The position numbers and the translations under genes were made by a program. Shown one piece after another: positions 1 to 64,000 of a stretch of 64,000 nt of DNA (its first letter is position 1; each line of letters starts with the position of its first letter). This stretch comes from Camellia lanceoleosa (Eukaryota > Streptophyta > Magnoliopsida > Ericales > Theaceae), in NCBI GenBank assembly GCA_025200525.1, contig CM045758.1:225390667-225454666 (forward strand), read 5' to 3'. A model generated the notes under the pieces. That model searched no databases. It saw only the letters and a program-made list of their open reading frames with translations, and was not told the origin of the DNA.

Positions 1-581
1 GAATCTAGGTGTGATGCCTAGATTTGTCTTCTTCTTTTACTGTTCACGGGTACTGTTCACAGCACCCAGAACAGCCCGTGTTTTGATCTCTTTCACCCGG
101 TTTATTAATCCTAAGCCTAGTTCATTCCATTCATTAATTGTAATCCTAAAATTCCTATTGATTTTCAGCTTTAAGCAACCATAAAAACCCACAGAAAGTA
201 TGTTTTACCTTCCTCACAGACTGTCCCTAATCGTCCTGCATCAGGGAGAAGAAGTTTTTGCATTATTTTTTTAATAGTTTGGGTTCACATTTTTAAAATG
301 TGAAAATATGTTGGGTTAACAGGTTAAAAAGAAAATATTTCTATTAATTATAATTTTTGATAGCTGTTGAAAAAAAAATGCTATGGATGTTAATAAATTA
401 AAGCATTTTGGGGAGAAAATGATGTGAACACATGCTATTAAAAGCTGCTTCTATTGTAGTACAAATCAAATCAAATTAAATGCACTATTATTATTGAGAT
501 TTCAATCAAAGCCCAAAGGCAAAGAGTAAAGGGTCAACTATACCTTTCATGATGAAAAGTTTGCCTTCATGCGATATTATA
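1..581. other. unassigned AT-rich flank
   Basis: No gene or bounded element could be supported. The first 240 bases are less AT-rich and have an LTR-like texture (a repeated CTGTTCACGG-type phrase), but no ends, primer-binding site or coding sequence were found. The rest is AT-rich intergenic sequence. Confidence 0.4.
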
Positions 582-770
582 CTTAGGAGTGTGCGCGGTG
601 TGGGTCGGTACGGTTTAGGAATAAAATAGAAACCATATAACGGGGGTGACGGATTGATAAAATGGTCATTAGAAATTGCTATTTTCCTTATCAAGAACCG
701 ACGGTTCGATTGGCAAATAATGCCGGTTTCAGTTTGGCGGTTTAGGCGGATTGGCGATTTATAAAAAAAC
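582..770. mobile_element. possible end of a decayed hAT-type MITE
   Basis: The stretch starts with a TTAGGAGTGTGCGCGG-like end. It continues with a G-rich GGTTTAGG/GGCGGATTGG texture that resembles the hAT-type MITE at 31744-32191. The opposite end and a target-site duplication were not found, so it may be a fragment. Confidence 0.3.
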
Positions 771-1697
771 ATAATTCAAATTATAAAACTTAAATCAAAG
801 AGCAAAAAGATCTAATTTATAAATTAACTAAAATAGTCAAAATTAAAATAGATATTCATTCATTTAATCTAACATCAAACATTGACAAACTACTGAATTA
901 AAAATCCAATAATCTAAACAAAGTATACAATAATAACAATTTAAAAATACAAATCTTTTATAAATATGAATTTCAAACAAAACCATAATATATGATAATA
1001 AAGGAGAAATGATTTTTTTGGTCCAAAATAATTGACAAACAGGTTGTGGGCACAATTAACAAATACAAAGTCATGGAATCAGAGAGTACCAAGTTCTTTA
1101 GATTTCAAATACCATAGATTTGTCTTTTTTTGCTCTGTTATTAAGAAACAAATTTTAGGCAGCAATAAACTCCTGTATATATTTTACCAGCAACTATATT
1201 ATATATATCTACCCATTCTCTTCTCTATCTCTCTCCAAGATTCTGAACCATCATTGATAAAAAAGAGAAAAATGATGAAGAGCGAGAGCGACATACCTGT
1301 GAAGAGCAGCGGCGGCGACGAGCAACGGCGGCGGCGCAGTAGCAGCAAGGCTAGTGACACATAGTGGCGCCGATCAACAAGTAAGGCGGACGAGCAACAG
1401 GAGAGGCGAAGAGCAATCGATGAATGAAAGAGATGGATTGGGTGGTGACTTTAGGCTTAATTGAGAATTGATTGCGTGTCTGAGCGTATGCACATTTACA
1501 TTGATAGATTGAATCCAATGGTTGGAATATAATCTGGATATGTATATATATTGGCCGGAAGGTAAAATGGAATTGATGGCGGGTCGGATCGGTTGATCCG
1601 GCGAGTTGACTTTCATAAACCGCCACCCTCCACCCGCCCAACCCACCTGTCAGAAGCAAAAAAATGCAGGGTTCCCGCGCGGTTCCATGTGACTCAG

Positions 1698-2424
1698 TGT
1701 CGTTTGAGAACAAGTTTTTTTAATAATTTTTTAATTTTTTAGTTAAAATATGATGAAAAAAATTAGTTTGTTTATGATGATATTTTAATTTTTTATGAAA
1801 ATATGTGTAAAAAATAGAAAGAAAATAAAATCTTTGACTTTTTAGTATAGGTTGTTAGCTGTTAAACCAGGCCTGAGGCCGATTTAGCCAAAAAATTAAA
1901 AAGTTATTAAAAAAACGTCAAAAAGCCAACAACTCATACCAAAAAGTTAAAGATTGTCTTTTCTCTCTACTTTTTGTATATCTTTTCGTAAAAAGTCAAA
2001 AAGTCATCCTAAACAAAGTGCCATTTTGGGAACTAAAATAAAAAGTCACGTTTTTGTCGAAAGGTCCAAAAACAAAAGTGGCAAAAACGCAACAAAATTG
2101 GTTTGAGAAGTTTTAAAAACGCAAGTGTGAAATTACAAATTGGGGCCTATGACAAAAAAATTAAAAAATAAAAATTCTTATGTTGGGTAAGGGTATTTGG
2201 GTCATTTTAATTTGATTTGACACCATAAACAAATATTAAACTAAAAAACCAAAAATTAGTTTTTTACTAACTTCCCAAATCACTTTCCAAAAAACTAAAA
2301 AGCTTGGTAAAAAGTCAAAAGCTAACTTTTTACTAACTTCTCAAAACACCCCTACTAATTTTTTTTAGCTCATATTTTAGCTAAATAACCAAAAAATTAC
2401 TAAATTAACCTGTTCTCAAACGAG
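1698..2424. mobile_element. AT-rich foldback MITE, probably composite
   Basis: The ends are inverted copies of TCGTTTGAGAACA (left) and TGTTCTCAAACGA (right). Both ends are followed inward by AT-rich sequence with repeated AAAAAGTCAAAAAG motifs. An internal AGGCCTGAGGCC phrase near 1868 suggests a second element inserted in the first. CAG/CAGT occurs on both outer sides, but the duplication cannot be fixed to the base. No coding capacity. Confidence 0.5.
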
Positions 2425-3370
2425 GCCAGTGGTTTTAACAATTTTTTGCACTATTATACTCACCACACCCACACTAACACTATTTCACGAGGGAATACGC
2501 ATCACCAATCTTTTAACAATGAATCGAAGAACATATAAATCAAATATAGTATTAGACACTGAATATGTTAATCAACAAAAAATTTTAGATATGGCCACAC
2601 CTTATAAAATTATGTTAAAACATGTATTTGATTTATGGGTTCCTACACTTGCTAATTCTAGAGTTCCAAAAAAATAACAAAAAAAATCACTAACATTGTG
2701 ATTTACGAAGGAAATAAAAACATTGAAAAGGTGTACAAATATCATTCCTTATAGGCGAATTTCTAGGAACTTGAACAAGTTTTCTGTTATATTTACAATC
2801 TCAAAATATGAGTACAGCCAAAAGATTAGAGAATAGTAGATTTGGGTACGAATCTTGTGTATAATTTTATCTCTACCAGTGTATTGATGCAAAATAAAAG
2901 AAAAAGAAAAAGAAAACAGTGAGAAAAATAATAAAGAATAAATAACAAAGAAAATATACAAAGATGACACATGGTGAGCTAAATCCAACCCAACAAGGTC
3001 TCTTCTGCCCAGCAAATGTTCAAAACCAATGAAGAACAATTAAGGAACAATTAACGCTCCAAAAAGTAATGGAAGAATAAAAAATAAAAACCCAAAAGTA
3101 TACATGGGTAAAATAATAATAATAATAATAATAAAAGAACATTTTATCTTCACATAACCAAGAATGAAGAACTCCTTTTGTACACAAGTCTGAAAACACA
3201 CCCCCCCCTCCAAAAAAAAAAAAAAAAAACCAATACATTTTATTATAAACTTTGTTTAAGAATAATTAGAATACAAAAGTAGGGAAAGAAAAAAAAGAAG
3301 TCACTTGCTTTTTAGGAGCAATGTGCCAAATTTGAATTTTGATAATCATCCCATTGACATTTAAAGTTTA
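2425..3370. other. intergenic AT-rich sequence with a trinucleotide microsatellite
   Basis: No gene is supported. An (ATA)n microsatellite lies at about 3110-3135, and a C-rich run followed by poly(A) at about 3200-3230. Confidence 0.5.
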
Positions 3371-3375
3371 GGTAT

Positions 3376-3913
3376 TGTGTGAGTAATTTTCCGATCACAC
3401 TACTAACTCAGTGATCAGCTGGTGAGAACTAGAAGAATAGATGATACCTGGCTAACCTGCAACAGAAAGAGAAGATTCCAGCGGTGGTTTTTCCATCTGG
3501 GGGCACTCTGACGATCAAGTCAGTATATCTCTCAAAGATAATCAAGTGCTAAATTCACTATTCAAAGCATAAATAGCGTACCTTAGACCCACGGGGTGCC
3601 TCTTCTTTTATAGTTAATTCAATCCCAGTCCCACTAGAAACCTGACTTCTATGGACTCCCATTCAGTGCTTACTTTAGACTCTACAAGAGATAAGGATAG
3701 ACTCCCTAAGAGTGTTATCCTTATCCATCCTGTAGTCATCCTTCATCTTAGGACTCTTGTCCCTTATCCATTTATCTCGGATTCCAATATCTTCGCAAGA
3801 AACCTCGGCCCAGCCAAGATCACCTCAGCACAACGACCAGGACACGTGGCACCTCAGCTGACATATCGGCGTCACCTTGCCATGTGTTGGTATTCAGAAA
3901 ATATATCCCCACA
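3376..3913 (-). mobile_element. solo LTR, 538 bp
   Basis: Read on the minus strand the block runs from TGTGGGGATA to ACTCACACA, so it has canonical TG...CA ends. It is flanked by GGTAT (3371-3375) and GATAT (3914-3918), a 5-bp duplication with one mismatch. Inside, the minus strand has a CACGTGTCC segment and a TATTTATGC TATA-like stretch. These are followed by the TGACTTGATCGTCAG phrase common in plant LTR R/U5 regions. No internal retrotransposon sequence adjoins it, so a solo LTR left by LTR-LTR recombination is the simplest reading. The superfamily is not determined. Confidence 0.6.
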
Positions 3914-4210
3914 GATATCAAACAAATTATCATTAAAAAAAAAAAAACACTTCATAAAGAGCAACAGATCACACTTCATATGCAAGCAATAAAGTACGAA
4001 TGTTAATCATAATGGAAACAAGCATTATTATCATGACTACACAATTACTTTTTCGTGGGTTTTTCTTTGAATCAGTCATTACTTCAATGCTATGCAAGCC
4101 AAAATCACTCTAAGTTTGTGTGATAAAGTTTTTTAAAATACATGAATCAATCAAATTTTGCAAAATTTGCATAAAATCTATGGATAAAGCTTGAGAGCTC
4201 GAATGAGCTC

Positions 4211-4492
4211 CCCCCCGAATCCCCGGAAAATGGAAACAGAGGGAAACAGAGGGAGAAAAGCGGGTGAAGGCAAGAGAGAGAGAGGGAGAAAGAGAGAGGA
4301 GAGGAGAGAGAGAAGAATTGCCGCAGTTCAGAAATTTCTCCGCCAAGACTCTCCGCCCCTAGTTGATGGCCCCTCCAGTCCACCTCTCATTCTTTCTCTT
4401 CGTCTTCTTCTTCTTCTTCGTTTCTGATTCAACCAAAACAAAAAAAAAAGGCAAAAACGACGTCGTTTTTGCCTTTAGGGGGATTCGGGGGG
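4211..4492. mobile_element. small inverted-repeat element with a 30-bp palindrome
   Basis: A 14-bp perfect inverted repeat, CCCCCCGAATCCCC (4211-4224) and its complement (4479-4492), bounds a purine-rich then CTT-rich interior. Near the right end is a perfect 30-bp palindrome (4447-4476) centred on ACGACGTCGT. No target duplication was identified, so the element class is uncertain. Confidence 0.45.
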
Positions 4493-4599
4493 ACTGGTTT
4501 CGAGCGACGTGGCATTACTCAAAATCTATTACCTTCCTTCACTTGAAGATGAATAGTAATTCCTGCTATGGCAAAAACTATGAATCCAACCATGAAGAA

Positions 4600-4635
4600 A
4601 AAAAAAAATAATAATAATAATAATAATAATAACAA
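4600..4635. repeat. (AAT)n microsatellite
   Basis: A run of ATA/AAT trinucleotides directly follows an A-rich tract. Confidence 0.85.
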
Positions 4636-5365
4636 CAAATTTGGATAGGCTTTAACAGATAACTTTTCATTTGAAGCATGAAAATGCATTTTTTTTTTTA
4701 TTTCCAAATTATGTTGTATGTTAGTTGGATCATTAGTTGAGATATTTTTTTCTTTTCCCAAACCAAGCCAAGAATTGTCTAATTTACATGAAAGTGAGCT
4801 TCAAATAGAGATTCCAAATCCAATGTTTAGTAATTACCCCTAAGCATAGGACAAAACAAAATAACACACCAACAAAAGGAATAACATGAGAGTTCTTCAA
4901 CTAAACATATATGTATATGTATATGATATATATCACAAGAGGTGAGACCAAAATATTAATGTGAGGGTTGTCCCACCTTTCAAACCTTAGCTGCTGGAGC
5001 AGCATTACTAGTAAGCCAAAAGCTCTCTCAAGCTCCCTCCTTCCCAGTCTGGCAAATACAATTGCTTTTTCTCCAACCTGTCACACTCCACACACGGTGG
5101 TTTCTTTCCACCAAGGTAAAAAAAAGAGGTCCATCTAATGCTTTATTTAATTTTCTTTTTATTCACCCACTATATCTTATTTCTTATTTTCCAAAATGTA
5201 CAAGATAATCCATTAAAAGACGAAAAAAAAAAACATTTTTTATGTCTTTTTTCTTATGAGATTTTTCAAGATTTTCAGCAGTGGCTTGGTAGGTGTCTTG
5301 ATCCATATCATAGAAAATCATATATATAGTTAATAGGGAAATCATATATAGGTAGAAAAATTCAC

Positions 5366-5525
5366 CAAGGATCCTCTAGAGTATTTTTTTCTTAAAGTTT
5401 CTTAAAGTGGTGTATTGTGTGGTTGAGATTTAATGCTGAAAAATTGATATGACTTGTCATTAAATCTCAACCACACAATGCCCCACTTTGAAAAACTTTA
5501 GAGAAAAAAAACTCTAAAAATCCTT
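5366..5525. mobile_element. foldback MITE related to the large MULE ends
   Basis: Two arms form a near-perfect hairpin. The left arm runs AAGGATCCTCTAGAG to GGTTGAGATTTAATG; the right arm runs CATTAAATCTCAACC to CTCTAAAAATCCTT. The outer AAGGATCCTCTAGAGTA matches the right terminal repeat of the MULE at 42957-49687, suggesting the same terminal-repeat lineage. No clear 9-bp duplication was seen. Confidence 0.55.
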
Positions 5526-5529
5526 GCTC

Positions 5530-7050
5530 AGAAAAATTATAGAATTATTGGTTGGAAAGAGACATTGGTAATATATATGGTCCCCAAGGTTAATTTTGTC
5601 AAGGCCAATGGGGTGAGGTGGGGTGTGGTCCTCGGACTCTGCAAGGGAAGATTTGGGGTCCTGAGAAAGCTAGCTAGGAGTGCGAGTGGGAGGACATTGG
5701 GAGGGCACATGGGCCAACCATCCAACTTGTCGGACGTCCCGCCAAACTCCTATTTCATCAATTTATAGCCTAAACGGTCCCATTCCCATCAACACAGACA
5801 CACATACACACGAAAAAACAAAAACAAAACCTTTAAATGGCTTGCGTAACCCACGATTTTGTTGGCACTTTCATGCTAACGTAGGCAATCTCACTTCTAT
5901 ATATTAGCTTTTTGGAAAATAGGTTTAAAATTTGATTTTTTTATTTTTTAAAAATAAAGTGGTAATTCAACTTTAAAAAAAAAATTAAAAAGTCAATAAA
6001 TTAATTTTTAACCACGTATCAAAATAGGTCATTATTAGTAGTATTAGGTTTACGTGTTTTTTAATAATTTAGTTACATGTATACCACGTGCTACATTCAA
6101 ATTAAATAAAAGTCTTATTCTGATTTTTAAAATTATATTTATTTTTTTAATTTAGTGGTGGGATTGGATTAATAACCAAGTTATTAACCGTAGGCAGATT
6201 GATAATCTTGTAAAGCAGTCAGATTAATTTACTTTAGAAGGAATTGTGATTGAAAAATCAATCATGCTACAAATATTTCTTATAATAATCTCAGACAAAC
6301 AAAAATTATTGTCATCATATTATTAATTAGATGGTGTCTAAACAAAAACTTTACATCTTACGTCTCGTATAATATCACTATATTAATGATCTAATTACTC
6401 AATTATACCGTACCTAATTCATCATATGACCTTTGAGTAGATATTAAGATAATTTAAAAGATTTTGGATTTTTCTCTTAAGTTTCAATTTAAATATAGCT
6501 ATCATGTTTAGAGTATTCACATCAGTCGTAACAAATTTTGAATCAAATTATAATCTAAAGAATACTTTTACGTTTTAGCTATTATTATTATATACACACT
6601 CCATCAAACTCTCTATTTTAAAATTTTATTTTATTAAAATATTTATTTTTATTCATTTTTGTATTTAAATATCTTTTCAATGAATAGTACATAAAAAATT
6701 AAAAAATGTGAAGTCAAATCTATCAAAAAAAAATGATAAACTATTGAATAATTCATGAGTAGTATTGTTGAGATACTGTAACAAAGTTAACCAAAAGTTA
6801 GTTCATAAATAATTTATTAAGATTAATGGAATAAGAATTTTATGATTTGTTAACTATATTTAAGCTATTTTGGGAAGTGAGTTAAAAGTCACTTTTCAAC
6901 TTTTAACTCACTTTTTCTCTCATAAAAAAAAAAAGACAAAAAAAAAATGCCAAAAAATTAATTTTTAACTATCCTTTCAAAACACTCATTAATTAAAAAT
7001 TACATTTGATGAGGCTAATGTGAATAATATTAGGCTTGTAAGTATTTTAT
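5530..7050. other. AT-rich intergenic DNA, no gene found
   Basis: Open frames here are short and show no recognisable protein. AAAAGTCA-type motifs at about 6860-7000 hint at another decayed MITE without clear ends. Confidence 0.5.
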
Positions 7051-7055
7051 TTACG

Positions 7056-7200
7056 TTGTATTTGGTTGAAAGATCTGGAGAGAGATTTGAAAAGAGAAAA
7101 GAAAAAATTGTGTGACACTAAGTAAAATGTAGGTATATTTTATTTATATTTTATCTATATTTTTCATTTTCTTTTCTAAATCTCCCAATCAAACACAATA
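7056..7200. mobile_element. small MITE, about 145 bp
   Basis: The ends TTGTATTTGGTTGA and CCAATCAAACACAA are imperfect inverted repeats around a GAGA/TTTCTTTTC interior. No coding sequence. The duplication is not certain. Confidence 0.4.
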
Positions 7201-7338
7201 TTATGAAATAATTAAGTTAATTATATAATTATAATTTTTTTAAAAAATATACACATTATCTTTTATTTTATTTCTATAAGAATCATTATTTATGTGTCTC
7301 ATTTTATGTTTTGCGTGTAGGCTATGAATAATATTCAC

Positions 7339-7768
7339 TGTGTTTGATTACTAGTTTTTCAAAACAGTTTTCAGAAAATTTTACTTTCTTATTTTTCGTA
7401 TTTTTTTGTTTTTATTGAATTTTTTTAATATTTTAAGCAATTTTTTTATTTTTTAAACACACCTAACATAAATATACCTAAAAAGTAAAAAAAATTGTAA
7501 AAAAAATCTTTTAAAAATTCACTAAATGCCAAAAATACAAAAAAAAATACAAAAATTTAGTATATTTTTTGTATTTATATGTATTTATTAATTTTTTAAA
7601 ATATTTTTTCACAATTTTTTTATTTTTTAGATACCTCTAACTAAGGTGCATCTAAAAAAGTAAAAAAATGTTTAAAATTTTAAAAATATTCACTAAAAAT
7701 AAAAGAATACGAAAATTAAAAAATTTAATTTTTAAAAAATTTAATTCAAAAAATTGAAACCAAACATA
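7339..7768. mobile_element. AT-rich MITE, TGTGTTTGRTT family (copy 1)
   Basis: The ends are TGTGTTTGATTACTAG...TTTTTCAAAA on the left and TTCAAAAAATTGAAACCAAACATA on the right. The interior has TTTTTAGATAC/ATACCTAA motifs and repeated AAAATATTTTT. A very similar element lies at 30532-30938, and the left end of a third copy starts at 63931. Confidence 0.5.
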
Positions 7769-8112
7769 TTGATTAGCAATGCATTATTTGATAAAGAATG
7801 GTCAAGGGGCACAAGGGGGCAAGTGGACGATTGCAACACATAAATGTAAATGAAAATGTGAATGTGAATGTAAATGTAAGAGTAATGCTATATACTATTA
7901 ATTTATCATCATTAATTTTATTATTAGTGAGGTGATAATTGAAAAAAATAAAAAATAAAAATCAAGACACAAAACACATGTGGTAGTGAGTGAGACCCAC
8001 TGTCACATCATTAGAGCCACCACTAATTAGTGATCTAAAATATTTTTAATGAATATAATATTTGAAGTCACGTGAAGAGAGAGGGACTTAGCTGTTGGTA
8101 CAATCATTCAAG

Positions 8113-8960
8113 GAGTCCGGATCCTCTCCAGCGGGAATTTCCGTCCGGTCCTCCGGGCTGCTCGAATAAACCACGTCACGGGGCCAAAACTGCTCGAGAT
8201 CAAGCTTGGTTTAAAAAAAAAAAAAAATTGAATTGTTTTTGATTCAACACAGAACCAGAACTTCTCTCCATTCTCTCCCTTGATTGTGTGAACACAGATT
8301 TTTGAGTACCCATTTTATCATTTGGATTTGTGGGTCTGGTTCATCTCCCCAAAAATCCCATCTGGGTACTCTTTTTTTGCTCAAATCGTAATTGTAAGTT
8401 CTCTTTGCTCTGTTTTCTCTACTTCCTGCAATATTTTTTTCTCTCCATTATTACATGGTAATTCCTGTTGATAAATGGTGTTTGATTTGATTTCAGAGAT
8501 GGGGTTTGAAGGGTCCAGGGATGGACACAAGCGTTCTAAGACGTAGCCATGAGATTTCTTGTTCTGATATTTCTTTATTCAGTTTTCGGTATTTTGGAGC
8601 TGATGGGTTTCATCATTTATTGCCTCTTTTCAGTTTTTTGATGCCGTTTTCACTATTTTCATTGGATCATTGATTGAAAGATTTTTTTTGGTATTTTTAT
8701 TTTCAAAATAATTAGTGTTGAATCAAAAACACAGAACCAAACTTGATCTGAGCTTCGAAGAGGGAGGAGAGAAAAAGTGAAAGGGAGAGAAGGGAGAGAA
8801 GTTCTGGTTCTGTGTTGAATCAAAAACAATTCAAAAAATTTTTTTTTTTTTTAAACCAAGCTTGATCTGAGCCGCAGGTTTTGGCCCTGGTGACGTGGCT
8901 TCATCTGAGCCGTCGCCCGGAGGACCGGACGGAAATTCCCGCTGGAGAGGATCCGGACTC
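8113..8960 (+). mobile_element. non-autonomous MULE (Pack-MULE-like), 848 bp
   Basis: Long terminal inverted repeats of roughly 170 bp start GAGTCCGGATCC (8113) and end GGATCCGGACTC (8960). They are flanked by a perfect 9-bp duplication, TCATTCAAG, at 8104-8112 and 8961-8969. Long terminal repeats with a 9-bp duplication are diagnostic of Mutator-like elements. There is no transposase. The interior looks like a transcribed leader: a donor GTAAGT at 8394 and an acceptor TTTCAG ending at 8496. These are followed by an ATG at 8499 opening a 15-codon frame (MGFEGSRDGHKRSKT, stop at 8544-8546). That suggests capture of a host 5' exon, intron and start region. The source gene is not recognised. Confidence 0.85.
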
Positions 8961-9377
8961 TCATTCAAGACTCTCTGCACACATAACCGTCGTTTGGCAG
9001 TAAGTTTTTAAAATTAATTTTTTAATGTTTTGATTATTTTAAGTTTTATTTATCAATTATATATTTTAATTAAAAAATTAAAAAATATATTATAAATTAT
9101 TATATCATTCTTTTTATTTTTTATATAAATTTTTATAAAAATAAAAAATTACATTTTTAAACGTAAAAATTTGTTTGGTTTAATTTTTTTGGACTTTTTT
9201 TATTTTTGTAAGAAAAAAATAAAATAATTGTGATTTGAATATGACATTTTATCTTATTAACTTGTTTGGTCTATTTTATTTTTTATACTTTTTTAATAAA
9301 AAAAGTAAAACCAAACAAACATATAGAAGTTATTAGGTGATTTTAGAGTATTCCTTGACATTATTTATTAAGAAATA

Positions 9378-9594
9378 AGGTTTCGTTTGACATGTGCTTG
9401 TTTTAGTCTAAAAATTAAAAGTTCTTAAAAAAATTAAAAAATCTATAACTTATATCAAAAAATTAAATATATTTTTTTTCTTTTTTTTTACACATATTTT
9501 CGTAAAAAATTAAAAAATAATTTCAAATATAAATTTTTTATCTCGTCCTTTAGTTAAAAAATAAAAAATTACTAAAATAATATATTTTTAAACG
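9378..9594. mobile_element. AT-rich MITE-like segment
   Basis: TTTCGTTTGACATG at the left and AAACGAGAA at the right are inverted ends of the CGTTTG type around AAAAATTAAAAA repeats. It belongs to the diffuse MITE mass between 8980 and 10620. Confidence 0.35.
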
Positions 9595-9669
9595 AGAACT
9601 AGGTACCTGATCACTTAAAAAAAAGGCAAAGTAGTATGTCTTCCCTGCTTACAAAGGTTAAAAATACTG

Positions 9670-9710
9670 AGGAGAGAGAGAGAGAGAGAGGGGGAGAGAG
9701 AGCGAAAAAA
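9670..9710. repeat. GA microsatellite
   Basis: A GAGAGA run with a short G4 interruption. Confidence 0.8.
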
Positions 9711-9737
9711 GGCAATTAAAAATTTCGACAATGCTAT

Positions 9738-9875
9738 GTAACTCAAATTTTGTGGCTCAAAAGTGGCTCAAATGGCCAAAACGACGTCGTTTTGAGTACA
9801 GAACAACATTCAAATGACCAAAACGACGTCGTTTTGGCCATTTGAACCACTTTTGAGTCACAAAATTTGAGCTAC
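9738..9875. mobile_element. 138-bp hairpin MITE with two GACGTC palindromes
   Basis: Almost the whole sequence is a pair of arms about 58 nt long. The left arm runs GTAACTCAAATTTTGTGGC to AAAACGACGTCGTTTT; the right arm is its near-perfect complement. Each arm carries its own palindrome (9777-9794 and 9818-9837). A spacer of about 23 nt separates them. No coding capacity and no certain target duplication. Confidence 0.65.
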
Positions 9876-9914
9876 GAGACATTTTTCTAAAAATTTTGAG
9901 ACTGAAATTGAGCT

Positions 9915-10090
9915 AAGGTGAGGTTGGGTTGGGGTTATGGGTTATGGGTTATGGGTTATGTAACAAGAGAGTGGGTTAATTTTTTAGGGTTAGTTTGGAA
10001 TGTGGGTTAATTTTGGAATGTGGGTTAATTTTAATCTGGGTTAATTTTGAGTTTAGGATTAGTTTGGAATGTGGGTTAATTTTTTAGGTT
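9915..10090. repeat. short tandem repeats: GGGTTAT heptamer and GTGGGTTAATTTT phrases
   Basis: About four adjacent copies of a GGGTTAT heptamer are followed by several spaced copies of GTGGGTTAATTTT. The heptamer is a permutation of a telomere-variant sequence, but the array is tiny and sits in transposon-rich DNA. Confidence 0.7.
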
Positions 10091-10378
10091 TTTTTATTAT
10101 TTTAATCTGTGATTAAAAAGTTTTGTTTGGAAGTTTTAGTTTAAAAGTCAAAAAATTACTAAAAAAAATCAAAAAAACTATTACTTATAACAAAAAAAGG
10201 AAGATTTCATTTTCTCTCTATTTTTTGTAAGATTTTTCATAAAAAATCAAAAAATTATTTTAAACATATAATTTTTTTATCTCATATTTTAATTAAAAAA
10301 ATTAAATACTAAAATAAGATGTACTCCAACGAGATCTAAGTGTTTTATTGCCACTTAAAAAAAGACAGTAGTAGTATG

Positions 10379-10610
10379 GGTCCGTTTGGCAAGTTGGGTT
10401 AGGGGCTTTTTTGGCTATTTTAGCCACAAAAGACAAAATAGGTTATTTTAGCCACAAAAAATAAAATATCACATCCAACCCATAATCATTACACTTTTCT
10501 CTCATAAAAAAAGTCAAAAAAGTCAAAAAGTCCTTCCCAAACCAAACTTTTTAGCCCAGACTAAAATAACTAAAAAACCAAAAAATCAACTCACTTTCCA
10601 AACCAACCCC
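10379..10610. mobile_element. MITE-like element with GGGTCCGTTTGG ends
   Basis: The left end GGGTCCGTTTGGCAAGTTGG and the right end TTTCCAAACCAACCCC are imperfect inverted repeats. The interior has TTTTAGCCACAAAA repeats. A Tourist-like class is plausible, but the 3-bp duplication is not definite. Confidence 0.45.
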
Positions 10611-10619
10611 ATATGTCCC

Positions 10620-12028
10620 TGCTCATAAAGGTTAAAAATACTGAAGAGGGAAGGGGGCAATTGAAAATTTTGACACTGAAATTGAGATGAGGTGAGGTTG
10701 GGTTGGGATTGTGGGTTAGGTAACACCATTCCATTACGAGAGGCGCAGCCAGTTTTATGAGAGCAGAGCTTAGGGTTGGTTTAAGGATGTGATTTGGTTT
10801 TTAAATTTTTTTAATACATGATTAAAAAATTTCATTTGAAATTGATTTTTTAATTTTTATAAAAGAAAAAATAAAATAATTATAAGTTAAAAATAAAATT
10901 TTATCTTATTTAATTAAAATAATTTATTTTATACTATATATATAACTATTTTGACCCCAACCTTTGATTTCAAACGGGCCTTAAACAAAACTTTGAGCGC
11001 CCACCCACCCTAAAACAATCTCAACTATCTATTATTATCGTAGTATAGATATGTGTAGTAGGGTAAAAAAATATGTGATAAATTTTGGTAGGCATTGTTT
11101 ATGTACAGCACAGTAGGTGTCTCTGAGCGTGTCAAGATCTCTTTGAAAGAGAGATTTGTAGTCTGAGGCAAAGGTCAGAGTAAAAAAAGGGGGATGGAAA
11201 TGGATGGATGGTGAAATGTGAAAGAGTTTTTTAAGTTTGAATTGAAAGAGCAAGAGGGGAAGCAGTAGGTGTAGGTGCGGTGAATGAAAACTCCTCACGG
11301 GAAACTTGGGCTTTCTACTATGTTATTCCAAAGCTTTCCTCTACCATGAACCAGTTGTCAATTTGTTATTAGTTTCCTACCTAGGCTAGTTTCAGACCAA
11401 GGCAAAAAAAAAAAAAAAAATTGCTCAAAACGACGTCGTTTTAGACATTAGAAAAATTAAAAAAGACTCTTTTAAAAGGACAAATCATTTCCCTTTATGG
11501 ACCGTACTAGGGAGCCCTTATCAAAAATCAACTAATCATTGTGCAATTGTCAAATTCAATTACTTCTAGTGTGTCCTCGTTTTCTAGTAAAACATAATAA
11601 AAATATACTATATGATATGAAAAATTGGTTTTTTCAATTAAATATAGATGTTTCACATTTAATCATAATTCTTTTGAAACAGAAAGAGTGATTAATAGAT
11701 ATTTCACTTTTAATCATGATTTTTTTGAAACTGAAAGAATTGTTAATGAGATTATAAATAGGATTTTCTCTTCTTAATTTTTTGTTTATTTATTTTTGTA
11801 TCAACATCATTTTGAAAATGCTTACACAAAAAAATAAATATTTGTTTTAAAATTTTATAATCTAGCACTACACCATTTACAAAAACAGATCATGATTTTT
11901 TCAAGTTCCACTAAAATCTTCTTGCCAATTATGGCTTCATTTTTTAAAATTTTAAAGAATATATGTCTCACAAAATTAATAATTATTTATTTCAAGTGCT
12001 TTTTCAAAACCACTTATATTATATTTGT
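10620..12028. other. intergenic DNA without a supported gene
   Basis: An 88-codon minus-strand frame at 11035-11298 is low-complexity, rich in L, F and H, and has no recognisable domain. A further GACGTC palindrome lies at 11427-11442, next to an A-run. Confidence 0.45.
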
Positions 12029-13164
12029 TGGAACAATTTTCTGTGTAAAATAAATAACTTGAAACAAATCAAGCAAATAAAAATAAATTACTTACATAAT
12101 TTATTTTACCGAAATGAGTAAGCATAAAAATAGATCAAGTCGAGTGTGTGATACTCTATCTTTAAGATAGATTCGTCCCGTTTCGGTGCTTATGGATGAA
12201 TGGCGTCTATCTCTTAAGATACAATGATCTTCACAGATTGTAGTAGCACTCCAAATAATTTTTATGGCGAACAAAATCTGTGTTCTATACCCTCTAAATT
12301 TTTTCCTAAAAATAATATGAAGAATAATGCAAGCAGAGTGCAAAAACGAGAGAGAAACAATTTTTTGAATGTGAAAATGCTAGAAGCAGGTATGCTTTTA
12401 TAGGCAGATTGGTGACCATTGAACAGATCCGAACAAGTTCAGTTTTGAAATGAACAGGTGCAATTTTGAATTGAACAGATACAATTCAAATTTGAACAGA
12501 TCTGCAGTAGTTTGAATTTGTATAACTGTTGGCAGTTTTAAAACTGTTTAATCTGTAGGAAAATTTCAGATTGGAGGAAGAAACTTTTGGACAGAAAATT
12601 AAATTCAAATTTGGTGCAAATTTTGAATTAATTTCGTCCAGAAAAATTAATTTTTCCCGCAAGAATTTCTGAAAAAAATTTAAATAAATTTTGTCCAAAA
12701 ATTAATATTAGAACCAACCCAACCCACAACTACACACTGCTCGGCTCAGCCGGCCGGTTGCGGCGTGGGTATAGTGATTTGGGCTAAGGCCTACTTTGTC
12801 CATAACTTCTTCCTTCTACAAACTTGGGGTGCCCCTTGAGGCCCAACCCAAGTATTCCCACTTAGAGCTTGTAAACACATACAAGCTCTCTTTAAGTTTC
12901 AATGCGGGACAATCCATTTCAAGGAAACCCACTTTTGCCTCTTTAATTGTCCATTCCACGAATCCGAAAATGACATTAACTTCCAATTCACTTATAAATG
13001 GTTTTGACGAACCATCTTCGCGGTGTGACTTGCCATGCGGTAAGGAACACATCACCTCTTTGGACCCACTCGTCACCTCTTTGAACCCACCCCAAAGATG
13101 TATGGATTCTACTCAAATTTAGGCTCAAAATTGGCTTAAAATAAGTCTATAAAACCATGAATTC
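12029..13164 (-). mobile_element. decayed LTR, probably copia-type
   Basis: The left edge TGTTGGAACAATTTTC would be the CA end of a minus-strand LTR. Further right, the minus strand carries a TTGTCCCGCATTGAAAC phrase and a TTGGGCCTCAAGGGGCACC-like phrase. Comparable phrases (GTCCCACATTG, TTGGGCC...GGCACC) are frequent in plant LTRs. The right edge is hidden by the Gypsy LTR that starts at 13165. No primer-binding site or coding region adjoins it. Confidence 0.35.
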
Positions 13165-15572
13165 TGTCACGACCCAAACCTGTCCCTATGGGTTTATCAC
13201 CGTAACCGGCCAGTAATCCGTGATTATTGAAGGCCTGCTTAACAGTAAAATAGTATTACAGAGTATAGGGGCATAGTGGAAGCCAAAACAGTAATTAAAC
13301 AATGTCCAATGAGCTGTGACAGTCTGTATGCAAAAAGACTTTTCATAACATATACACTATCAGTACCAAAACAATATGTACAGTATTTACAATCATCTAG
13401 GTCAGTGACTTAATCCTTATTAAGACGATCTGATGCAGTGCTATCGATCGATGCAAGATTACAAAAGCAGTCTGAGAGACAGATGGGGGAAACTAAAACA
13501 CCTCAAAGCCGTAGCTTGAACGGGCTCGGAACCTCACAGTGAGGCACAGTGGTTGGCTTTAACAAAAGGAAGTCTAACCCACGCTCCTAGCTCCGGTCTG
13601 GTGCCTGGACACCTATATATATATATATATATATAAACAGTGAGCTAAAGTCCAGTGAATAACATAATGCGTAAAGAGGTTAAGAATGAATGTCCTTTCA
13701 GTATTGAAAACAGTCAATTGATTGATATATCGATCATTGATCATACGGTCATATGTGGTACATCCATTAGCGAAACGACGATGTGATGAGGTCTTGAAAG
13801 ACCGAGCAGTCAATGATGGCCATCATAACATGGCGAAGTTCCAAGATAGAAACTAACGAGATCTCTGTAATGGCGATACTTGATAAAGAGTTGCTATGGA
13901 TGCCACTGTCTGATTTAGAATAGAGGACATACATTCATTCGATTAGCAGTATTAATTGAAGCGATGCAGTTTAACCATTCAGAAGATATTCATATTTGAA
14001 CATATCTTTACACAGTTGTTACTCACAGAGTTCTGGGCTACAGATAAGCTAGGGCGTCTCTGGACGCCAACCCTACACAATTACAGAGTGAACACACACT
14101 AAGCTACACAGTCGGGAAAAAAAAAAAACTTAGTCCTTAATTTGCCTCGGTGTGGTTCTACATCAATATCCTCATTAAGATGCTTTAAACTAGGCCTAAG
14201 GATGCCTAGAATGAAATGAGGATGCAAAGATGCACTTTAAAAACATTTTCATCATTTTCAGAAAAATAGGGTCCCGCTCGAGCATGGCTTTACCCACTCG
14301 AGCGGACACGCAGACAAAGGTTTCCCGCTCGAGCGTTACTTCCCACGCTCGAGCGGACTGCAAAATATGGCAAAAGTACTAGATGTGTGAAAATCACGCT
14401 CGATGGGCGCTCGACACCCGCTCGAGCGTGTGACTAAAACCCTCGGCGTTCATTCTTCGCCGAGCGGTATCAGAAACAATGCAAAGTGCTGGGAGCATGA
14501 ATTTCACGCTTGAGCGCCAGTTTCCCCACTCGAGCGTGAGTCCAAATTCTGGAAATTCCAGATTTGAACCTCAAGCTCAAAACCAAGTTTCAATGCATCG
14601 AATTCGATCATTTTGGGCTAATTTTCTGGAAACCACTTCAAAACTCATAATATAACATGTTCCAAAGCTCAATTTGAGAAATCAAAGCCCAAAGGTAATT
14701 CAATTAAATCCAATTTCAAACAACACTTCAAGAACATGATGAATGTGTAACTTGCATGAATTCAACAACTTCAAAGCTTCAAATACTAGCTCAAATGAGC
14801 CAATTCTTTCAAAACCAAGATGAATTCATGGTCCAATGTAAAAATATGAACATGCATGTACCAAATTCCATGTATTCAACCTCAAAATGCTAGGATATAA
14901 ACATGCATGCATGATTCAAGCTTTAACTCACCAAATTAAGCTAATTCATGATCTTAATCTGTAGACTTCCATGAACCATGCAACATAAGACTTAATTTAG
15001 CAATCAAGAAGATGAGTTCTTACCTTAGGTCTAGGATACAAGATATACAAGCTCAAATATGCACTTAATCTTTCAATTCCTTCAAATTTCCAAGCAAAAT
15101 TCAAGATGAAGCCAAGTTTCTCTACCTCCCTCTCTCAGTCGGTTTTGTCTCTCAAAATGGATGAGGAAAAGTGATGCCAACATATGAAATTGAAGACTAA
15201 ACAATGACCTAGCTAAGTCCACTAGATAGTAATTTAGTAAAAAGGCCCAACTTATGTAATCTAACTTAATTTAATCTAATTTAAGCATACCAAATCACTT
15301 TTTAATTAAATATGTCATAAAATCAGATAAATTCTAATGATCATAAAACATCGATCAATTTCGGATTCGGCCGCAGACAAGGCCTTCGATTTGCAGTTTA
15401 AAGCATAAAACATGGACAGATAATTTAACAGTCAAACAGATAGAAATGCATTTAAACTAGTACATTCAATCAGTCAGTTCAGTATTTCAGTAGATTCAAT
15501 TACTTATCATAATCAGTCTCAGTTTAGCAGTAATTAGTGGTTAACCAGTAATCAGTGGTGAGGGTTATTACA
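13165..15572 (-). mobile_element. Gypsy-type LTR, 2.4 kb (family A, copy 1)
   Basis: On the minus strand the block starts TGTAATAACCCTCACC and ends GGTTTGGGTCGTGACA, the termini typical of long Tekay/Del-like LTRs here. It contains a cluster of CGCTCGAGCG-type motifs (14274-14540) and a short TA microsatellite (13613-13635). Two further copies of this family are at 18478-21358 and 21359-23510. The flanks (AATTC left, CGTCC right) do not form a duplication, and no primer-binding site or polypurine tract adjoins. It is therefore a solo or rearranged LTR. Confidence 0.75.
13613..13635. repeat. (TA)n microsatellite
   Basis: Uninterrupted TA dinucleotides inside the family A LTR, at the place where related LTRs have a TATATATGTAGGTG segment. 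Confidence 0.85.
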
Positions 15573-15578
15573 CGTCCT

Positions 15579-15896
15579 GTATGGAGACAGTGATTGCAGT
15601 CACAAAATTGGCGCATCGACTGCAGAACAGAACGAGTGAGCTCCACCAGGTCAACGCCTAACTCTCTCTGCTCCAACACATGTACAAGGATGCACGAGTA
15701 GAGATTTGCGCACTGAATGCCGAAAATAAAGAACTTAAATAGAAGACCACTTCCATGACCCGATTTGGAGCAACATCGTTCTTGGCTTTTGATAGTCGGC
15801 AGGGAGTGCTCGCTCTCAACGAAAGCACGGAGGCAGGGATGTCAAGCGTCGCCCAATGTGATAAAAAGAATAAGAGAGCGGTGAAAGAGGTGAGTA
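15579..15896 (+). pseudogene. relic frame with coiled-coil residues, two in-frame stops
   Basis: One frame from an ATG encodes about 105 residues interrupted by TAA and TAG. The segments read METVIAVTKLAHRLQNRTSE, then LLQHMYKDARVEICALNAEN, then a basic tail ending KKNKRAVKEVSK. Leucine and hydrophobic spacing before and between the stops suggests a coiled coil. Both stops could derive from glutamine codons by C-to-T change (CAA to TAA, CAG to TAG), as expected from deamination of methylated cytosine in silenced DNA. It adjoins a Gypsy LTR and could be an accessory frame of a non-autonomous element. No family recognised. Confidence 0.4.
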
Positions 15897-15899
15897 AGT

Positions 15900-16440
15900 G
15901 AAGTTGGCCAATGGGCGAAAAAATAAATGAAGATTTTTTTTTTTTTTTAAATGTAAATCTTGTTATTTTAAGTTGTTTTTGTTTTCTTCATTTCGATTTT
16001 TGTTTTTATGTATATATATATATATATTTTAAGCACGAAAGATGAAATTAAAGTGCAGAAAATAATAAATAAAAATTAAGCCTAATGGCAAAACAAAAAA
16101 AATAATTACAAGAAAAGAGCAAAATAAATAAATAAATAAATAAAGGAAATGAAGTCTATTAGTGAAACGGGAAAAAAAATAAAAAATAAACAAAATTAAG
16201 CCTAATAGAAAAAATTAAAAAAAAAAAATCAATGTATGCAAAATTAAATTAAGCTCAAGATGCAGAACAAAAATACATAGTTGTGAATAGTAAACTGTTA
16301 AGGATAATAAATGTATGAAGGACTTGACAGCATTCAACTGATAAAATATTTCAATATCAATGTAGTAATACACATATATCATTTTAACAAAAATTCAAAT
16401 TTCATAGTAACAACAAAACATTTTAAGTAGAAATCGACAT
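15900..16440. other. A-rich sequence beyond the copia 3' end
   Basis: A-rich, with AATA microsatellites at about 16121-16145. The copia 3' LTR would be expected here, but I could not match it to the 5' LTR at 29397-30498. Confidence 0.4.
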
Positions 16441-17195
16441 TCCAAGCTCGCCACGAATAAAATTGAAGCAATCCTCGCTTGGGGGGTTTTGTGAAAATAT
16501 CTGCCAATTGCTTATCGGTGTTTACAAATTCAAGTACAATATCTTCTTTTTGAACATGATCTCTTAAAAAATGATGTCAAATTTCAATATGTTTTGTTCG
16601 TGAGTGTTGAATCGGATTTTTGCTTAAATTGATGGCACTAGTATTATCACATTTAATAGGGATATAATCATAATGCAAATCAAAGTCCTCCAATTGTTGT
16701 TTCATCCAAAGTATTTGGGCACAATAACTTCCAAAAGCTATATATTTAACTTCGGCTGTTGATAAAGCAACAAAATTTTGTTTTTTGCTAAACCAAGATA
16801 CTAATGAGTTACCAAGGAAGTGACAAGTGCCACTAGTGTTTTTTTATCAAGTTTGCATCCGGCAAAGTCAGCATCCGAGTAACTAATTAAATCATACCTC
16901 TAGGATAAAATAGTCTTAAATTTTGAGTGCCAACAAGATATCTAAAAATTCTTTTAACAGCATTAAGATGTGATTCCTTAGGATTTGATTGATATTTAGC
17001 ATACATACAAACACTAAACATAATATCAGGTCTACTTGCGGTTAAATAAAGAAGTGAGCCGGTCATATCTCGATATTTTGTTTTATCAATGGATTTACGT
17101 TTTTCATCATTGTCTAGTTTAATGGATGTGCTCATAGGTGTTCCAGCTATTTTTGAGTTATACATACCAAACTTTTTGAGTAGTTTTACTTGTTA
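16441..17195 (-). pseudogene. Ty1/copia pol C-terminal part (end of RT, RNase H), broken
   Basis: Minus-strand frames match the end of a copia polyprotein. The ORF at 16887-17165 has KIAGTPMS, then YRDMTGSLLYLTASRPDIMF, then AVKRIFRYL, the standard sequence between reverse transcriptase and RNase H. Further left, in shifted frames, come DADFAGCKLDKK, LSTAEVKYIAFGS, KHIEI and QLADIFTKP, the RNase H and tail motifs. Stops and a frameshift near 16850 disrupt it. It is the same element as the pieces at 23511-25880 and 28587-29339. The bulk of reverse transcriptase, including the YVDD region, is missing. The coding match stops at about 17195, where Gypsy-derived sequence begins. Confidence 0.85.
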
Positions 17196-18477
17196 TAATT
17201 GCTTGTGCTTTGAACTTTTACTTTAAATGATTGGGCAGAACTTGCATCTGACATGACCTGGTCGAACTTTCATCGAATTGACCTGAGGGAACCCTTATTG
17301 AGAAAGCTATTTTCAGATCGCTTACAATGTGAGAAAACTGGGTACATGACACGTGATTACTTACCCGGTACTACCGTTATGACCATGAACTTGATTGACT
17401 AGGGAATGATTGATTGGTGATTACTGTACTTCAGAACTGACGAGATCTGTTGACAACAGACTAGTTTGATCATAAACTATGACTGTCTGGAAGTATATGT
17501 AATCTGTATGACTGTTTCCGTATTGACACACAGTATGGTCGAATCTGTGAGGACTGAAACTGATGAATAGTATATGAATGATTGCTTCAGAACTTCGCCT
17601 ACTGCTATGGGAGTAATGTACAAATTCGCCTTATGTTTCCGATAATTCCCAAATGAACTGGACTGACTGTAATGGCTTACCGAATTGATAACCAAATTGA
17701 ACTAAGACCGGGTGAACAACTCGGAAGAGAATGAATCGAAACTCTGTAACTTAACGGGGGAAATTACTTATGAAACTAAGACCAGCGCAAATCTATAACC
17801 CCGATAAGTACTTGATATAAGTAGTGTGAATACTACTATACTACTACTGTGCAAATGTGTTCACGTTCTATGTCACGAATTAAGTTCTGTTTTCTGAAAT
17901 GCTATATACTGTGTACTGAGTGACTGTTCAAGCTTTGATAGGTATTCATGATACATGTTAGCTGCCTGGTATCGGAAGTTCCTTTATGGAACGTATATCT
18001 GTCTGTACTCTGTTATCCGTACCGGAGGCCTCGTTACGAGGGGCTCAGCATCTGTTTTGTTCTATTCTGTTACCCGTTTTCGGGATTCCTTTATGGAACT
18101 GGTTATTCATAACCAACACATAACTATAACTGTCCTGTACTGTATCTGTTCTGCACTGTATCTGCCATGTCTACATCTGTTCTGTATTTGCTTTAGTAGT
18201 GCTAATGAATGCACCATGTATGCATAAGCAAGGATTGTGCATCTACGTATGCTGTGGACGAGAATATGAAAATGAACATGTACCTAAATCTGTCCCTAAC
18301 TTTAAAACCCGAACATGTATAAGACTCTATTTTAATACGGACCCTAATCTATGTATACGATTTATGATTCTGTTTCTGTGCATTGTTAAGATTGAGATTG
18401 GGTCATACATCCTGTTTTCTTCCGGAATGAAGGAGATTCGAGTTTGGAGGACCAAACTCTTTATAAGGATGGGAGAC
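17196..18477 (+). pseudogene. degenerate Gypsy internal 3' region upstream of LTR
   Basis: No protein survives. The last stretch (GAATGAAGGAGATTCGAG, then GGACCAAACTCTTTATAAGG) aligns by eye with the 3' end of pol and the polypurine tract of the Gypsy element at 33220-42658 (GAATGAAGGTAACTTGAG, then ACCAAACTCTTTTAAGG). It leads straight into a + strand LTR at 18478. It is therefore the remains of a Gypsy internal region in + orientation, inserted into the copia element. Confidence 0.55.
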
Positions 18478-21358
18478 TGTAATAACCCTCACCACTGATT
18501 ACTGATTAAGCACTGATTACTGCTAAACTGAGACTGATTATGATTGATAATTGAATTGATTAAAATACTGAACTGACTGACTGAGAACTGAGACTGATTG
18601 ATTGACTGTAACTGTTTAAATGCATTTTCTACCTGTTGATTGTTAATCGATCTGTTTATGTTTTGTAATTTAAACTGCAAATTGAAGGCCTTATCGGCGG
18701 CCGAATCGGAAATTGATCAATGTTTTATGATTATTGGAATTTATGTGAATTAATGGTATATTTAATTGAAAATTGATTTGGAATGATTAAATTAGATTAA
18801 ATAGTGTTAAATCATAGAATTGGTTTATCTACCAAAATGCCATTGTGAGTGGAGCACTTAGGCAACACATATATTGAGCCTTTATACACTCAAACAAGCA
18901 TTTCAGCAGCCCATTTCCTTGCCTTAGCTAAATTTAGAGAGAGAGAAAGTGAGAGAATTAAGCTCAACTTGTAGATTTGTTTGGGAATTGAAGAAATTGA
19001 AGTGTAGATTGTCAATTGAGCTCCTAGACTTGTAATTGAGGATCTAGGTAAGGAAATTCAACCTCTCATTATTGTCTTTAAATTGATTCTAGCATGGTTC
19101 ATGTCAAATTGAAGAGCTAGTCTTGAATTGGTTCTATAATGTTGAATTGGAGCTCACTCCATGCATGCATGTTTGAATTGTTAAGTTTTGAGGTCATAGT
19201 CCATGAATTCATTGCATACATGTCCATATTTTGAGAGTAGTCCATGATTCCATCTTGTTTTGAAAGGAATGAGCTCTTTTGAGCAAGCATTTGAAGCTTT
19301 GATTTGATTTAATCCCATGCATGCCACTTTGTAGTATGTTCATGCATGATCATGAGAAATGGGTTTGAAAATGAGTTGAATTGAAACACTCTCGGGCCTT
19401 GATTTCTCAAATTGACCTTTGTAACATGTTGTTTTATGAGTTTACTTGTGTTTTCCAGAAATTTGGCCCAAGAGGATCGAATTTAGTGCATTTAAACTTG
19501 ATTTTTGGCTTGAATGTGCAATCTGGGTTTTCCAGATTTTGCACTCCGCTTCAGCGAATTCGAGCATCGATACTTTGCCTTTGCATTCTGATCGCTCGCG
19601 AAGGGTATTTGGCGCTCGAGCGGGACCTTGTGTCTTCTTGCGAAATGCTATCGGCGCCAAAAGCGTGATTTTTAGCATCCAGTACTTTTTGGTCCGCTCG
19701 AGCGATGGAGTTTATGCTCGAGCGTAGACCATTGTTGCGTGTCCACTCGAACGGGACTCTGTTTTTTTGAAAATTCTGAAAACTGTTTTCTGTGCACGTC
19801 TTTGCATCCGCATCCCATTCTAGGCATTCTTAGCCCTAGTTTAAGACATCTTAATGAGGATATAGATGTAGAACACACCGAGGCAAATTAGGGATTAAGT
19901 TATTATCTTTCCCAACTGTGTAGCTTAGTGTGTGTGTTCAATCTGTTAACTGTGTAGGGTTGGCTTACCAAGGAGACGCTCTAGCTTCAGAGCCCGTAAC
20001 TCGTGAGTAACAATTGTGTAAAGATATGTTCAAAATGATTATCTTTGAACAACCGAATCTGTATCTTGTTTCAATCTGCATCGTTAATCAATAAATGTAT
20101 GTCTCAGATTCAATTGTATTGTGGCATCTTTAGCAACTCATTTTACTATTCGCCATCGTTACAGAGATCTCTGTCGGTTCCCTCGTTGGAACCACTATCA
20201 CATCGATTGATGGCCATCAACTGACTGTTCGGTCTTTTAGGACCTACTGTTTACTGTATTGCTACTGTCACAGATATCTTTGGAGCAAAGTGCTGCACAA
20301 ACCTAAGTGCTACAGTGTGAGCCACCTCTAGAATCTGTGCGAGACACCTCTTGAATCCATACTGGGCTTTAAGCCAATCTGTGAAATCTGGAGCAAAGTC
20401 TTTGCGGACCCCTAAAGTCTTCTGATGTGAGCCACCTCTAGAACCCGTGCAAGACACCTCTTGAGTCCATACATATGTAAAATCTGGGCTTAAAGCCAAT
20501 CTGTGAAACCTGGAACAAAGTACTGTACGGAACTAAGTGCTACAGTGTGAGCGACCTCTAGAACCCGTGCGAGACACCTCTTGAGTCCATAAGAACTGTA
20601 CTGTTTTCTGAAATGTTAATATTATTCTTTATTCTTATCGCATTCAAGTATTACATATCTTTATTCTTTGCATTACTATCAGTATTGCTACCGTGATCTT
20701 ATCGCATTGTACCGCTACGCGGATGTGCCACGTACGATTACTATGATTTCTAAATGACTGAAATGACATGAAATATAAGCCACCGACTGTATAACTGATT
20801 TACCGAGGCAAACGACTGTTTAAAATACTGAAAGGACATTCTTTCTTAACCCTTTTACGCATTACGTTATTCACTGGGCTTTAGCTCACTGCTCATATAT
20901 ATATGTAGGTGTACAAGCACCGGACCGTTGCTAGAAGCGTCAGGGTAAACTCCAGTTTTGTCAAGCCAACCTTTGTGCCTCACTTTGAGGTTCCAATACT
21001 GCTCAAGCTATGGCTTAGGGGTGTTTTAATCTCCCCGCCTGTCTCTGTATCTGTGATGTACTACTGTATAGACTGAATATTTTGCCTTTATCCATCTTGT
21101 TTAATAGGGATTAAGTCCCTGTACTGAATGATTGTATATATGATGCATACTGTTCTGTACTGACTGTATATATATGTGAAAAGTCTTTTTGCATACAGAC
21201 TGTCACAGCTCATTGGACATTGTTTATTTACTGTATTGGCTTCCGCCATTCCCCTGTACTCTATTTTACTGTATTACTGTTAAGCAAGCCTTCAGTAATC
21301 TCGGATTCTTGGCGATTCTGATTGCTAAACTTCGTGAGGCGGGTTTGGGTCGTGGCGA
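18478..21358 (+). mobile_element. Gypsy-type LTR, + orientation (family A, copy 2)
   Basis: It starts TGTAATAACCCTCACCACTG and runs to a GGGTTTGGGTCGTGGCGA end, where the expected terminal CA has decayed. It shares most of its order with 13165-15572 in the opposite orientation. It is longer because of a repeat expansion at 20272-20600. CTCGAGCG motifs occur at 19610-19750. At about 21358 it abuts a second LTR in inverted orientation. Confidence 0.75.
20272..20600 (+). repeat. tandem repeat, about 110-125 bp unit, three copies
   Basis: Three units each contain GTGAGCCACCTCTAGAA, then GAGACACCTCTTGA and TCCATA, starting near 20316, 20423 and 20548. Intervening GGAGCAAAGT and AAGCCAATCTGTGAAA phrases also repeat. 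The other two LTRs of this family lack the array. Confidence 0.8.
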
Positions 21359-23510
21359 GGACTTAATCCTACTAACTGATGCGGTATGGTCTTTGCTAGT
21401 CTATCTGATATTACAAAATAGTGCGAGGACAAGCGAAATAAAAAGACCCTAAGCCTTAGCTTGGCGGGCTCGGAACCTCATGATGAGGCACATTGGTTGG
21501 CTTGACAAAAGCGGAGTTTACCCACGCTTCTAGCATTGGTCGGTGCTGTACACCTACATATATATATATGTGAGCTAATGCCCGATGAATAACATAAAGC
21601 GTAAAGGGGTTTAGAATGAATGTCCTACGAGGTAAAACAGTTCATTTCAATCAATATATCGGTTGTTGATCTGATACTTGATCATATGTGGTACATCCAT
21701 TAGCATAACGATGTGATGGGTCTTAAAAGACCGAACGATAAATGATGGCCATCAATCGATGCGATAGTGGTTCCAACGAGGGAACCGACAGATCTCTATG
21801 TGATAACGATAAGCGATGAGTGCTAAGGATGCCACAGTATAGTTCAGATATAGGACATACATTCATTCAGTAAACAGTTCAGAAAACAGTACAGTTCAGT
21901 TGTTCAAAAGATAATCATTTTAAACATATCTTTACACAATTGTTACTCACAGAGTTCTGGGCTACAGTGAACTAGAGCGTCTCCTCGGAATGCCAACCCT
22001 ATACAGTTAACAGATTGAACACACACTAAGTTTCACAGTTGGGAAAGGTAATAACTTAATCCCTAAATTTGCCTTGATGTGTTCTACATCTATATCCTCT
22101 TTAAGATGCCTTAAATATGCCCTAGGAATGCTTAGGATGGAAAGAGGATGTAAGGATGTATTCAGAAAACATTTTGAAATTTTCGATGAAAGAGTCCCGC
22201 CGGCGCAGTTTCCCTTTCGGCGGAAATCTGACAACAGATTCCGCCGGCGTTAACTTACCTCGGCGGACCAAAAATCTTGGATAGGTGAAATTCACGCTCG
22301 ACGGGCGCTCGATAGTCGCTCGAGCGTAAGACACAAGGTCCCGCTTGAGCGCCAAATACCCTCGGCGCTAAATACCCTTTCGGCGGGTGTCTTTGCGATG
22401 CAAAATCTTGGGAGCTCGATTTTCCTGCTCAAGCGGCACTTCCCCCGCTCGAGCGGACTACCAAAATCTGGAAATTCCAGATTTGAGTCCCAAGCTCAAA
22501 ATCAAGTTTAAATACAAAATTTTCGATCCTCTTGGGCCAAATTTCTGGAAAACATTTGTAAACACATAGAATAACATAATTCAAAGCTTAATTTGTGAAA
22601 TCAAAGCCCAAGGGTGTTTAATTCAAACTCAATTTCGAACCAATTTCATGAACATGAAGAACATACAAACATGTATGAATTTAAATCGATTTAGAGCTTC
22701 AAAGCTTGCTCAAATGAGCTCAAATCTTGCAAAACATGATGAAATCATGGACTACTCTTAAAATATGGATATGCATGTGAGGAATTAAGAACTACAACCT
22801 CAAAACTTCAATATAAGTACATGCATGCAACAATTAAGCTTCAACACCACAATTTGAGCCATAAATTGGCTCTAGACTTCAACTCACTCCAAACCATGCC
22901 AAAAATCAACTCAAAACACAAACAAGGAGGCAATGAATCTACCTTAAGTCTTGAATTAAAGGTATGGAGGCTCAATTATGCACTTAAGCTTCAATTTCTT
23001 CAAGATCACTAAGCAAAATGAGATGAAACCAAGCTCTCTCTCTCTTTTCTCCCTCTCTAGTCGGCTAGAACAAGAAGAATGGTTGATGGAAGTGTTGTTT
23101 CTAAGGATATAATCAAGCCTCAAGTATGGTATGAAGTGGGCCACTAAGTGGCACTAATGTAAATAAGCCAAACTTTGCATTTTATCAATATATAATCTAA
23201 TTTAATCATACTAAATCACATTTCAGATAAATACACCATAAAATCACATTATTTCTACAGATCATGGAACATCAATCAATTCCTGATTCGGCCGCCGATA
23301 AGGCCTTCAATTAACAGTTTAAACATAAACACTGAACAGATAATTAAAACCAAAGCAGATAAAATGCAATTCAAGCAGTCTGAGACAATCAATTGATTTT
23401 AGATTTGATTAATCGATTCGATATTTCAATTACTTCAATTATCAGTCACAATCAGTCTCAGTTTAGCCATAATCGGTAATTAATCGGTAATCAGTGTGAG
23501 GGTCATTACA
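21359..23510 (-). mobile_element. truncated Gypsy-type LTR, - orientation (family A, copy 3)
   Basis: It ends on the plus strand with GGTCATTACA (23510), the complement of the LTR start. At the other side it begins GACTTAATCC, which aligns to about position 13410 of copy 1, so roughly 250 bp of the LTR end is missing. CTCGAGCG motifs occur at 22280-22450. It joins copy 2 directly, head to head, and on the other side returns to copia coding sequence. Confidence 0.75.
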
Positions 23511-24110
23511 AAATCCTTAGGGTGATTATGAACAAACTTCCATTCTCTTGACAAATCATCATTGCTTTCTCCTTCTTCTTGAGGTGGAAAAATAGGTTGT
23601 TCAATTTTTTTGTTCAACTTACATAGTTGGTTCTTTTCTTTATAGATACTTAAATCTTCCACATTTGGTTCCAAATCTATATTATCACTAACAATTTGCT
23701 TTTGAGCAAAGATGTTAGTTTCATCAAATGTCACATGTATAGATTCTTCCGCAACAAGAGTTCCTTTATTAAAAACACAATAAGTTTTGCTAGTTAAGGA
23801 ATAAACAAGAAAAATTGCTTCATCAGATTTTAAATCAAATTTACCTAAGTTATCCTCACCATTATTATGCACAAAATATTTACAACCAAAAACATGTAAG
23901 TGACTAATATTAGGCTTTCTATCATGCCAAAGTTCATAAGGAGTCTTTTTGAGAATAGGTCTAATTAATGCACGATTTAAAATATAGCATGCGGTGTGAA
24001 CAGTTTCAGCTCAAAAATATTTAGGAAGATTATTTTCGCAAAGCATTGTTCTACTCATCTCTTCTAAAGTTCTATTCTTCCTTTCTACTACACCATTTTG
24101 TTGAGGGGTT
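23511..24110 (-). pseudogene. copia integrase C-terminal part and start of reverse transcriptase
   Basis: The minus-strand frame 23480-23872 contains KSDEAIFLVYSLTSKTYCVF, then ESIHVTFDET, the copia integrase tail. REWKFVHNHPKDFV follows, the usual entry into the reverse transcriptase domain. The frame then runs into the inverted Gypsy LTR at 23510. Upstream (23873-24110) sequence with HDRKPNISHLHVFGCKYFVH-like content continues in a different frame with a stop. Confidence 0.8.
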
Positions 24111-24740
24111 TTAGGTGCTGAAAAAAATTATGTCCCATACCATGCTCATCACAAAACAATTCAAATTTCTCATTTTCAAGTTCTCTACCATGATCGATTC
24201 GTATATTAGTAATAAGAAAGTTTTTTCATTTTGAATTTTACGACAGAGTTTTGTGAAAGAACAAAATGTTTCATCTTTGTATGCTAAAAACATAACACAT
24301 GTAAATCTTGAATAATCACCAACAATAACAAAACAATAATGTTTACCACTTAGACTAGATGTCCTTAAGGGAGCAAATAAATCCATATACAGTAGTTGTA
24401 AAGGTCTAGTTGTGGAAATGTGAGATTTTGATTTAAACGATGTTTTAGTTTGTTTTCTTTGTTGAAAAACACTACAAAGATGATCTTTTTCAAATTTAAT
24501 TTTTAGAAGTCCAATGACCAAATCCTTTCTCAAAAGTTTAGCAATTAAATCCATATGAGCATGACCAAGTCTTCTATGCCATAACCAACTATTTTCATTA
24601 TCAACATATAGACATTTAACATCACTAGCATAGAGATCATTGAGATGAAAAACATAAACATTATCGTGACGATTACCAATGAATAAAGTGTTATGATCAT
24701 TTGTGCTTTTAATTGTGCAATGTGATTTATCAAAAATAAC
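24111..24740 (-). pseudogene. copia integrase (GAG-pre-integrase and catalytic core)
   Basis: The segment contains HLCSVFQQRKQTKTSFKSK, then RPLQLLYMDLFAPLRTSSLS and GDYSRFTCVMFLAYKDE. These are the pre-integrase and first catalytic aspartate regions (D in MDLF, D in GDYSR). Near 24545-24700 the pre-integrase zinc-finger portion is split into another frame. The block lies between protease and integrase tail in the canonical copia order. Confidence 0.8.
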
Positions 24741-25021
24741 TCAATTACCTTTATTACATAATTGACTAATACTAAGTAAATTATGCTTAAGTTCATCAAC
24801 AAGTAAAACATTTTTAATATAAGGGTTAGGAGAAATACTGATGCTACCAATACCGATGATTTTTCCTTTCTTGTTGTTTCCAAAAGTAACAAAACCTCCA
24901 TCTTCGGATGATAGTGTAGTAAAGAAGGATTTATTTCCGGTCATATGTCTGGAACATCCACTATCAAGGTACCACTTTCCTTCTTTAGCTTTGGACTTAA
25001 AGCAAACCTACAAGATGACAA
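24741..25021 (-). pseudogene. copia protease region
   Basis: The conserved DSGCSRHMTG motif, with the protease aspartate in DSG, is followed by GKIIGIGSISI and LLVDELKHNLLSISQLCN. This is the copia protease-to-integrase linker. The frame differs from the gag frame to its right, so a frameshift separates them. Confidence 0.8.
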
Positions 25022-25880
25022 TCAAGTGTTGGTTTTTGGTACCCATAATTTCTTGAGTCCTTCTTGGTTAGTTTTGTTAGATCCCTTAACAATCCAAATC
25101 TTTTTAATTCCCATATTTATATTATTTTTGAAGGGGCACGAAGATATATAATGGTCTTTCTTTTTACAATAATGACAAGTAATATGAGGGTGAGTCATGA
25201 GAGGTGTCTTTTCAAAAATTGTATTAAGATTCTTTTGTTTTTTAATAGGGTCATATCCGATGCCCGCCTTATTGAAAATATATCTTTGATTTCCAAGAAT
25301 CATGTTAAGATTATTTCTACATTTTACAAAATTTTCAAGTGTTTTTGTTAAATCATCAACATTGTTTTGTAAAGCAATTTTCTCATTAGAGATGGTGTCA
25401 AAATCATTTTTCAAAACAATTTTTTCCTTCTTTAATTCTTCTACATTAATAGATAAAGATGCAATAGATTTCTTCAACACATTATTTTTGGCACAAACTT
25501 TTCTAAATTCATCTTGTAGTTCATGGAATGCACTTTCAAGTTTTTCATAAAGAGTAATTACCTCATCTTGAGTAGAGTTTTCATCTTCAAGAGCCATGAG
25601 ACACAAGTTGGCTACTTCATTTTCAATTTCATCACTTGAGCTTTCATCTTCACTTTCTCTACAAGTTGCTACCATGGCCTTCTTGTTTTTTTTGTAGTCT
25701 TTTCCAAAATTTTTTAATTTTGGACAATCCATCTTCATATGTCCAGGATTTTTGCACTCATAGCAAATAATAGACTCTTTCTTGTTATCTTTATTGTACT
25801 TTTTCTTGAAAGGTCTTCTTTTTTCATAATTATTTTTCTTGAAGTGCTTTTTGAGATTTCTACTAGAACAACCCTCATCT
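25022..25880 (-). pseudogene. copia gag C-terminal part with zinc knuckle
   Basis: The minus-strand sequence reads CYECKNPGHMKMDCP, a CCHC zinc knuckle, at about 25730-25780. A 238-residue open frame follows, with a long acidic and coiled-coil-like segment and a second cysteine pair in CHYCKKKDHYISSCP. This resembles gag of SIRE-like copia elements, which often have a long linker after the knuckle. At 25880 the coding sequence is interrupted by a 2.7-kb LTR; the rest of gag is at 28587-29339. Confidence 0.8.
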
Positions 25881-28586
25881 TGTCTTAGTCATATTCATGA
25901 GCATTTATATGATTTTGCCTTATTAAGTTTGTACATGCAGACTTAGATTTGTTTTGCCTTAGTAAAGGTTCTTGTCTTGTCTTGATGCTATCATGCTTTT
26001 CTTAAGTATTGTATGCATGCTTTGTTCATTGCTTGGTGTGTTAAGCCTAGGTCATCTGTATTTGCTGTCTCAAGCCTAGGTCACACCTTTGAACCTCTTA
26101 CACCTAGGTTGATGAACGCCAACACCTAGGACCATCTTGGAACCACCTTGGTTGACCTCCACCGTCACCTAGGCATATTGGCTGAGATGTGCATCACCTA
26201 GGCCGAGGGGTGCATCACCTAGGCCGAGATGTGTATCATCTAGGCCGAGATGTTAATTATCTAGGCATTCGAGACCATGATCCTTGAACTTGGCAACCTT
26301 TTATTCCGGGATTGGTACGACCTAGGCCGAGTTGTGGCACATCTAGGCCAGGTGCACACCTGGGTCAAATGTTATCCTCCCTAGCCGAGATTAGGAAGAC
26401 CTTACTTGCCTGAAGCCTATGTCTTGATCCGGGATCATTTCCTTGTCAGAGTGTCCATGCCATCTTACTTGTTATACACATTTTGTCATACTCTTGTCTT
26501 TTCATTCTGGCACCTTTTTAAGGAGATCCAATCAGATGATACCACGTGTCCCAGTAGTGGTTTAAGCCAGCTAGCAGTGAGGAACCCATATCATTTGCTA
26601 TGTTTTTGCCTTAGAAGAGAGAGAAGCTCTAGGAAGAAGAAGGAGTTCTTAGAGAGAGAACTAGAATTCCAAGCTTGATCTTTAGAGTTTGAACCGTTTG
26701 ATCCGTGTTTTGAGGTTAGATTCTTGATCTACTCTTGTTGTTCTTTATGTTGATCTGATCACATTGCATGATCCAGCATGATTCATAAGCCATGCATTGA
26801 TTTAAAGTTTTGTTTTAGAAAGAGAAAATGATGTTCTTGTGTTCTTCAAGAAAAGCCTTGTTTTGATCCGAAAGTTTGTACCAAGTTCCATGTTTTTGTG
26901 TTTGTCTTCATGAAATCTTCAACTATGGGCACCCAGGTCCATGTTTCTGAACTGATATTATGAAATCTCAGATTTTGAATAAGTAGTTATGATTTTAGCA
27001 TTCATGTTCTTCATGTTCATATTCTTCAAGAGGAAACCCAGATTTCCAGATTTCATTTCCCTAAGTGTGGTCACTGAGACCCACTCTTGCCTAGATCCCA
27101 CACCTAGGCCAAGCATCGTATCTCACCTTGGCCTACCTTGCATGATCACTTGCACCTTAGCCTATCTTGCATACACACCTAGGCTGACTATGGTACACCC
27201 TTGCCGGCACCTTGTAACATCTTGGCAGACAGCCGCACACCTAGGCCTAGGAGACCACACCTCGGCCAAGAGGTGTGGGACCTCGGCCAAGACTTCCTGA
27301 GTTCACCTAGCTAGGCCATTTTGGCCTAGATTATCTATGTGCATCCATTTCGAGACTTGGTTGGTACTCAGTATGCTTTTCCAAGAAGAAAAACTGTGTT
27401 TTGACTCCCAGCACATGTTTTGCTTTGTCTTGACGTGGTTTTGGAAAGAAGTGCTGAGATCATTTTCATTCATGTAGAGCTTGTTTTGAGAGTGCATTGC
27501 ACAATCATCTTTGAGCATTCCTTCTTATCTTCTTAAAATGCATTCATTAGGCTTTGCTATATAATTGTAGGTCTTGGATTCTTGCCTTAAGCCCTACATC
27601 TGAAGAACTATTATGAGTGATATTTTTAATAAAGCTATGTTATAATATTTTGATAAAGTTTTGCTTTGTTTCATTTTGGAAAAACATTTGCTCAAGTATG
27701 AATGATTATCCATTAACTTTTGTATCAAGTATTATGTTTGTTTTGATGACATTCTTGGAAGGTCCTTTCGTGCTAGGGGACGTTAAGCCTATGTAGCACC
27801 TATATTTGAGATATCTCTTTGCCATCGACGATCATATACGGATGGTACCACCGACGGTCTTGTACGGGTGGGTTACGTTTTGCCATCGACGGTTTTCCGG
27901 GTGGGTTGTCTAACCAATTCCAAGTCGGCCACTGATAGTCGTGAGCGGGTGTGCTTCGATTCCGGGTCGGTTATTCCTTTGTTTTGTCATAAGTGTCATC
28001 CTTTGTATTATGTAGATGTTATTAAACATCCCAAGATGCTTTGAAAGACTTTGATTGATGAACTTGATTCATCCCATGTTTTGTTACAAGTTATGATATG
28101 TATTGTTTTGATAAAGATTTCGAATATCGTTCATTCAAACCTTTATTATTTATATCATTCACTGAGTATCCAAGCTCACCCTCCCCTTTATATATATGTA
28201 GGTGATTAGTAAGAAGGTGATGTCGACTAAGCTTTGTTTGGAAGATGTTTTGATTCATGTTTTGCTAGCATCTTGAAGATTATGCTCTTTGGTTTTATAG
28301 TTCATTTCTTTTGTATGTTTGGCTTGAGAAAGTTTTTGATTAAGATGTAATATGTACCTTATGTTGTTTTGTATGCAAGTTGTAAAACCATGTTAAGATG
28401 TATGTCATCTCATTTGATCTATACACAGCTCTTATGGACTACTTAGATTTAAATTTATTGCTTCCACACATATAAGCCCCATATGTATACTCTGGTTGTA
28501 TGAAACTTTGTAAGTTGGCATTTGATAATTTTGGATTACTGGCCATCATGGCACCATTCTACTAGGGGCGGAATGGGGTCGTGACA
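25881..28586 (+). mobile_element. solo or truncated LTR of a Gypsy family (family B), inside copia gag
   Basis: The block ends GGGGTCGTGACA. Before that it has a CTTTATATATATGTAGGTGA segment and an ACAGCTCTTATGGACT...TTGCTTCC segment. These landmarks occur in the same order in the other long LTRs here. It separates two halves of one copia gag frame, so it is an insertion. The left end (TGTCTTAGTC) fits TG but not the usual TGTAATAACC start, and the flanks (CATCT, TTTAC) are not a duplication. The left end may therefore be truncated. Around 26040-27320 about a dozen CCTAGG or near-CCTAGG motifs are clustered. Confidence 0.65.
26040..27320. repeat. clustered CCTAGGC-type short repeats within LTR
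   Basis: The palindrome CCTAGG recurs in phrases such as CATCACCTAGGCCGAG and CACACCTAGGCC at irregular spacing. It occupies the part of the LTR where other LTRs in this window carry CTCGAGCG clusters. Confidence 0.75.
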
Positions 28587-29339
28587 TTTACTAAACATGG
28601 CATAGTTTTCATCCTCACTAGAGTTTTCATGTTCTTCTTCATTTGATGAGGCTTTGAATGCAATTCTACTTTTCTTTTTGTTTTCAACATCCTCATGTCC
28701 TTTCATGGTGATCTCATGAGTCATAAGGGAACCCATAAGCTTATCCAATCCAAGTGTGGAGAGATTTTTGGCTTCTATAATGGTCGTGACTTTTGCTTCC
28801 CAATTCTTTGGTAAATACCTAAGAATTTTTCTTACAAACTCACTGTTAGTATAAGTTTTGCCAAGAGATTTCTAAGAGTTTACAATTTCAATAAATCTAG
28901 TAAACATACTTGAAATAGATTCATCAGAATTCATTTTAAACAATTCATAACTATGAACAAGCATATCAATACGAGATTCCTTCACTTGGTTTGTACCTTC
29001 ATACGTTACCTCAAGTTTGTCCCAAATTTCTTTTGCCGAATCACAACTTGAAATTCTATTATACTCCTTAGAGTCTAATCCACAAATAAAGGTGAGTTTG
29101 GCTTTAGCATTGGCTTGCAATAATTTATGATCTCTCTCATCACATTCATCTTCAGTTTTAAGTACACTAATATTGTCTACTAATTTGGTAGGAATTGTTT
29201 GATCTTTAGTGACAATAATCCACATGGCATAATCAGTGGCTTATAGGTATATGATCATCTTATCCTTTCAATGACTATAGTTGTTTCTGTCAAATAATGA
29301 TAGCCTATTTGTAGCTTGTCCTTCAGCTAAGGTTGCCAT
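28587..29339 (-). pseudogene. copia gag N-terminal part, broken by stops
   Basis: The minus-strand ATG at 29339 opens MATLAEGQATNRLSLFD. Stops interrupt within the next 35 codons (a TGA where a tryptophan is expected, and a TAA). The open part at 28872-29225 contains MWIIVTKDQ, LTFICGLDSKEYNRISSCDS and the hallmark AKEIWDKLEVTYEGT. Then come FELFKM-like and SMFTRFIEIVNS segments, typical copia gag (UBN2-like). It continues with RYLPKNWEAKVTTI and LMGSLMTHE to 28587, where the family B LTR interrupts. Confidence 0.85.
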
Positions 29340-29381
29340 GGATCGAAACTCTCAGATGGTTAAATCTAAAACAAGAGTCTA

Positions 29382-29395
29382 GGTTCTGATACCAA
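29382..29395 (-). other. copia primer-binding site
   Basis: On the minus strand TTGGTATCAGAACC lies one base downstream of the LTR end. TGGTATCAGA is the standard plant primer-binding sequence, complementary to initiator methionine tRNA. Confidence 0.85.
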
Positions 29396-29396
29396 T

Positions 29397-30498
29397 TGTT
29401 ACCCAAAAAACAACGTAAGAAGGCGGTGAATTAGGTTTTTACAAATAAAAATAATAATACCCTAATAAAAATTATGACTAGCACAATAGATAAATATAGT
29501 TAATGAAATAAAAATAATTAAAACAAGTGTTCTAACAACTATGTCAATTAATGATTTTAGTACAGTGAAAATGTGAAATATAGCTATGGTAATTTAAATA
29601 AAATAAAGAGATAAGAAAGAGAGAGACAAACAAATTTATAGTGGTTCGGCTTTAACTCGACCTACGTCCATTCTTCAACCTTCACTTGAGATTTTTCACT
29701 ATACTCTAGCTTCACAGGGTGCTAGCAACCTTTTCACAGATGGAGCAATCCTCCACAAATTTTACACAGACTTTCTAAGTCAAGAACACTTGAGTGTACT
29801 ACACTCTTACAAGGTTGAAAAGAAGGTGTTTTTACTTTCACAGAAAGTTACAAGAATTCTCTCTCAAAAATATATATAAAAATAAAGCTCTGGTTTTTCT
29901 GTAAATCTCACACAAGAAAGATGGGTTTAAAGTTATACGTTTCAGTGTATAATTTCATAAAGAGGATGTAAACAAAGAATATTTTCTGGTTTTTTTTTTT
30001 TGTAACTTGTTTACATTAGAGGTTTTGGTATATATAATGAAACTTATAACCGTTTATAGCTGTTGTATTCATTTGAATATCTTTCACTCCATCATTACTA
30101 ATTTGAATATCTTTCATTTGAACCATTTGATCTGCTGCTGTACTAGGCTGTTTGAACCTCTGTTTTGGGTTGTTTGAACCTCTGGTTTGAGCATTATTTT
30201 TGGGTTGAAATGAAGTCCTGATTTAAGCAAATATTAAATACATTCAAACAATATTTAGGATAAAAGTTTAAGTGAGAAATAATGGGACAAAATAAATTTT
30301 GATTCTATTTTTCTCTTCAAAATAAATTAAAACATAATTAAATAAATCATCAAAATAAATTTTGGATTCTATTTTTCTTTTTCAAATAAATTAAAATATA
30401 ATTAAATAAATTATTAAAATAAATTTTGGATTCTATTTTTATCTTTCAAATAAATTAAAATATAATTAAATAAATCATTAAAATAAATAAGTCTAACA
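29397..30498 (-). mobile_element. copia 5' LTR, 1.1 kb
   Basis: On the minus strand it starts TGTTAGACTTATTT and ends TTGGGTAACA, next to the primer-binding site. It serves the copia gag/pol pieces at 28587-29339, 23511-25880 and 16441-17195. No matching 3' LTR was found to the left of 16441, so the element is incomplete. Confidence 0.7.
30289..30490. repeat. three tandem copies of an AT-rich unit of about 64 bp
   Basis: Each unit carries AATAAATTTTGGATTCTATT, then CAAATAAATTAAAATATAAT. The array sits at the start of the copia 5' LTR in element orientation. Confidence 0.8.
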
Positions 30499-30530
30499 AA
30501 TAATAATAATAATAATAATAATAATAATTC
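30499..30530. repeat. (AAT)n microsatellite
   Basis: About ten AAT units immediately follow the outer LTR end. Confidence 0.9.
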
Positions 30531-30531
30531 A

Positions 30532-30938
30532 TGTGTTTGGTTTTAGTTTTTTTAATTTAATTTTTTGAAAACTGAATTTTTTGTTTTTTGTATTTTTTAT
30601 TTTTAATGAATATTATTTAAATTTTAAGTAATTTTTTTACTTTTTTAGATGTACTTTACTTAGATGTATCTAAATAGTAAAATATTTGTAAAAAAATATT
30701 TTAAAAAATTAATAAATACACAAAAATATGAAAAATGTACTAAATTTTTTTTTTTGTATTTTTTTTGGTATTTAGTGTATTTTTAAAATATTTTTTTACA
30801 AATATTATACTTTTTAAGTGTATTTATGTTAGGTGTGTCTAAAATTTTTTAAAAAAATGCTTAAGAAAATATTAAAATATGGAAAATAAAAAAGTAAAAT
30901 TTTCTGAAAACTATTTTTTGAAAACCGGAACCAAACAA
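30532..30938. mobile_element. AT-rich MITE, TGTGTTTGRTT family (copy 2)
   Basis: Left end TGTGTTTGGTTTTAG...TTTTTTGAAAACTGAA; right end CTATTTTTTGAAAACCGGAA then CCAAACAAGC. The end pattern and TTTTTAGATGTACTTTA-like interior match 7339-7768. Confidence 0.5.
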
Positions 30939-30949
30939 GCTGAATAATT

Positions 30950-31740
30950 TTTAAATGAACTAACTTACATTATTTTTCACAAATATTAAATAATATCACC
31001 ACAAGAATCTAAAACGAATTGCAAATAGGTTTGGCTTAGGCTTGATTTTTGTGAATTATTTGATAAAGAGGAATTAAATTAAATAATATAATTCCTTTAT
31101 AAATTTTCTCAATTCATTTGTGCACCATCACACAGAGACATTAGAGGGGGCTTCAACTAAAAAAATGAGTAATTTCATTTTAGAGTATATTTAAAAAAAT
31201 ATTTACAGATTAATAATAAATTTTATACATATTAAAAAGTAGAATTATAAATTTTATCATACATTTTAATTAATTTTTAGAAAAATCTCGGACATGTTAT
31301 TTTTTCTTAAAAAAAATTACATAGGCCACCTGTCAAAGCTTTGTATCCTTTGTTTCATATTTATATAGGTAATTGTTGACAATAATGTGTAGATGGGTGG
31401 TGGTACAATAACCACGGTGATATTGGGAGATAAATGAAAGAAAAGAAGAAAATGCAGATAAATTAATAAAATTATTTTTAAAATGATATATAAAAAGGCC
31501 ATAGTATCCTTTTGTGTGTAAAAGAAATTAAATTGACGGTTGTGATTAATATATTTTTAAAATTAAAGTTTTAGTTTTAATTTAAGGTATGAGTCAAATA
31601 TTAAAGTTTAATTTGTAATAGGATTAAATTTTGATGTTATTTATTAAGTAGTTTTTCCCAACTTATTTCCTTAGCGGTTATTCTTACCCCAGCAAAACAA
31701 ATATAATCTTAGAGTATCTCTAATGGTTTGCTATAACAAC
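30950..31740. other. intergenic AT-rich DNA, no gene found
   Basis: The only notable open frame is a 61-codon minus frame of hydrophobic low-complexity residues, which I do not accept as a gene. Confidence 0.5.
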
Positions 31741-31743
31741 TAG

Positions 31744-32191
31744 GGGTCTATGCAGTGCGATTCGGGTGATTTGAAAGTAATATTATAAATCGAATGGTAG
31801 ATTAACGGATTGACAAATTACGATTTTAGCGGTTTTGGATAGATTGACGGATTGAAAAATATTCTAACAAATTATCAAGTATTTACATAATATATAATAT
31901 TAATTTATATAATATTTTCATATATATAACACAAACTAATTTTATATAATATTTTTCATATATATAACTACTAATTTGTAATAAATTCCATATATTAAAT
32001 CTCTCACACTCATTTTTATTTTGATATTTCATTATAGATTAAAAAATATATATGTATTAATTATAGCCGAGCGGAGTGGAGCGGTTTCAAAGGCGGATTA
32101 TAAATTTTAAAATTTAAACTGCGGTTAGTGGATAGAGCGGTGCAGATCGATGCGGTTTTAATAGATTCGACAGTATTTTGCACAGCTCTAA
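31744..32191. mobile_element. hAT-type MITE, 448 bp
   Basis: The ends are TAGGGGTCTATGCA on the left and TTTTGCACAGCTCTA on the right, imperfect inverted repeats of the TAGRGNTGTGCA type. The 8-bp flanks are ATAACAAC and ACAACAAC, one mismatch, as expected for hAT elements. The interior has GATTAACGGATTGAC and GCGGTTTTGG phrases. No coding capacity. Confidence 0.65.
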
Positions 32192-33110
32192 CAACAACTG
32201 CAAAAGCCAAAATATGACAGCTTAGATTGATTTGGATTCTCCAATGGCATGCCATAGCAGTTGTCAAATTTGGTATAAGTTTTGGCAAATGTCAAATCTA
32301 TTAGTTCAGTCAAAACCAACTGATTTCCTTCATTCATTTCCTCTTTCCCGTTCTCTTCCTTTCCTAGAAAAATCTCCCAAAAGCAGATTAATTATTATTT
32401 TTATTTAAAATGAAATTCACCACAAAAATAAATAAATAAATAAACATAAATCACCAACAAACCCTTCAATTTTATTTTATTTTTACTTTTTTAAAAACAA
32501 ATTTCACCAAATTTTTGTTAAATGTCATAATCTTGGTTGAGATTGTGCCAAAATGACTTTGCATCATTGAAACACTATTATTATAATTTGATAATTTACT
32601 GTTGTAGCATGTCAAATTATAATTTCGATAATGCTATAATAACAATTATCATTAGAGATGTTCTTACTCAGGTGATATCTTTTTTTGTCAAACAAAAAAG
32701 GGAAAGACTATAATACACATCACACATACTTGATATTGAGATCTCTTTTGGCAACCCAAAAAAAAGTTACATTCTTTTCTTTTGTTTTTAGTAATTTTTA
32801 AAAAAAATTATGTCACATTTTTTTACTTTATTAGTCCGTCTTTTTCGAGACAAATTTGAGAAATATAATTTTTTGGAAATTTCAAAAAAAAAAAAGAGAA
32901 GTTAAAATAAGTCCAAAAAAAAAAACTTATTTTCGGTTATTTTTATCTTTTAAATTTTTTTTAGCATTTTTTCAAAAAATTAAATCAAGAAACTTAATTT
33001 TTTTTAAAAAAAATCAATAAAAAACGAAATAAGCACAAAAAAAAAAAAAAAAAAAAAAAATTAAATTCCCAAACAACTCTAAGTGGGAAAGTTATTTGCT
33101 CTGCTGACAC
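32192..33110. other. intergenic AT-rich DNA, no gene found
   Basis: AT-rich with poly(A) near 33040-33060. Nothing recognisable. Confidence 0.5.
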
Positions 33111-33219
33111 TAGGGATGGCCACGAGGCGGGTTTGCCATTCCCCGCCTTGGTTCCCGCTGACAAATCTACCCCCGCCCCTGTTATGGGTGGAATTTTTCA
33201 ATCCTACCCTTACAGATAC

Positions 33220-35577
33220 TGTAATAACCCCGACCCTGATTAACGCTAAATGGAACTTAATTAAGCCTAATAATAATTAAAAGGAAATTAGGGACTAATT
33301 TACATATGCATTGCATAAATTATATGTTTTTATCTGTTCGGTGTTGAAATATCTATTCGTGTTCAAAACTTTAATTCGCAAATCGGAAGCCTTATCGGCA
33401 CCCGATTTCGAAATCGATTGGAGTTTTAGACTAGTTAGATTTTATGTAAATTTATGGTATGTTCAATTAAAATTCGATTTGGAATGTTTAAAACTGATTA
33501 ACTAACATTTTAATAATGAACCTAGCTTAATTACAAAATTGCCATTGAGTGGCCATTGTTTAATCTTATTCTTGAGTTTCATACACTTAAACAAAACATC
33601 TTCCTTCAGCCTATTTTGAGTCCTCAACCAACATTAGAGAGAGAGGGGGAATTGAGAGGGATTTTGGCTACAATTTGAAGATCTTGAGGAAATTGAAGTA
33701 TATGTTGGCAAATTGAACTTCAAGGCTAGTAATTCAAGACTTAGGTATGAAAATTCAATCTCTCATTGTTGTATTTAAGATGGTTCTTGCATAATAGATG
33801 GTCCATTTAAGGGTGGAGTTTAGAAATTGGTTCTAGATGTTGAATTAGAACTTAGCTCATGCATGCATGCACTTGTTCTTAGATTTTGAGGTTGTTCTTC
33901 ATGAAGATTTGCATGCATGTTCATTTCCTAAGAATTATCCATGTATTCATCATGTTTTTCCACCAAATTGGCCATTTGATCATTGTTTGGAGCTTTGGAA
34001 TGAAATTAAACTCATGCATGTGTGTTTGAACATTGTTCTTGAAAATTTATGGAAATGGTGCTCAAATTGACTCACCCTTGGCCCTTGAATTTACAAATTG
34101 GCTTTTGAAACTTGATATACTATGAGTTTGAAATGTTTTTCGTAATTTGGGCCCAAGGGTCGAGCATAGAGGGTAGAATGCTTGGTTTGAGTGGGAAGGC
34201 AACTGAAATTCAGTTGGCTTCTTCCTCGAGCGAGCGATTCCTCGCCGAGCGACCAACGTTACTCGAGCCACGCCGGCGAAGGATTGGTGGCTCGAGCGTA
34301 AATTCAAGCATCCAAACTTTTCTTTGTTTCATCGCACCGCTCGGCGAAGGATTGTTCGCTCGAGCGAAGCCTTTGATTTTGGAAGCTCGCTCGAGCGAAG
34401 GAAGGCTCGCTCGAACGAGGCCCCTGTTTTCAGCAACTTTTGAAAAACATTTTCTAAGGCATTTTTACACCCCTATTCCATCCTAGGCATTCCTAGGCCA
34501 TGCTTAAGGCTCCATACTAAGGGTAAGGGGTTAGATACACACTTAGAATCATGGATGTGAGCTTTGTACAATTGAAGTGCATGTTTCAAAGTGTGTACCC
34601 GTAATGTGTTATGTAGGTCACGTGCCGCGATCTGTTGACCCTTTGACTTCGTCTACTTGTATCAACGCCCACTGTGAGTAATAACTTTGTAAAGTTATGT
34701 TCAATGTTATGTATTTTCAGTATACTATGATACGAAATGATTGGTTCTTTGAAAAGCTATGATATGTTGGAAATGAATGAATGATTGTCCAAGATTCTGA
34801 AAGTTAACCGTGGCATCCTTAGCACTACATGATATGCGTCCCTTTATGGGTCATCAGGTCCCTTTATGGGTCATCAGAACGTCTCTGTGCACATGAGTCA
34901 TCAGAAAGCCTTCAAGGCTGTCCCTTTATGGGTCATCAGGTCCCTTTATGGGTCATCAGATTTGTGAATGCTATTGGATGTACCACGTATGATTATGTTA
35001 CAAACCTGATTATGGAAATGATGTTGTACAAGTACATGAATCTGTTTTGATACGAATTTGAACATGAACATGATTATGTTTCTGATATGAACTCTGATTT
35101 CTAATTCTGTGATGGACATCATTCATTAAACCCCTTTACTCTGTTATTATTCACTGGGCTTTCGCTCACAGTTTATATTATATATGTAGGTGAGCCAGCA
35201 CAAGACCCTGGCCAGAGTTGAGGGCCCTCTGTTTCGTTTTGTTTTGGTCAAGCCACCTGTTGCGCCTCCCGAGGAGGTTCCGCTTGAAGCCTGATGTTTA
35301 GGCAGTTTTGCACTTCATGCTAGTCGATGGTTGTGTTTTTGTAAAGTCAGATCTTGGGAGTACTTGATGTAAATATTTTGTACATATGGGTGTATCTGAC
35401 TAGCATGTTTATGTATATAAATAATTTTTAAATTTACTGTTCCATGTATGTCGTCACAGCTCATTGGACCTTGTTTATTTTACATTATTGCTTCCGTAGC
35501 CCCTTAATATTTGTTAATGTCATTAGAGGCTGTAGGTAATCCACGGATTACTGGCCGGTTACGTCGCGGTCGTGACA
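33220..35577 (+). repeat. 5' LTR of the Gypsy element
   Basis: 2358 bp. It contains a CTCGAGCG-rich cluster (34220-34410), a 20-bp tandem repeat (34838-34967) and a TTATATTATATATGTAGGTGAG segment near 35175. Compared with the 3' LTR it lacks about 25 bp just before its end. Confidence 0.92.
34838..34967 (+). repeat. 20-bp tandem repeat in 5' LTR
   Basis: The unit GTCCCTTTATGGGTCATCAG occurs in two pairs separated by a diverged copy containing CACATGAGTCATCAG. Confidence 0.9.
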
Positions 35578-35580
35578 GAG

Positions 35581-35592
35581 TGGTATCAGAAC
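35581..35592 (+). other. Gypsy primer-binding site
   Basis: TGGTATCAGAAC starts three bases after the LTR terminal CA. It matches the 3' end of initiator methionine tRNA. Confidence 0.9.
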
Positions 35593-35759
35593 ACGAGTTG
35601 TACCGCACACACAGGTCCATATGAGTTTAGGATGTCCTAGTAAGAATTAGGGGCATTCCATTTGCATGTGTGAGTGTGTGGTAATGCGACTGAATATTAA
35701 AACTAAATGTACACTTGAATATACCTATGCTTAATATCCTTTAATGTCTGTATAGTAAA

Positions 35760-37004
35760 ATGGAGAACTCAGGGGGAAGTGGTGAAAGTGAATCATCTGA
35801 GGCTCGCATGAGCCGAATGGAACAGATGTTGGCAGCATTGACTGAGACCCTAACACAGCAACAAAGGCAACAGCCTTTACCTCCTCCACTTCCACCGGTA
35901 CAAGTTGAGGCAGATAACAATGACATCATAAATCTGACACAGAAATTCATGAAGATGAAACCGCCGACATTTTATGGTGGGATTGAGCTCCTGAAGGCAG
36001 AAACATGGTTGCTTGAGATGGAGAAGTTGTATGAGGTGTTCCCTTGTTCTGAAACTTAGAGAGTTTTGTTGGCTACCTACACACTGAAAGATGAAGCTCG
36101 CAGGTGGTAGTTACTGATTCGAAATGGTCACGAAAATATGACATGGACCCAGTTCAACGCAATCTTTTATGATAAGTATTTTCCCCAGTGCTTTCGAAAC
36201 CGAAAAGTCTCAGAATTTCAGGAACTTAAACAGGGCAAGATGTCTGTAGCCCAGTATGAGGCCAAGTTCACTGAGCTAGCCAGGTTTGCTCCCCATATGG
36301 TGGACACAGAAGACAAGAAGGCCCGCAAGTTTGAGGATGGATTGGATCTGGACATACTAGATAGGGTGAGAGTTCTGAATCTACCCACATATGTGAGCGT
36401 TTTGGATAGGGCATTAATGGCAGAATCCATTCTAGCAGCAAAGAAACAAACTTCCGCTCCACGGACTGAGTGGACAGGGAAAAGATCGGGAAACAGCTTC
36501 AAAAAGGGTCGTTCATTTTACGGAAATAAGAAACAGAACATAGGGTCATACAGCAACTCAAGCCAGAATAGTGGTACCACACCGACCTGTCCGGAGTATG
36601 GTAAGAGACACAAGGGAACTTGTTATCGAACTTTGGGCGTCTGTTTTAGATGTGGGAAACCCAGTCATATGATGAAGGATTGTCCCGTCAGGTTCGAAAA
36701 CGCCAACCATCTCGCGGCAAGTTCAGCTGGGTCCGCTTCTACGGCCAAACCAAATGCAAAAGCAAATGCCGGGAAAGAACCTCTAAAACAAGGTCGAGTA
36801 TTCGCTCTAGTGCCCGGTGACGTACCAAACACCTATACTGTGGTGTCAGGTACACTTTCTATATGTTCTCAATATGCATGTGTGTTGATAGATTCTGGTT
36901 CTACGCATTCTTTCGTGTCGCATGCTTTTTCTCAGAAATTGACTAGGCCACTAGAACATATGACATGTGTATTATCAGATTCACACCTTATGGGGATTCT
37001 ATGA
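35760..37004 (+). pseudogene. Gypsy gag and aspartic protease, broken
   Basis: The ATG at 35760 begins MENSGGSGESESSEARMSRM. Two TAG codons interrupt the same frame, at 36057-36059 and 36108-36110; the second replaces a tryptophan of the RRWW-type motif. The frame resumes with WTQFNAIFYDKYFPQC, then KARKFEDGLDLDILDRV. A CCHC zinc knuckle, CFRCGKPSHMMKDCP, follows near 36640-36690. The retroviral-type protease active site reads LIDSGSTHSFVS near 36885. The frame shifts near 36980, and the rest of protease (KDDVVVGDMMLYVDLLPLDI, FDCIMGMDWL) lies in the next frame up to 37200. Its organisation matches the gag at 59675-60751, but the two clearly belong to different families. Confidence 0.9.
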
Positions 37005-37200
37005 TGTGTACTCATGTTTATCCAAAGATGATGTTGTGGTTGGTGATATGATGTTGTATGTGGATTTATTGCCATTGGACATTCATCATTTTGATTGCAT
37101 TATGGGGATGGACTGGTTGACTAAGTACTGTGCTACTATTGATTGTGTGAACAAAACTGTGGTGTTTAGACCGCCAGGTATGCCTCGAATTTACCTTTAG
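36967..37200 (+). pseudogene. Gypsy protease C-terminal part, frame-shifted
   Basis: Continues the protease after the shift near 36980, with DIHHFDCIMGMDWLTKYCAT and VVFRPPG. It stops at 37198-37200. Between here and 37288 all frames have stops. Confidence 0.8.
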
Positions 37201-37287
37201 AGGAAATGGGTAGTCCCCCATACTTAATTTCGCTATGAAAGTCAGAAACTACTTAGGAAGGGTTGTAGGGGTTATCTGTGTTACATA

Positions 37288-38262
37288 TTGACTACCTCAT
37301 CTGACAGTCCTACCGTAGAAACAATCCCTGTTGTTTGTGACTTTCCTGATGTGTTTCCAACTGATTTACCGGGGGATTTAGTTGACAGAGAAATTGAATT
37401 TACTGTTGAGGTAATTCCAGGGACACAACCTATATCCAAGACTCACTATAGGATGTCTATCTCTGAATTGAAAGAACTGAAAACCCAACTCCAGGAACTA
37501 TTAGACAAGAACTTTATTTGTCCGAGTACTTCACCTTGGGGTGCTCCAGTGTTATTTGTCAAAAAGAATGATGGGTCTTTGAGATTGTGTATAGACTATC
37601 GGGAATTAAACAAAGTGACTATCAAAAACAAATACCCTCTGCCCCGAATAGATGACTTATTTGACCAACTTCAGGGTGCCCAAGTGTTTTCTAAAATTGA
37701 CCTCAGGTCTGGGTATCATCAGTTAAAGGTTAGAGCCGAAGACATTGAGAAAACTGCATTCCGAACTAGATATGGACATTATGAATTCTTGGTAATGCCG
37801 TTTGGGATGACAAATGCACCTGCTGCTTTCATGGATCTTATGAATAGAGTGTTTAAATCGTATCTGGATGATTTTATTGTTGTATTTATTGATGATATTC
37901 TGATATATTCTAAAGACAGGGAAGAACATGAAAAACATTTGAGAACCGCCTTGCAGATATTGAGAGAAAAGAAGTTGTATGCTAAATTGTCTAACTGCGA
38001 ATTCTGGCTGGACAGTGTAGCATTTCTGGGCCATGTGATTGACAAAAATGGTGTTTCTGTAGACCCTCAGAAAATTGAAGCTGTTGTGGATTGGCCGAGA
38101 CCTACAAATGTGACAGAAGTACGAAGTTTTCTGGGACTTGCAGGCTACTACAGGAGATTTGTTAAGGACTTCTCGAAGCTTGCCTTGCCATTGACTCAGT
38201 TAACTCAGAAAAACATGCCATTTGACTGGAATGATCAAAGAGAGCGTTTTTCCAAGAGTTGA
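37288..38262 (+). pseudogene. Gypsy reverse transcriptase
   Basis: Recognised by [20 protein letters not shown], then [28 protein letters not shown] and [15 protein letters not shown]. The catalytic box is FIDDILIYS (the YxDD box with F), followed by [15 protein letters not shown]. The domain is essentially complete. At about 38250 a 1-base shift leads to TGA. The intact frame continues about 60 bases in another phase before a compensating shift near 38325. Confidence 0.93.
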
Positions 38263-38310
38263 AAACTGTGTTAGTGATCGCACCAATCTTAACTTTGCCA
38301 AACGGCATCG

Positions 38311-39381
38311 ATGGGTTTCAAGTGTACAAAGGATGCTTCATATAAAGGCTTAGGGTGTGTGCTAATGCAAAATGGAAAGGTGATTGCTTATGCTTCTAGA
38401 CAACTCCGACCTCATGAAAAGAATTACCCAACACATGATCTTGAATTGGCAGCCGTAGTGTTTGCTTTGAAAATATGGCGTCATTACTTGTATGGGGTAA
38501 CTTGCGAAGTGTACACCGACCATAAAAGCTTGAAATATTTCTTCACCCAAAAGGAGTTGAATATGAGACAGAGACGATGGATGGAACTAATCAAGGATTA
38601 TGACTTGCAAATCTTATATCACCCAGGAAAGGCTAATACTGTGGCGGATGCCTTGAGCCAAAAATCTGGTGCAACTGTGTCGTGTTTGTTATCTAGCCGA
38701 AAAGACTTGTCAACTGACTATGAACAAGATGGATTGATATCTGCTATCTCTGCTCAACCTGCTATTCTTGATGAGATTAAACAGAAACAATGTGAAGATG
38801 AACACTTGACAAAGATTATAGAGGAGTTTGATTCGAAACCGAGGCCCGAATTTGTGTTTGAAAATGGCGTGCTGAAATTTCAGAACCGTCTTTGTGTACC
38901 TGATTGCTATGATTTGAGAAAACGTGTTATGACCGAAGCTCACAGTAGTAAATTTGCTATGCATCCGGGGAACACGAAGATGTACCACAATTTGAAACAG
39001 AATTTTTGGTGGCCTGGAATGAAGAGGAGTATTGCAGACTTTGTAACTAGATGTCTACACTGCCAACAGGTTAAAGCTGAACATCAACGACCTGCCGGTT
39101 TGCTACAACCACTCCCGATACCAGAATGGAAATGGGAGCACATCACCATGGACTTCATTGTGGGATTGCCTCGTTCTTCTCGAGGTATGGACTCTATTTG
39201 GGTTATAGTCGACCGTTTGACTAAGTCTGCACATTTTCTGCCTGTTAAAACTATTTATAACGCTGATAGATTGGCTAACATCTATATGACTGAAATTGTG
39301 AGACTGCATGGAATGCCAGTGTCTATTGTGTCTGACAGGGACTCGAAGTTTGTGTCAAGATTTTGGCAAAGTTTGCAATAG
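38311..39381 (+). pseudogene. Gypsy RNase H and integrase N-terminal/core
   Basis: RNase H motifs are [45 protein letters not shown] and [11 protein letters not shown]. The integrase HHCC finger follows (histidines in [11 protein letters not shown], cysteines in [10 protein letters not shown]). The catalytic core has [10 protein letters not shown], then [12 protein letters not shown] and [16 protein letters not shown] at 39379-39381 ends the open frame inside the core. The same frame continues ALGTELRLSSAYHPQTDGQT to a TGA at 39445-39447, where an arginine codon is expected (CGA to TGA). Confidence 0.92.
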
Positions 39382-39447
39382 GCTTTGGGAACAGAATTGA
39401 GACTGAGCAGTGCTTACCACCCACAGACTGATGGCCAAACTGAATGA

Positions 39448-40245
39448 ACTAACCAAACTCTGGAGGATATGCTCAGAATGTGTGTGTTAGATTTCCAGGG
39501 AAATTGGGAAACCTACTTGCCATTAGCTGAGTTTGTGTACAACAACAGTTATCACTCAAGTATTGGGATGGCTCCTTACGAAGCATTGTATGGAAGGAAG
39601 TGTCGATCTCCAATATGTTGGGCTGAAGTGGGTGACAGACCTTTGTTGGGACCGGAACTCGTGCAAGAGACAACCGAGAAAGTGAAACTGATACAGCAGC
39701 GTTTGAAAACTGCACAGAGTAGGCAAAAGAGTTATGCCGATGTTCGGAGAAGAGAAAGGGAATATGAAGTAGGGGACCATGTGTTCATTAAAGTGACCCC
39801 GATGAAGGGTCAAACCCGATTTGGTGTTAAAGGAAAATTGGCTCCGAGGTATGTTGGACCTTACGAAGTTCTTGAAAAGATCAATCCGGTGTCCTATCGA
39901 ATAGCCTTATCTCCGGTGATGGAACATATGCATAATGTCTTCCATGTATCGATGCTCCGGGAATATCTGCGAGATCCACTCCATGTCATCGAACCAACGC
40001 ATGTGCTTTTGAAGGATGACTACACCTATGAAGAAAGGCCTATACATATTGTGAATCGAAGGATTAAAAGACTGAGAAATAAGGAAATACCGTTGGTGAA
40101 AGTTGATTGGCAGAACCACGGGGGAACCTATGCAACTTGGGAAACCGAGGAAGACATGAAGAAAAGATATCCGGATTTGTTCCCTCTAGACCCGATGTTG
40201 ACTCCGAATGAAGGTAACTTGAGTTTGGGTACCAAACTCTTTTAA
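39448..40245 (+). pseudogene. Gypsy integrase C-terminal part with chromodomain-like tail
   Basis: Continues in frame after two stops with [20 protein letters not shown], then [20 protein letters not shown] and the [18 protein letters not shown] region. The end carries [20 protein letters not shown], then KVDWQNHGG and [16 protein letters not shown]. That is a divergent chromodomain typical of Tekay/Del chromoviruses and is thought to guide integration to particular chromatin. The stop is at 40243-40245, directly before the polypurine tract. Confidence 0.9.
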
Positions 40246-40256
40246 GGGGGGAAGAC

Positions 40257-42658
40257 TGTAATAACCCCGACCCTGATTAATGCTAAATGGAACTTAATTA
40301 AGCCTAATAATAATTAAAAGGAAATTAGGGACTAATTTACATATGCATTGCATGAATTATATATTTTTATCTGTTCGGTGTTGAAATATCTGTTCGTGTT
40401 CAAAACTTAATTCGCAAATCGGAAGCCTTATCGGCACCCGATTTCGAAATCGATTGGAGTTTTAGACTAGTTAGATTTTATGTAAATTTATGGTAGGTTC
40501 AATTAAAATTCGATTTGGAATGTTTAAAACTGATTAACTAACATTTTAATGATGAACCTAGCTTAATTACAGAATTGCCATTGAGTGGCCATTGTTTAAT
40601 CTTATTCTTGAGTTTCATACACTTAAACAAAACATCTTCCTTCAGCCTATTTTGAGTCCTCAACCGACATTAGAGAGAGAGGGGGGAATTGAGAGGGATT
40701 TTGGCTACAATTTGATGATCTTGAGAAAATTGAAGTATATGTTGGCAAATTGAACTTCAAGGCTAGTAATTCAAAACTTAGGTATGAAAATTCAACCTCT
40801 CATTGTTGTATTTAAGATGGTTCTTGCATAATAGATGGTCCATTTAAGGGTGGAGTTTAGAAATTGGTTCTAGATGTTGAATTAGAACTTAGCTCATGCA
40901 TGCACTTGTTCTTAGATTTTGAGGTTGTTCTTCATGAAGATTTGCATGCATGTTCATTTCCTAAGAATTATCCATGTATTCATCATGTTTTTCCACCAAA
41001 TTGGCCATTTGATCATTGTTTGGAGCTTTGGAATGAAATTAAACTCATGCATGTGTGTTTAAACATTGTTCTTGAAAATTTATGGAAATGGTGCTCAAAT
41101 TGACTCACCCTTGGCCCTTGAATTTACAAATTGGCTTTTGAAACTTGATATACTATGAGTTTGAAATGTTTTTGCAGAATTTGGGCCCAAGGGGTCGAGT
41201 ATAGAGGGGTAGAATGCTTGGTTTGAGCTGGGAAGGCAACTGAAATTTCATTTGGCTTCTTCGCCGAGCGGCGATTCTCTCGAGCAACCAACGTTTACTC
41301 TGAGCCACGCTCGAGCGAAGGATTGGTGGCTCGAGCGTAAAATTCGAGCATCCAGTACTTTTACTGTTTCATCAGACCGCTCGAGCGAAGGATTGTTCGC
41401 TCGAGCGAAGCCTTTGATTTTGGAAGCTCGCTCGAGCGAATGAAGGCTCGCTCGAGCGAGGCCCCTGTTTTCAGCAACTTTTGAAAAACATTTTCTAAGG
41501 CATTTTTACACCCCCATTCCATCCTAGGCATTCCTAGGCCATGCTTAAGGCTCCATACTAAGGGTAAGGGGTTAGATACACACTTAGAATCATGGATGTG
41601 AGCTTTGTACAATTGAAGTGCATGTTTCAAAGTGTGTACCCGTAATGTGTTATGTAGGTCACGTGCCGCGATCTGTTGACCCTTTGACTTCGTCTACTTG
41701 TATCAACGCCCACTGTGAGTAATAACTTTGTAAAGTTATGTTCAATGTTATGTATTTTCAGTATACTATGATACGAAATGATTGGTTCTTTGAAAAGCTA
41801 TGATATGTTGGAAATGAATGAATGATTGTCCAAGATTCTGAAAGTTAACCGTGGCATCCTTAGCACTACATGATATGCGTCCCTTTATGGGTCATCAGGT
41901 CCCTATATGGGTCATCAGGTCCCTTTATGGGTCATCAGAACGTCTCTGTGCACATGAGTCATCAGAAAGCCTTCAAGGCTGTCCCTTTATGGGTCATCAG
42001 GTCCCTTTATGGGTCATCAGATTTGTGAATGCTATTGGATGTACCACGTATGATTATGTTACAAACCTGATTATGGAAATGATGTTGTACAAGTACATGA
42101 ATCTGTTTTGATACGAATTTGAACATGAACATGATTATGTTTCTGATATGAACTCTGATTTCTAATTCTGTGATGGACATCATTCATTAAACCCCTTTAC
42201 TCTGTTATTATTCACTGGGCTTTCGCCACGCTTTATATTATATATGTAGGTGAGCCAAAGACAAGACCCCGCCGAGTTGAGGGCTCTCTGTTTCGTTTTG
42301 TTTTGGTCAAGCCACCTGTTGTGCCTCCCGAGGAGGTTCCGCTTGAAGCCTGATGTTTAGACAGTTTTGCACTTCATGCTAGTCGATGGTTGTGTTTTTG
42401 TAAAGTCGGATCTTGGGAGTACTTGATGTAAATATTTTGTACATATGGGTGTATCTGACTAGCATGTTTATGTATATAAATAAGTTTTAAATTTACTGTC
42501 CCATGTATGTCGTCACAGCTCATTGGACTTTGTTTATTTTACATTATTGCTTCCGTAGCCCCTTAATATTTGTTAATGTCTTTAGAGGCCGTAGGTAATC
42601 CACGGATTACTGGCCGGTTACGTCGCCAAACCTATAGGGGCGGGTTTGGGTCGTGACA
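40257..42658 (+). repeat. 3' LTR of the Gypsy element
   Basis: 2402 bp, with the same layout as the 5' LTR and mostly single-base or short-indel differences. The 20-bp repeat array has one more copy (41878-42020), and the CTCGAGCG cluster (41260-41460) keeps more intact palindromes. Confidence 0.92.
41878..42020 (+). repeat. 20-bp tandem repeat in 3' LTR
   Basis: Three adjacent GTCCCTTTATGGGTCATCAG units (one with CCCTATATG), then a diverged copy, then two more. The 5' LTR has only two adjacent units at the first site. Confidence 0.9.
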
Positions 42659-42956
42659 GATACCCAATACCCGCGGATAGCCGATCACATTTCAAATAGT
42701 CAAAAAAATTAAGAATTATTTAAATTCTTAACATACTAAAATATTTTTTTTTTATTTTCATATATATAAACAACGACGCTTCTAAGATTATTATTTATTT
42801 ATATTTAAACAAAATAAAAAACTTTTAATATTATTTTATATCTAATTATATTTTATATATATACATATATTATTTATTTATATATTATTAATTATATCGG
42901 GTCGGATTTGGATCGGAGGAAGCGATACCCGCTTCTATCTCATCCCTATTGCAAGT

Positions 42957-43144
42957 GCGAGCGGATCCTCTAGAGTTAATCCCCTAGAGTGATCTCCTAA
43001 AGTATTTGATCGAACGGCTGAGAATAAAACTCACCAAAACGACGTCGTTTTGGTGAGTATTTTGAGAATAAAAAATAAAAAATAAAAATTCAGATTTTTT
43101 TGATTTCAAAATTCCCCCCAGGTTGAAGAACTATACAGACGGCG
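42957..43144 (+). repeat. left terminal inverted repeat of the MULE
   Basis: Matches the complement of 49505-49687 from the GGATCCTCTAGAG segment through the GACGTC palindrome to AATTCCCCCCAGG and CAGACGGCG. Confidence 0.9.
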
Positions 43145-44400
43145 GGAAGAAGCAAAGAAAGAACGAGAGAGCGAAGAAGAGTTAGAGAGGCCGCTACTTC
43201 CTGCATCCCGTCACCCCGCTGTCGCCGCCGCCGTCGTGCCGTCGCCACTGTCCTGCCGCCGCCGTGGCCGTCGCCCCTGCTCCAACCGATTGAAGAAAAT
43301 ATAGGTATTTAGAACATACAATGTTTAAATATATGTTTTAAGTTCGATTTTGTTTTTTTTGGTCTCTTCTAAATCAATCCCAGATGAATTTCAATGAGCT
43401 GGTCATGAACCAAACAAAAGCAGCTTATTTTTTCATATTGATCTTTAGTTCTAATTTGGGCATTAGACGGGCTTTGTTTACATACACCCAGTAGATTAGT
43501 TCATCATTTTTGTACAATATCATAACTGGACCCTATCTGTAAATGCATCATTTTACAAGAAGGTCATAAGGCCTTTCCTATTAGGAGAAAGAATGAGAGT
43601 CTCTATTAGATAGCCCTATGGTTGAGAACATAAATTTTTTTTGCAATATCTGTGTTGTGCTGAATATTGCTCAATCCCTGTGATAATAGATATATATATA
43701 TATACATTATACATTATATATATATATACACAGTAGTTTAGATATGTATATAGATTTAGAAAAATCCTTGGAGAATTTGATTATTTAGAACAATAGTTTA
43801 GATATATATATATATAGATTTAGAACAGTCGAGATTAAAAACTTCCAAATCCAGCTTCTTATGTAGTATTCTCATGCAACTAATTAAATTTCCACAGTCC
43901 AATCAAAGCCCCCTTGTTGCTTGATATCCATTAAAACTTGGCTTACTAAAACGGCATTCATGAATTAAATTTTAACAATCCTTAGGGATTTGATATTAAT
44001 TCCTGAATCATGCAAAACACAAAATTAGACTTATCAATGCTGCAAAGTAAGTAGCCCAGGGCTTTGTGTTCTAGTACAGTCATAAGAACACAAGGTCACA
44101 AATGAAAATTGACAACATATTACCTAAGAGTGCAAATGCTGGATGGTCATGTATATTAAGCAACATATAGTGCATGAATGCTTCAAAGGACTCAGTTTTT
44201 TTTTTTTTTCCTGAATTTAACAATGAATACCTGCTGTAGTGAACATCTTAAAACCACTGTGATACATAACAAAGACCATAATTTAGTTTGTATTATTCAG
44301 TTTGTTATTCGTTGATTATCTTATTCAGTTTGTATTATTTTGCAAACATAATTTACAGTTTTTATGCTAATATTGAGCACTTCTTTATTTTTTAAGTGAC
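43145..44400 (+). other. GC-rich leader then AT-rich probable 5' intron of the FAR1-like gene
   Basis: 43145-43300 is GC-rich with CCGTCGCC-type repeats, unlike its surroundings, and may be a captured or transcribed 5' leader. A donor-like AATATAGGTATTT lies near 43315, and AT-rich sequence continues until the FAR1 coding region. No other coding signal was seen. TA microsatellites occur at 43690-43730 and 43800-43820. Confidence 0.4.
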
Positions 44401-44413
44401 TTGGCACATTAAT

Positions 44414-45649
44414 ATGAAACCTAACAATCATGAAAATGATGGGGGTAAGTGTGATTGGAAGCCTAGAGTTTGCATAACATTTGATACAGAACAAGAAGCA
44501 TATGATTTCCATAATACTTATGGAGGAAGGTTGGGCTTTAGTATTTGAAGGGGTTCTGTAAACAAGAGCAAAGAGGGGCAAATCACTTCAAGGCAATTTG
44601 TTTGTAATAAAGAGGGATTTCGGATTGTCGACAAGCGAGATCCATTAACAAAAAATCCTAGGCAGGAAGTGAGGACTGGTTGTCAAGCCCGACTTGTCAT
44701 TAAGTGGGATAGGAATATGCAGAAATTTTTTGTTAGTGATTTTGTTGAACAACATAATCATATCTTTGTACCAACAGAATGTACGCATATGTTACCATCC
44801 CAAAGGAAGATATCTGCATCACAGGCAACCGAAATAGATTTAGCTGAAAAATCTGGAAACCATGTTAAGCGCAAAATTCAATATGCCTTGTTCAGATACT
44901 ATTCAACAAGAAAGCCCCTCCAGCACATGCCCCGAAAGCTTTGAAGTGGATGGTGTAGCGGATAAAAATGTAGTTCAAGCAAAAGGACTCAACAGAAGAG
45001 AGTGCACTAGCAAGGGACGAAGGCGGACAAAAGGTGGTTTGGAGCTTGCGTTAGGAAAGAAAAATAAAAAAAGTTCACATAATACTTCTCAAACTTCCAT
45101 GTCTGTTACTCCTCAAACTCCTCCTTTATTTTCGGCAAGTGCTCCTGAAGCACCTCCCTTATTTCCTCAGTCGGCTCCTTTATTTTCAAGTGTTCTTCAA
45201 CTTCCTTCATTCTCGCCGAGTGTTCCTCAAGTTAGAGCTTCTTCGTCTCAATTTATGTATCCCGCCTATGATGCAAGTTAGTTTAATAAAAAGTTTTAGT
45301 ACGGATTTGTAGGTGACTATTATCATTTTAGATTGATATGTGTTTGTTATTATTGCAGCCAAGTTTTTTTCATCACAATATGCATTTTTCAATGCCATCG
45401 ATGTATTTCGTCCATGGAACCTATCAAGCATTGCTTAACAATGCAAGTAGTTATCACTCGCAAGCTTCAAATAGTCCCGCATGTAGTGAAGTAATTTATT
45501 TTTCACATTTCCTCTTTTATTTTGTCATTCATTCATTTAAAGTTCCATTTTATTTTATGGTTCCTTTGATGTAATATTATTTTATTTTTTTTGTAGGTAC
45601 TATATGGTCATGGTCATGGTCGTGGGCGTGGGAATGTGGATCACACGCC
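44414..45649 (+). pseudogene. FAR1/FHY3-type gene with the transposase core deleted
   Basis: From the ATG at 44414 the frame gives MKPNNHENDGGKCDWKPRVC, then FDTEQEAYDFHNTYGGRLGF. An in-frame TGA follows, where CGA (arginine of the usual GFSIR) is expected. It continues FVCNKEGF, then RTGCQARLVIKWDRN and FVSDFVEQHNHIF: the FAR1 zinc-finger domain with its C, C, H-x-H ligands. After about residue 145, where a MULE transposase and SWIM finger should follow, the sequence jumps to a C-terminal tail. The tail has GLNRRECTSKGRRRTKGGLE (basic, nuclear-localisation-like), then a proline-rich PLFSASAPEAPPLFPQS segment. Later exons seem to be 45359-45490 and 45597-45649, the last ending GHGHGRGRGN and a stop. 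This is the deletion that makes the element non-autonomous, or a domesticated-style derivative. Confidence 0.75.
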
Positions 45650-47222
45650 AACATCTTAGCGTTATTTTGTTTTGGGAATTTTTGTGAACTTTTTGTCGGA
45701 TATGTAATATTCAAAACCTTTCATCAAACTGTTGCTAAAAATTTGGGTTCAATTGTTGCTTAAATTTTGCTGAAATTTCTGTTCAAATGTTGATGAAATT
45801 TTGATTAATTTTTGTTTCATTTTTGTTGAAATTTCTGTTCAAATGTTGCTGAAACTTTGGTTGAAATCTTGCTCAAATTTGGGTTCAAATGTTGCTTGAA
45901 TAATGCGGAAATGTTGCTGAACAGTTGATGAAATGTTGCTGAAATTGTTGCTGAAAATTTGCTGAAATAGAGTTAAAATGTTGGTCATGAACAACCTGTT
46001 TCTATTGTGGGACTTGTATCTCTATTTATTTATAACATTCATTCCATGTAAGTAGCAGCTCCTTTTAGAAGTTATTTGCTTGTTTGTTTGGTTTTATCCA
46101 AGAAAATCATCACCTTTGTGCTGGTTTTCTGTCATAATCAGGTTTCTTTTTTTGTTTCTGTTTTCCCCCTCTTTCGGTCTGTAACAAAGTAGTTAAATAT
46201 GCTCACTTGTGTCATTTATGTGGTAACGTAAACATGTCTAGTGAGTAGTTTATCAGACATAATTCCTATGTTCTCATTTACTCTACTTATTCAGGTTTAA
46301 TGATCATAGTGGGTATTAATTTGGTGTAGCTCTGTGTCATTGTGCATGGTCAAAAACAAGCAAAAAGAGTCCGCTTTCATTTTTGTTTATCTAATAGGAT
46401 ATCATGTGCAATATGTTAGATGTCAAAGTTTAAGTGCAATCTGTGTGGTCATTGAAGCTAAATGCATCTTACATCTTTTTGTCAATATAAATATGTTATA
46501 TTAGTAAATGAGTTCCTAGTTTTTTCTTATATCTTTTCTTGTTAACCAAAAATAAAAATATTTGAAATAAATTTAATTAAAAAAAAAACGTGAAAGGGAG
46601 ATAGAGCAGGCCTACCAAAAATAAAAATATTTGAAATAAATTTTTTTGTTAAAATGTTGGTCATGAACAACCTGAATTTCAAAAACCTGTTATACAGTAT
46701 TGAACATTTCATACAGCATTTTCAAAGCATCACATATAATACACACTGTTAAGCAACCAACATAATTCAAAAGATTTCACACACTGTTCATAATCAATAT
46801 CCACTTTAAAAATTCAACACATTTCATCTCAAAGAAACTTGTTATACACCTTCAACCTGTTCAACCTGTTCATTGAACATCTTGTTATTCAACTTGTTCA
46901 ACCTGTCCATTGAACACATTTCAATTCAACATGTTCAACCATTGTCCAAAAAAATACACTGTTAAGCACCTATTCATTCAACACATTGTTAATCAATATA
47001 CCTATTTTTTCAAACTATCACATATAATACACACTGTTAAGCAACAAACATAACTCAATAGATTTCACAAACTGTTCATTCAACACATTTCATCTCAAAC
47101 AAACCTGTTATACACTTGTTTTTGCAAGCCATCAGATTTTTAAGCACCAAAAAAAAATTACAAAACAAGTAGAAAAGTAGATTACATTTATAGCATGTTT
47201 GAAAACCTAACAACTGAGTCAT
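45650..47222. other. convergent 3' regions with degenerate short repeats
   Basis: 45729-45975 contains many diverged TGTTGCTGAAATTT units on the + strand. 46680-47130 contains diverged TTCAACCTGTTCATTGAACA and CACACTGTTAAGCA units. These flank the ends of the two convergent genes and appear to be low-complexity untranslated or spacer sequence. No protein recognised. Confidence 0.55.
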
Positions 47223-47684
47223 TTACATGATAAAGTACAAAAATACACAAAATACAATGACATAAGTCATTGCCTTGAACATCTTCTCCATTCTTTGAAG
47301 CCTTCTATCATGCTCACCAAGCCTTCTCCTTAGATCATTAATTTGTTCTGTTCTTGAATCTGTCCGAAGTCCAGCATTGGTTAAAGTTGATGCGGTAATG
47401 TCGTCGTCGTCATCATCTGCGAACCACTTGAAGTAATTGTAGTGGTCGTTCGTAGTCTACAATGGACAAGAATCAGTTAATTAATAAAGGACAAATGAAA
47501 TTTGTAAAAAGTAACAGATTCATATATATAACAGGTACTTACATATTTTCTCGGGCAAACAAAATAGACACGTCCTTCATTTCCATTTGCATTGGTTCGC
47601 ATAATACGCATAAGTCGTTCTTCCACAATTACAAAACCTTGGCTTTAATCTTAAGTTCGTATTATTAGTAGAAGATGAAGCCAT
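47223..47684 (-). pseudogene. GRF-type zinc-finger protein gene in the MULE, frameshifted
   Basis: Two exons on the minus strand. Exon 1 (47684-47543) starts MASSSTNNTNLRLKPRFCNC, then GRTT. The following residues NGNEGRVYFVCPRKY lie in a different frame, so a small indel near 47625 breaks it. The intron has donor GTAAGT at 47542 and an acceptor TAG at 47457. Exon 2 (47456-47223) reads TTNDHYNYFKWFADDDD, then LRRRLGEHDRRLQRMEKMFK and a short hydrophobic end, YVIVFCVF. The pattern C-x-C-G, GRVYFVC and FKWF fits the plant GRF zinc finger followed by a coiled coil and a C-terminal membrane segment. Small GRF proteins of this shape are often embedded in plant transposons. Function in the element is unknown. 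Confidence 0.7.
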
Positions 47685-47768
47685 TTGTTTATCTGCATAA
47701 AAAATACCAACAGATTCAACTACCGATTCGTAGAAGATGACGTTCTTCCTATTTTTTTTATCTCTCAA

Positions 47769-48694
47769 GCTGTTTTACCTATTACTAGAAGACATCATGA
47801 ATTTTCAACTATACTGTACTGTAAATAAGAAGAAAGGAAACAAACACTAGGAATCTTGTAAATAAGAATCAGATTATGATGCCAAGGTTGCTTCAAGAAG
47901 GGCTGTGAAGTTTAATGAAAACATCATGATTTTGTGTTTTTGGGTTTGAGCTTTTGATTGCAGCCTCTGTTCAGCTTCTCATTAAGCAATCTTCATTGTT
48001 CTCTCAGTGCAGGTTTCATTGGAAGTGTTTATCTTTTCTGAAGAGTCTTATAGAGATGTCTTTGTAATTGTTCTCTTCAGGATCTGTGCTTCTGACAATT
48101 ATTCTTCCTAAGTGTAATTTTGTAACTATCAATCTACCTTTGTTAGTGTAGAAAGCAATAGGCTTTTGCAATGTTTAATCTGTCCATTACCTTTACTTGT
48201 TTTCATCTTTAATTTTATTTTATGTTTGGGTGTGGAACAATACTTAGGATATTGGGTTTGTAGAGGGGGGGAAAAAGGAAAAGAAAATTGAAAAAAGAAA
48301 AAAGAATAAAAAGCTTATTCAATTATTTATATATAAAGCAATAAGCATTTACAAGAAAAAATGCCCTTTCAACAGTTTATGAACTCAAAATCCTTGGGAA
48401 ATTTAAGCAGCAATAAAATTGAAAACTAAGGGGAAATTGTGAGAGCAACTATATTAGTACTTGTTGAAAATGTGCATTATTGTTTTGCAGCAAATTTCAT
48501 GGTATTTTAACACACCCATAAGAACTAAGGGAAACACTCAACCAATCTTCATACAACTTACCTGACTAAGCAACAATATTGCTATAGTGCGATCAAACAT
48601 GCATTTCATGTAAAACACAAGCATAGGAGAAAAAAGAAACACAAACATATATGGGAAATGAAGCAAGTGGGATATGTAAATAATTAACAGTGAT
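47769..48694 (-). other. no coding sequence recognised within MULE
   Basis: AT-rich to moderate composition. It may contain introns or leader of the minus-strand transcription unit, but no domain or clear exon was found. Confidence 0.4.
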
Positions 48695-48865
48695 TTAGAA
48701 GCAATAGTGTACTACCAGGTCATCATTTAACCCGCCAAAAGCCAAGTAGAGTTGATTGTCCAATGACAGTTCTTCTTTCCCTCTCTTGCCTTCTGAATCA
48801 ACTGCTGCGAAAGCAAAAAACAGAAGGGCAAATACAATGAAACAAAGCACTCCTTTGACATCCAT
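48695..48865 (-). CDS. hypothetical short protein with signal-peptide-like start
   Basis: A minus-strand frame starts MDVKGVLCFIVFALLFFAFA, then AVDSEGKRGKEELSLDNQLY, ending 20 or so residues later. A lysine followed by a 15-residue hydrophobic stretch and small residues resembles a secretory signal peptide with cleavage near AFA-AVD. An in-frame ATG nine codons upstream (48892) is possible, but the downstream one gives the better signal sequence. It is about 57 residues from this start and matches no family I know. It lies between the GRF gene and the right terminal repeat, so it may be the first exon of a captured host gene. Confidence 0.35.
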   Translation of the reverse strand: MDVKGVLCFIVFALLFFAFAAVDSEGKRGKEELSLDNQLYLAFGGLNDDLVVHYCF

Positions 48866-49504
48866 TTGTTCCTGAATCAACAATCCAAACACAAACTATC
48901 CTCTCATTTCATCATCATCATCCCCCAAGAAGAGAACTCAATGAAATCGTTTTTGAAAGCACAACTTCAAATCCAAAACACGACTTCAAGAAACCATCTA
49001 GGTTTTGGGAAAATAAGTTGAAAACCACCTTGAGGAAATAAAATTGGTCCAAAATTAAGGACAAAAAAAAAACAAAAACAAAAAGGGACTCTGATGTCCT
49101 TGTAATGAAATTGAAGCCAAATCCCAGGTATAAAGGCAAATCCCAGGTATAAATTGAGAAGTCATTTAAATTTCAATTTTTCAACATACACAGTGTGCAG
49201 AATGTGAACACAGAGTTCATTCTTGATCACAGGTATAAAGGCAAATCCCAAAGCCTAACATATCACAAATTAAAGCCAAATCCCAAACCCTAATACAAAT
49301 AGCAAACAAAATCCAACCCCAAACACTCCCAATCGACTAATTTCTACAAAAATTGAAGCCAAACGTAAACCCTAACTTTGCGATTTCAGGTTTACCTCAG
49401 ATTCACCTCCGCAGTTCCTCGTTCGTCCTCCGTCAGGTTCGCCCGCCCATCGCCTTGTCGCCTTGTCGTCTCGTCTTGTCGTCCTTCGAACTCCTTCGCA
49501 CTCT

Positions 49505-49687
49505 CGCCGTCTGTATTTGCATTCTTCAGCCTGGGGGGAATTTTGAAATAGAAAAATCTGAATTTTTTATTTTTTATTTTCAAAATACTCACCAAAACGA
49601 CGTCGTTTTGGTGAGTTTTATTCTCAGCCGTCGGATTAAGTACTTTAGGAGATCGCTCTAGAGGATTACTCTAGAGGATCCTTACGC
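49505..49687 (-). repeat. right terminal inverted repeat of the MULE
   Basis: Reads inward on the minus strand GCGTAAGGATCCTCTAGAG and contains the 30-bp palindrome at 49587-49616. Just inside it on the minus strand is a GC-richer leader with a possible donor GAG|GTAAACC near 49395. Confidence 0.9.
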
Positions 49688-49819
49688 ATTGCAAGTGACC
49701 AAAATATAATACACTCATGTCTTACATAAATATCAAAATAGGTAAAATCCATTCCATTCAAACGAGTACGAACCAACTCTGCGGATTGAATTTCAAGCGC
49801 CATCCCTAGCTAACACTTA

Positions 49820-50362
49820 GGCCCCGTTTGTTTAGGGTTATTGAGAGGGGATTGGAATTGATAGTGAGGTGTGACTCACTATATGGGGTGTTTGTTTTGA
49901 GAGATGGGAAGGGGACTTCTAATCCTTTGGTATTAGGATAAACCTTGGAAGGGGGATTGGAATGGAAGAGGTAGAGGTAGAGGTAGAGGTGGTATTAGAA
50001 AATTAGTCCCAAGGACTAGAAATTTTTTGTTTTATTTATTTATTTTTTACATGTTGGGTATTTTTTTTAAATATTAATGTTTAATTTTTTTGTATTTTTT
50101 TGTTAAGTAAAAATCATTATTTTTGTTTGTTTTATTTTTTTTGAAATTTTTTAATTTTTTTTTCCATATTGGGCTTTTTTTTTAACATTAATGTTTAATT
50201 TTTTGTATTTTGTATTTTTTATTATTATTTTATATAAAAATAATTTAATAATCCCTACACTAACAACTATCATCAAAACAAACACAATTTTACTTAGTTT
50301 CCTCACTAACAATCCCCTTACTATGAATTCCTTCCATTCAATTTCTAAAAATAAACGGGGCC
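49820..50362. mobile_element. Tourist-like (PIF/Harbinger) MITE, 543 bp
   Basis: The ends GGCCCCGTTTGTTTAG and ATAAACGGGGCC are inverted repeats flanked by TTA (49817-49819 and 50363-50365). The left duplication directly abuts the hAT-MITE duplication. No coding capacity. Confidence 0.75.
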
Positions 50363-50366
50363 TTAA

Positions 50367-50630
50367 GAGCTCATTTGGGAAAGAGAGTTTGAGACTTTTT
50401 TTGGCTAAAATAATCACAAAAAAAACAAAATAAGTTTTTTAATCCAATAAGACAAAGCATCATATTCAATCTATAATTATTATATTTTTTATTTTACAAA
50501 AAAATAAAATAAAAAACTAAAAAAATAAAAAAAATCTCCTCAAACGATATTTTTAGCCATAAACTTAAATAACTAAAAAACTCCATAAACTTAAATAACT
50601 AAAAAACAAATTTACTTCCCAAACCGGCTC
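50367..50630. mobile_element. Tourist-like MITE, 264 bp
   Basis: Ends GAGCTCATTTGGGAA and TTCCCAAACCGGCTC, flanked by TAA (50364-50366 and 50631-50633). The left TAA overlaps the TTA of the neighbouring MITE, so the two share a TTAA. Confidence 0.7.
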
Positions 50631-50693
50631 TAAAATTGCTCAAACTTGGAATCACGCCCAAGATATGCATCCATCTATCTATCAATGTTGGCC

Positions 50694-50940
50694 CTATTTG
50701 TTAGAGCTGTGGGAAAGTACTTATAGCTTATGCCTAAACAGCTTATAACTTATAACTATGAACATAAGCTAATTTCTGACTTATAAATTAAGAATTTCCT
50801 ACTCCACTCAAAGAATAAGCTGATTTCTGACTTCCAAATAGTTATAAGCTATAAGCTATAAACTAAATCAAACACATCAAAATAGCTTAAATTAAGCTGA
50901 AAGTTAAAATAAGCAGCTTTTAAGCTGCACCAAACAGGGC
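50694..50940. mobile_element. MITE with GCCCTATTTG ends
   Basis: Left GCCCTATTTGTTAGAGCTG and right CAGCTTTTAAGCTGCACC then AAACAGGGC are inverted ends. TGTTG flanks both sides. The interior has repeated AGCTTATAA/TTATAAGCT motifs able to fold. The SINE at 50954 inserted right beside it. Confidence 0.6.
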
Positions 50941-50953
50941 TGTTGTCAAATTG

Positions 50954-51279
50954 AACCAAAGGTGGGTGGCAACCTGGTAAGGGCCTAGGGTTTAAGCCCC
51001 TAGGTCCTGGGTTCGATTTTTCTCTGGGCCAATCTTTTGGGCGTAGCACAGTTGGTTGGGAGGTAGACCTCAGAGCAGCTTGGTGTGGATTTAATGCTCT
51101 CCCGTTGTGCGAGTCCTGACTTAAGCGGAACTTGTCTTGGAAGGTCGGAACAAGCTATCAGGTTATAATCTCTTACTCGGAACGGACAACAAGACACCCT
51201 GATGATCTCTTCAAAGGACGCTGCCTTGATCCTGCGGGAGAGTGGGAGGATTTTCCTGTAACCAAAACAAACAAAAAAA
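50954..51279 (+). mobile_element. tRNA-derived SINE upstream of the ICE1-like gene
   Basis: The body has an A-box-like TGGCAACCTGGTAAGGG (50967-50983) and a B-box-like GGTTCGATTTT (51010-51020), spaced as in tRNA genes. It ends in an AAAACAAACAAAAAAA tail. It is flanked by a perfect 13-bp duplication, TGTTGTCAAATTG, at 50941-50953 and 51280-51292. Length, internal promoter, tail and duplication together fit a plant SINE. A second box-A-like phrase (TAGCACAGTTGGTTGGGAG) follows, so it may be a composite. Confidence 0.85.
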
Positions 51280-51292
51280 TGTTGTCAAATTG

Positions 51293-51412
51293 GTTATCTC
51301 AAAAGGCAACCTTCTCTTTTTCTCTGCCACTGCACATCTCCCCCTTTTTTTTTCTTCTGAACATAGAAAAAAATAAGACGAAAAAGCAAAGCAGTGGGAG
51401 AGAGAGCAAAAA
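51293..51412 (+). promoter_or_regulatory. proximal 5' region/leader of the ICE1-like gene
   Basis: About 120 bp between the SINE duplication and the ATG. It is pyrimidine-rich (TCTCTTTTTCTCTGCC, then CCCCCTTTTTTTTTCTTCTG) then purine-rich (AGTGGGAGAGAGAGC), typical of plant leaders. No convincing TATA box or transcription start could be fixed. Confidence 0.4.
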
Positions 51413-52579
51413 ATGCGTCCGAGGGTTAACAATGGCATGGGTTGGATGGAAGGAGAGGAAGACGATGCAGTTTCTTGGAGCAGAAACAACAACAACCACG
51501 AAGGAGAGACCAAGGACGCAGACTTGAACCACCCTTCTCTCTCTACTTTCAAATCCTTTCTCGAAAGTGATTGGTACATGAACAATGCTATAATCATGAA
51601 CCCAGACTTCCAAACCATCCCAGAATTCAAAGATATGAACATGAATATGACCTTCTCTTCTTCTTCTTCTTCTAATCCCCCAACTACTGTTCCTGCTGAT
51701 AATCTTCTCTTACAGCAGCCAAAGCCAATGGACTCCTCCTCCTCCTGCTCTCCCTCTCAAACATTCAACTTCGACCCATCACTCTCTCACCCATTCTTGC
51801 CTCCTCCCTCATCTTGCTTTTCTTCACTCTTCAATGTTGTCTGTAACAACAGCAACAACTCTTTTGAAAACGGCTTCGATTTGGGCTGTGACACTAATTT
51901 TCTTGAAAATCATAATTGTAATTCCCCCATGTTGATGGGTTTCAATGGTCTGAGTTGGAGTTCTTCTGAGTTTCCAGCAACCCGTTTGGGGCAGATTTCT
52001 GACAACAACGCTGCAATTGGTTTCGAGGGTTCTTCTTCTGGGGATGGGGATGCTTTGTTTCTGAACATGTCTAAGGTTTTGAGGCCTCTTGAAATTTTAC
52101 AACCTGTTGGAACTCGGCCCACTCTCTTTCAGAAGAGAGCTGCTTTACGACAAAGCTCTGCTGCCGGAGCCATTAATTTGGGGAATTTGGACTTGAGGAG
52201 GGGCACCGAGGTTTCAGCAAGAGCTGATGGAAATTGGGGAAAGAGACTGGACGATGGAGAATTGGAGAAGAAGAGGAAGACAAACGATGAAGATGAATTT
52301 GAGGAAGCCAGTATTGATGCGTCGGGACTTAATTATGATTCTTCTGATGAGCCTTTTGAGAACAAGAAGGTGGATGAGAGTGAGGATACCAACAATGGTG
52401 GGAATAACAATTCCAATGCTAACACCACCGTCACTACTGTTGTTGTTGGAGATGATCAAAAGGAAAAGGGAAAGAAAAAGGGGCTGCCAGCCAAAAATTT
52501 GATGGCTGAGAGGCGGCGAAGGAAAAAGCTCAATGATAGGCTATACATGCTTAGGTCTGTTGTCCCCAAAATCAGCAAG
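51413..52579 (+). CDS. ICE1-like: ICE1-like exon 1 (N-terminal region, KRAA motif, basic region and helix 1)
   Basis: 389 codons from MRPRVNNGMGWMEGEEDD, a start typical of the family, to VVPKISK. Serine/asparagine-rich segments lie at residues 80-150 and an acidic stretch at 290-330. The motif LFQKRAALRQSS is at about residues 238-249. It corresponds to the KRAAM motif bound by MPK3/6, in which an arginine change stabilises the Arabidopsis protein (scrm-D). Here R242 is kept and the methionine is leucine. The DNA-binding basic region NLMAERRRRKKLN is at residues 362-374, followed by helix 1 RLYMLRSVV. The donor is AAG|GTATGA. The in-frame stop three bases later is intronic. Confidence 0.95.
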
Positions 52580-52900
52580 GTATGAATATATCTATAAAAA
52601 TGAGTTTCTAACTCTCTCCTGTGCTCTGCTAACTTTACACCACAGAGTGTGTTTTGAATTTAACCCAGTTATGATGATTTATGGTAATTTTTTTCCAAAA
52701 ATACAAAGGAATTCAGGGCTAATCCTAAGAATTTTTAGACAATATTTTAAATATCTTGTACTAAAGCCTGAAGTGAGTTTCTTTAGTGCAGGAAGGCATA
52801 GATAGTTTTGGTCCTCATAGAGACCTTCATCAAATTATTTGTGATTTGAATTCACAATCGTATTGCACAACTGATTGTTCTCATTATGTGATGTCTGCAG
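52580..52900 (+). other. intron 1 of the ICE1-like gene
   Basis: 321 bp, GTATGA to TCTGCAG, phase 0. It separates KISK from MDRAS in the bHLH loop region, a conserved junction in the family. Confidence 0.93.
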
Positions 52901-53137
52901 ATGGATAGAGCTTCAATACTTGGAGATGCCATTGAATACTTGAAGGAGCTTTTGCAAAGGATCAATGATCTCCACAATGAACTTGAGGCAACCCCACTGG
53001 CACCAGGATCTTTGCTGCCACTGCCATCAACAAGCAGCTTCCATCCATTGACACCCACCCCACTGACCCTTCCATATCGTATCAAAGAAGAATTATGCCC
53101 AAGTTCATTGCCCAGCCCTAAAAACCAACCTGCAAGG
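52901..53137 (+). CDS. ICE1-like: ICE1-like exon 2 (helix 2 and linker)
   Basis: 79 codons, from [20 protein letters not shown] (helix 2, dimerisation) through INDLHNELE to a proline/threonine/serine linker [19 protein letters not shown]. It ends PSPKNQPAR at donor AGG|GTAATT. The linker holds the KEEL segment, which in ICE1 proteins includes a SUMO-type lysine context; that role is inferred from family knowledge. Confidence 0.95.
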
Positions 53138-53311
53138 GTAATTTCATTAATGTAGAAATTGGCTTACTGAGTTGGTCAGTCTTGAATATTGATGTTTTAT
53201 GAGTTCCTACCTTGTCGTTTTGCCTTAGTTTTGAGTAAGGCATTTTTAAGTGTATGGATGCTCATAAACTGTTTCTTTTTTATTAATTTATTTTCCAAAA
53301 AAAGAAAAGAA

Positions 53312-53332
53312 GGGGGGGGGGGGGGGGGGGGG
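53312..53332 (+). repeat. poly(G) run of about 20 bases
   Basis: An uninterrupted G tract after AAAAGAAAAGAA and before TGTGTTG, in the transcribed intron. It could fold as a G-quadruplex in DNA or RNA, and its exact length is likely to be uncertain in any assembly. Confidence 0.8.
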
Positions 53333-53769
53333 TGTGTTGTTATTTGGTCCAATTACCAGAAATGGTTTCTCTGAAACGTATTATCAGAAGACGGTAAAAG
53401 CTTTTGAGAGCATGGTGTTTTTTGCCATTTTATCATCCCCAAGTCCCAACTAGAAGCATAGAATGGAAAAGTTCGTTCTGGTGTTTCCTGAAAATTGGTG
53501 CTTTTAAACTGATTATTTTTATAATGGTTTATGATACCAACCAACAAAAAAAAATTTCTTGTGTTGTATTATGCCATCTCTAACTCTAGTCTCTGCCAAT
53601 TATGCCCTTTCTGCCTTTGTCGAGCGGTGCTCATGAACTTCGGAAACTATGACAGATTAATAAATGTATGTTCATTGGACCTGGGATTGGATATAGAAAT
53701 TAGAGCATATAAATCTTTTTGTATTTAGTATTATATATATAATTTGTGATTGTGTTAATAACTGAATTA

Positions 53770-53975
53770 GGCCTCGTTTGGGAACAAATTATTTTAGTAA
53801 CTTTTTGACAGTAATTAGTATATTTGGAATGATTTTTTGATTTTTTATGAAAAGATGTGCAAAAAGTAGAGAGAATAATGAATCTTTTAACTTTTTGGTA
53901 TAGATTATAGACTTTTTAATTTTTTTATTAACTTTTTGGTTTTTTAGCTAAAACACTCGTATGCCAAATGAGGTC
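53770..53975. mobile_element. Tourist-like MITE, 206 bp, with an empty-site copy nearby
   Basis: Ends GGCCTCGTTTGGGAAC and GCCAAATGAGGTC with TTA on both sides (53767-53769, 53976-53978). The surrounding sequence recurs at about 56273-56465 without the element, giving a direct empty-site comparison. Confidence 0.85.
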
Positions 53976-54397
53976 TTAGTGTTGTTTTGTTATTTATGTC
54001 GTTTCCTAAATTGTATCATGAATCTATTATATATATATATATGGTCTCTATCTTATTGATGGGTAAGTCAAATATTTTTTTTTATTCTTTTTGATATCAG
54101 AGTTAGGTTCAGTACCTAGTAATTTTGCTTCACTGGCGGGCGGCAACCTTACCTTGGCCACCTGTCGGACCTCAACCCATTCTACTGTCATATTTTCTTT
54201 CAATATCACTACGTGGTGATCTCTTCCTATATCTACTAATTTATTCCTATCCCAAATATCTCTAACATATATTTTTTTTTACTTGCAATCCATTTTTTTC
54301 TTTGTGTTTCTGTTTCACCTTGTCTTTTCTTCTATTTCAACCTCAAATTGGTTTCTATCTTTAAACCTATTTGACTTTGAGGAGAGTATTATACCTA

Positions 54398-55320
54398 TGT
54401 TGAAAACTCTAGAAATCCACTAGATATTGATTTGTAATTATGTATCAATTTAAAGCAATAAAACAATCCCAATAAAAAAATAAGACAAATCGACACAACG
54501 ATTTTAACGTGAAAAAATCACAATTGGAGCACCTCCAATTGTAATAAAAAACCACGGGCAATAGTCACAAAATAATCCACTAAGAAGATATAAAGGAATT
54601 ACACAAGTATACTCTCAATTACCTAGCGAATTCACACCTGAATTGAACTGACCCCTATGTGCCTCTTCCAACCCCGTCTTCACCTCAGAATTGTCTTGAT
54701 GATGAGCCACTCCAGAATCCACCAAAGCTTCAGGCTCGAATTCTTCAGAATCCACCGAAGAACAATTCTCTCTTTTGTATAGAACAAACAAATAATCTTC
54801 TGATGTATACTCTTTAAACCATGAGTAGAATACTCAATCAAAACATCAAAGAAAATTAGCAAAATATCCCCAAATATAAACCTTAATATTCAAGAAGAAG
54901 ATCTGGAGGAGTAATCATAGTTTTGGACTAAAACAAATACTTATAGAAATCTAGGACTGCGAAGCTCGCTCGAGCGAAGACTCTCTCGCTCGAACGAGAA
55001 ACTAAATCTCGCGTGTTTTTCCATAAGTGGCTTCGCTCGAGCCATACAACCTTTGCTCAAGTGTACATTCATCCTTTTCAGGTTTTTTGCCAGATGCAAC
55101 CTTCGCTCGAGCGAGAACTCCTTCGCTCGAGCGAGCAAGGATGGGCATGCAACTTTGAATGCAATTTTTTTGCATTTGGGCGCCGCCTCGACCCGCTTAA
55201 GGGCGCTTGCTCCTCGACTCTCGACCAAGGCAAATCGATCCTGTCATAATCAGCGAAGTGGCAATCTTGAAAGTATTAACATCACAAACTTCTCTGCAAG
55301 GCATAATTCAAGTTAGATTC
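54398..55320 (-). mobile_element. decayed LTR in intron 2, ends uncertain
   Basis: The minus-strand sequence has an AATTGGAGGTGCTCCAATTG palindromic segment and a TTTTTTCACGTTAAAATCG phrase, like many copia LTR leaders. CTCGAGCG motifs cluster at 54960-55140. No certain TG...CA ends, duplication or coding sequence. Confidence 0.45.
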
Positions 55321-55458
55321 GCATCTAAAAACTCATAGCCTCACTAAAATAAAAAGTGCGAAAATAAGTACAACTGAAAGGAGTTTTGTCAACCGGGATT
55401 GTCAAGAATAAAAACCTAACATATGTGATGGTGAGCATGGTGATATACCATGTAAACC

Positions 55459-55665
55459 ACCTAAGTCGCCCCATCTGGTGCACAACCCAAGTTGTCCCCT
55501 CTAGCACACAACCCAAGTCGTCCCCTTGGTGCACCACTTAAGTTGCCCCCTCTGGTGCACAACTAAAGTCGCCCCCTCTAACGTACCACCAAAGTTGCCC
55601 CCTAGCGCATAACTAAAGTCGTTTCCTCTAGCGCATTACCAAAGTTGGCCCCTAGTGCACTTTCT
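55459..55665 (+). repeat. tandem repeat, about 30-bp unit, about seven copies
   Basis: Units follow the pattern AAGTYGCCCCCTCTRGYGCA with ACCAC or ACAAC spacers. Units are diverged, so the array is old. It lies inside intron 2. Confidence 0.85.
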
Positions 55666-55781
55666 AATAAGCCAGCTCTTGGCGCACTCAGTCATCTATT
55701 GCTATCATCGTTCAACAGCACATCATAAGTTATGCGTGTGTCATGCTTGCTGGTTCAACATCCAGTTCTCTACATCGGTCC

Positions 55782-55990
55782 AACATGACCCCTTTAAACT
55801 GTCTCAACATTGATTCCGGTTAGTCTCTATAATGGTTCGACATAACCCTTTAAACTATCCCGACATTGATTTCGGTTAGTTCCTACAACGGTCCAGCATG
55901 ACTTTAAATTGTCCTGACATTAGTTCCGACCAGTTTTTATAACGGTCCGACACGACCATAAACTATCTCCCGATATTAGGTCCGGCCTCT
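55782..55990 (+). repeat. tandem repeat, about 60-bp unit, about four copies
   Basis: Each unit has CGGTCCGACATGACC-like, then TTTAAACTRTCCCGACATTG and TTCCGGTTAGT-like parts. It starts about 120 bp after the previous array and is unrelated to it. Confidence 0.8.
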
Positions 55991-56449
55991 GATGCCTTCC
56001 AAGGTCTTGCTGGCTGCCGACCAGGGTGTTTCTTGGCCATAGATACTTCGGAAGCTCTTCCAGGGCAATTCAGTCCCTGTTTTTTTTTCCTTTTTGGGAT
56101 GTGGTGCTGATGTATTAAGCACTTTTTGGCCTTTTTCATTTAGTGGATTACTAGATTTGTTCGGTAGTATTTATTTGGACTAGCTGTTGAGTTTTTTTCG
56201 GCCTCTTTCAGTCATCCATTAGCAAACTGCGATTGTTGAATATTTTCACACCAGTTTGAGAAAGAGTGATGAATATAGAAATTAAAGTACATACAATTTT
56301 TTTATTTTTAGTATTATGTATATAATCTGTGATCGTGTCAATCATTGATTTAGTATTGTTTTCTATTTCTTATTTATATCGTTTCCTAAATTATATCATG
56401 AATCTATTATATAGACATGATCTCTACTTCATTAATTGATAAGTCAAAT

Positions 56450-57049
56450 GATTCTTTTCATTCTTTTCTGGGATGGGACTAATTTATCAATGACATTGAC
56501 TCGTAGTGTGGTTTCAATGCCATGATCCTAAAGAAAATGAATTAAAACATTTGTGTAGGTGCTCAAATGGGTATTTGTCTCATTATACATATTGGCGGGA
56601 ACCAAAGTCGCTAAAAAAATTAAAAATCGGAGTATGCTTTTGTTGTATATTTTGGATTTTTCCTGGTCGGTTGAGTGTTAAGAATTCAGTTTTATGTTTG
56701 ATTAATTTCTATATGAAGGTTAATGTAGTACGGATGAATAAATTGTTTATGATTCTTTTCATTCTTTTCTGGGATGGGACTAATTTATCAATGACATTGA
56801 CACGTAGTGTGGTTTCAATGCCATGATCCTAAAGAAAATGAATTAAAACATTTGTGTAGGTGCTCAAATGGGTATTTGTCTCATTATACATATTGGCGTG
56901 AACCAAAGTTGCTAAAAAAATTAAAAATTGGAGTATGCTTTTGTCGTATATTTGGATTTTCCTGGTCGGTTGAGTGTTAAGAATTCAGTTTTATGTTTGA
57001 TTAATTTCTATATGAAGGTTAATGTAGTACTGATGAATAAGTTGTTTAT
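56450..57049 (+). repeat. 301-bp direct tandem duplication in intron 2
   Basis: Units 56450-56750 and 56751-57049 both start GATTCTTTTCATTCTTTTCT and end TGAATAARTTGTTTAT. They differ by a few substitutions and short indels. The sequence upstream of the first unit (56273-56449) is itself a copy of sequence at about 53691-54080. Confidence 0.92.
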
Positions 57050-57370
57050 GTCCTTTGACAAACAATTGGGTCCTATGGTTCAATCATTTTGTTACACAGG
57101 ACACAACTTGTCCTAGTGGAATGCCCAGTGAATTGTCCCATGCTTGTGGTAATTGGATATTTTCATATATGAAATTGGTGGTGCTGTTTATGTGATCAAA
57201 GAGTTAATTGGAGTCCATTTGTTTAAAACACTAATCCTTTGCTAGACAAGACTAAAGTGTTTCATAGCCTCGTTAAGCATATCATTTAATGTTACCAAAA
57301 ATCAGCTTGTACGATTACTGCAGGAAATTCCTTTTGTTCTTCTCAAGAAAATTCTGTGCATGTTGTGTAG

Positions 57371-57405
57371 GTTGAGGTTAGGGTAAAAGAAGGGAGGGCT
57401 GTCAC
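57371..57405 (+). CDS. ICE1-like: ICE1-like exon 3, 5' part, cut by the TR-GAG element
   Basis: Encodes VEVRVKEGRAV plus the first two bases of a threonine codon, the first strand of the ACT-like domain. The acceptor is TGTGTAG|GTTGAG. The final GTCAC is the left copy of the target duplication. Confidence 0.93.
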
Positions 57406-59374
57406 TGTCACGCCCAAACCCGCCCCGAGAGGTTTGGCGACGAGACCGGCCAGTAATCCTAGATTACCACAGGCCTTTCTACACATAACATAAATAAAAT
57501 GGGGCTCGCGGAAGCACATGCAAAAACTATAGTCCAAGAGCTGTGCATTTATATGAACAAGTGTATATACATGCCAAAAATGATAGTTACATAACTTGAT
57601 CAAGAACATTACATAAGTACAAGTCACAAAGAACAAAAGACAAAACTCTCTCACGGCCTTCCAGGCCTAGCCCCAACTCGGAGGCACTCAAAACTCCTGG
57701 TTAGGCTTCAAAACGGCGGCTCAGTCCGAGACTCACTTAGGCTACCTGAATGTTCACCTATAATACATAAATACAAACAATGAGCTAAAGCTCAGCAAGT
57801 AACGTTAAAGTAAAGGGGTAGTGAACGAATACCAACATTCTATATACAGTTATGAACAGTCAACAGTCATTAATGGCATAATCCACAGAACCTTTCATAA
57901 CCTTTCATAACAGTCAATCCTTTAATAGTCTAACAGTCTACGAGATCTCGTGACTGGCCATGGGCCTTCATCTTCATGCCCTAACCCATGACTGATCAGA
58001 TCATGAGTCTACATGTTCATGTCGCACCCATGACCTAACTATCCATAGACGCCATGCTAGATTTGCAAATAAGGGCATTCGTTCACAGTTTAAAATCACC
58101 TTTCAAACATATCATATCATAACGTATCACTTTGAAACATAATTTATTATAACATATCTTTACAGAAACGTTACTTACAGTGGGTTTCCAATACCGGTTG
58201 CACGGTCTTCGAGGTTTGTCTTGCAATTAACATTATAAAACATTCCTTAACATTCATTATCATTATACATTAAACCATTCATGCTTCTCTTTCTTTCCTT
58301 TACTTTAATTCATGCCATAACATTCATTCTTTACTTCATTTCATGTTCATTACATGCTCAAGATGCTAAATGATACAATTAACATGGTAAAAACAAGTAT
58401 GCAACTTCCCCAAAATTTTCCGGAAAAAGGCCTACCCGCTCGAGCGCCACTTTGGCCGCTCGAGCATACTGAAGAAAATGTCCAAAACTGCTGAGAGGGT
58501 GTTTTCTGCGCTCGGCGTGCTCCGATTCTCGGCGGTTCTTCTTCACTTTTTCAAACTCCACTCTCTTCTTTCCAAAATCAACTTCTAATACATGAACCCA
58601 AATCCCAAAATACTTGAAACTCATCTTAAATCAACATCAAAACTTCAATTCGAAACCCATATGGAACATTAGCAAGATCGAACCCATGAATTAAGTTGGA
58701 AAAGCCATGAACATGCACAAGAAAGCTTCATTTTCAACTTCCATGGAGGTCACCCTCAAAAATGCCAATAAACCATAAATCATATCATTTTAAAGCCATA
58801 ATCTGGAGTTCAACATACTAGAGGTCAAAGAGCAACAATCAATTTCATGAAAATCTTACCTTAATCTTTGATTTGGAGGAACTAGACTTGATTTCCCTTT
58901 CTTCTCCCTTGGTTCTCCCTTTCTTCCTCTTCCTTTCCCTTGCTCCTCTCTTCTCACGATTTTCTCTCTTCTCTCTCCAAATATTTCTCTCTTTTGGTTT
59001 TTTGAGTCAAATAGGTCAACACATCCTTATCTAATAACATATATATCTATATAATCAATTTACTCATAACACTTAGCCAAACAAGGCCCTTGTTTGCTTA
59101 TAACAACTATGCCAAAACATTTGAGCCAAACGGAACTTAGCGAATCAGATAAATTTCAGTCTTCAATTTATTTTCTCAAAAGCCTCTAAAAATTCCCGGT
59201 ATCATATAGACATGTTCAATTTCATTTCCTGAACCCATTACGGTCTTCAATTTCAATCCCGAAGTCATGGTCTTAACAGATAATTTTCTAAATCAAACAG
59301 GTATTCTTCAATTAAATTATACTAACACATCATTAATTACCAATAATTAAATCATACAGTTCCGGGTCATTATA
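57406..59374 (-). repeat. 3' LTR of the TR-GAG element
   Basis: 1969 bp, highly similar to 60955-62971. Its element-start dinucleotide is TA (TATAATGACCC) instead of TG. It lacks several short segments present in the other LTR, notably intact CTCGAGCG units near 58510. Confidence 0.92.
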
Positions 59375-59389
59375 CTCTCCCCAACTTAA
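59375..59389 (-). other. polypurine tract of the TR-GAG element
   Basis: On the minus strand TTAAGTTGGGGAGAG lies immediately before the 3' LTR, the expected plus-strand primer site. Confidence 0.8.
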
Positions 59390-59674
59390 AAAGTTTGGTC
59401 CTCCAAACTTAACTCCAAATCAGACATGTCAAGCACACATTAGCAATCTTTCTACAGAGATGTGCGACTCAAAGCATAAATGTAACCATTCCTTAATCAA
59501 ATAATAGCAAGGGGAATAGCATATGTAAATTGGGTCCGGCATAGTTATATATTCTATATTTCCATCACATAGGTCACATGGCTAATTTATAATAGATAAC
59601 AAAAGTCATACCTGTCTTCGCTTTTCCAGTGTTCTGTGTCTTATCTGCTACTAAAGTGAAAACTCTTGCTTCCC

Positions 59675-60751
59675 TTAACGTGTTCTCGGAGTAGTCATTG
59701 TAGTTGTCATTGGTGTCATTGTTGAATTACTTCCACTGGTAACGGGTCTTTCATTCCTTGGATAACCTTGTGGGCAAGTCTTGGCCATATGTCCTCTCTG
59801 TCCACATTTGTAACAAGTTCCTGTTCCAAAGCGGCAAATGCCCCAATGCTGTTTCCCACATTCCTGACAAGTAGGCTTACCAACACTTCCACTGCTTCCT
59901 CTTTGTGTATTATAACTCAAACTTGACTTCAAATTCTCATTCACGGAAGTCACTGATTCACTAACTGAGTCCGCTTTCTGTTTTTTAATTTTTCTACCTT
60001 CAGCTTCAGTCATTGTTGTTGATTTGGACGCTTTCAAACTAGCAATATTTGTTTCCGACATTAGGGCCCTATCAAGTACATCAACATATTTTTCTAATTT
60101 CAGCACATTCACCCGATCTAACACTTCAACATGCAAGCCACCCTCAAATTTTCTTGCCTTCTTGTAATCCGTATCAACCATGTGAGGAGCATAACGGGCA
60201 AGTTCGGTGAATTTTGCTTCATATTCCGCTACTGTCATTATGCCTTGCTTCAGCTGTTCAAACTCAGAAATTTTCCTATCTCGTATGCACTGTGGAAAAT
60301 ATTTTTCATAGAATATCTCTTTAAATCGGTCCCAAGTCAAATCCCTATTTGCATCTCGAACTAGCATCCACCATCTTCTCGCTTCTTCTTTCAGAGTAAA
60401 GGTTGCCAATAGCACTTTGTAAGCATCAGTACATGGAAATACTTCAAAAATTTTCTCAGTCTCAAGTACCCATACCTCTGCTGTTAATGGCTCAATGCCT
60501 CCTGCAAATTCTGGTGGTTTCAGTTTCTTATACTTCTGTGTAAGGGTGATGATATCATCATTAGGAATCGGTTCCATTTGCACAGGTGGTGGAGGAGGAG
60601 GTGGAAAAGGTTGTCTCGGTTGTGGCTGTTGGTTTTGCTCTAATTGTTGTCTAACCAATCCAGTTAAAGCCTCTACCATTCTTTCTAATCGACCTATTCT
60701 GGCATCCGAAGATTCTGTTTCATCTACATTTCTTGCATTTGTATCTTCCAT
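59675..60751 (-). CDS. intact gag of the TR-GAG element
   Basis: 358 codons with no interruption. It starts MEDTNARNVDETESSDARIG, then has a leucine-rich LERMVEALTGLVRQQLEQ segment and a proline-rich stretch near residues 48-62. The retrotransposon gag domain follows (EEARRWWMLVRDANRDLTW, FKEIFYEKYFPQC, KARKFEGGL). A CCHC zinc knuckle, CYKCGQRGHMAKTCP, is at about residues 318-332, preceded by a further cysteine pair in CQECGKQHWGIC. Gag assembles particles and packages RNA. An intact gag with no pol suggests selection for packaging or simply youth. The start is the first ATG after the primer-binding site. Confidence 0.92.
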   Translation of the reverse strand: MEDTNARNVDETESSDARIGRLERMVEALTGLVRQQLEQNQQPQPRQPFPPPPPPPVQMEPIPNDDIITLTQKYKKLKPPEFAGGIEPLTAEVWVLETEKIFEVFPCTDAYKVLLATFTLKEEARRWWMLVRDANRDLTWDRFKEIFYEKYFPQCIRDRKISEFEQLKQGIMTVAEYEAKFTELARYAPHMVDTDYKKARKFEGGLHVEVLDRVNVLKLEKYVDVLDRALMSETNIASLKASKSTTMTEAEGRKIKKQKADSVSESVTSVNENLKSSLSYNTQRGSSGSVGKPTCQECGKQHWGICRFGTGTCYKCGQRGHMAKTCPQGYPRNERPVTSGSNSTMTPMTTTMTTPRTR

Positions 60752-60939
60752 TGGTCTCTAGAGCCCATATCAAACACAACATTTCATTCTTAACATCAGC
60801 TTTCCTCTGTTGCTTCATCATTCCCAGTTCTCATATCCATAACACACACACACATGCACATGTATTTATGCCATGCCCTATTTCTTTTCTAATGCACCTA
60901 ACAGCTCATTGGACACGTGTGTGGGTAATTAACTCGTGC

Positions 60940-60951
60940 GCTCTGATACCA
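60940..60951 (-). other. primer-binding site of the TR-GAG element
   Basis: TGGTATCAGAGC on the minus strand, three bases after the 5' LTR end; complementary to initiator methionine tRNA. Confidence 0.92.
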
Positions 60952-60954
60952 CTC

Positions 60955-62971
60955 TGTCACGCCCCAAACCCGCCCCGAGAGGTTTGGCGACGAGACCGGC
61001 CAGTAATCCTAGATTACCACAGGCCTTTCTACACATAACACAAATAAAATGGGGCTCGCGGAAGCACATGCAAAAACTATAGTCCAAGAGCTGTGCATTT
61101 ATATGAACAAGTGTATATACATGCCAAAAATGATAGTTACATAACATGATCAAGAACATTACATAAGTACAAGTCACAAAGAACAAAAGACAAAACTCTC
61201 TCACGGCCTTCTAGGCCTAGCCCCAGCTCGGAGGCACTCAAAACTCCTGGTTAGGCTTCAAAACGGCGGCTCAGCTCGAGACTCCGCCTAGGCTTGGCTA
61301 CCTGAATGTTCACCTATAATACATAAATACAAACAATGAGCTAAAGCTCAGCAAGTAACATTAAAGTAAAGGGGTAGTGAACGAATACCAACATTCTATA
61401 TACAGTTATGAACAGTCAACAGTCATTAATGGCATAATCCACAGAACCTTTCATAACCTTTCATAACAGTCAATCCTTTAACAGTCTAACAGTCTACGAG
61501 ATCTCGTGACTGGCCATGGGCCTTCATCTTCATGCCCTAACCCATGACTGATCAGATCATGAGTCTGCATGTTCATGTCGCACCCATGACCTAACTATCC
61601 ATGGACGCCATGCTAGATTTGCAAATAAGGGCATTCGTTCACAGTTTAAAATCACCTTTCAAACATATCATATCATAACGTATCACTTTGAAACATAATT
61701 CATTATAACATATCTTTACGTAAACGCATTACAATTGGGTTTCCAATACCGGTTGCACGGTCTTCGAGGTTTGTCTTGCAATTAACATTATAAAACATTC
61801 CTTAACATTCATTATCATTATACATTAAACCATTCATGCTTCTCTTTCTTTCCTTTACTTTAATTCATGCCATAACATTCATTCTTTACTTCATTTCATG
61901 TTCATTACATGCTCAAGATGCTAAATGATACAATTAACATGGTAAAAACAAGTATGCAACTTCCCCAAAATTTCCCGGAAAAAGGCCTACCCGCTCGAGC
62001 GCCACTTTGGCCGCTCGAGCATACTGAAGAAAATGTCCAAAACTGCTGAGAGGGTGTTTTCTGCGCTCGAGCGTGCTCCCCTCCGCTCGAGCGGACAGAG
62101 CAAAACTCCGAATTTCTGGTTCTTCTTCACTTTTTCAAACTCCACTCTCTTCTTTCCAAAATCAACTTCTAATACATGAACCCAAATCCCAAAATACTTG
62201 AAACTCATCTTAAATCAACATCAAAACTTCAATTCGAAACCCATATGGAACATTAGCAAGATCGAACCCATGAATTAAGTTGGAAAAGCCATGAACATGC
62301 ACAAGAAAGCTTCATTTTCAACTTCCATGGAGGTCACCCTCAAAAATGCCAATAAACCATAAATCATATCATTTTAAAGCCATAATCTGGAGTTCAACAT
62401 ACTAGAGGTCAAAGAGCAACAATCAATTTCATGAAAATCTTACCTTGATCTTTGATTTGGAGGAACTAGACTTGATTTCCCTTTCTTCTCCCTTGGTTCT
62501 CCCTTTCTTCCTCTTCCTTTCCCTTGCTCCTCTCTTCTCACGATTTTCTCTCTTCTCTCTTCTCTCTTCTCTCTCCAGATATTTCTCTCTTTTGGTTTTT
62601 GAGTCAAATAGGTCAACACATCCTTATCTAATAACATATATATCTATATAATCAATTTACTCATAACACTTAGCCAAACAAGGCCCTTGTTTGCTTATAA
62701 CAACTATGCCAAAACATTTGAGCCAAACGGAACTTAGCGAATCAGATAAATTTCAGTCTTCAATTTATTTTCTCAAAAGCCTCTAAAAATTCCCGGTATC
62801 ACATAGACATGTTCAATTTCATTTCCTGAACCCATTACGATCTTCAATTTCAATCCCGAAGTCATGGTCTTAACAGATAATTTTCTAAATCAAACAGGTA
62901 TTCTTCAATTAAATTATACTAACACATCATTAATTACCAATAATTAAATCATACAGTTCCGGGTCATTACA
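60955..62971 (-). repeat. 5' LTR of the TR-GAG element
   Basis: 2017 bp with canonical TG...CA ends on the minus strand. Contains intact CTCGAGCG units (61990-62095), including a segment missing from the other LTR, and a longer TCTCTTC microsatellite near 62550. Confidence 0.92.
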
Positions 62972-62976
62972 GTCAC

Positions 62977-63112
62977 CATCCACATGTTCTGTGCCCGCAG
63001 ACCAGGTCTCTTGCTCTCCACCATGAGGGCTCTGGACAACCTTGGGCTGGACATTCAGCAAGCCGTCATCAGCTGTTTCAATGGGTTTGCTTTGTATGTA
63101 TTTATAGCTGAG
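62977..63112 (+). CDS. ICE1-like: ICE1-like exon 3, 3' part
   Basis: Together with 57371-57405 and a single GTCAC it makes a 171-nt phase-0 exon. It reads [20 protein letters not shown], then [20 protein letters not shown] and YVFIAE, the core of the ACT-like domain. Donor GAG|GTATAT. The left copy of the duplication (62972-62976) belongs to the same exon. Confidence 0.93.
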
Positions 63113-63578
63113 GTATATGGATCTTATTCTGTCATTATCCTTTTAAGCTTCATTTGCTTCTAAAAAAAAAATCATATCCTTTGCTTGATGAAAGTAACTG
63201 GATAGAATTTATCCTTTGAGAGAGAGAGAGAGAGAGTAACGTGATAGAAGATCAATTACAAGTTATAACTAGCATTCGATGCAATAATTTGTTATCTAAT
63301 CTCCATATGCCAGATGCTTGCATCCCTTTCCACATTCTGAACTAGCAAAGTCCACAATTTTATGGGGTCCAACCTAAAATGAGTTGCCAAACCTCGCTGA
63401 TCTTTTATTTTTGCTATACCTATGAAATTTTATGGACCGACTTTAAATACATCACTCCCTTTTCCTGGGTTTCTACTTTGTGGTAGAGGCCTAATCAGAA
63501 TGTATTTAATTTATTTTCCATGGTTTGGGATCTTTAACCCAGTGTGTAGTATTGGTTTATATTTTGTTTTATCACCAG
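63113..63578 (+). other. intron 3 of the ICE1-like gene
   Basis: 466 bp, GTATAT to TCACCAG, with a GA microsatellite at about 63220-63236. The open frame across its end in another phase is not coding. Confidence 0.88.
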
Positions 63579-63656
63579 CAATGCAGGGAAGGCCTAGAAG
63601 TTGTACCCGAGCAGATCAAAGCAGTACTTCTGGACTCGGCTGGTTTCCAGTTGTAG
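63579..63656 (+). CDS. ICE1-like: ICE1-like exon 4 (C-terminus)
   Basis: 25 codons, QCREGLEVVPEQIKAVLLDS then AGFQL and TAG at 63654-63656. The QC-EG-E--PEQIKAVLLDSAG block is the conserved end of ICE1/SCRM proteins; family members usually end AGF or AGY plus a few residues. Confidence 0.93.
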   Translation, partial: QCREGLEVVPEQIKAVLLDSAGFQL

Positions 63657-63930
63657 CTTTGCTCTCCGACATGACATTTGAATTTGCAAAGGGGTGCGGT
63701 GGAGAAAATTTCATGGGATAGTCCGATGATATGGAACTGGCTTCATTCCAGTGGGTAAATGATAAATCCAAGTAGGTTCACCACATGTTTAACCAGGTCT
63801 CTGTATTAGGTTGGATTATTGATAGTGTACTTCTCTCCAGCATTATGCTTGGAAGTAGTACTTGATGCAGCAGTGTTGCCTCCAGTAACTTGAGTTTTTC
63901 TTTCTTTATTTATTTTTAAATAAGATTCTG
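63657..63930 (+). other. 3' untranslated/downstream region of the ICE1-like gene
   Basis: No coding signal. TTTATTTATTTTTAAATAAG near 63905 could serve as a far-upstream or poly(A) region, but no single AATAAA signal stands out. Confidence 0.4.
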
Positions 63931-64000
63931 TGTGTTTGGTTTGAGCTGCTTAGATTAAGTTTTTTGAAAATTGAATTTTTTGATTTTCGTATTTTCTTAT
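63931..64000. mobile_element. left end of a TGTGTTTGRTT-family MITE (copy 3), cut by the window
   Basis: TGTGTTTGGTTTGAG then TTTTTTGAAAATTGAATTTT matches the start of the elements at 7339 and 30532. The rest lies beyond the window. Confidence 0.45.

Follow-up and report, generated by a model that had tools for sequence, protein, structure and literature searches.

ICE1/SCREAM (ICE1/SCRM) genes have roles in the cold response and in the formation of leaf pores. The closest described counterparts of the gene reported here are the Arabidopsis scrm-D suppressor alleles and SCRM-deltaC, which carry a bHLH without the ACT-like domain and are shown to act, according to PMC8892516. A second point of comparison is the allele pairs of Tieguanyin, among which PMC8346365 gives 297 with premature stops and 719 with frameshifts. 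The ICE1/SCRM gene at the end of a 64,000-nucleotide stretch of Camellia lanceoleosa DNA (hereafter the window; GCA_025200525.1, contig CM045758.1, positions 225,390,667 to 225,454,666) resembles the Arabidopsis ACT-less SCRM in that the bHLH is kept and the whole ACT-like domain is lost in a member of the same gene family. It differs in that the Arabidopsis forms come from mutagenesis or transgenes, whereas the Camellia case is natural, caused by a transposon, probably heterozygous and a predicted product. As with the Tieguanyin large-effect alleles, disabling changes distinguish the two probable haplotypes of a single plant; unlike those alleles, a lesion is present on both haplotypes here, and one of the two is a retrotransposon inside an exon. 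Among the titles found on retrotransposon insertions in ICE1 and on Camellia ICE1, and in that of PMC9971632, none names this allele, a statement at the level of titles with which no novelty is claimed.

The gene lies on the + strand and consists of four exons separated by GT-AG introns. Exon 1 (51413..52579, 389 codons) is open in this copy, which we call copy A, and the Camellia orthologues P0001-P0003 align to it; exon 2 (52901..53137, 79 codons) carries the second part of the bHLH. Exon 3 is split into a first part (57371..57405), which ends in the pentanucleotide GTCAC, and a second part (62977..63112), which resumes in frame and holds the core of the ACT-like domain, while exon 4 (63579..63656) carries the normal stop codon. 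Among the best 120 of 1,896 matches of the exon-joined protein, the closest are P0001-P0003 with 94-96% identity, and the next after Camellia are ICE-type proteins of other plants. ICE1-type relatives align to the exon-joined protein over its full length, the pattern expected of a family member, and judged by descent the interrupted locus is an ICE1/SCRM gene whose unspliced product is predicted to lack the ACT-like domain. At the position of the KRAAM motif of ICE1/SCRM, which is named in PMC8892516, copy A reads KRAAL by eye. P0002 and P0003 are named as Camellia sinensis proteins, and P0001, from a 1.8-kb contig with an intron-free frame, looks like a transcript.

The interruption of exon 3 is a gag-only LTR retrotransposon of 5,566 bp (57406..62971), inserted on the - strand, antisense to the ICE1/SCRM gene, with outer ends TG...CA. 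It is flanked by an exact 5-bp target-site duplication, GTCAC, at 57401..57405 on the left and 62972..62976 on the right (+ strand), where a second copy of the gene, copy B, has GTTAA. In the sense of the element, all on the - strand, the 5' LTR (60955..62971, 2,017 bp) is followed by the primer-binding site TGGTATCAGAGC (60940..60951, read from the sequence), which presumably resembles the end of the initiator-Met tRNA, and the 3' LTR (57406..59374, 1,969 bp) is adjoined by a polypurine tract placed by eye at about 59375..59387. The two LTRs differ by 22 substitutions in 1,960 aligned bases, 18 of them transitions (K2P 1.13%), and by several clustered indels. The internal region of 1,580 bp has a gag frame that runs from its first Met, chosen by eye, over 59675..60751 (- strand; stop-to-stop 59675-60757, 360 codons). 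It is the sole long minus-strand frame inside the element and matches gag models only (Pfam Retrotrans_gag 1.8e-19, Ty3_capsid 1.5e-8, zf-CCHC 3.5e-6). The internal region occurs at no fewer than 39 other genomic places at 79-94% (40 of 6,046 candidates scored), at least 22 of which cover at least 1,549 of 1,551 bases, so the element belongs to a gag-only family dispersed in the genome. The insertion is confirmed, and the exact duplication, the pair of 2-kb LTRs and copy B, where the site is uninterrupted, exclude chance.

TR-GAG elements are usually described as shorter than 4 kb. The element shares with them the LTRs, the target duplication, the primer-binding site, the polypurine tract, a gag that is its sole long frame and membership of a dispersed family, but at 5.6 kb and with 2-kb LTRs it exceeds this size limit. 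An initial sequence-only reading had called it a complete TR-GAG; the structure and the dispersed family agree with that label and the size does not, and we therefore describe the element as TR-GAG-like rather than file it as a member. The name TR-GAG appears in PMC10552921, and these elements are reportedly the subject of Chaparro et al. 2015.

Read without splicing, copy A encodes 508 residues, with a frame that ends inside the LTR at a stop codon at 57491..57493 (+ strand). An AATAAA starts at 57493, the last base of that stop; the element carries four such motifs, this one included, on the same strand. The 508-residue product contains a Pfam HLH match (9.1e-10) and no ACT-like domain at E <= 0.001, while the orthologue P0002 shows both. 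The sequence-only reading had proposed an ICE1/SCRM gene, interrupted in exon 3 at GTCAC by an element behind which the frame resumes, and a product of about 508 residues that keeps the bHLH and loses the ACT-like domain; all of this was reproduced. Skipping of exon 3 would preserve the frame and give a predicted 493 residues. The fate of the transcript is best described conditionally: if expressed, copy A most likely yields truncated or unstable transcripts and, as protein, no more than the 508-residue form, which has the bHLH but no ACT-like domain.

A search of the genome (3.0 Gb, 790 contigs) with the exon-3 piece matched three other places. The nearest, at C1:225595444, is copy B, 142 kb downstream in the same scaffold, with all four exons present and exon 3 uninterrupted. 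As assembled, exon 1 of copy B is short of 7 bp, a loss that puts the reading out of frame beyond residue 60 and stops it at 72 residues. The stop of the shifted frame shares bases with an internal ATG (ATGA), from which a 472-residue frame, minus the first 74 residues, could be read. A further 12 bp are absent from copy B in frame, and its intron 2 measures 7,131 bp vs 4,233 in copy A. The frameshift could be an assembly error. Two further ICE paralogues were found on other chromosomes, one on C15 and one on C2, each with four exons that align to C. sinensis P0119 (66-91% and 95-98% per exon, respectively); neither shows a stop or a frameshift in these four-exon alignments, and they may supply the function. 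An intact gene copy elsewhere in the genome, which the sequence-only reading had named as worth a search and as counting against its own interpretation, is borne out in part: these two paralogues are free of visible fault, and the near-identical copy B lacks the insertion but is itself frameshifted.

The relationship between A and B was examined by comparing the window and downstream sequence against themselves, with joined positions counted across both. Collinearity begins directly behind a 100-N gap (C1:225542667-225542766), whose first following base, joined 152101, corresponds to window position 6662. It extends, interrupted in places, across genes, transposons and intergenic DNA as far as joined 71973, the end of the sequence compared. 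Three further downstream pieces were compared: one matches joined 87355-92346 at 97.4%, the second matches, at 91-93% and with ambiguous register, an array of three tandem units that reaches about 120.8 kb, and the third (L031), placed where the upstream contig was expected to overlap at its end, is unmatched. Together these comparisons sample some 86 kb of collinear sequence, perhaps 114 kb counting the array, and homology was traced to about 121 of 152 kb toward the upstream contig end. Just outside the overlap, window positions 2600-6640 have no second copy among the 40 scored of 11,103 candidates. The last part of the upstream contig is collinear with C13:73.46-73.49 Mb at 90-95%, in a search that also returned repeats, and a second C13 place matches two of the three queries from this contig end at 88-93%. 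To judge from these alignments, the C13-like contig end points to a chimeric contig or a rearrangement.

Noncoding substitutions between A and B amount to 1,470 in 54,095 bases (2.72%), a K2P divergence of 2.77%. The former value is close to the published Camellia heterozygosity of 2.20-2.52%: PMC8346365 gives 2.31% in C. sinensis Tieguanyin, and PMC10106683 gives 2.52% and 2.20% in a pair of oil camellias. Leftover haplotype sequence is a known hazard in Camellia, since the Tieguanyin contigs added up to 5.41 Gb against a genome size of about 3.15 Gb (PMC8346365). Most likely, A and B represent the two haplotypes, both retained in the assembly without purging and placed next to each other, and the insertion is consequently probably heterozygous.

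Thirteen changes separate A from B in the coding sequence, 10 nonsynonymous and 3 synonymous, and the Ka/Ks of 0.94 is drawn from these 13 only. Against this value, the mean of 0.07 for tea alleles in PMC8346365 is rejected (p 1.6e-5), as is 0.2 (p 0.011), and 0.3 is marginal (p 0.059). Coding divergence (13/1,634, the whole-exon count used here; the matched segments alone give 11 coding substitutions in 1,631 bases) is far below the noncoding value (Fisher p 5e-8), which indicates that constraint acted on the gene over much of the period and counts against a long decay. Synonymous change, at 3 in about 362 sites, is also below noncoding (binomial p 0.011). With both measures low relative to noncoding DNA, any relaxation would have to be recent.

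The order of events at the locus can be read from the same comparison. The LTR divergence (K2P 1.13%) is about 0.4 of that between A and B, which makes the element younger than the A-B split, and its absence from B requires the same order. Two bases of GTCAC set both of its copies apart from the GTTAA of copy B and from both paralogues; since each target-site copy has them, the two changes are older than the insertion. Through one of the two, an asparagine that is present in 119 of 119 homologues is replaced, and two further exon-3 replacements in A fall at residues conserved in 117 of 119 and 119 of 119 (120 proteins aligned, the best 120 of 1,896, with 119 remaining after omission of one that is gapped at each site, P0004, which has no exon 3). 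Derived replacements in A number 3 in the 171 bases of exon 3 vs 3 in the 1,482 bases of the rest of the gene (Fisher p 0.017), the direction of change being read from the Camellia proteins (P0001, P0003 and P0004 at one site where P0002 is gapped). A residue of the ACT-like domain changed first and the element arrived later.

The account we favor, with a confidence somewhat above even, is that of a redundant ICE1 locus in decay, in which A and B are haplotypes, each broken in a different way, and the element inserted after their split. Haplotype A would have diverged from haplotype B, and the gag-only LTR retrotransposon would then have entered exon 3 of A in antisense orientation; B would be an unpurged overlapping contig, 142 kb downstream on the same scaffold, that lacks the element and carries the 7-bp frameshift of exon 1. 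The two other ICE paralogues would make the locus redundant, and both haplotypes would be losing function. A heterozygous insertion, raised as an alternative in the sequence-only reading, is more likely than its domain-loss allele, copy B being uninterrupted and collinear from the gap onward. Alternatively, a recent segmental duplication would have made A and B true paralogues, the former interrupted and the latter frameshifted, and we give this roughly one chance in four. The two copies do lie in order on one scaffold, 142 kb apart, with C13-like sequence between them, and the right-hand end of the overlap was not found; yet the homology begins exactly at the scaffold gap, as it would for contigs of two haplotypes, and the A-B divergence equals the published heterozygosity cited above. 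The start at the gap ranks a clean tandem duplication lower, while a rearranged one retains a share of the probability, as L031 is unmatched and the contig end resembles C13. That the insertion junctions are an assembly artefact is scarcely credible: the surroundings do have an assembly problem, with a gap and overlapping copies, but the exact 5-bp duplication and a complete element with both outer ends present speak for a real insertion, and on these grounds the artefact was rejected.

The remaining alternatives concern what copy A would produce. The sequence-only reading had proposed a natural domain-loss allele, and the unspliced product indeed lacks the ACT-like domain; as a working allele, however, it is not established, and its standing is lowered by copy B, by the paralogues and by the change that preceded the insertion. 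In its full form, which we consider improbable, the transcript would end in the LTR and a stable ACT-less bHLH protein would pair with SPCH and FAMA and not with MUTE. The 508-residue frame with its HLH and the AATAAA overlapping its stop are in keeping with this, but the residue conserved in 119 of 119 homologues was altered before the insertion, so the domain may already have been slack, and an mRNA that reads through to exon 4 would be expected to undergo nonsense-mediated decay. The LTR-derived tail, moreover, matched no listed public protein in a weak search (43-residue query, 15 candidates, one protein per 90% cluster) that likewise missed ordinary ICE1 proteins. Still less probable is removal of the element as an intron, from a hypothetical donor AGG/GTAAAA (57383..57384, + strand) to a hypothetical LTR acceptor ATACAG/TTCC (62955..62956, + strand), which would give a predicted 549 residues in which 8 ACT-like residues are replaced by 7 partly LTR-encoded ones. 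This junction keeps the frame without a stop, and a TACTAAC lies upstream of the acceptor (62917-62923); agreement of frame is nevertheless expected by chance in one case of three, the possible donor GTAAAA in A is weaker than the GTAAGA in B, and a second acceptor at 62972 breaks the frame. There is also a slim chance, between these last two in our estimate, that the locus makes two complementary truncated SCRM products, A with bHLH and without the ACT-like domain, and B with 472 residues, bHLH and ACT-like domain, minus the first 74. If so, the two ends of SCRM would be separated in nature, with A favoring SPCH and FAMA over MUTE. Decay of a spare gene is preferred to a new form of the protein because there are an element-free copy, damaged in another way, and two relatives that look faultless.

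In summary, the most likely account of the locus is an ordinary one, in which the two haplotypes of a redundant gene carry different lesions. It provides a well-defined case of a single ICE1/SCRM gene broken by different lesions on probably both haplotypes of one plant, and illustrates that a striking loss read from a single scaffold can be one member of an unpurged haplotype pair. Allele A, if expressed, would offer a natural test of the part played by the ACT-like domain in partner choice, for which PMC8892516 used Arabidopsis mutants and transgenes.

Intron 2 of the ICE1/SCRM gene in the window (copy A) carries a direct duplication of approximately 300 bp at window positions 56448-57056. 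The same duplication is present in copy B, the second ICE1/SCRM copy located downstream on C1 (CM045758.1), and it therefore predates the split between the two copies. The intron also contains a long G run (window 53300-53335), in which sequencing errors are likely. A comparison of the copies as assembled identified two deletions in exon 1 of copy B (C1:225586572-225587719, corresponding to 6572-7719 of the downstream piece L005), one of 7 bp that causes a frameshift and a second of 12 bp that is in frame.

The end of the contig carrying the window (C1:225516000-225542600, pieces L017-L019) is collinear with C13:73.46-73.49 Mb, on another chromosome of the same assembly, at 90-95% identity, and this sequence similarity suggests that the contig is chimeric or that a rearrangement has occurred in this region. 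Self-comparison revealed a tandem array at C1:225482664-225511443, composed of three units of ~9.8 kb each with ~94% identity, which is encountered in the downstream contig as well.

Within the window, visual inspection of the long frames at 23480-25888 (minus strand) and 36111-40245 (plus strand) suggests that they are fragments of retrotransposon polyproteins of the copia and gypsy types. In the Camellia sinensis gene model P0004, ICE1 exons are fused to retrotransposon sequence. This model begins at residue 62, ends in intron 2 and lacks exons 3-4; it may result from misannotation or represent a further allele that has been damaged.
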